Shown here: positions 1 through 30,265 of the stretch, piece after piece | How the letters are laid out: each line of letters starts with the position of its first letter | Numbering within the stretch: position 1 is the first letter of the stretch | From: Actinobacteria bacterium UBA4719 | GTDB taxonomy: Bacteria > Actinomycetota > Actinomycetes > Actinomycetales > Dermatophilaceae | NCBI GenBank assembly: GCA_002404345.1 | Contig: DHJN01000021.1 | Span: 1,900-32,164, forward strand | Reading direction: 5' to 3' | DNA length: 30,265 bases | Notes under the pieces: model-generated | Told to the model about the DNA's origin: nothing | The model's input: the letters and a program-made list of their open reading frames with translations, nothing else | Database searches by the model: none | Program-made: the position numbers and the translations under genes

Positions 1-489
<489 letters not shown>

Positions 490-535
490 GCTGCCCCGCA
501 CATCAGCGCACCAGCGCCAAACCAGGAGGAAAACT

Positions 536-1414
536 ATGGGACAACGTCGATTCAGCTTCACGGCGGGCCTCGCGGTCGCCGCTCTCAGCCTGAGCGCATG
601 TGGCTCAGGCAGCGGGGACGCACCCAAGGTGGCCGCCAAGCCGAGCTTCGACGCGGGCACGACCATGGCCAAGATCGCGGCCGCGGGCAAGCTCAAGGTC
701 GGCACCAAGTTCGACCAGCCCGGATTCGGCCTCAAGGGCCTGGACGGCAAGCTGGCCGGCTTCGACGTCGAGGTGGCCAAGATCATTGCCGGGGCCATGG
801 GTGTCACGGCTGAGAACATCGAGTATGTCGAGAGCCCCTCGAAGGTGCGCGAGGAGCGCATCGAGAAGGGCGACGTCGACCTGGTCGCCGCCACCTACAC
901 GATCAACGACAAGCGCAAGAAGCGGGTCACCTTCGCGGGTCCGTACTACATCGCGGGTCAGCAGCTGATGGTCAAGTCCGACAACACCAAGATCAAGGGT
1001 CCGGCCGATTTGAAGGCCAACCCGGACCAGAAGGTCTGCTCGGTGACCGGCTCCACGCCTGCTGAGCAGATCAAGCCATATCTCGCCAGCGATGCCCAGC
1101 TGGTGCTGTTCGACGTCTACGACAAGTGTGCCAATGCCCTGCGCACCGGCCAGGTCCAGGTCGTGACCACCGACAACGTCATCCTGCTGGGCTTCGTCTC
1201 CAAGTCGGACAAGGCGTTCAAGCTGGTCGGCCAGCAGTTCACGAAGGAGCCCTACGGCATCGGCATCAAAAAGGGTGACGTCAAGTTCTGCGAGTTCATC
1301 AACAAGACGCTCAAGGACAACAAGGCGGCCTACAACAAGGCGTGGTCTGACACCGCGGGCAAGGTCGAGGGTGCATCGCCGGCCAAGCTGCCGGTGGCCG
1401 CGGCCTGCGCCTGA
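536..1414 (+). CDS. gluB: Glutamate-binding lipoprotein of ABC transporter
   Basis: Extracellular solute-binding lipoprotein (SBP family 3) that delivers glutamate to the GluCD permease. The ATG at 536 follows a strong AGGAGG ribosome site 6 bases upstream, so longer in-frame extensions into gluA are rejected. The N-terminus has a basic start (GQRR), a hydrophobic stretch and a lipobox, LSAC, with the lipidated Cys at about residue 22. The mature part shows family hallmarks: KLKVGTKFDQPGFG, GFDVEVAKIIAGAMG, a region around DLVAATYTI, RVTFAGPYY, and C-terminal PYGIGIKKGD. At 292 residues it has the usual length. A strong hairpin 33 bp after the stop probably raises gluB transcript over the permease genes. 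Confidence 0.95.
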   Translation: MGQRRFSFTAGLAVAALSLSACGSGSGDAPKVAAKPSFDAGTTMAKIAAAGKLKVGTKFDQPGFGLKGLDGKLAGFDVEVAKIIAGAMGVTAENIEYVESPSKVREERIEKGDVDLVAATYTINDKRKKRVTFAGPYYIAGQQLMVKSDNTKIKGPADLKANPDQKVCSVTGSTPAEQIKPYLASDAQLVLFDVYDKCANALRTGQVQVVTTDNVILLGFVSKSDKAFKLVGQQFTKEPYGIGIKKGDVKFCEFINKTLKDNKAAYNKAWSDTAGKVEGASPAKLPVAAACA

Positions 1415-1446
1415 GCCGCCAGCGGCTGAGGAGCCGTCCAACAGCA

Positions 1447-1478
1447 GAGGGCGTTCGCCGGATCCGGCGAGCGCCCTC
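1447..1478 (+). terminator. Strong hairpin between gluB and gluC (attenuator or mRNA-stabilising stem)
   Basis: GAGGGCG and CGCCCTC form the outer 7 bp, and TCGCCGGA and TCCGGCGA form the inner 8 bp, separated only by one T-G juxtaposition. The centre is a GGATCC palindrome. No T-run follows, so it is not a classical intrinsic terminator. Hairpins after solute-binding-protein genes commonly give partial termination or 3'-end protection, which would leave more binding protein than permease. That role is inferred. Confidence 0.7.
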
Positions 1479-1522
1479 ACCCGCACGAGCAGTCACCCGG
1501 AGGCGTCGAACAACCAGATGCC

Positions 1523-1630
1523 TCGAACGCTTTGTACATCGAACGCTAGATTCATCGAACGCTAGATTCATCGAACGCTAGATTCATCGAACGCTAGATT
1601 CATCGAACGCTAGATACATCGAACGCCAGA
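1523..1630. repeat. 16-bp tandem repeat in the gluB-gluC gap
   Basis: A head-to-tail array of the unit TCGAACGCTAGATTCA starts at 1523, 1539, 1555, 1571, 1587, 1603 and 1619. Units at 1539, 1555, 1571 and 1587 are identical; the first (TCGAACGCTTTGTACA), sixth (ending GATACA) and last (TCGAACGCCAGA) are degenerate. A further TCGAAC occurs at 1506. The array ends in the gluC ribosome-binding region (GAGGAGGT at 1631-1638). It is AT-richer than its surroundings and carries several CTAG tetramers, which are usually rare in such genomes. Confidence 0.95.
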
Positions 1631-1643
1631 GAGGAGGTGCGAG

Positions 1644-2294
1644 ATGGACGCCATCACCCAGAACCTCGATCTGTTCTGGAGCGGGTTCCTGCGCTCCCTG
1701 ACCATCTGTCTATGGGGAGCGGTCGGCTCGCTGCTGCTCGGCACGACCATCGCCGCATGCCGCGTCTCCCCCGTCGCACCGCTACGCACGTTCGGCACGG
1801 CTTGGGTTACCGTCATCCGCAACTGTCCCTTGTCTGTGGTGCTGTTCGGGTTCGCATTCGGCCTTCCCGAGATCGGCATCAACGCCGACTACTACGTCTT
1901 CGGGCTCTCGGCACTGATCATCTACACCTCGGCCTTCGTTTGTGAAGCGTTGCGGTCCGGCATCAACTCCGTCTCGGCCGGTCAGGCCGAGGCAGCCCGC
2001 GCGATCGGCCTGACCTTCACCCAGTCGTTGACCCAGATCGTGCTGCCCCAGGCCTTCCGGACATCGATTCCGCCGGTCGGCAGCGTGATCATCGCGATGT
2101 TCAAGAACTCCGCCGTCGTCGGCGCTTTCGGCGTAGGCCGCGACCTCTACAGCCTCGGCGAGTCGCTGACCAGCGCCCAGGGCTACGCAGTACTTCCCGT
2201 CCTGACCGGAGTGGCATTCGGCTACCTCATGATCACACTGCCCGCCGGCGTGTCCCTCGGCGTGCTCGAACGCAAGGTGGCGATCGCCCGATGA
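1644..2294 (+). CDS. gluC: Glutamate ABC transporter permease subunit
   Basis: Integral membrane permease of the His/Glu/Gln family, 216 residues, forming the channel with GluD. The ATG at 1644 is preceded by GAGGAGGT at a good distance. The protein starts with a membrane segment, LFWSGFLRSLTICLWGAVGSLLLG, and carries the cytoplasmic coupling (EAA) loop around SAGQAEAARAIGLTF and LPQAFRTSIPP (about residues 112-138), where it docks on GluA. The stop overlaps the gluD start (ATGA at 2291), so the two permeases are translationally coupled. Confidence 0.95.
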   Translation: MDAITQNLDLFWSGFLRSLTICLWGAVGSLLLGTTIAACRVSPVAPLRTFGTAWVTVIRNCPLSVVLFGFAFGLPEIGINADYYVFGLSALIIYTSAFVCEALRSGINSVSAGQAEAARAIGLTFTQSLTQIVLPQAFRTSIPPVGSVIIAMFKNSAVVGAFGVGRDLYSLGESLTSAQGYAVLPVLTGVAFGYLMITLPAGVSLGVLERKVAIAR

Positions 2295-3172
2295 GCAGCG
2301 CCAACGTCCTGTATGACGCACCCGGCCCCCGCGCCCGACGCCGGGCCTGGATTGGCGGTGCGAGCGCCACCCTCGTGATCCTCGTGCTGATGGGGCTGGT
2401 CCTCAAGCGCCTCGCGGACCAGGGCCAGTTCTCCGGCAAGCTGTGGGGCCCGATCCTGAACCCGTCCAACGAGGACTTTCCGCTCGTGTGGCAGCTGCTC
2501 GCCAAGGGCGTTCTTGCAACATTGACGGCCGCGGTGCTCGCCATCGCCTTCTCCCTGATCATCGGCGGTGTGACCGGCGTCGCCCGGATGATGCTCGGCC
2601 GCCGGTCCCGGATGCCGATCGTCGCTCTGATCGAACTCCTTCGTGGCCTCCCCGTCGTGATCACGATCTACTTCGCCAGCCGGGTCCTGCCCGAGTTCGG
2701 CGTCAACCTGACCGGGATGCCTGGTGGGGCAGGCCTCTGGTTCCTCGTCATTGGTCTCACCGCCTACAACTCGGTCATCATCGCCGAGATCATCAGGGCG
2801 GGCGTCGCCTCGCTCCCGCGCGGTCAGAGGGAGGCGGCCCTGGCAATCGGTCTCACTCCCGGAGCCTCGATGCGTCTGGTGTTGCTCCCCCAGGCCGTCC
2901 GGGTCATGCTGCCGGCTCTGATCAGCCAGCTCGTGGTGATCCTGAAAGACACCTCGTTGGCTGCCGTGCTCGGCCTCTACACCGAGCTTCTGCGTCAGGG
3001 GAATCTGATCGCGCTCAACCTCAACAACCCGATCCAGATCCTGTCCGTCGTCGCAGTCATCTTCATCCTGATCAACTACAGCCTCAGCCGGCTCGCCACC
3101 TGGGTCGACCAGCGGTCTGCACGCAAGACCCAAGCCAAGGGCATCGAGGGCATCCCCGCGGAGATCGGCTGA
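2291..3172 (+). CDS. gluD: Glutamate ABC transporter permease subunit
   Basis: Second permease of the glutamate importer, 293 residues, longer than GluC at the N-terminus as in corynebacterial GluD. The start ATG overlaps the gluC stop in ATGA. A first membrane helix (about residues 21-39, GGASATLVILVLMGLVL) precedes the core beginning near LLAKGVLATLTAAVLA. The EAA loop is visible at SLPRGQREAALAIGLTP followed by LPQAVRVMLPALISQ. The C-terminal tail is basic and cytoplasmic. Transcription probably ends at the perfect-looking hairpin 53 bp downstream. Confidence 0.95.
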   Translation: MSSANVLYDAPGPRARRRAWIGGASATLVILVLMGLVLKRLADQGQFSGKLWGPILNPSNEDFPLVWQLLAKGVLATLTAAVLAIAFSLIIGGVTGVARMMLGRRSRMPIVALIELLRGLPVVITIYFASRVLPEFGVNLTGMPGGAGLWFLVIGLTAYNSVIIAEIIRAGVASLPRGQREAALAIGLTPGASMRLVLLPQAVRVMLPALISQLVVILKDTSLAAVLGLYTELLRQGNLIALNLNNPIQILSVVAVIFILINYSLSRLATWVDQRSARKTQAKGIEGIPAEIG

Positions 3173-3224
3173 GCCCTCGGCCGATGAAGGCACTGCGGGC
3201 GAACGAACTGCCGACATCACGAAA

Positions 3225-3268
3225 CGCAACGAAGGTCCTACCTGGCGAGAGGTAGGTCCTTCGTTGCG
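3225..3268. terminator. Bidirectional terminator between gluD and the convergent CoA-transferase gene
   Basis: Arms of 19 bp (CGCAACGAAGGTCCTACCT and AGGTAGGTCCTTCGTTGCG) pair with a single mismatch around a 6-base loop GGCGAG. The hairpin sits between two convergent genes, 53 bp after gluD and 26 bp after the other gene's stop, the expected place for a shared factor-independent terminator. There is no long T-run on either side. Confidence 0.85.
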
Positions 3269-3293
3269 CTCCCCACTGTACGCCGTCGCCTGT

Positions 3294-4520
3294 TCAGGTC
3301 AGGCCCAGCTCCTGGGCTTCCTCCCAGAGCTCCGAGCGCACGCTTGGATGAGCGGCGTGTTCGATGAGATGTCGGGCCTGCGTCTTCTCGTCGTAACCCC
3401 ATAACCTGGCGACACCCTGCTCGGTCACGACGGCGGTCTGCTGGAACGAGGTCACCGGCTCGTCCAGCAACGGAACCACGCAGGAGACATCGGCGCGTGG
3501 GTGCCAGCTGCGCAGGGCGATGAAGGCCTGACCGCCGGCGGCGTGGAGAGCACCGACGATGAAGTCGGTCTGTCCGCCATACCCGGAATGGATCCTGGCA
3601 TTGATCCGCGAGGCATTCGCCTGCCCGAACAGGTCCACCTCAAGTGCGGAGTTCACGCTCGTCATCGCGCGGTTGGCGGCAATCAGGGTCGGACTGTTGG
3701 TCTTCTCCGTCCGCAGCATGCGCACGCGGGGGTTGCCGTCCACCCAGTCGAACAGCCTGCGCGAGCCGAAGCAGAAGGACGCCGTCAGGGGGTGCTCCAC
3801 GTCCAGCCCATGTACCTCGTCGAGGTCCAGGAGCCCGTCCGAGAACATCTCCGTCCAGACCCGCAGACCACGCCGGGCCGACAGCGCCTGCAGGATCGAG
3901 TCGGGCACTGCCCCGATGCCCATCTGCAGGGTTGCCCCGTCATCGATCATGGCGGCAATACGTTCCGCAATAACGCGACTGGCGTCATCAACGGTGTTCG
4001 GGGGTGTGTCAGTGAGCTCGAACTCCGCCTCCACGGCCAGGTCGACCGCCTCGACCGCGATCTCCGCGTCCCCGAACGTGTACGGCATACGGGAGTTGAT
4101 CACCGCGATCACCAGGCCGCCGCGGGCGCAACAGACCTCGAGCGCCGCCGGAAGCACGTTCACCTCGATTCCCAGACTCAGCAGGCCTGATCGCGGCGGA
4201 GCGCAGTGCAACACCACGACATCGGGCGGCAAGCTCCGCTCGAAGAGCAATGGCGCCATGGACAGCCTGCTCGGTACGTACTCCAGCGCTGGGTGATGAC
4301 GCATGCCTGGCCCGACAAAACTGGTCTCGGCAATGACACCCGGGCGTTCGGGTACGCCCACACCGATGTTGAGCGCGTGCAGGCGATACCGCTCGATCGA
4401 ACGGTCGATGGCGTCAACGACCAACCACGGCGTGGCCGCGTTGCCGCCGACTATCACCCGCGGAACGCCCTCAATCACTGCCAGGCGACGTTGCAGCTGA
4501 TCGAGGCTTATCGTTCGCAC
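3294..4520 (-). CDS. Acetyl-CoA hydrolase/transferase family protein
   Basis: Predicted CoA-transferase of the acetyl-CoA hydrolase / 4-hydroxybutyrate CoA-transferase family, which moves CoA between short-chain acyl groups in the cytoplasm. The 408 residues are close to the usual 420-430. Visible family blocks are LPPDVVVLHCAPP, LQMGIGAVPDSIL, the block around SVNSALEVDLFGQANA that normally holds the catalytic glutamyl residue, and SGYGGQTDFIVGA. The C-terminal part (VVTEQGVARLWG) is also typical. The start is a GTG at 4520 with a weak ribosome site. It lies just downstream of the flavin-type gene at 4549 in the same direction (28 bp), so it may be co-transcribed with the dormancy block. The substrate cannot be told from sequence. 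Confidence 0.88.
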   Translation of the reverse strand: MRTISLDQLQRRLAVIEGVPRVIVGGNAATPWLVVDAIDRSIERYRLHALNIGVGVPERPGVIAETSFVGPGMRHHPALEYVPSRLSMAPLLFERSLPPDVVVLHCAPPRSGLLSLGIEVNVLPAALEVCCARGGLVIAVINSRMPYTFGDAEIAVEAVDLAVEAEFELTDTPPNTVDDASRVIAERIAAMIDDGATLQMGIGAVPDSILQALSARRGLRVWTEMFSDGLLDLDEVHGLDVEHPLTASFCFGSRRLFDWVDGNPRVRMLRTEKTNSPTLIAANRAMTSVNSALEVDLFGQANASRINARIHSGYGGQTDFIVGALHAAGGQAFIALRSWHPRADVSCVVPLLDEPVTSFQQTAVVTEQGVARLWGYDEKTQARHLIEHAAHPSVRSELWEEAQELGLT

Positions 4521-4548
4521 GACGTCATTGTGCCCGACGAGCGTCCCG

Positions 4549-5028
4549 TTATTCGGCCGGAGGCACCGCCGATCGTGTACGGCCCGCCACCTCGAACCGA
4601 CGGCCGGTGATGGTGTCGGCCGTGATCCTGATGAAGTGCGGCTTCGGCGACGCGTGCCACGGAAAGAGCGGCAGCTCGATCACCTCCAGCATGTCGTACA
4701 GGCGGTTCACGTGCTGAGCCTCACCCTTGACCACGACGCTCCAGGCGCTCGCGGTTTCGGCGTCGTACCCGTCCACCTCGAACGCGACCTGATGCCCTGA
4801 GGCCGCAGCGAGCTTCGTCCCGGCGGCGGTGCGGAACACCAGGCTGCCGTGGTCGACCAGGTGGTTGACCGGGAAGATGTCCGGGCGGCCGTCAACGATC
4901 ACCGCCAATCGACCCACCTCGGCTTCCCGGAGCAAGGTCCACGACTCCGTCGAGGTCAGCTCGAAACCCGAAGTCGGCTCGTCACCCGCGTTCACATCGT
5001 CACCCGCGTTCACGTCGTCATTACTCAT
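4549..5028 (-). CDS. Pyridoxamine 5'-phosphate oxidase-like flavin-binding protein
   Basis: A 159-residue split-barrel protein of the PNPOx-like / nitroimidazole-resistance type. Visible blocks are LLREAEVGRLAVIVDGRPDI, FPVNHLVDHGSLVFRTAAGTK and VAFEVDGYD, then a W-S-V-V-V-K-G-E-A strand; these shape the flavin (FMN or F420) site. Similar genes are frequent members of DosR regulons in mycobacteria. The first 17 residues contain a tandem DDVNAG repeat made by an 18-bp duplication, so the N-terminus is probably unstructured. The ATG at 5028 has almost no ribosome site and may have a very short leader. A DosR-box-like motif lies 36 bp upstream. Confidence 0.88.
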   Translation of the reverse strand: MSNDDVNAGDDVNAGDEPTSGFELTSTESWTLLREAEVGRLAVIVDGRPDIFPVNHLVDHGSLVFRTAAGTKLAAASGHQVAFEVDGYDAETASAWSVVVKGEAQHVNRLYDMLEVIELPLFPWHASPKPHFIRITADTITGRRFEVAGRTRSAVPPAE

Positions 5029-5063
5029 GCAGTCAGTGTCGCGCTATGACCTCGGCAATGCAC

Positions 5064-5079
5064 GGCCAAAGGTCCCGAA
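5064..5079 (-). promoter_or_regulatory. DosR-box-like motif upstream of the flavin-binding protein
   Basis: Read on the minus strand the motif is TTCGGGACCTTTGGCC. Its first eight bases match the published mycobacterial DosR consensus half (TTSGGGAC) exactly, and the second half is partly symmetrical (GGCC for GTCCC). It ends 36 bp upstream of the ATG, a typical DosR-site distance for a gene with a short leader. The regulator is encoded next door. Found by eye, not by a scored matrix. Confidence 0.55.
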
Positions 5080-5092
5080 GGCCAGATGGTGG

Positions 5093-5140
5093 CCGACTCG
5101 GCCCCACGCCGACTCGGTCCCACGCCGACTCAGCACCACG
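5093..5140. repeat. Three 16-bp tandem units downstream of the DevR gene
   Basis: Units CCGACTCGGCCCCACG (5093), CCGACTCGGTCCCACG (5109) and CCGACTCAGCACCACG (5125) lie head to tail between the devR stop and the flavin-protein start. The last unit contributes one arm of the hairpin at 5123-5146. Confidence 0.85.
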
Positions 5141-5146
5141 TCGGCG
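5123..5146 (-). terminator. Hairpin just after the DevR stop
   Basis: CGCCGAC and GTCGGCG (7 bp) pair around a 10-base loop, beginning 6 bases after the DevR stop codon in the direction of its transcription. No T-run follows. It could end the devR transcript before the separately controlled flavin-protein gene. Confidence 0.5.
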
Positions 5147-5152
5147 AGTTAT

Positions 5153-5809
5153 TCAGTCCGGCGGTCGACGCCCCTTGCCGGGTTGATGCGTCACGGCGAA
5201 GACGGCGGCCTGGGTCCGCCGCTCCATGCCCAGCTTGCCCAGCACCGCGGTGATGTAGTTCTTCACGGTCTTCTCCGCCAGGGACATGACCTCACCGATC
5301 TGGCGGTTGGTCAGACCCTCGGCGACGTGGTCGAGGATTCGTCGCTCCTGCGGAGACAGCAGCCTCAGTCGAGGATCGGCCCCCACGTCGCTGGTCCATC
5401 CGCGCCGGATCCGGTCAACCGTCGCCGGATCGATCAGCTGCTCGCCATTGGCCACCTTGCGAATGGCCTCGATCAGTCCATTTCCCTTGATGTCCTTCAG
5501 CAGATACCCGGCCGCCCCGGCAAGGATGGCCGTTGCGAGCGCCTGCTCATCGTCAAAGGAGGTCAGGATCAACCCGGCGATCGCGGGGTCCACGGACCGT
5601 ACGTCCCGACACACGTCGATGCCAGAGCCATCCGGCAGCCTGGCGTCGAAGATCGCCACGTTGGGACGTAGCGCCGGGATTCGCCGGCTGGCCTCGACCG
5701 CAGAGCCGGACTCACCGACCACCTCGAAGTCATCAACGGTCTCGAGAAGCTCCCGCAGTCCGCGTCGCACGATCTCATGATCGTCGAGGAGAAATATGCG
5801 GATCGTCAT
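5153..5809 (-). CDS. devR: DevR/DosR-type response regulator (NarL/LuxR family)
   Basis: Cytoplasmic transcription factor, 218 residues, the expected output of the DevS-type kinase at 6588-8339. The receiver domain (1-120) has the acidic pair D9-D10, phospho-acceptor D55 in FDARLPDG, T83 and K105. The C-terminal LuxR-type helix-turn-helix starts near LSPQERRILDHVAEGLTNRQIG and contains AEKTVKNYITAVLGKLGMER, then RTQAAVF, which is almost identical to my recollection of the Mycobacterium DosR DNA-recognition helix. This supports recognition of the same GGGAC-type operator. ATG at 5809 has GGAAGG about 7 bases upstream. It is preceded by the CBS gene on the same strand with a 92-bp gap. Confidence 0.92.
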   Translation of the reverse strand: MTIRIFLLDDHEIVRRGLRELLETVDDFEVVGESGSAVEASRRIPALRPNVAIFDARLPDGSGIDVCRDVRSVDPAIAGLILTSFDDEQALATAILAGAAGYLLKDIKGNGLIEAIRKVANGEQLIDPATVDRIRRGWTSDVGADPRLRLLSPQERRILDHVAEGLTNRQIGEVMSLAEKTVKNYITAVLGKLGMERRTQAAVFAVTHQPGKGRRPPD

Positions 5810-5901
5810 ATGTTCACCTTCCCATGCCTGATCCCTCCATCATGGTGCATCGAAAGCGTTCGCGAATCGCTTCCACCTGCGCCGGCGGAGTGTCAGGCCG
5901 G

Positions 5902-6501
5902 TCAGCCATCGGACTGGTGCGACGTGACCCGGCGAACGCCCAGGACGGACTGGGCGATGGAGGTGGCAGCTGCTCGCTCACGGTCCGAGGCAGTCCCCGT
6001 GATGTGCACCACCCCACTGGTGACCTCCGCGTGCCATCCCTGCAGACCGATTTCTCCGAGGATCCGGGATATCTCCGCGGAGATCTCCCTGTCGGGTCGG
6101 GCCATTGCCCGGATCACGTCACTTCGGCTGACGACGCCAAGGAGCGACTCGCCACGGACCACGGGCACGCTCTTCCACGCCGTACGAGCAAAAGTGTGGG
6201 CGAGCTCGGCGACGTCGCTGTCCTCCCGCACTGTGTGTGGACGCGCCGTCATCACCTGACCCACCGTGGATGGCAATGGTCCGGACGATGAACGGGCCAA
6301 TCGCAAATGTGCTCTGGGATCCGGCTCCAGATCTGCTTTGAGCAGATCAGCCTCGCTGATGATGCCGACCAGGAGCCCGCCACTGTCCACGACAGGAAGT
6401 CCGGTCACCTTCGCCCTCGCCATGAGCTGCAGCGCTGCTTCCAGCGACGCGTCCTCGTGCACGCTGTATGCCGGGCTGGTCATGATCTCGCGAACAAGCA
6501 T
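5902..6501 (-). CDS. CBS-pair protein with C-terminal BON-like domain
   Basis: A 199-residue protein with two CBS motifs, usually an adenine-nucleotide-sensing regulatory pair, followed by a BON-like domain. CBS1 spans about 5-60 (REIMTSPAYSVHEDASLEAA to VGIISEADLL); CBS2 about 75-130 (VGQVMTARPHTVREDSDVAE to LGVVSRSDVI); the tail (about 138-195, WHAEVTSGVVHITGTASD) resembles a BON fold. I chose the ATG at 6501, preceded by AAGGGAG about 10 bases upstream, rather than an in-frame start at 6576 whose extra 25 residues do not resemble the family. CBS proteins of this type (like Hrp1) are strongly DosR-induced in mycobacteria; a DosR-like motif lies upstream. Confidence 0.88.
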   Translation of the reverse strand: MLVREIMTSPAYSVHEDASLEAALQLMARAKVTGLPVVDSGGLLVGIISEADLLKADLEPDPRAHLRLARSSSGPLPSTVGQVMTARPHTVREDSDVAELAHTFARTAWKSVPVVRGESLLGVVSRSDVIRAMARPDREISAEISRILGEIGLQGWHAEVTSGVVHITGTASDRERAAATSIAQSVLGVRRVTSHQSDG

Positions 6502-6568
6502 GTCAGTCACTCCCTTGAACACCACAACGTCCTGCGGCCAGCATGTTTGGCCGCAGTAACGTAAGACA

Positions 6569-6582
6569 GTGACCAACGTCCC
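6569..6582 (-). promoter_or_regulatory. DosR-box-like motif upstream of the CBS-BON gene
   Basis: On the minus strand this reads GGGACGTTGGTCAC, matching 11 of 14 positions of GGGACTWWAGTCCC. It lies 67 bp upstream of the ATG at 6501, in the short gap after the DevS gene. Identified by eye. Confidence 0.5.
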
Positions 6583-6587
6583 GCGGG

Positions 6588-8427
<1,840 letters not shown>

Positions 8428-8430
<3 letters not shown>

Positions 8431-8907
8431 GGACGTGCCTGGCGTTCTCACTCGGGTGCCGCCCGCGGGCTGTAGCGTTGGGTCCGGGCCGGTCACGGTC
8501 AGAACGTCGCAAAAGGCGTGCTCCTGACAGTACTTGCCCACAAGAACGTCGGCGTCGGGCGCATCGCGACCGACAACGAGCACTGCCGCGCCGCGACTGC
8601 GTTCGACCAGCGTCCGCGCCACGTCACCCTCCACAGTCTCGAAGGTGCACGGAACTCGCCGCTGCCGATGCAGGGCACACAGGGCGACACCGAACATCAC
8701 CACATCCATCTCCGAACGGTCCTCTGCGCTCAGGCCCGTGGGCAACACCTGGACGAAGCGCACCCGGGATCCACGTTGCACGGCTTCGCGGACAGCCGCA
8801 CCTGCGACCAGGGTTGCCATGCCGTCGTTCGCAAGCCCGGCCACGACGTCGCCCGCGTGGTGGGGTGACTGCGTGCCCGCAGGTCCTGACGTGGTGGATG
8901 TCTGCAT
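8428..8907 (-). CDS. Small universal-stress-like protein
   Basis: About 159 residues. The body (VVAGLANDGMATLVAGAAVREAVQRG, RVRFVQVLP, then ARTLVERSRGAAVLVVGRDA) follows the Usp alpha/beta plan, but the G-x2-G-x9-G(S/T) ATP loop is absent, so it is probably a non-ATP-binding relative of the kind found in dormancy clusters. The start is uncertain: Met codons at 8907 and 8928 both lack a good ribosome site. I prefer 8907 because a DosR-like box at 8944-8957 would place the transcription start near 8910, inside any ORF begun at 8928. It is divergent from the two-domain Usp gene. Confidence 0.72.
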
Positions 8908-8943
8908 GTCACCGATCGTCGCGTTCATCGGTTGCGCGCGGCA

Positions 8944-8957
8944 GAGTCGAAAGTCCC
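8944..8957 (-). promoter_or_regulatory. DosR-box-like motif upstream of the small Usp gene
   Basis: On the minus strand this reads GGGACTTTCGACTC: the first eight bases fit the DosR consensus perfectly and the second half is imperfect (11 of 14 overall). It lies 36 bp upstream of the Met at 8907. Confidence 0.5.
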
Positions 8958-8984
8958 GTCGCAGCGTCACTCCTCGGTTCAACA

Positions 8985-9007
8985 GGACAGGACCTAGTTC
9001 CCTGTCC
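8985..9007. promoter_or_regulatory. 23-bp inverted repeat in the divergent usp-usp region
   Basis: GGACAGG and CCTGTCC arms flank ACCTAGTTC, and the inner part AGGACCTAGTTCCC is itself a weak DosR-like palindrome (10 of 14). It is 62 bp upstream of the + strand usp ATG at 9070 and close to the minus-strand usp promoter, so it could control either gene. Confidence 0.45.
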
Positions 9008-9069
9008 GCGCACGCTCGGAATGACAAGAGTTGGTATTGCTGGACAACCAGATGAACAAGGAGAACGCC

Positions 9070-10077
9070 ATGAGCAACAAGCCCGTTCCGCGAGGGGCTG
9101 TCGTCGTCGGCGTCGACGGCTCACCGAGCAGCGACCTGGCCCTGGACTGGGCGGTCAAGGAATGCGCTCGAAGAGGGCTGCCGTTGCACATCATTCACGC
9201 GTTCCCCCACGGGTACCCGATGACGAACACCGGGATCGGGTACTCCACGGGCAGCGTGCGTCAGCGCGCCGACAGCGTTCGGACGGACGCCATTGTCCGC
9301 GCGCACCGTGCGAATCCCGAGCTGGTCACCACCTGGAGCGACCCGGCGCTCGGGGCGGCACCAGCTCTGGTGAGCGCCTCGGACTCGGCCGACACGGTGG
9401 TTGTAGGCGCCAGTAGCAGGAACGCAGGTGGCTTGCTCCTGGGGGCGATCTCGGTTCAGGTGGCGGCGCACGCCCGGTGTCCCGTGGTCGTCGTGCACGA
9501 CACATCGGCCACATCGGCCCCGGAGGGCGCCCCCGTCGTCGTCGGGGTTGACGGCTCGGCGTTGTCGAAGAACGCGATCGCCTATGCCTATGCGCAGGCA
9601 TCGGCACGCGGGGTTGGCCTGACCGTTGTCCACGGATGGTGGCTGGAGTACGTCGAAGGTTCCTCGACCTCGACCATCTGGAGCGTCGACTGGCAGAAGT
9701 TCGCTGAGGAAGAGCAGGCCCTGGTTGCCGAGTCACTCGCCGGCTGGCAGGAGAAGTACCCAGACGTGGAGGTTCGCCGACACAGCGTCCGCGGGGTCCC
9801 GGTCGAGGCGCTCGTGCGTCAGAGCGAGAACGCCTGCCTCGTGGTCGTGGGTACTCGCGGCCGCGGTGGATTCGCCGGGCTCCTCCTGGGCTCGGTCAGC
9901 CAAGGCGTGATGCACAAGGCTCACTGCCCCGTGGCCATCGTTCGAGGTCCCAGGAAACTCCGAGGCGTTGAAGACAACCTGATCACCTCCGCGGAGCAAC
10001 TGCACCCCGTCCCCCCGGTCCCGAAAACAAGTAAGAGCTGCCGGTTCTGGCGGAACACTCAGGGACGCCGTCGGTGA
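9070..10077 (+). CDS. Two-domain universal stress protein
   Basis: A 335-residue protein with two tandem Usp domains. Domain 1 (about 8-145) starts AVVVGVDGSPSSDLALDWAV; its ATP loop is degenerate (GASSRNAGGLLLGA). Domain 2 (about 150-300) starts APVVVGVDGSALS and has an intact loop, GTRGRGGFAGLLLGS, fitting G-x2-G-x9-G-S, so only the second half is expected to bind ATP. I chose ATG 9070 with AAGGAG 7 bases upstream over an upstream GTG at 9031. After the second domain there is an unusual 35-residue basic tail ending CRFWRNTQGRRR. Such proteins are hallmark DosR targets in mycobacteria. Confidence 0.92.
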   Translation: MSNKPVPRGAVVVGVDGSPSSDLALDWAVKECARRGLPLHIIHAFPHGYPMTNTGIGYSTGSVRQRADSVRTDAIVRAHRANPELVTTWSDPALGAAPALVSASDSADTVVVGASSRNAGGLLLGAISVQVAAHARCPVVVVHDTSATSAPEGAPVVVGVDGSALSKNAIAYAYAQASARGVGLTVVHGWWLEYVEGSSTSTIWSVDWQKFAEEEQALVAESLAGWQEKYPDVEVRRHSVRGVPVEALVRQSENACLVVVGTRGRGGFAGLLLGSVSQGVMHKAHCPVAIVRGPRKLRGVEDNLITSAEQLHPVPPVPKTSKSCRFWRNTQGRRR

Positions 10078-10230
10078 CGGCCGGAACCTCCCCCTTGAGG
10101 ATGTGCAGATCCACCCGGAACATCACCTGACGCTTTGTGCCAATGCCCATCCCGCGTGAGGAACTAAGGCTTGACTGCACAGATAGCGTGTGCTGAGCGG
10201 GTTCGCATGAACGTGGGAGGGAAGACCCAA

Positions 10231-11883
10231 GTGGCTTTTCTGGTACTGGCTGATGGCAGGCTTCGGGTGAGGCACCCTGACTCGTACAGCGTGCCTCGAG
10301 GGCGTTCCGCGGCGGCGGACCACCGGCGGGGGCTACCACCGCGCACCGCTGCCGGGACAGAGCCAGTGGGGCCCACCCACGACGTCTCCTCGGCCCTGCT
10401 CGAGGCGTTCGCCGCACAGAGCCTGGAGCTGGTGGAACCCGTCGAGCTGGTGCCCTCCACCCAGGCGAATCTGACCGGACCACGCGCGCGTCGGCCCAGC
10501 CGGCCCGCGAAGATACACCTCGCACTGGACCTGGCCGAGGGCGAGGACGCGGTGGTCCTGCTCGAACAGGACGGGTTCTTCTCGTGGCAGCGACCCGTCG
10601 GTTACGACCGGGCGCCGACGAGGGCCCGGCGTCGTTCAGGACCGCCATCGACGGGCCAGCGTGGTGCGGTACCACCGACGACCCGGGTCGTTCGGTTCGA
10701 GATCGATGTGCGACCCGCAGCACCTGCCAGGCCGGCCGCTCGCACCAGCGCCGCATTCGGGCCCTTTGGTGACGTCGTCATCGGTCGTCTGAAGGCGTAC
10801 GTGCTGAAGTTCATCCCCGGCGTGATCACGACAATCCTCGAACGGGACATCCAGCCCGGGCTGGTGGTGATGACCGGCAAGGATGTGAAGGGCTGGCCGC
10901 TCGTCGACAACCTCACCCAGGTGGCGCTGCCCGAGACCCAACCCGCGAAGATCCTCCTCCTCATCCATGGGACGTTCTCGTCCACCGCGGGCTGCTACGG
11001 CGTGCTCACGTCGACGGCACCGGGGCAGGAGCTGCTGGACGCTGCCGCACACTCGTACGACGCGGTCATCGGCTTCGACCACCGGACCCTGAGCCGCGAC
11101 CCGCTGGCGAACGCGACCGACCTGCTAGCCCGCCTGAAGGCCCAGCACCTGACCCACACCCCGACGATCGACATCGTCTCGCACAGCCGCGGCGCACTCG
11201 TGGCGCGCAGCCTCATCGAGTACCTGTTGCCGAAGGAGACGTTGCCCGCGAACATCGGCAAGGTCGTCTTCGTCGGCGCGACCAACGACGGGACCCTGCT
11301 GGCCGAACCGGACAACTGGGGGGCCTTCGTCGACCTCCACACCAACCTCGCGGCGGGAGTGGCGCGGTCCATCGAGTCCGGCACTGGAAAGGCGCCGGTG
11401 GCCGAGGTGGTGAAAGGCCTGCTCAAGGGGGTTGGCCCGTTCGTGAAGTACCTCGTGTCGGTCACCGAACGACAGATCCCGGGCCTGGCGGCGATGGAGC
11501 CCGATGGCCCGTTCATCAAGCGGATCAATCAGACACAGCCGGGTCAGCCTGTGCCCGGCACACCGTGGTACGTCGTCTCCTCGGACTTCGACGCGAAGCT
11601 CTTCGATAACCAGCATGAGCCGCCCGAGCTGCCAGCAGAGCTCGTGGCCAAGCTGGCCGACGGTCTGGCTGACCGGTTGATTGGCACCAGGAACGACATC
11701 GTCGTCGATACCGCGTCGATGGGGTCCGTTGACCTGCCGTCCGGGGGCGGGTTCATCAAGGACTCGTTGGACTTCGGCACCAACGGGGTCGTCTACCACC
11801 TCAACTACTTCATCCAGCCGAAGGTCTGTACTGCGCTGATGGACTGGCTCGAGATCCCCGGGGTCGCGACGTCCCGCTCCTAG
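10231..11883 (+). CDS. Large alpha/beta-hydrolase (lipase-like) protein
   Basis: About 550 residues. The C-terminal two-thirds is an alpha/beta-hydrolase: KILLLIHGTFSSTAGCYG supplies the oxyanion strand, IDIVSHSRGALVARSLIEYL carries the nucleophile Ser in S-H-S-R-G, DIVVDTASM is a candidate acid region, and VYHLNYF a candidate catalytic His. The first roughly 200 residues are a variable, basic region of unknown function with no signal peptide, so the protein is probably cytoplasmic. The start is uncertain: GTG 10231 follows GGGAGGG by 9 bases and is preferred over ATG 10207 and TTG 10171, which lack good sites. Similar hydrolase modules occur beside caspase-like or CHAT proteins, but none is present here. 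It converges on the next gene. Confidence 0.8.
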   Translation: MAFLVLADGRLRVRHPDSYSVPRGRSAAADHRRGLPPRTAAGTEPVGPTHDVSSALLEAFAAQSLELVEPVELVPSTQANLTGPRARRPSRPAKIHLALDLAEGEDAVVLLEQDGFFSWQRPVGYDRAPTRARRRSGPPSTGQRGAVPPTTRVVRFEIDVRPAAPARPAARTSAAFGPFGDVVIGRLKAYVLKFIPGVITTILERDIQPGLVVMTGKDVKGWPLVDNLTQVALPETQPAKILLLIHGTFSSTAGCYGVLTSTAPGQELLDAAAHSYDAVIGFDHRTLSRDPLANATDLLARLKAQHLTHTPTIDIVSHSRGALVARSLIEYLLPKETLPANIGKVVFVGATNDGTLLAEPDNWGAFVDLHTNLAAGVARSIESGTGKAPVAEVVKGLLKGVGPFVKYLVSVTERQIPGLAAMEPDGPFIKRINQTQPGQPVPGTPWYVVSSDFDAKLFDNQHEPPELPAELVAKLADGLADRLIGTRNDIVVDTASMGSVDLPSGGGFIKDSLDFGTNGVVYHLNYFIQPKVCTALMDWLEIPGVATSRS

Positions 11884-12767
11884 CGCTGCCTCACGTCGCG
11901 CCGCCGCACCTCGCGGGCAACGGCGCTGGCCCCCTCAGCGCCCATCACGATCGTGTAGTGGTTGACGTCAGGCACTGCACGGATTGTCACGTCGGGCAGC
12001 TCCGCCTTCCAACGCTCGACCTCGCTCGGGCTGTAGAGACCGGGCGTCTCGTTGAGCATTCCACGTGGTGCGGTCATCAGCGTGACCGGTTGCCTCAGCT
12101 CGGCAATCGCGGTCAGCACGAACTCCCCGCCATACAGGTCCATCGAGTCCTGCTTCACCGCCTCCATGGAGGCCGACGGACGCAGCTCCGGCTCGGTGCC
12201 GGTCAGGTCGTAGTTGGCGTAGTCGACGACGGACTGGTTCCACTCGGCGGCGAAGGCCGGGTGCTGCTTCCAGAACTCGAGGTACGCCGCGCGATCCGGG
12301 AAGGTCATGGACAAGCGCCGGGCGGCAGGGCCGAGGGTGGCCTCCAGCAAGTCCTCCTTACTGACGCCTGCCGGGATGGACAGCGGGAAGCCGCCATCGA
12401 TCAGCAGCACCTCGCTGAACCGATCTGGATACAGGTGAGCCGTGACGACCGCGACGAATCCGCCCATCGAATGCCCGACGAGAATCGCGCGCGGCAGCTC
12501 CAGTGCCTCGATCACAGCCTCGACATCCGCTGCGTGCCTGGCCATCCCGTACGGCCCGGGCAGCCCGGCGCTGCGGCCCCGGCCCCGTAGGTCGGGGGCG
12601 ATGAGACGCACCTCGGGTATGGCCTCGGCGATCACCGCCCAGGCCAGGTGGGACGCGGTGACCCCATGCACGGCAATGACCGTCGGCGCGGCCGGGTCGT
12701 CCGAACCCCATTCGCCGACACGGAGAGTTCCGCCGTCCGCTGGCACGTCGTGTAGGCGGTACGTCAC
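11880..12767 (-). CDS. Alpha/beta-fold hydrolase
   Basis: Compact 295-residue alpha/beta-hydrolase, probably a cytoplasmic esterase or lactonase-type enzyme. VIAVHGVTASHLAW is the oxyanion block, LIAPDLRGRGRS follows, LVGHSMGGFVAVV gives nucleophile Ser100, and DVNHYTIVM near the C-terminus gives the catalytic His. I chose the GTG at 12767, with GGAG about 8 bases upstream, rather than an upstream start at 12872, because the extra 35 residues are basic and unlike the family. Its stop codon overlaps that of the convergent upstream hydrolase: both use the same CTAG. Substrate unknown. Confidence 0.87.
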   Translation of the reverse strand: MTYRLHDVPADGGTLRVGEWGSDDPAAPTVIAVHGVTASHLAWAVIAEAIPEVRLIAPDLRGRGRSAGLPGPYGMARHAADVEAVIEALELPRAILVGHSMGGFVAVVTAHLYPDRFSEVLLIDGGFPLSIPAGVSKEDLLEATLGPAARRLSMTFPDRAAYLEFWKQHPAFAAEWNQSVVDYANYDLTGTEPELRPSASMEAVKQDSMDLYGGEFVLTAIAELRQPVTLMTAPRGMLNETPGLYSPSEVERWKAELPDVTIRAVPDVNHYTIVMGAEGASAVAREVRRRDVRQR

Positions 12768-12926
12768 GGTGTGCTCCAACCGCCGTCGACCGGGTTCCTG
12801 GCTCCGATGCCCATGGCCGCATTGTCGCCCGCGCCAGCACCCCAGCGCAACGATTTTCGGCGGCTCAGCCAACCGCTCGGCATACGACGTGGCGAACCTT
12901 CCGCTGACGCCCGCCCGAGGTTGGCC

Positions 12927-14186
12927 TCAGTTTTCCCATCCGCGGGACAGGGCGGCCGCGGCCGCCCGTCGCCCCAGCTCGATTCCAGCCGCGAAGTACC
13001 CCTCATCGAAGAACAAGTAGCTGAGCAGCTCGCGGCGTCCCAATGCATCCCCAGCGCCGCGGATGGCCTGCCCGACCAACCAGTTGTCCATCGCGGTGAG
13101 CCGGCCGAGACCATTGGTTCGGCGCTCGAAGACCTCCGCTGCACACCGTCCCATCTCGCCGGGGGGCGGGGACACCGCCATCACGTCGATCTGCCGGTAT
13201 GGGCGACCTTGGCTGCCGGTCAGCAGGTCTGGCCGACCGGCTTTACACGCCTTTGCCACCAGCCGGTTGGTGCGACGCAACGAATGCAGGTCCTCTGTCG
13301 TCCGGTCGGCGAGGGCGGCATGCAGGACCTGCGCAGCCGCGTCGGCGATATCGGGGCTCTGGTTCGTAAAGTCGGGTGGTGGCGGTGGACCATAGGTCGT
13401 GGCGGTCGCCGAGACGAGCACGACCTTGGATGCGCCCAGGCCAACCGCTGGGTGCAGCGGAGTGTTGAGCCGGACCCCGCCGTCCAGATACCAGCCAGTG
13501 GCGTGCTCGGGCTCGGTGATCCGCACCGGGGGGAAGGCCACCGGGATCGCCGAGGACGCCAGCACGTGGCCGGGGGTCAGGGGTCCGCGCACCACGTCCA
13601 GGGCCCGGTCCCGAAATCCGCCATAGTCGCTGGCAACGTGTTCGTCCAGGAACAGCACGCTGCGCCCGCTCGCCTCGCCGGCGACGGTGCTGTCCGACTC
13701 GGCTGGCATCCGGGTGGCGATCACACCCACGGCGGCCAGCACACCGCCCGCGACGTTGGCGGCCAGCTGCTGGGTCTGAAGCTCGTCGGCTGCGGTCCGG
13801 CGTAACGGTCCGGTGTCCAGCAGGCTCGATGCCCCAGGGCCGATGCCGAGGAACGCGCCGGCGGCATACTGCAAGCCGGTGAGTGCCGACGAGAACGACA
13901 ACAGCCGTCGGTACACGTGTTCGTCGCTCATCTGCCGCCAGACCCCAATCACCTCCTCGGCGGCCTTCTCGGCACCCAGGTGCGCCACAGACCCCCATAG
14001 AACGGCGTTGATGCTGCCTGCGCTCGTGCCGAGCCAGATCGTCGGCGTCAACCCGTCGCGCTCGAGTGCCGGGATCAGCTCAGCCAGCGCCCCGGCCTGG
14101 AAGGCGCCACGCGCGGCCGCTCCGGACAGGACGACCGCGACCGTCCCGGTGTCCCCATTGTCGCTCGACCTCGACCGTGTGGCCAT
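12927..14186 (-). CDS. Patatin-like phospholipase
   Basis: A 419-residue patatin-family acyl hydrolase using a Ser-Asp dyad to cleave lipid esters. VVLSGAAARGAFQAGAL (about 18-34) is the glycine-rich oxyanion loop, LGTSAGSINAVLWG carries nucleophile Ser55 in G-x-S-x-G, and YLDGGVRLNTPLHPA gives the D-G-G motif with the catalytic Asp. There is no signal peptide. I chose ATG 14186 with GGAGG 8 bases upstream; a longer in-frame ORF to 14345 adds 53 atypical residues. It faces away from the DUF4352 gene, leaving a 199-bp divergent region with an inverted repeat. Confidence 0.9.
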   Translation of the reverse strand: MATRSRSSDNGDTGTVAVVLSGAAARGAFQAGALAELIPALERDGLTPTIWLGTSAGSINAVLWGSVAHLGAEKAAEEVIGVWRQMSDEHVYRRLLSFSSALTGLQYAAGAFLGIGPGASSLLDTGPLRRTAADELQTQQLAANVAGGVLAAVGVIATRMPAESDSTVAGEASGRSVLFLDEHVASDYGGFRDRALDVVRGPLTPGHVLASSAIPVAFPPVRITEPEHATGWYLDGGVRLNTPLHPAVGLGASKVVLVSATATTYGPPPPPDFTNQSPDIADAAAQVLHAALADRTTEDLHSLRRTNRLVAKACKAGRPDLLTGSQGRPYRQIDVMAVSPPPGEMGRCAAEVFERRTNGLGRLTAMDNWLVGQAIRGAGDALGRRELLSYLFFDEGYFAAGIELGRRAAAAALSRGWEN

Positions 14187-14273
14187 GCTGACCCTCCTGG
14201 TGAGCCCGCCTCGCCACCCTGCGCGGCGTCGGCTTGGATCCACCGTAGTCAAGACAACACCCCGCGGACTGCC

Positions 14274-14287
14274 ATGACATACGTCAT
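14274..14287. promoter_or_regulatory. ATGAC-N4-GTCAT inverted repeat in a divergent promoter region
   Basis: A perfect 5+5 inverted repeat (ATGAC ATAC GTCAT), followed by a related CGACAT, lies between the divergent patatin and DUF4352 genes. It is a candidate operator; no regulator is encoded nearby. Confidence 0.35.
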
Positions 14288-14385
14288 ACGACATAACACC
14301 CGATTCGGCGCATAACGGGAGTAGATATGACTTTGGTGGGAGCACCAGGCGCCTGCCCGGAAACTCATTACGGGCGGGAAGAGAA

Positions 14386-15107
14386 ATGACCGATCAACGG
14401 ACCACCCCATCCCCCGAGTCGACATCCCCGAAGCACGCCGAGGTGCAAGGGGAGGTGCAGGCCCAGGGCGCCAAAGTGCAGGCCATGGGCGCCAAAGTGC
14501 AGGCCGAGATGCAGGCCGACGCGGAGAATGCGCATCGCAAGGCAACACGCCCCTGGTTCGGGAAGAAGCGCTTCATTCTGTTGGCCGTCATCCTTCCGTT
14601 CGTGATCATCAAGGCCAGCGCGGGAAGCGGCGACAACGGGACCTCCGACCCGGCCAGAAGCGGCTCACAGTCAAACGTCGCGAGCGCCCCTGAAGCCAAG
14701 CCGGCGGGCGCCTGGATCGGCACGAGAGTCCGCGACGGCGAGTTTGAGTTCGTCGTGACCTCCATGCAGCGGCTCGGAAGGACCCTCGCGAGCCAGTCCG
14801 GCATGACGAAGACCGCACAAGCGAGTTCGTGATCGTCCGGGTCAATGTCACCAACGTCGGCAACACGCCACAGACCCTCACCACCATGGGTCAGTTCCTG
14901 TTCGACGACAAGGGCCAGAGATTCGCGACCAGTGCGGCGATCTTGTCCCTCACGGGCGCCGACAAGTTCTTCCTGAAGAACATCAATCCCGGCACCAAAG
15001 TGATGGGCGCCCCACTGCTGTTCGAAATGACCCCCGGAACCAAGATCGCCAGCATCGAGCTGCACGACTCCATGATCTCGACCGGCGTGAAGGTGAAGCT
15101 GTCCTGA
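14386..15107 (+). pseudogene. DUF4352 membrane protein split by a frameshift
   Basis: ATG 14386 opens a reading frame with a repetitive AQGAKVQAMGAKVQ region, a basic stretch and one transmembrane helix (about 63-77, FILLAVILPFVIIKA), followed by the start of a DUF4352 immunoglobulin-like domain (WIGTRVRDGEFEFVVTSM). The frame stops at 14832. The rest of the same domain (FVIVRVNVTNVGNTPQTL to KVKLS) continues in another frame to 15107. One extra G near 14822, turning CAAGCGAGTTC into CAAGGCGAGTTC, would restore the family sequence AQGEFVIVRV exactly. So it is a one-base deletion or an assembly error in a gene of about 240 codons. The frames also overlap as GTGA, so coupled translation of two halves is possible but unlikely. 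Confidence 0.82.
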
Positions 15108-15118
15108 TCAGGCTGGCG

Positions 15119-15291
15119 TCACCGTTGGGCTCGCCTCTCGCGCAGCATCCGGATCGCGTCGGGAATCCGCCGCTGCCGGGGTCTCATCCTTCTTGGTAGG
15201 TGAACCCCTTGATGGTGACGCGCACGGGTGGGCGTTTGGTGGGGCCCAGAGCGGTCATGACGTCGTTGGGCACTTGGATTCCGAGGGTGAA
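15119..15291 (-). pseudogene. Remnant of a DUF1905/YdeI-like protein gene
   Basis: Downstream of the MFS gene on the minus strand a short frame reads FTLGIQVPNDVMTALGP, then KRPPVRVTIKGFTYQ, resembling the N-terminal DUF1905 strand-helix-strand, and stops. Overlapping it in another frame, RQRRIPDAIRMLRERRAQR and a stop codon resemble the conserved C-terminal end of YdeI/OmpD-associated proteins. The roughly 100 codons expected between are missing, so this looks like an internally deleted and frameshifted relic of a gene of about 150 codons. Confidence 0.6.
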
Positions 15292-15294
15292 TGC

Positions 15295-16704
15295 TCACTC
15301 GTCGCGGAACAGGTGCGCGGTCCGCGCCGCGGTGCCGAACGCCCAGCGTCCCGACGTCAGCGCACCTATGCCGAGTACGGCGAGCCCACAGCCCGCAACG
15401 ATCCACCACGCCGGATGGCTGGCCGCGGCGAAGCCGGTCTTCAGCGGACCGGCCAGGCCCGAGCTCAGCACCGAGCCAACCACCGCGACGCCGAGTGCCA
15501 TGCCGATCTGGCGGCTCGTGGACGCAACCGCCGCGGCGACGCCGGCCTGGCTGCGCGGCATACCGGACACGGCCGTGTTCGTGATCGGCGCGTTGACCAG
15601 TCCGAACCCCAAACCGAAGACGACGTAGCTCGCGAGCACCCACACCAGCGCCGTGTCCGCGTCGAGGCCGACGAGCATCAGGCCCCCGGCGCACATCGAG
15701 GCGCCGGCGACGAGCAGCGGGACGCGCGGGCCACGCGAACCGACGAGGCGTCCGGACAGGGGCGCGAAGATCAGCGTCATCACCGCCAGCGGCATCGTGC
15801 ACAACCCTGCCTGCAGGGCAGACAACCCGCGCACGTCTTGGAGGTAGAGCGTATTGAGGAACAAGAAGCCCGAGAATGCGCCAAACGCGCCGATCGCGAT
15901 GACCGTCGCGCCGGAGAATGGAGCGCTGCGGAAGAAGCGCAGCTCGATCAGCGGATCGATCCGGCGAGGCTCGTAGACGAGCAGCGTCCCGATCGCGACG
16001 AGCGCCAGCGCGAGCAGGCCCAGTGTCGTCGCCGACGTCCAGCCCGTCCGCGGCGCGTCGATGATCGCGTACGTCAGGCTCGCCAGCACCACGATCACCA
16101 GCAGCTGGCCCACGGCGTCCACTCGCCGGGCGCGTGGTGCCCTCGACTCGGGGACGAAGCGGGCGGCGAGGCCGATCGCGGCGAGGCCGATCGGGATGTT
16201 GATCCAGAAGATGGACCGCCAGCCAACCGTCTCGGTGAGCACGCCGCCGACGATCGGGCCGAGTCCCAGGCTGATACCGACGACGCCGCCCCACACCCCG
16301 ATGGCGCGAGCGCGCTCGCGCGGTTCGGTGAAGACGTTGGTGATGATGGACATCGCGACTGGGTTCAGCATCGAGGCGCCGATCGCCTGCACCATCCGGA
16401 ACGCGATCAGCCAGCCCAGCCCTGGTGCCAGGCTGCACAGCAGCGAGCCGAACGTGAAGAGCACCAGGCCGGTCTGGAAGGTCCGCCGCCGCCCCAGCCG
16501 GTCGGCCGTCGAACCGGACAGCAGCAGCAGGCTCGCGAGCACCAGGATGTAGGCGTCGATCGTCCACTGGAGACCCGACAGCGACACGTACAGATCCTTG
16601 CGAATGGACGGCAGCGCGACGTTGACGATCGTGTTGTCCATGCCGACGATCAGCAGGCTCATGCAACAGATCGCCAGGACGAGCAGGCGGCGGCGCTGAC
16701 TCAT
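15295..16704 (-). CDS. MFS drug-resistance transporter (DHA2, 14-TMS type)
   Basis: A proton-driven exporter of the EmrB/QacA subfamily, about 469 residues in the membrane. Hallmarks are motif D1 (MDNTIVNVALPSI), motif A after helix 2 (LSGSTADRLGRRR), and motif C (a G-rich block around SLGLGPIVGGVLT) in helix 5, which marks antiporters. Helices fill most of the length. The start is ATG 16704; the codon before it (TTG) is less likely. It lies 15 bp after the nitroreductase-like gene and is probably co-transcribed. The export substrate is unknown. Confidence 0.92.
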   Translation of the reverse strand: MSQRRRLLVLAICCMSLLIVGMDNTIVNVALPSIRKDLYVSLSGLQWTIDAYILVLASLLLLSGSTADRLGRRRTFQTGLVLFTFGSLLCSLAPGLGWLIAFRMVQAIGASMLNPVAMSIITNVFTEPRERARAIGVWGGVVGISLGLGPIVGGVLTETVGWRSIFWINIPIGLAAIGLAARFVPESRAPRARRVDAVGQLLVIVVLASLTYAIIDAPRTGWTSATTLGLLALALVAIGTLLVYEPRRIDPLIELRFFRSAPFSGATVIAIGAFGAFSGFLFLNTLYLQDVRGLSALQAGLCTMPLAVMTLIFAPLSGRLVGSRGPRVPLLVAGASMCAGGLMLVGLDADTALVWVLASYVVFGLGFGLVNAPITNTAVSGMPRSQAGVAAAVASTSRQIGMALGVAVVGSVLSSGLAGPLKTGFAAASHPAWWIVAGCGLAVLGIGALTSGRWAFGTAARTAHLFRDE

Positions 16705-16719
16705 CAACTCAGCGGCACC

Positions 16720-17187
16720 TCAGCGTTGCAGCTGCAGAAACGCCGGGAAGCCGAACCGGCGGATGACCACGCGTTCCAGTCCTCCAGCCGCTCTGAGGGC
16801 AACGTCGACGCCGACCAGCTGAGGATCTGTGACCCGATACTGGACGCCCTTCCAGCGGATGCTGCACCCCTTGGCGGCGAGAACGTTCTGAACCCAGTTG
16901 GTATTGGACCCCCACGGCAGCCCAATAACGAAAGTCTCTGGCGTCACCAGCACGGCCACGGGGATCGCGTACTCGTGACCAGTGCGGCGGCCGCGATGGC
17001 GAAGCACGGCCCACAGCGGGAACCAGCGTCGACCGGCGAGCTGACGAGCCAGCGGACTGGTGAGCATCACCAGGCGAGCAGGGGGCCTAGAGCGCGCTGT
17101 GACGCCGGACGCCAGGGGTGCCGGAGGTCTGGGGGTGGCCTGGCCAGCGGGTTGGGACTCGTCATCTGGACCGTGGTTCGCTGCCAT
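16720..17187 (-). CDS. Nitroreductase/quinone-reductase family protein (Ddn-like, F420-type)
   Basis: A 155-residue protein of the deazaflavin-dependent nitroreductase family. The core is recognisable: LWAVLRHRGRRTGHEYAIPV, then FVIGLPWGSNTNWVQNVLAA and CSIRWKGVQYRVTDPQLV. These blocks form the split-barrel cofactor site. A proline-rich N-terminal 30 residues precedes it. ATG 17187 has GAGGAGG about 8 bases upstream. It leads a short operon with the DHA2 exporter; a reductase with an exporter suggests handling of toxic electrophiles, which is an inference. Confidence 0.88.
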   Translation of the reverse strand: MAANHGPDDESQPAGQATPRPPAPLASGVTARSRPPARLVMLTSPLARQLAGRRWFPLWAVLRHRGRRTGHEYAIPVAVLVTPETFVIGLPWGSNTNWVQNVLAAKGCSIRWKGVQYRVTDPQLVGVDVALRAAGGLERVVIRRFGFPAFLQLQR

Positions 17188-17382
17188 GTTCTCAGCCTCC
17201 TCGAATTCCCCTCACGACGAAAGCCCAGAGTGGGGCAACAGCTCCTGTTTCGTTCGCCCCGTCAATTCTGATTGAGCCGGCTCGGCGCGAGAACGTCATG
17301 CGCGCGATGTTTGGGAGGGGGTTGTCAGCTGACGGGGAACTTCGAGGCATCAGTGGCCCCGGCACGAGTTAGGCTGCCCCGT

Positions 17383-18711
17383 ATGAGGAGTGGGGGCCAT
17401 GCAAAATGGTGGTTGATGGCCACGACCTTGTGCTTTGGGCTCGCGGCCTCGAGTTGCGCAGGATCGTCGGAGTCATCCTCACCCCCGTCGTCCGCGGTGG
17501 CCACAGTCCGGGCCTCAACACTGCCTGCGGAGGCGACCTCAACGACGGTCACGTCCGCGGCATCGAGTCAGAGCAAGCCAACCAGGACGACCGGGTTGGG
17601 CGCGACGCCATCGCCGACGGCGATCTTCGCCCCTACCTCGCCAGCCCCTGCTGCGACCACTGACCCCGCTGTCCGAATGCTCGCCGCCATGAGCCAGCAG
17701 CAGCGCGTCGGCCAGCTGATCATGGTCGGCACCAAGGCGACCGGTGCCTCGAGCTCGACGCTGAGCGCGATCAGTAACTACCACGTCGGCAATGTGATCC
17801 TTACCGGTCGCAGTACCCTCGGGATCGCTTCCACCACCAGGGTCGTTGCGCGACTGCGCGCGCGGACCACTGTGTCCGCGACGGCGAAGGTCGGCCTGTT
17901 TGTAGCCACAGACCAAGAAGGCGGAAAGGTGCAAGTTCTTAGCGGGCCGGGGTTCAGCACCATTCCCAGCGCACTGACGCAGGGCGTCTGGGCCACGTCG
18001 ACTCTGCGCGCTCGCGCGGCCACCTGGGGCAGGCAACTGAGATCGGCCGGCGTGAACGTCAACCTGGCCCCGGTCACTGACACCGTGCCACACGCCACAG
18101 CCCAGTCCAATCGACCCATCGGCTTCTACCAGCGGGAGTTCGGCTTCACCACAGCTGTGGTCGGCCCGCACGCTTCCGCCTTTGTTCAAGGCATGCAATC
18201 CGCCCGTGTTGCAGCCACGCCGAAGCACTTTCCCGGCCTGGGGCGGGTCATGGGCAACACCGACACAACAGCTGGTGTCACGGACTCGATCACCACCCGC
18301 ACGAGCACCTACCTGGGACCTTTCCGGCAAGCGATCGCGGCGGGGGCGCCCTTCGTCATGATGTCGAGCGCGTACTACTCGAAGATCGACTCCAACCACC
18401 CGGCGTGCTTCTCGCGCGTGGTCGTGACCGGCATGTTGCGTGGCGACCTTGGATTCCAGGGAGTGGTCATCAGCGACGACCTCGGCCGCGCCCAACAGGT
18501 CGCGCGCTGGTCCGCGGGCTCACGAGCGACGCAATTCATCGCAGCCGGCGGGGACGTGGTCCTGACCGTCGACCCAGCGCTGGCTCCCGCGATGGCGGAG
18601 GCCATCGCAGCCAAGGCGAACAGCAGCGCTTCCTTCCGAAGGCAGGTCGACAGTGCGGCGCTTCGCGTACTGCGGGCCAAGGCTGCGACGAGCCTGCTAC
18701 CGGTGACCTGA
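17383..18711 (+). CDS. Glycoside hydrolase family 3 lipoprotein (NagZ/LpqI-like)
   Basis: Surface lipoprotein of 442 residues that probably removes N-acetylglucosamine from cell-wall fragments. The N-terminus has RSGGHAKWW, a hydrophobic core and a lipobox ending AASSC, followed by a Ser/Thr/Pro-rich linker to about residue 105. The GH3 domain then shows QQRVGQLIMVG, FVATDQEGGKVQVL, KHFPGLGRVMGNTDT and the candidate nucleophile Asp in GVVISDDLG. KHFPGLG rather than KHFPGHG is as I recall it for mycobacterial LpqI. I chose ATG 17383: TAGGCT at 17370-17375 lies 7 bases upstream, suggesting a leaderless mRNA. The divergent gap to 17187 also holds the palindrome GTCAGCTGAC at 17324. Confidence 0.88.
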   Translation: MRSGGHAKWWLMATTLCFGLAASSCAGSSESSSPPSSAVATVRASTLPAEATSTTVTSAASSQSKPTRTTGLGATPSPTAIFAPTSPAPAATTDPAVRMLAAMSQQQRVGQLIMVGTKATGASSSTLSAISNYHVGNVILTGRSTLGIASTTRVVARLRARTTVSATAKVGLFVATDQEGGKVQVLSGPGFSTIPSALTQGVWATSTLRARAATWGRQLRSAGVNVNLAPVTDTVPHATAQSNRPIGFYQREFGFTTAVVGPHASAFVQGMQSARVAATPKHFPGLGRVMGNTDTTAGVTDSITTRTSTYLGPFRQAIAAGAPFVMMSSAYYSKIDSNHPACFSRVVVTGMLRGDLGFQGVVISDDLGRAQQVARWSAGSRATQFIAAGGDVVLTVDPALAPAMAEAIAAKANSSASFRRQVDSAALRVLRAKAATSLLPVT

Positions 18712-18718
18712 CTGCAAC

Positions 18719-18770
18719 CGAAGGTGACGCTGGCGGAGAAACACCACAGTTATTCGAGCGTCTACCTTCG
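18719..18770 (+). terminator. Long hairpin after the GH3 gene
   Basis: CGAAGGTGACGCT pairs with AGCGTC-T-ACCTTCG, giving 13 bp with one bulged T around a 25-base loop. It begins 8 bases after the GH3 stop. It lacks a T-run but is the only strong structure before the next transcription unit. The remaining unique sequence to 18882 shows no gene I can support. Confidence 0.65.
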
Positions 18771-18890
18771 TGACCGCCGAGGATATCGGTTGTTCCTTCG
18801 AGGATGGACCCCTCACACCTATATTTCGGTCACGTCGACCCTCTCCCGCCGATCCGCATCTGATCCTGTCGGGCCACTTAGACCGTTTAC

Positions 18891-18919
18891 CTGACAGTCC
18901 CCATGAACACGCATAAAAT
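18891..18919 (+). promoter_or_regulatory. Sigma-70-type promoter A of the ubiquitin-like cassette
   Basis: CTGACA, a 17-bp spacer, and TAAAAT: one mismatch from consensus in each hexamer with optimal spacing. The same elements are present unchanged in copy B although the spacer differs. Transcription would start near 18926, about 210-220 bases before the RING gene start. Confidence 0.7.
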
Positions 18920-18921
18920 TT

Positions 18922-18935
18922 GAGGTAGGCACCTC
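18922..18935 (+). promoter_or_regulatory. GAGGT-N4-ACCTC inverted repeat at the predicted start site, copy A
   Basis: Perfect 5-bp arms around AGGC begin 3 bp after the -10 hexamer. In copy B the arms are identical but the loop is AAGG, so the symmetry survived while the centre changed. It is a candidate operator or 5' mRNA hairpin. Confidence 0.5.
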
Positions 18936-19110
18936 TATAGGCTTTGAAGGGGCGCGAAGACTGCGTGTCTGACAATCTTTCGGGAGCGTGCAGCTGTGAT
19001 TGACGTGGCAATCGTTCCCCCGTGGCTTCCGGTCTGAGCTCGGCGGTCGTCCGTGTTTTTTTCACTCAGCGTTGACCGACCTAGGACGGTAGTGTCCGCG
19101 ACTGAGCCGT

Positions 19111-19123
19111 ATCCGATGCGGAT
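19111..19123 (+). promoter_or_regulatory. Small hairpin just before the ribosome site, copy A
   Basis: ATCCG-ATG-CGGAT ends 5 bases before GGGGAG at 19129-19134. It is identical in copy B (21525-21537). A 5-bp stem here could modulate access of ribosomes, but it is short. Confidence 0.3.
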
Positions 19124-19145
19124 CTAGGCGGGGAGCGTGGAGGCT

Positions 19146-20030
19146 GTGATCGACAGGGCGGTCTGCGCGTACTGCCAGACTGAGATGGATCGGGTGACCG
19201 CCGCTCGCTGTCCGGATTGCGATGCGGTGCATCACCAAGACTGCTGGCAGGACAATGGCGGATGCGCCGTTCTCGGCTGTGCCGCGGGTCCGGATGGAAC
19301 GACTCTGGAACTGACAGCATCAGCTCCGCCGGCGGGCCTGCCCACCAGCACCATGGGCGTGCCTGCGTCGCCTATTCAAGCATCGTTTGGCAACGCTTCG
19401 CTGACCTCGACTGAAGCGAATAGGCGGTATTGCACCCACTGCGGCCACGACCTGGCCGGCGGCGCGGGGTTCTGTATTCACTGCGGCGAGCCCGTCGCTG
19501 CTGGGTCTCCGACTCGAGGAGTCGCCGCGGCGAGTATGCACTCGGAACCGTCGGGTCTTGCATCGGAGATCCCGACACCCGCGTGGCATGAGGTCACCGC
19601 CAAGTTGCGCGCCAACGGGGGCAACCGGACCAAAGGTATCGCCGCCATCACCGTCGTCCTGCTTGCAGCCGCCGCATTCCTCATCTTCGGTGGCGGCGAG
19701 AAGCACACCGTCACGGGCAACATGTCTTTGACCACAGGCAGCGACCTGACTACTGGATCGTCGTGCGAAGGCTCGAGCGGATTCAGCGACGTCGCTTCCG
19801 GAACCCAGGTCATCATCGAGGACGACTCCGGAAAGACTCTGGCCACGAGTGCGTACGGGTCCGGCGTCTTCGACGGCACGTCGTGCGTGTTTGAGTTCAC
19901 CTTCAACGCTGTGACGAAGTCTGCGTTCTACCGCGTCCATTCCGGCAGCAACCGCGGCGTGGTGCAGTTTTCGTACCAGGAGATGGTCGACAACAACTGG
20001 TCCGTCCACCTCACCCTCGGAGACGGCTAA
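19146..20030 (+). CDS. Membrane-anchored RING-like (Prok-RING) and zinc-ribbon protein, candidate E3
   Basis: A 294-residue protein. Residues 7-45 form a cross-brace-like cysteine array, C7-x2-C10, C22-x2-C25, H29/H30, C33-W34, C40, C45, resembling the prokaryotic RING finger family. A second zinc ribbon has C96, C99, C110, C113. One helix at about 164-180 (IAAITVVLLAAAAFLIF) follows a basic segment, so the zinc domains should be cytoplasmic and the C-terminal 110 residues (two Cys, beta-rich) outside. In eukaryotes RING domains bring E2 to substrate, and an E2 is encoded nearby; E3 activity is inferred. I chose GTG 19146 because it is conserved in the duplicated copy and is 11 bases after GGGGAG; GTG 19137 is too close to that site and out of frame in the copy. 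Confidence 0.85.
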   Translation: MIDRAVCAYCQTEMDRVTAARCPDCDAVHHQDCWQDNGGCAVLGCAAGPDGTTLELTASAPPAGLPTSTMGVPASPIQASFGNASLTSTEANRRYCTHCGHDLAGGAGFCIHCGEPVAAGSPTRGVAAASMHSEPSGLASEIPTPAWHEVTAKLRANGGNRTKGIAAITVVLLAAAAFLIFGGGEKHTVTGNMSLTTGSDLTTGSSCEGSSGFSDVASGTQVIIEDDSGKTLATSAYGSGVFDGTSCVFEFTFNAVTKSAFYRVHSGSNRGVVQFSYQEMVDNNWSVHLTLGDG

Positions 20031-20033
20031 TTC

Positions 20034-21170
20034 ATGTCGGTCCTGTCCCGGGCGGCGAAGGCGTTCCGCCGCTCTGCCCCCCGAGCCGACACCGATGAGG
20101 GCGGACGCGATCTGCTCGATGATCTCCTCGCGAGTCAGCCAGCCAATTCCGAGATCGCCGGCGCCGAAACAGGGCATGGAAGTACCAACGCCGGCAGGTG
20201 GCTGGCTCGGCTGCGTGCCGGGCTGCCTGACCACATACCAGCAACGACTGCCGCCGCCATCCTCCTCGCCGCCGGTGCCGCTACCCTGTTCGCCCCATTG
20301 CCTGGCAGTTCTTCCCCGACCGGACTGTCAGCACTGACCGCGGCACCGGTTCCCAAACCATCGGACACCGCGCCCCAGCCGGATCAGGACCTTGTCAACG
20401 CCGACATCGCTGCCGTGGCGGCTGCGCAGCTAAGCGCCGACGACACCCAGGCTGAGGTCACTCAGGCAGAGGCAGCGCGTGAGGCCGCGGCCGCGCTGCA
20501 GACCAAGGCCGACGACGCGCAGTCAGCCGCAGACAGCGCCAGCAGTAGCGACACTTCGTACACCGTGACCGGCGACCAGTCCACGGTCGACTACGACAAG
20601 CAGGCCCTTCAGGGGGCTCAGGACAGCCTGAAGTCTGCCCAGGACATGCTGGCGCTCGACCAGCAGTACGGATTAGACACCTCGTACGACACCCAGGCCG
20701 TCGCCGACGCGCGGACCGCAATCAAGGATGCGCAAACCACCCTGGACACAGACACTGTGCAGCTCGCGGCCGACCAGAGCGCCGCCAACAGCGCAACTGC
20801 CACCGCGAAGTCTCAACAGGCCACGGCTGACGCTCTCGCCGGGCAGGCCAAAGGCGCGCAAACTAAGGCAGACGCCAAACTGTCCGACGCGCAGAACTCT
20901 GCGGACGCCGCTGCTACCGCATTGAGCAGTGCCCAGACCACCCAGACCCAGCATCAGCAGTCCGATGCTGCCGTATCCGCCGAGTGGCACCACCAGCACC
21001 GTATGGCGGTGTTCGCCGTCAAGGCCAGGAACACCACCATGGCTGACTACCGCACAGCTGCGGCCAAGAACGTCACTGTGGGAGGCGCCCTCGCCGCATC
21101 CTCGGTCATACTCATCATGCTCGACGTCCTCCCCCGGCGCCGCGGTTCACGAGGTGAGCGCGAGGCATAG
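20034..21170 (+). CDS. Coiled-coil membrane protein
   Basis: A 378-residue protein without a family I recognise. A cytoplasmic, charged N-terminus leads to a first helix at about 68-88. A long Ala/Gln/Asp/Ser-rich region (about 115-325) of heptad-like character follows (QTKADDAQSAADSASSS; QQATADALAGQAKGAQTKAD), interrupted by a TSYTVTGDQSTVDYD segment. A second helix (about 345-365, VTVGGALAASSVILIMLDVL) ends in RRRGSRGERE. Both termini would be cytoplasmic and the coiled coil outside, spanning toward the cell wall. ATG 20034 is 3 bases after the RING gene stop with GGAGA upstream, so the two are coupled. A structural or sensing partner for the cassette is possible. Confidence 0.8.
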   Translation: MSVLSRAAKAFRRSAPRADTDEGGRDLLDDLLASQPANSEIAGAETGHGSTNAGRWLARLRAGLPDHIPATTAAAILLAAGAATLFAPLPGSSSPTGLSALTAAPVPKPSDTAPQPDQDLVNADIAAVAAAQLSADDTQAEVTQAEAAREAAAALQTKADDAQSAADSASSSDTSYTVTGDQSTVDYDKQALQGAQDSLKSAQDMLALDQQYGLDTSYDTQAVADARTAIKDAQTTLDTDTVQLAADQSAANSATATAKSQQATADALAGQAKGAQTKADAKLSDAQNSADAAATALSSAQTTQTQHQQSDAAVSAEWHHQHRMAVFAVKARNTTMADYRTAAAKNVTVGGALAASSVILIMLDVLPRRRGSRGEREA

Positions 21171-21303
21171 GGGGCTTCCCTCGGTATCCACCAAGACGTA
21201 GTTGACAGCCTCGCGCCAGGTGGTACGCGATGGCATCACCGTCGTAGTAGTCAATCCGTGCGCACTGGCGCCTGGGGGATCAGGACCGCTATATCCCGTT
21301 TAC

Positions 21304-21332
21304 CTGACAGTCCCCATGAACGCGCATAAAAT
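21304..21332 (+). promoter_or_regulatory. Sigma-70-type promoter B, before the E2 gene
   Basis: CTGACA, 17 bp, TAAAAT, as in copy A. It would drive the mini-RING, E2, FHA, protease, ubiquitin-like, E1 and JAMM genes separately from the RING and coiled-coil genes. Confidence 0.7.
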
Positions 21333-21334
21333 TC

Positions 21335-21348
21335 GAGGTAAGGACCTC
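21335..21348 (+). promoter_or_regulatory. GAGGT-N4-ACCTC inverted repeat, copy B
   Basis: Arms as in copy A around a different centre, AAGG. It overlaps the predicted transcription start. Confidence 0.5.
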
Positions 21349-21524
21349 TATGGCTTTGAAGGGGCGCGAAGACTGCGTGTCTGACAATCTTTCGGGAGCG
21401 TGCGGCTGTGATTGACGTGGCAATCGTTCCCCCGTGGCTTCCGATCTGAGCTCGGCACACTCGTCCGTGTTTTTTTCACTCAGCGTTGACCGACCTAGGA
21501 CGGTAGTGTCCGCGACTGAGCCGT

Positions 21525-21537
21525 ATCCGATGCGGAT
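21525..21537 (+). promoter_or_regulatory. Small hairpin before the ribosome site, copy B
   Basis: ATCCG-ATG-CGGAT, identical to copy A, ends 6 bases before GGGGAG at 21544-21549. Confidence 0.3.
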
Positions 21538-21558
21538 CTAGGCGGGGAGCGTGAGGCT

Positions 21559-21738
21559 GTGATCGACAGGGCGGTCTGCGCGTACTGCCAGACTGAGATG
21601 GATCGGGTGACCGCCGCTCGCTGTCCGGACTGCACTCAAGAATCCTTCGCCAACGCCTCGCTGACTTCAGCTTGGGCGCCTGTGTCCGTGAGGGTCAACC
21701 GGCTCAGCATGAGGCCGGGACAGGGGAGAAGTAAATGA
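21559..21738 (+). CDS. Mini-RING: 59-residue internally deleted copy of the RING protein
   Basis: GTG 21559, 9 bases after GGGGAG, opens a frame that repeats the first 25 residues of the RING-like protein (VIDRAVCAYCQTEMDRVTAA to CPDC). It then skips exactly 51 codons, resumes with sequence like TQESFANASLTS, and ends in an unrelated tail. The stop overlaps the E2 start (ATGA). It keeps C7-x2-C10 and C22-x2-C25, enough for one zinc site, but lacks the HHxxCW-C-C half of the RING. An in-frame deletion, a kept ribosome site and coupling to E2 suggest it is still translated, as a small protein or simply a leader peptide that feeds ribosomes to E2. A relic is the alternative. Confidence 0.6.
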   Translation: MIDRAVCAYCQTEMDRVTAARCPDCTQESFANASLTSAWAPVSVRVNRLSMRPGQGRSK

Positions 21739-22214
21739 CACCGCGCCAGCGCCGACTTGAGGCGGACCATCGGCAACTCGTTGCTGCTTTCGCGGGGCAC
21801 TCACAAATCCAAGTCCAAGCCCTCGGACCCGTGCCACCTGAACGCTATCGAGTGGTCTATAACCTCCCAGGCCTGCGCCTCGACGAGGCGCGCCGTGTCA
21901 CTCGTGTTTACCAGCACATAGTGGACCTTTACCTACCCGCCGGCTACCCGCGGGAGAAACCGTACGCCACGACGGCCGCCCCCGTGTTTCACCCGAACTT
22001 CGGCGCGCACGTCTGCATTGCCGACTTCTGGAGCCCTTCCCAGTCCCTTGTCGACGTCGTACTGCAGATCGCTGACATGCTCCAGTACCGCGTGTACAAC
22101 GTCCGGTCTCCGTTAAACGCGGTTGCCGCCCAATGGGCGACAGAGAACGCGCACCAGCTGCCAATCGCCAACATCGACACGATGCCGGTCGATCCGGTAG
22201 TCACGCTCGCATGA
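21735..22214 (+). CDS. E2-like ubiquitin-conjugating enzyme (UBC fold)
   Basis: A 159-residue cytoplasmic protein with the E2 core: strands ending in HIVDLYLPAGYPREKPYA, the H86-P87-N88 motif in VFHPNFG, and candidate catalytic C94 in HVCIADFW, six residues after the Asn, the spacing of classical E2s. A W and the SLVDVVLQIADMLQYR helix follow as in UBC folds. It should accept the ubiquitin-like protein from the E1 at 24668 as a thioester. ATG 21735 overlaps the mini-RING stop. There is no membrane segment. Bacterial E2s are known from conjugation operons such as Bil and CBASS type II, but no cyclase or phage-defence gene is seen here. Confidence 0.9.
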   Translation: MTPRQRRLEADHRQLVAAFAGHSQIQVQALGPVPPERYRVVYNLPGLRLDEARRVTRVYQHIVDLYLPAGYPREKPYATTAAPVFHPNFGAHVCIADFWSPSQSLVDVVLQIADMLQYRVYNVRSPLNAVAAQWATENAHQLPIANIDTMPVDPVVTLA

Positions 22215-22250
22215 TCCGGCAACCAGCCGCCAAGACCCCCGGGAACCACC

Positions 22251-23450
22251 ATGTCTGAGACCGTACCCATACCCGAACCGGCATCGGCATTGCCCACAGG
22301 ACCACTCCCCACCGGCTCAGCACCGGTCCAGATCAGCTGGGACGACCTGAATAGCGACTCAGTCAATGCCCGGGTCGAGCTGATCCGGACGGCCCGAGAG
22401 GTCCCGCTCATCCAGCCGGTCGGTGCGCCCGTCCTCACCGGCGCATCCGGCCCGATGGGCTGGCTGCGCGGCTCGGTCGGGGCCCTGGCCCTCGCTGGGC
22501 TGGTTGGGGCGCTCGTGACCTGGGGACTGGTCGAGGGGGTGCTGCAGGCGGGGGCTGACACCCACTGGTACGGAGACTCCGCAACTACCGGCAACGTCCT
22601 GTTCACCTTGGCGTTCGCGCTCGGCATCGGTCTGGTCGTCTCTGGGTGGGAAGGCATCCAGGCGCGCAGCCGGGCCAAGACGCAAGCCGCCCTCCTCAAG
22701 GCAACCCCGGTCCTAGTCGGCGGCGGCCTCGTGGGCGGGTTCATCGCGAGCTCCGTGTACGGGTCGATGACCAGCGGCATCATCGCCGACGCGTACGCCG
22801 CGGTAACCAGTCAGGGCAGCAGCGCCGTCGACGCCGAGCAGATCTTCACGCAGTACGTCCAGGACCACTTACACCTTCCTCGCGGGATCGCAATCGGACT
22901 AGTCGGCGTCGCCGTCGGTGCTGCCCTCGGCGCCGCCAGCAGGTCCACGCGCCGGGCGCTCAACGGCGCGATCGGTGGGTTCGTCGGTGGGTTCGTCGGC
23001 GGGTTCCTGTTCGACTACATCGGCTCCGGTTCCGGCTCCGGGGCCATGCCGCGACTTGTCGCCATCGTGGTCACCGGCGTTCTGGTCGGTCTGTCGATGG
23101 GACTGGTGGAGACCGCTCGCCGCGAAAACTGGCTTGAGATCGTCTCCGGCGGCATGGCCGGAAAGCAGTTCATCCTCTACCACCAGCAGACCGTGATCGG
23201 GTCGGGTGCCGACTGCCACGTCACCCTCATCAAGGACCCTGCGATCAGCCCTCAGCAACTGCAACTGACCCAGAGCGCAGGTGGTCTGACCGCACGTAGC
23301 CTCGATCCGCAGCGGCCGGCGCAGGTCAACGGCATCGCCATTGTCGAACAGACACTGGCCGACTCCGACCTGCTCCAGGTTGGCTCGACGGTCCTTCGCT
23401 ACCGGTCGAAGGCGGCGGCCGCCCCGCTGCCTGGAGCCATCCACGGGTGA
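22251..23450 (+). CDS. Polytopic membrane protein with degenerate C-terminal FHA domain
   Basis: A 399-residue protein: a cytoplasmic N-terminus (1-72), about six Gly-rich helices (about 74-96, 114-134, 150-172, 211-230, 237-256 with GGFVGGFVGGF, 267-287) and a C-terminal FHA-like domain (about 305-385). In the FHA part, VIGSGADCHVTL replaces the usual G-R pair with G317-S318, and AISPQQLQL keeps S333 but lacks the His of S-x-x-H; N360-G361 is kept. Phosphothreonine binding is therefore doubtful and a plain protein-protein role is more likely. ATG 22251 is 36 bp after the E2 gene; its stop overlaps an unused GTG of the next frame. It may be the membrane platform for the enzymes. Confidence 0.85.
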   Translation: MSETVPIPEPASALPTGPLPTGSAPVQISWDDLNSDSVNARVELIRTAREVPLIQPVGAPVLTGASGPMGWLRGSVGALALAGLVGALVTWGLVEGVLQAGADTHWYGDSATTGNVLFTLAFALGIGLVVSGWEGIQARSRAKTQAALLKATPVLVGGGLVGGFIASSVYGSMTSGIIADAYAAVTSQGSSAVDAEQIFTQYVQDHLHLPRGIAIGLVGVAVGAALGAASRSTRRALNGAIGGFVGGFVGGFLFDYIGSGSGSGAMPRLVAIVVTGVLVGLSMGLVETARRENWLEIVSGGMAGKQFILYHQQTVIGSGADCHVTLIKDPAISPQQLQLTQSAGGLTARSLDPQRPAQVNGIAIVEQTLADSDLLQVGSTVLRYRSKAAAAPLPGAIHG

Positions 23451-23497
23451 CTCCCTCACCCCTGACCCACTCGCCTACTCGAAGGAGGCAATGCATC

Positions 23498-24400
23498 TTG
23501 CTCACGCGTCCCCGGTTAGTCGTCCTGATCGCGGCGGCATGCGCCGCCACCCTGGCTCTGATGCTGGCTGGGCCGGCTACGGCGTCGACGAGCGATCCCG
23601 TCGCTCTGGCGACGGCGGGGGTCGCCGTTGTGAACGCCGCAGATGGCGTGGGCACCGCGTTCGCAGTAGCCGACGGGGTGCTGCTCACGGCTGCCCACGT
23701 CGTTGGGGTCGAGACCACCGTGCAGGTAACCGCCGGCGGAAAGACTGTGACCGCGCGAGTGGAACGGACCTCCCCTGCCCTCGATGTCGCTCTTCTCTCC
23801 ACGACGTTGCACCTCACCTCGCTGTCACTGCGCACCCATGCGCCGCGCCTCGGCGAGCAGGTCTACGCGGTCGGGGCGGCCCTCGGCGACCTGTCGGTGA
23901 CCCGTGGCGTCGTTTCCGGTCACCGCGACGCCTCCGGGTTCTCCCACGTTCAGACCGACGCCGCGATCAACCCCGGTAACTCTGGTGGGCCGCTGCTCGG
24001 CGACGACGGCCAGGTGATCGGGCTCGTCGTAAGCAAGTTACGTGACGCCGAGGGCATCGCGCTGTGCGTCTCGGCCGCCGACCTGAACACGTTCCTGAAC
24101 GCAGGGCCGAGCCCGACACGGGCCGCAGGAGAGAAGCCTACGAATCCGCCCGCTGCGGCACAGGGGTCGGGTGCTGCACCGAAGGGCTCGACCAACAAGA
24201 ACGATGGCACACAGCCATGGTGGTGGCTGGCGCTTCCCGGCGCGGGCCTGGCATATCTCGTTCTCGCCCGGCCGCGCGGTGTTCGGGTACGGCTCGGGCC
24301 AGCCCGAGCAGTAGCACCGGTACAGACCGGAACAGAGCCCTACAACAACTCGACCGGCGTCACCCCCAGTTCTCAGCCAGCTACAACGAAGGACCGATGA
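23498..24400 (+). CDS. Secreted, membrane-anchored trypsin-like (HtrA-type) serine protease
   Basis: A 300-residue PA-clan protease. A signal sequence (about 1-32, LVVLIAAACAATLALMLAG then PATAS) leads to a catalytic domain with H67 in LLTAAHVVG, D96 in ALDVALLS and S162 in INPGNSGGPLL: triad complete. No PDZ domain follows; instead a Pro/Gly/Ser linker and a C-terminal helix (WWWLALPGAGLAYLVLA) anchor it, with the catalytic part outside. The start is TTG 23498, 9 bases after GAAGGAGG; ATG 23491 is out of frame and GTG 23447 has no ribosome site. It lies 1 base before the ubiquitin-like gene. An outside protease in a cytoplasmic conjugation operon suggests cross-membrane signalling, an inference. 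Confidence 0.88.
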   Translation: MLTRPRLVVLIAAACAATLALMLAGPATASTSDPVALATAGVAVVNAADGVGTAFAVADGVLLTAAHVVGVETTVQVTAGGKTVTARVERTSPALDVALLSTTLHLTSLSLRTHAPRLGEQVYAVGAALGDLSVTRGVVSGHRDASGFSHVQTDAAINPGNSGGPLLGDDGQVIGLVVSKLRDAEGIALCVSAADLNTFLNAGPSPTRAAGEKPTNPPAAAQGSGAAPKGSTNKNDGTQPWWWLALPGAGLAYLVLARPRGVRVRLGPARAVAPVQTGTEPYNNSTGVTPSSQPATTKDR

Positions 24401-24401
24401 A

Positions 24402-24671
24402 ATGTCTGTACTGAACCTGACCATCACCGATGTCACAGGCAGCAAGGAGCAGTCGGCCGCTGTGCCTGGCGATGCACCGGTCATTCGCGTCATCGCCAAG
24501 CTCATCGAGTTGATGCAGCTGCCACTGACCGGACCCGACGGGCAGCCCCTGTCGTACAGGTTCCATCACCGCGGTAGCGGTCGCCAGCTGCGTGACGATG
24601 ACACCCTCGCCCAGGCCGGCGTCACCGATGGCGACACCCTCCGACTCGTGGCCGAGATCACCGCAGGATGA
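24402..24671 (+). CDS. Ubiquitin-like protein (YukD/EsaB-like beta-grasp)
   Basis: An 89-residue beta-grasp protein, the likely modifier. MSVLNLTITDVTG is strand 1; VIRVIAKLIELMQLP the helix; LSYRFHHRGSGRQL and LRDDDTLAQAGVTDGDTLRLV the second half, typical of YukD/EsaB-like domains. It ends EITAG: a single C-terminal Gly after Ala, with no tail to be removed, so the E1 could adenylate it directly. ATG 24402 has GAAGGA 8 bases upstream; the stop overlaps the E1 start. YukD proteins usually serve type VII secretion, but no ESX gene is present here, while E1, E2 and JAMM genes surround it. Lys residues are few (K13, K34). Confidence 0.88.
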   Translation: MSVLNLTITDVTGSKEQSAAVPGDAPVIRVIAKLIELMQLPLTGPDGQPLSYRFHHRGSGRQLRDDDTLAQAGVTDGDTLRLVAEITAG

Positions 24672-25861
24672 CCGCTCCCATGGTGACGCTGGACGCGACC
24701 GCGACCGACGGGCGCTACCATCGCCAAGAGCTCATCAGCTGGTGGGACCAGTCCCGGCTGAGCAATGCTCGCGTGCTCATCGTGGGTGCCGGTGCGCTCG
24801 GCAACGAGATCGTCAAGAGCCTCGCTCTGCTCGGCGTCGGACACCTCGACATTGTTGACATGGATAAGGTTGAGCACGCCAATCTGGCGCGCTGTGTGCT
24901 CTTTCGCGATGGGGACGAGGGCCGACCCAAGTCAGAAGTCGTCGCGGCAGCAGTTGGCACACTCAACCCTGATGTCACCGCGGTCGCCCACACCGTGCCC
25001 GTCCAGCAGCTCGGCCTCGGGTTCCTCAACGAAGTCGACCTGGTCATCGCCGGTCTGGACAACCGTGAGGCGCGTCTGTGGGTCGGGCAGAGCTGCCGCA
25101 AGCTCGGCCAGCACTGGGTCGACGGTGCGATCGAGGGCCTGCGCGGTCTGGTCCGGGTATTCCTGCCGGAGGGTGCGTGCTATGAGTGCACGCTCGGAGA
25201 GACGGACCGCAAGATCATGGCGCAACGGCGCGCGTGCGCGCTGCTGTCCGCCGAGGAGATGCACGGAGGCAAGGTACCGACCAACGCGACCACTGCGTCG
25301 ATCATCGCAGCCATCGAGGTGCAGGAGGCTGTCAAGCTGATTGTCGGCCGAGGTGACCTCCTCGCCCTGCGCAACAGTGCCCTCATGTACATCGGGGAGA
25401 CCCTAGAGACCTACCGGGTTACCTATGCCGAGGACGAGTTCTGCCCCTCACACGACCGGTACGAAGACCTCCTCCCGTTCGCGGTCACCGCTGAGACATC
25501 CCTCGCTGACGTCGTGACCGCAGGCCACGTCCGGCTCGGGGAGCACCTCGATGCAGTCGAGCTCGAGGACGATCTCATCGTTGCCTCACGCTGCGGCAGC
25601 TGCGGGCACAACGCACCAGTCCTACGCAGCCTCAGATCACTGCGCCCCGGCGACGGGCTCTGCCCAGCGTGCGGGGAAGAGCTGACCCTTGACGCGCGCC
25701 GGGTCCTCGACCCCACGGACAAAGTCCTCGCCGCTCGGCTGCTGGACCTGCACCTGGCCGACCGTGACGTCATCACGGTGCGCGCCGGGAACCGCCGGGC
25801 CCATTTCGCGCTGAGCCCGGCGCTGGGCACCCCAGGGGTCTTCCAGGAGGGCAGCCGATGA
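24668..25861 (+). CDS. E1-like activating enzyme (ThiF/UBA3-like) with extra zinc ribbon
   Basis: A 397-residue cytoplasmic adenylating enzyme. The Rossmann core has VLIVGAGALGNEIVKSLALLG (about 36-56), DMDKVEHANLARC with the acidic and Asn/Arg residues that bind ATP-Mg, K88 in GRPKSEVV, and LDNREARLWV. C171-x2-C174 start a zinc site, possibly completed by a later CPSH. C190 in RRACALLSAEE aligns with the catalytic Cys of UBA3/NEDD8 E1 (ACIECTL followed by PMCTIAS), then GGKVPTNATTASIIAAIEVQ is the conserved crossover helix. A C-terminal zinc ribbon (CGSCG and CPACG) is added at about 320-345. It should charge the ubiquitin-like protein and pass it to the E2. The start overlaps the modifier stop; the stop overlaps the JAMM start. 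Confidence 0.92.
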   Translation: MTAPMVTLDATATDGRYHRQELISWWDQSRLSNARVLIVGAGALGNEIVKSLALLGVGHLDIVDMDKVEHANLARCVLFRDGDEGRPKSEVVAAAVGTLNPDVTAVAHTVPVQQLGLGFLNEVDLVIAGLDNREARLWVGQSCRKLGQHWVDGAIEGLRGLVRVFLPEGACYECTLGETDRKIMAQRRACALLSAEEMHGGKVPTNATTASIIAAIEVQEAVKLIVGRGDLLALRNSALMYIGETLETYRVTYAEDEFCPSHDRYEDLLPFAVTAETSLADVVTAGHVRLGEHLDAVELEDDLIVASRCGSCGHNAPVLRSLRSLRPGDGLCPACGEELTLDARRVLDPTDKVLAARLLDLHLADRDVITVRAGNRRAHFALSPALGTPGVFQEGSR

Positions 25862-26778
25862 ACGTTCTACAGGAGCGGGCGCGCGCGGTTCTGGCCGGGA
25901 TCGAGGCACACGCATTCTCCGACACCCGCACTGAGGTCGGCGGGGTCCTTGTCGGCAATCTGGATGAGGACGGGCCGCGGGTCCTCGCGGCACTGCCGGC
26001 GCTCAAGGCGATCGGCGGACAGACAAACGTCACCTTCACTCACGAGGTCTGGGACGAAGTGCTCGACCTGATCGACCGGGACCATCCCGGCCAGCACATC
26101 GTCGGCTGGTACCACACCCACCCAGGGTTCGGACTGTTCCTGTCCGAGTACGACATGTTCATCCATCGCAACTTCTTCACCGACCCCCGCATGGTCGCCC
26201 TCGTCGTCGACCCGCTCGCCGGCGAGCTCGGCTGGTTCGGCTGGGACGGCGACGAGGTCATCCTCCAGGAGCAGCACCCCACCGCACGGGCCGCCTTGCG
26301 TGCCGTCAGTGCCGACAGCACGGCATCAGTAGCGGCCACTGCCCAGCGGCGCCGGCCCGCCGCTCTGGTCGCCGTCCCGGCCATCGCGATCCTAGGGGCG
26401 ATCGGTGGGTACCTGCTCGGCGCACACACCGCAGATCTGACCGCCGCGACACAGTCTCGGCGCGTCGCGGTCGCTCACGAGCAAACCCAAGCCGCGCGTA
26501 ACGAAGGCGACCGACTGCGTCGGCAGATTGCCGCCGCGACAGCAGCAAAACCAGCGGATGCGACCCCGCCGACCACCGCGCCCGTGAGGACGTCGGCCAA
26601 CGTTCGGTATCGCGTCCAGCGAGGAGACACGCTCTGGGGAGTGGCTCAGGCACTCTATGGGAACGGCAATGCCTACTTGCGTATCACCAAGGCAAACCCC
26701 CACGTACGGGCTCAGGCTTTGTATGAAGGGCAAGTACTGACAGTCCCCCTGGCCGATACCGACATCACAAAGAGGTGA
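25858..26778 (+). CDS. JAMM/MPN peptidase with transmembrane helix and LysM-like domain
   Basis: A 306-residue protein. The JAB/MPN domain (about 1-145) has E26 in TEVGGVLVGN and H86-x-H88-x7-S96-x2-D99 in WYHTHPGFGLFLSEYD, a complete zinc site of active JAMM isopeptidases. After a basic QRRRPA segment a helix at about 164-184 (LVAVPAIAILGAIGGYLLGA) crosses the membrane, then a charged stretch and a C-terminal LysM-like domain (YRVQRGDTLWGVAQALYGN to LTVPL) that would bind peptidoglycan. So the eraser faces the cytoplasm while being tied to the wall. ATG 25858 has GGAGG 8 bases upstream and overlaps the E1 stop. It probably removes the modifier from targets. Confidence 0.92.
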   Translation: MNVLQERARAVLAGIEAHAFSDTRTEVGGVLVGNLDEDGPRVLAALPALKAIGGQTNVTFTHEVWDEVLDLIDRDHPGQHIVGWYHTHPGFGLFLSEYDMFIHRNFFTDPRMVALVVDPLAGELGWFGWDGDEVILQEQHPTARAALRAVSADSTASVAATAQRRRPAALVAVPAIAILGAIGGYLLGAHTADLTAATQSRRVAVAHEQTQAARNEGDRLRRQIAAATAAKPADATPPTTAPVRTSANVRYRVQRGDTLWGVAQALYGNGNAYLRITKANPHVRAQALYEGQVLTVPLADTDITKR

Positions 26779-26784
26779 CCAGCG

Positions 26785-28050
26785 GTGGCTGAGCTCTTCA
26801 TCCGTTGCCCGAGTTGCAGCTCGGAGGCGGCACCTGGAACCGCCTTCTGCGGCAACTGCGGAGGTCGAATTCCTGAGGCGGCGGCTGAGCTCTTCATCCG
26901 TTGCCCGAGTTGCAGCGCGCCGGCGTTACCCGGGACCGCCTTCTGCGCTAACTGCGGAAGACACATCGCGGAGGCGGTGGCATCCGCGCCGGCCCTCCCA
27001 CTAGCTCGGCCCATCAAACAACTGCGGTTTCCAGGTGTCTCGCTTGGCGGCTGCGAAAACTGTGGCGCCACCGACCGCGACGAGGACGGCTCCTGCCGAG
27101 CGTGCCAACCAAGAATCACTGAGTACCCCTTACCCGTCTCCCCCCCGCCGGGTGCCACAGCCGGTCTGGCCCCGGGGCCGGAGAGCACCGTCGCTGTCAG
27201 GGGCAACGAGGACCTGCTCCCGGCAGCCGCAATTCGAGCTCGCGATGACGCGATGCCACCCGGCCCTCCAGCGGTCCGTCACGAAGCAGTTCCCGATCCA
27301 ACGCTGGCTCTTGAATACACAGCAGGAACAGCGCCTCGCCAGGTTCGACAGCAGGACTCTGAGCAACTCCGGCAACACAGGGTGGACGACCGCCAAAGGA
27401 GGCGACCGACGGTCGGCAAGGTCGCCATTGTGGCGGTTCCGCTGCTGGTTGGGGCTTTGGGGGTTGGCTACGGGTTCACCCGAAACCGGGACAGCACTTA
27501 CCGGTCCGGGACGCCCGCTGCGCAGGTGGTGTCGACGACCAGCGGCACTGTGTCAACGCCTGCACCGCAATCGCCTGCATCAGCGTCGCCGATTCCGGTG
27601 AGACCCGCACCCTCGCCAGCGAAGGCCCGCCCTACCACAGACCCAAGCCTCGGACAGCTACAAGCCCTGGTTCGAGGTGACGCGTCATTGGCGGCCAGCA
27701 AACTCGATGGTCGATGGGTCGCGTTTCTGTCCTCCAAGACTGCGGGCATTGTCGATCCGTTGCAGACGACCGAGTCCGGCAGCCACAAGTTCGGTTGGTC
27801 CGACATCCTGAGTGAACACGAACGGTTCCGGGGCGACCCCCGGTTTGATTCCCCGGTATTCCTGATCATGAGCACTACTTTCGGCGCTGCAACCAAGGTC
27901 AACGGTAAGCCGCTCTTCGTGACCGCCGTGGACAACAACTTCCTGAACGCCGCAGACGTCCGATCCTGGTGCGACGTGACGTTCGCTGAGTTGCCGACGG
28001 CTCAGCGGAACAACACATGTTCACCGGCCCAGCTGACTCCCCGCCCCTGA
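26785..28050 (+). CDS. Zinc-ribbon membrane protein with extracellular domain
   Basis: A 421-residue protein, last in the cassette. Two near-identical zinc ribbons (LFIRCPSCSSEAAPGTAFC, NCG; and again) are repeated 32 residues apart, and a third Cys set (CENCG and CRAC) follows at about 90-112. A Pro-rich stretch and basic DRQRRRPTVG precede one helix (about 214-231, VAIVAVPLLVGALGVGYGF). A Ser/Pro linker leads to an extracellular domain (about 285-415, LQALVRGDASLAASKLDGRW; SWCDVTF) of a type seen on actinobacterial surface proteins. GTG 26785 is 6 bases after the JAMM stop with AGAGGTGA upstream. Layout mirrors the RING protein: zinc domains in, ectodomain out. Function unknown. Confidence 0.85.
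   Translation: MAELFIRCPSCSSEAAPGTAFCGNCGGRIPEAAAELFIRCPSCSAPALPGTAFCANCGRHIAEAVASAPALPLARPIKQLRFPGVSLGGCENCGATDRDEDGSCRACQPRITEYPLPVSPPPGATAGLAPGPESTVAVRGNEDLLPAAAIRARDDAMPPGPPAVRHEAVPDPTLALEYTAGTAPRQVRQQDSEQLRQHRVDDRQRRRPTVGKVAIVAVPLLVGALGVGYGFTRNRDSTYRSGTPAAQVVSTTSGTVSTPAPQSPASASPIPVRPAPSPAKARPTTDPSLGQLQALVRGDASLAASKLDGRWVAFLSSKTAGIVDPLQTTESGSHKFGWSDILSEHERFRGDPRFDSPVFLIMSTTFGAATKVNGKPLFVTAVDNNFLNAADVRSWCDVTFAELPTAQRNNTCSPAQLTPRP
26788..26916 (+). repeat. 96-bp internal duplication encoding tandem zinc ribbons
   Basis: A 33-base block encoding AELFIRCPSCS is identical at 26788-26820 and 26884-26916; the rest of each 96-bp unit is similar, encoding PGTAFC and NCG. Identity of silent positions indicates a recent duplication or gene conversion. 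Confidence 0.9.
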
Positions 28051-28088
28051 TTTCCACGCAGGTATCTCCCCGGTTCGTCATAAAGTCC

Positions 28089-28122
28089 GCCTCACGATGG
28101 CTGAGCGAGCCCACGCTGAGGC
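28089..28122 (+). terminator. Probable terminator of the ubiquitin-like cassette
   Basis: GCCTCACG and CG-C-TGAGGC form the outer stem with one bulge, and GGCT-GAGCG-AGCC the inner stem-loop, 39 bp after the last stop. There is no T-run. The rest of 28123-28314 shows nothing I can support. Confidence 0.5.
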
Positions 28123-28314
28123 TGGCGGCCGAACAACAATCGGTGGCAGCTACTGGAACCGGCTAGCGGTCCTCAGAGCGTGTGCCGCTGCCTGGCACTG
28201 AGCGCCCAAAGGACGAGGCGAAGGGCAAGCTCCGCGTGGTGTGGGAGATCGGTGCCGACTAGAGCTACGGGTGAACCACGTGCCTGGCCCGCCCTGAGGT
28301 CTGGTGGCCAGGGG

Positions 28315-28641
28315 TCAAAGGGGTGAGCCGCCCGCGATCTCGTAAGACCACAACTCACTGCTCATGCCGACGTGCGGGGCCGCGGGCTCGCCGGATCGAT
28401 CCGCCTCACGCCGGTGCCCATGCCCAAACGCCGGCGAACTCACCCAGGCCTGGAATGACTCGTCGTCAGCCCAGCGGGTAATGACCAACCAGGTATTGCG
28501 CTCGTCGGTCGGCTTGAGTAACTCGAAGCCTTCGAAGCCTGGTTGGTCGTCGACCGCGCCGGCACGTGCGGCGAACCGGCCAGCCAGTTCGTCGCCGCTG
28601 TCGGCGGGAACCGTAATAGCGTTGATCTTGATGATGGTCAT
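28315..28641 (-). CDS. Haem-degrading monooxygenase (MhuD/IsdG-like, ABM fold)
   Basis: A 108-residue ferredoxin-like ABM-domain protein. It follows mycobacterial MhuD closely: MTIIKINAI has N7, the body (RAGAVDDQPGFEGFELLKP and WADDESFQAW) has W66, and GHGHRR supplies a His at the place of the haem ligand, with one residue fewer than MhuD. These are the haem-ligand and catalytic residues of the family, so haem breakdown for iron recovery is likely. ATG 28641 has GAGGA about 9 bases upstream. It converges on the cassette. Confidence 0.82.
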   Translation of the reverse strand: MTIIKINAITVPADSGDELAGRFAARAGAVDDQPGFEGFELLKPTDERNTWLVITRWADDESFQAWVSSPAFGHGHRREADRSGEPAAPHVGMSSELWSYEIAGGSPL

Positions 28642-28763
28642 CGAGTTTCTTCCTCAAGTGGATGCAGAACGGATACGCGATTCTGCCAGTGTCAGTTCGT
28701 CCACTGGACACGGCATCGAAGGTCGATTTCCGAATGCCGATCGGCAACCGGGCGCAGTTTTGT

Positions 28764-29293
28764 TCAGGCAGCTGGCGCGGTAACGGGCAGGAGGTCGCGT
28801 TCGGCGAAGACGCGCTTGGCGATGAAGATGGCGTTGAGGGCCTTGGGGAAGCCGCAGTAGACCGCGGTGTGGGTGATGGCCTCGACGATCTCGGTCGGGG
28901 TCAATCCGACGTTGAGTGAGGCGTTGACGTGGACCTCGAGTTGGGCTTCGCAGCCGCCGAGAGCGGTGAGCATGCCGAGGGTGACGAGCTGGCGCTGTGC
29001 GTGGGTGAGGCCGGGGCGGGCGTAGACGTCGCCGAAGGCGTAGGCGACGACGTGGTGGGCCAGGGCTGGTGCGATATCCGCGAGGGCGTCGACGACACGG
29101 TGCCCGCCTGCGCCGTCGACGGCGGCGAGGACCTGCGCGCCGCGGTCGTAGCGGGCCTGCTCGACGTCGGGCCGAGCAGGTGCTGCTCCCTGGCGTGCTG
29201 ATCGCCGACGGCCGATCCGGCTGCGGGGAGGTCTGCAGTTCCACCAGCCGACTGCAGATCTCTGGTGGCACTTCCTCTGCGAACGGCTATCAC
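28764..29293 (-). pseudogene. Carboxymuconolactone decarboxylase family gene with a frameshift
   Basis: From about 29168 down to 28764 one frame reads DVEQARYDRGAQVLAAVDG, ALADIAPALAHHVVAYAFGD, TALGGCEAQLEVHVNASLN, VGLTPTEIVEAITHTAVYCG to PVTAPAA: a clear CMD/AhpD-like fold, apparently lacking the CxxC redox pair, so not a peroxidase. That frame has no start codon upstream of an internal Met. The plausible N-terminus (VGDQHAREQHLLGP) is in another frame, from about GTG 29293. One extra C in the run at 29169-29173 (minus strand GGCCCGAC to GGCCCCGAC) would join them. The gene is either inactivated or affected by a sequence error. The exact start is uncertain. Confidence 0.65.
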
Positions 29294-29543
29294 CGCACCA
29301 TCCGGAGGCGTACGGTCGCAGTCATGAGGCGGCTCGTGATCCTCAGCACGACGCTCTACCTCAGTTCGGCGTTCGGCACCCGCATGGCCGAAGCAGCTGG
29401 TCTGATCCGGTGCGGGTGCTCGTCGCTGTGCTGGTGTCGTAAACCCATGTTCAGCGCGTTCCGTTGGGTCATGCCCGTAGGTCACCGCTAGTCATATGCC
29501 AGAGGACGCTGCCGATCCGGGGAAGCATTGAGTCGAGGTCAAC

Positions 29544-29888
29544 ATGACCACACCGTTTCCCGTCGAGCTTTACGACCGGCTTCTCGGTCCCGACGCGAGG
29601 CACGAACGTCGGGGCAAGACGCTGCCCCACACGTCGGCGAACGGCCACATGTACTCCTTCGTGAGCGCTTATGGAGAGGTGTGCCTTCGACTGCCCGAGG
29701 ACAGTCGACGGGAGTTCCAAGAGCATCACGGTGGCGGCGAGGTCGTCCAACACGGTCGGGTAATGAAGGATTGCGTGGCCGTCGCCACAGCCCTCCTCCT
29801 CGATCACCCGGAGGAAGTGCTCTCCGTCCTCGACGAGTCTCTCGAATGGGTTCTGTCGCTGCAGCCCAAGGCAACGCGCCATGCGTGA
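29544..29888 (+). CDS. Small TfoX/Sxy-N-like hypothetical protein
   Basis: A 114-residue soluble protein. The body (LPHTSANGHMYSFVSAYGEV, CLRLPEDSRREF, VVQHGRVMKDCVAVATALL, then a helix with DESLEWV) resembles the TfoX N-terminal type: a YdhR/MmcQ-like single domain with a conserved G-H-M and a final helix. The role is unknown. ATG 29544 has GAGGT 4 bases upstream. It has no close neighbours on the same strand; 29294-29543 before it shows no gene I can support, and neither does 29889-30164 after it apart from a 12-bp palindrome GACCGATCGGTC at 30010. Confidence 0.75.
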   Translation: MTTPFPVELYDRLLGPDARHERRGKTLPHTSANGHMYSFVSAYGEVCLRLPEDSRREFQEHHGGGEVVQHGRVMKDCVAVATALLLDHPEEVLSVLDESLEWVLSLQPKATRHA

Positions 29889-30164
29889 CGCGTGGATCCG
29901 TGGCGTGGTCGCAGCGCACGGTCATAACGCGACCCTGTCGTTGGACGGCCTATCCGCCGGGCCAGACAATCACATCAAGCGCACAGCATTCTGAAAAAAG
30001 CCTCCCGATGACCGATCGGTCTGCGGGCGCTGCGGACCGCCGCATCCTGACTCCTGCCAGACGAAGGTCGGCCGCAAGAGTCGCGACCCCTGGCCGCTCC
30101 CTTGGTCGTCTCCGCAACCGAATCCTGGGTCGCAAAGCAAACTGGACAGGTCCACGTCCGACTC

Positions 30165-30265
30165 TTAGCGGGTTCGCGTCGACTGTCCCACTTCGATCAG
30201 GTGACCGTCTGGGTCACGCAAGTAGCAGCGGATCTCGACCCCGCGGTCGATCGGTGGGGTGAGAA
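30165..30265 (-). CDS. Glyoxalase/VOC-family protein, 3' end only
   Basis: The window end cuts this gene. The last 33 codons read LTPPIDRGVEIRCYLRDPDG, then HLIEVGQSTRTR and a TAA stop. RDPDGHLIEV is the conserved final strand of vicinal-oxygen-chelate proteins and the Glu is the usual metal ligand position. It is too short to be assigned more exactly, and is shorter than most ORF cut-offs. Confidence 0.8.
   Translation of the reverse strand, partial: LTPPIDRGVEIRCYLRDPDGHLIEVGQSTRTR

What the first reader, a model, noticed from the sequence alone, without database searches (positions are those of the whole stretch)
19146..28050. Complete ubiquitin-like conjugation cassette with a candidate RING E3
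One strand encodes, within 9 kb, a RING-like protein, an E2 with HPN and Cys94, a YukD-like modifier, a UBA3-like E1 with Cys190, and an active-site-complete JAMM peptidase, plus FHA, protease, coiled-coil and zinc-ribbon membrane partners. E1, modifier and JAMM genes overlap by a few bases. Bacterial E1-E2-Ubl-JAB operons are known (Bil, CBASS type II, and cassettes noted by comparative genomics), but I know of no characterised one with this membrane/cell-wall set, and no cyclase, ESX or phage gene is present. Inference: a surface-linked modification pathway.
Basis: partly seen in the sequence, partly recalled or inferred. Interest (0 to 1): 0.95.

Follow-up and report, generated by a model that had tools for sequence, protein, structure and literature searches.

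The report
Bacterial ubiquitin-like operon with RING partner
An actinobacterium carries a compact, widely scattered gene set that looks able to attach and remove a ubiquitin-like tag using E1, E2, RING and deubiquitinase parts tied to the cell membrane; the core kind was predicted before, and whether this membrane-bound version works has yet to be tested.

Summary
One strand (19137-28050) carries RING, coiled-coil, E2, FHA-like, trypsin-like, YukD-like Ubl, E1, membrane JAMM and zinc-ribbon genes, with catalytic motifs intact. It is not chance: RING, E2, TM-FHA-like, Ubl, E1 and TM-JAMM recur in 6 of 6 loci long enough to hold them, including a Chloroflexi record, and a C4HC3 RING pattern is in 8 of 8 independent loci. 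In 6 of 8 the intact RING gene directly precedes E2; 4 of 120 listed E2 homologues are RING-E2 fusions; 115 of 120 listed Ubl homologues end exactly in -ITAG. Corrections: the FHA-like domain lacks the canonical Arg (6 of 6); LysM is in 3 of 6 JAMMs; a truncated RING remnant abuts E2 here. Best reading: reversible Ubl conjugation like Caldiarchaeum's, tethered to the membrane. Envelope sensing is inference; no conjugate, substrate or phenotype is known. Bacterial E1/E2/RING/JAB operons were predicted in 2011 (paper not held), so: new variant of a known kind.

The parts
18891..19225 (+). First copy of a ~330-bp repeat: promoter-like site (CTGACA-17-TAAAAT, 18891-18919), leader and first ~28 RING codons
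   Evidence: (blocks 98-100% identical, outermost block 81%), alignment
19137..20030 (+). RING (C4HC3, residues ~10-48) + zinc ribbon + one TM + C-terminal domain, 297 aa; candidate E3
20034..21170 (+). Two-TM protein with a long coiled-coil-like segment between the TMs; no BLAST match among the ORFs picked in the other loci
   Evidence: (no Pfam family)
21304..21640 (+). Second copy of the repeat, with its own promoter-like site (21304-21332)
21559..21738 (+). Truncated RING ORF, 59 aa, keeps only the first four Cys ligands; its TGA overlaps the E2 ATG (ATGA)
21735..22214 (+). E2 (UBC family), HPN and Cys94, 159 aa
   Evidence: fold of homologue P0030
22251..23450 (+). Multi-TM, glycine-rich membrane protein with C-terminal FHA-like/YscD-like domain lacking the canonical Arg (GS in place of GR)
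23447..24400 (+). Trypsin-like (HtrA-type) serine protease with N-terminal signal/TM; triad motifs TAAHV / DVALL / GNSGG (by eye)
24402..24671 (+). YukD-like Ubl modifier, 89 aa, ends -EITAG at the stop codon
24668..25861 (+). E1: ThiF/MoeB-type adenylation domain, Cys190, invariant C171/C174/C259/H262 and C309/C312/C332/C335 (likely zinc sites), UFD-like C-terminal region
25858..26778 (+). JAMM peptidase (cytosolic N-terminal domain by inference) - TM - LysM
26785..28050 (+). Double zinc-ribbon, one-TM protein
17272..18711 (+). Possible associate: GH3 (NagZ-like) glycoside hydrolase with a signal-like N-terminus, the only GH3 found in this genome; a GH3 gene also follows the RING gene in L008

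Best explanation
It is a reversible ubiquitin-like conjugation pathway that works at the cytoplasmic face of the membrane. Proposed steps: (1) E1 adenylates the C-terminal Gly89 of the YukD-like Ubl, which in this genome needs no maturation, and takes it on Cys190. (2) The UFD-like E1 C-terminal region helps pass it to E2 Cys94. (3) A RING protein, encoded next to or fused with E2 in relatives and membrane-anchored in this window, brings E2~Ubl to protein targets at the membrane. (4) The membrane-anchored JAMM removes the Ubl. The other membrane proteins (TM-FHA-like, HtrA-like protease, zinc-ribbon proteins) are proposed as docking or signal-input parts, with LysM, HtrA-like protease and GH3 reporting on the cell wall in this lineage. 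Shown by sequence: parts, intact catalytic residues, Ubl C-terminus, gene coupling, conserved order. Inferred: every reaction, the topology, the targets and the envelope role.
For: Catalytic residues conserved. 115 of 120 listed Ubl homologues end exactly at -ITAG; the other 5 carry 2-7 extra residues after TAG. Of the six locus Ubls, 5 end in AG at the stop codon and L003 has six more residues. The RING pattern is in 8 of 8 independent loci and in 0 of 10 Markov controls. The intact RING gene directly precedes E2 in 6 of 8 (L002, L003, L006, L007, L009, L024); in L007 and L009 it overlaps the E2 start by 4 bp, in L003 it is 1 bp away. In L008 RING overlaps the end of the JAMM gene instead; in the window a truncated copy overlaps E2. 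4 of 120 listed E2 homologues are RING-E2 fusions. E2 motifs that I place, from memory of the fold, on the loops James et al. link to RING contact are present: YPRxxPY in 113 of 120, CxADxWxP in 111 of 120 (loop roles from passages of PMC5654768). E1 model (pLDDT 90.6) aligns to UBA3, UBA1, UBA7 and SAE2 out to residues 383-389, at 4-8 A rmsd. JAMM profile is closest in PDB to Caldiarchaeum Rpn11 6fjv (2.7e-16); the Ubl profile hits Caldiarchaeum ubiquitin 6fj7 over positions 4-87 (E 8e-4) (identities from PMC6043591). JAMM has a TM segment after the catalytic domain in 6 of 6.
Against: No conjugate, substrate or phenotype is known. The Ubl has one terminal Gly, not Gly-Gly. B. subtilis YukD itself is reported not to be conjugated (Iyer 2006, passage). 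The RING lacks a basic 'linchpin' residue directly after the last Cys in 12 of 12 sequences (alignment; rule recalled), and its Pfam match is below cut-off in 6 of 8 loci. LysM is absent from 3 of 6 JAMMs, the RING has no TM in L003, L007 and L009, and the protease is not in the cassette proper in 2 of 6 loci, so the envelope theme is not universal. The FHA-like domain lacks the canonical Arg. Sporadic distribution (0 of 57 relatives besides the window's own genome; 1 of 395 others in the phylum sample) fits mobile or defence functions too.
Confidence: 0.62

Rival explanations
1. Anti-phage defence system of the Bil/Bub/CBASS-II kind: the Ubl is conjugated during infection, with protease or membrane proteins as effectors.
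For: Same core set (Ubl, E1, E2, JAB) as Bil; patchy distribution; PADLOC E1-E2 and BilD models match the E1 partially (best E 1.7e-17), JAB models match the JAMM weakly (2.3e-5), and RT-Protease_XI models match the trypsin-like domain (5.3e-16); eLife 2020 describes RING-containing Ubl cassettes in bacterial conflict systems (passages).
Against: No PADLOC model matches the E2, Ubl, RING or FHA-like protein at E up to 0.01. No E2 relative in 50,697 phage records or confirmed in viral contigs. No nuclease or cyclase gene noticed by eye beside the cassette in the window. Extracytoplasmic domains (LysM, exported protease) are unusual for such systems (recalled).
Confidence: 0.2
2. Assembly or secretion factor: the Ubl acts non-covalently like YukD/EsaB in type VII secretion, with pseudokinase, FHA-like and TM proteins as an export-like membrane complex.
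For: The Ubl is of the YukD family; the FHA-like domain best matches a secretion-system domain (Yop-YscD_cpl) in 6 of 6 loci, above cut-off in 5; kinase-like proteins with catalytic loops that look degenerate by eye follow the cassette in L003 and L007, recalling the YukC/EssB pseudokinases (PMC3701619 passages).
Against: No second YukD in the six genomes searched. The Ubl C-terminus is fixed at Gly and sits with E1, E2, RING and JAMM, which a structural role does not need.
Confidence: 0.08
3. Sulfur-carrier pathway: E1 and Ubl make a thiocarboxylate for cofactor or tRNA synthesis, and the other genes are bystanders.
Against: Separate ThiF-family genes exist elsewhere in the genome; E2, RING and JAMM are conserved with it in 6 of 6 loci long enough to hold them.
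Confidence: 0.04

Closest known systems
Caldiarchaeum subterraneum ubiquitin operon (CsUb, E1, E2, srfp RING, Rpn11/JAMM)
   Same: Ubl, E1, E2, small RING and JAMM clustered; the JAMM profile is closest to its Rpn11 and the Ubl profile hits its ubiquitin among solved structures; its RING acts as E3 in vitro (PMC5654768, abstract and passages)
   Different: CsUb ends in Gly-Gly plus a pro-peptide; no TM-FHA-like, protease or membrane JAMM described in the passages read; archaeal
Bacterial RING/E1/E2/JAB/Ubl operons predicted by Burroughs, Iyer and Aravind 2011
   Same: Per a review passage citing it, related operons occur sporadically in Actinobacteria, Planctomycetes and Acidobacteria (PMC4197634); from memory its abstract says YukD-like Ubls may be conjugated
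   Different: Paper not held, so I cannot say whether this exact cassette, its membrane set or RING-E2 fusions are in it
Bil (BilABCD) and Bub systems
   Same: Ubl, E1, E2 and a specific protease in one operon (passages)
   Different: BilA has two Ubl domains and BilB uses a CEHH motif per PMC11354881; here a single YukD-type Ubl, HPN-type E2, RING and membrane partners
RING-containing Ubl cassettes of FtsH-ternary conflict systems (eLife 2020)
   Same: JAB, E1 and prokaryotic RING with an E2 (passages)
   Different: There the Ubl is combined with E2 and coupled to EAD1, with AAA+/vWA partners; here RING may be fused to E2 and the Ubl stands alone
Cyanobacterial plasmid cassette of Crinalium pCRI9333.03
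   Same: E1 (34% identity over 81% of the query), an 85-aa protein with a weak YukD match (E 0.06), E2 and JAB in a row
   Different: No RING pattern in the 19-kb stretch; Ubl-like protein ends EGGY; no TM-FHA-like gene named in the annotation (not searched by profile)

Membership tests
E1-E2-RING-JAMM ubiquitin-type conjugation operon (Caldiarchaeum/Burroughs type) | E2 with HPN and catalytic Cys | tested here: met
   HPN in 120 of 120 listed homologues; Cys94 invariant in 27 of 27 aligned
E1-E2-RING-JAMM ubiquitin-type conjugation operon (Caldiarchaeum/Burroughs type) | E1 with adenylation domain and catalytic Cys | tested here: met
   ThiF 171 bits; Cys190 in 50 of 50 aligned
E1-E2-RING-JAMM ubiquitin-type conjugation operon (Caldiarchaeum/Burroughs type) | UFD-like C-terminal domain on E1 | tested here: inconclusive
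   Alignments to UBA3/UBA1/UBA7/SAE2 run to model residues 383-389, but the domain was not modelled or searched alone
E1-E2-RING-JAMM ubiquitin-type conjugation operon (Caldiarchaeum/Burroughs type) | Ubl with exposed C-terminal Gly | tested here: met
   115 of 120 listed end -ITAG; single Gly, not Gly-Gly
E1-E2-RING-JAMM ubiquitin-type conjugation operon (Caldiarchaeum/Burroughs type) | RING finger linked to E2 | tested here: met
   RING pattern in 8 of 8 independent loci, directly before E2 in 6; 4 fusions among 120 listed E2s
E1-E2-RING-JAMM ubiquitin-type conjugation operon (Caldiarchaeum/Burroughs type) | Active-site-complete JAMM | tested here: met
   E26, H86, H88, S96, D99 in 6 of 6
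E1-E2-RING-JAMM ubiquitin-type conjugation operon (Caldiarchaeum/Burroughs type) | Covalent conjugation demonstrated | not testable with these tools
   needs biochemistry
Bil / Bub / CBASS type II | Hallmark proteins (two-domain BilA, BilB-type E2, Cap2/Cap3, cyclase) | tested here: not met
   PADLOC: only partial E1-E2/BilD and weak JAB matches, none to the E2 or Ubl; E2 is HPN type; single 89-aa Ubl; no cyclase gene noticed in the window by eye. Bub models were not searched apart
Type VII secretion (ESX) YukD | YukD next to FtsK-like ATPase and WXG100 genes | tested here: not met
   No such gene recognised beside the cassette; it is the only YukD match in each of 6 genomes. WXG100 and EccC were not searched genome-wide
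Canonical FHA (phosphothreonine reader) | pThr-binding Arg (GR motif) | tested here: not met
   GS in 6 of 6; Pfam FHA passes its cut-off in L008 and L009 only; motif rule recalled
Canonical RING E3 | Eight zinc ligands in cross-brace order | tested here: met
   C4HC3 ligands in 12 of 12 aligned sequences; three-dimensional cross-brace not verified
Canonical RING E3 | Basic linchpin residue after the last Cys | tested here: not met
   none in 12 of 12 directly after the last ligand; criterion recalled, and some active RINGs lack it (recalled)

The most novel reading that the evidence does not exclude
A bacterial ubiquitin system whose E3 is the E2's own RING partner, translationally coupled or fused, and whose deubiquitinase spans the membrane with a wall-facing domain, so that cell-wall state sets the level of Ubl modification of membrane proteins. 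This would be a transmembrane, envelope-sensing ubiquitin pathway in bacteria.
Probability: 0.3. Interest if true: 0.87.

Novelty: new variant of a known kind. Interest (0 to 1): 0.63.

Why it matters
The characterised bacterial Ubl pathways named in the papers I could read work mainly in anti-phage defence (PMC12687455 passage) and, as far as I recall, lack a RING E3. A compact bacterial E1-E2-RING-JAMM set, with the RING overlapping or fused to E2, would make the minimal form and origin of RING-driven ubiquitylation directly testable in a bacterium, and would show what a bacterium with a Pup-proteasome system (20S subunits found; two neighbouring ORFs look like PafA and Dop by eye) does with a second, ubiquitin-type tag. 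The membrane-spanning JAMM offers a way by which outside signals could control a cytoplasmic tag.

Tried and rejected
Rejected: chance or mis-annotation (gene order conserved; Markov control). Rejected: ESX association. Rejected: reading the FHA-like domain as a phosphothreonine reader. Weakened: LysM as a defining feature (3 of 6). Corrected during work: my first ORF picker missed the short RING genes in L003, L007 and L009, the Ubl and JAMM genes in L007 and the Ubl in L009; I first took RING to be optional, then a motif scan found it in every locus.

Led nowhere: viral contigs (10 stretches matched a pattern, none confirmed) and phage records held no E2 relative; plasmids gave one distant E1. 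NCBIfam gave no family for the RING, coiled-coil, E2 or zinc-ribbon proteins at E up to 0.1. The RING part of the RING-E2 model (residues 1-40 at pLDDT 73-76, then 55) was not spanned by the VIA rows, so the RING fold is untested, and RING-E2 docking could not be measured because coordinates are not given. The search of the class of G369 found only G369 itself (1 of 66). Composition: the cassette's tetranucleotide distances to other stretches of the bin are within the range among those stretches, so there is no sign of foreign DNA, but the test is weak. The repeat lies in a metagenome-assembled contig; an assembly artefact is not excluded.

Limits: the homologue lists show the best 120 of 389 (E2), of 206 (Ubl) and of 6898 (E1); counts are for those 120. 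The E2 alignment A1 used 26 of the 120 listed homologues plus the window; the E1 alignment A5 used 45 of 120 plus the window and four loci. The genome scan used two E2 peptide patterns, so 8 loci is a floor; the phylum search used E up to 1e-15. L003, L004 and L005 are near-identical records and count once; L004 was not scanned for RING as it starts within E2; L011 lies within L024. The kinase-like proteins' degenerate loops and the protease triad were judged by eye. The TM counts are simple hydropathy.

Papers: Burroughs 2011 and those behind PMC12145246, PMC11476048, PMC12885553 and PMC2732565 are not held; what I say of them is recalled or from citing papers. PMC5654768 and PMC4327156: abstract and passages. 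PMC6043591, PMC4197634, PMC4571572, PMC7159879, PMC11354881, PMC12687455, PMC3701619, PMC1779556: passages only (plus listings). PMC4327156 says that none of the bacterial genomes it analysed had a complete Ub toolkit. Searches made for this cassette in print; no listed title names it, but subscription papers are not covered.

Full report
What is there. The + strand from 19137 to 28050 encodes nine proteins: RING/zinc-ribbon/TM (297 aa), two-TM coiled-coil-like (378), E2 (159), multi-TM protein with an FHA-like tail (399), trypsin-like protease (317), YukD-like Ubl (89), E1 (397), JAMM-TM-LysM (306) and double zinc-ribbon TM (421). FHA/protease, Ubl/E1 and E1/JAMM genes overlap by 4 bp; E2 to the last gene looks like one transcription unit (gaps of at most 36 bp). 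E2, Ubl, E1, JAMM and protease pass Pfam cut-offs. The RING falls below its Pfam cut-off here but carries all eight C4HC3 ligands.

The 5' part is rearranged. A ~330-bp repeat holds a promoter-like site, a leader and the first RING codons, at 18891-19225 and 21304-21640; most of it is 98-100% identical, the outermost block less (81% without gaps). The second copy leads into a 59-aa RING remnant (21559-21738) that has lost the His and the last three Cys ligands, and whose stop overlaps the E2 start. So the window keeps one intact RING gene 2.4 kb upstream, followed by the coiled-coil-like gene, and a broken one next to E2. The bin is a fragmented assembly (3.77 Mb, 275 contigs, 87% complete), so an assembly artefact is possible.

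Is it conserved? The genome scan with an E2 profile gave 8 loci. A phylum sample of 396 genomes matched the window's own and one other, G369; 57 relatives besides the own genome gave none. After merging L003/L004/L005 there are 8 independent loci: window, L002, L003, L006 (titled Chloroflexi), L007, L008 (Solirubrobacter), L009 (Acidimicrobiia) and L024 (G369). In the six long enough to hold the cassette (window, L003, L006, L007, L008, L009) all of RING, E2, TM-FHA-like, Ubl, E1 and TM-JAMM are present; the protease is in the cassette in 4 of 6, with a divergent trypsin-like gene beside it in L006. L002 and L024 are cut by contig ends. Homologues in the large protein database are more numerous: 389 for E2 and 206 for the Ubl.

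Membrane theme. JAMM has a TM segment after its catalytic domain in 6 of 6; LysM is in the window, L003 and L007, and not found in L006, L008 and L009. The FHA-like protein has 4-6 hydrophobic segments in 6 of 6 and keeps GS where readers of phosphothreonine have GR in 6 of 6, so a phospho-reader role is doubtful; its best Pfam match is Yop-YscD_cpl in 6 of 6. A GH3 glycosidase gene lies 425 bp upstream of the RING gene in the window and is the only GH3 found in that genome; in L008 one of six GH3 genes follows the RING gene, with a possible start 5 bp after its stop. That neighbour was picked after the fact, so it is suggestive only. Kinase-like proteins follow the cassette in L003 and L007.

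Cell context. The genome has two 20S proteasome-family matches side by side, two ORFs nearby that look like PafA and Dop (by eye), one YukD and other ThiF-family genes. So pupylation and this system probably coexist, and the E1 is not the cell's only ThiF-family enzyme.

What is known. Bacterial E1/E2/RING/JAB operons were predicted in 2011 and said to be scattered in Actinobacteria, Planctomycetes and Acidobacteria (Zuin 2014 passage, citing Burroughs 2011, which I could not read). Grau-Bove 2015 found no complete Ub toolkit in the bacterial genomes it analysed (passage). The Caldiarchaeum system has been reconstituted with its small RING as E3. LysM-associated bacterial JAMMs are mentioned and set aside in a figure legend of Fuchs 2018. 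RING-containing cassettes also occur in conflict systems. I found no paper describing this cassette, but the key 2011 paper is outside the library. I therefore rate it a new variant of a known kind. It works like the Caldiarchaeum system by its parts; it does not meet the Bil/CBASS or ESX membership tests.

Verdict. The finding is real and well chosen. The conjugation reading is likely; the RING partnership is stronger than first stated; the surface or cell-wall reading remains a hypothesis.

Noticed in passing
window 18891-19225 and 21304-21640: Near-identical ~330-bp repeat flanking the RING and coiled-coil-like genes, giving two promoter-like sites and a broken RING copy.
   Followed up: partly
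window 17272-18711; L008 16469-18028: GH3 (NagZ-like) gene beside the RING gene in two unrelated loci; the only GH3 found in the window's genome.
   Followed up: partly
L003 11629-13236; L007 15305-16993: Kinase-like proteins with catalytic loops that look degenerate, downstream of the cassette.
   Followed up: partly
L003, L004, L005: Records titled Bifidobacterium breve MAG, yet the genome behind L003 is listed at 3.7 Mb, which seems too large for that species (recalled); the label is doubtful.
   Followed up: no
L017 8995-12472 (Crinalium plasmid pCRI9333.03): E1, two related small Ubl-like proteins (82 and 85 aa, the second ending EGGY), E2 and JAB next to a conjugation-type gene on a plasmid.
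   Followed up: partly
L018 4341-5516; L007 5729-6655: IS110-like transposase genes some kilobases from the cassette in two loci (judged from sequence by eye).
   Followed up: no
window 12927-14345, - strand: Patatin-like phospholipase ORF about 5 kb upstream, opposite strand (by eye); no sign that it belongs to the cassette.
   Followed up: no
window 5153-8339, - strand: Response regulator, CBS-domain protein and GAF-type histidine kinase resembling a DosR/DosS set (by eye).
   Followed up: no
L020 (G000 C160): 20S proteasome genes with PafA-like and Dop-like ORFs: pupylation genes probably coexist with the Ubl cassette.
   Followed up: partly
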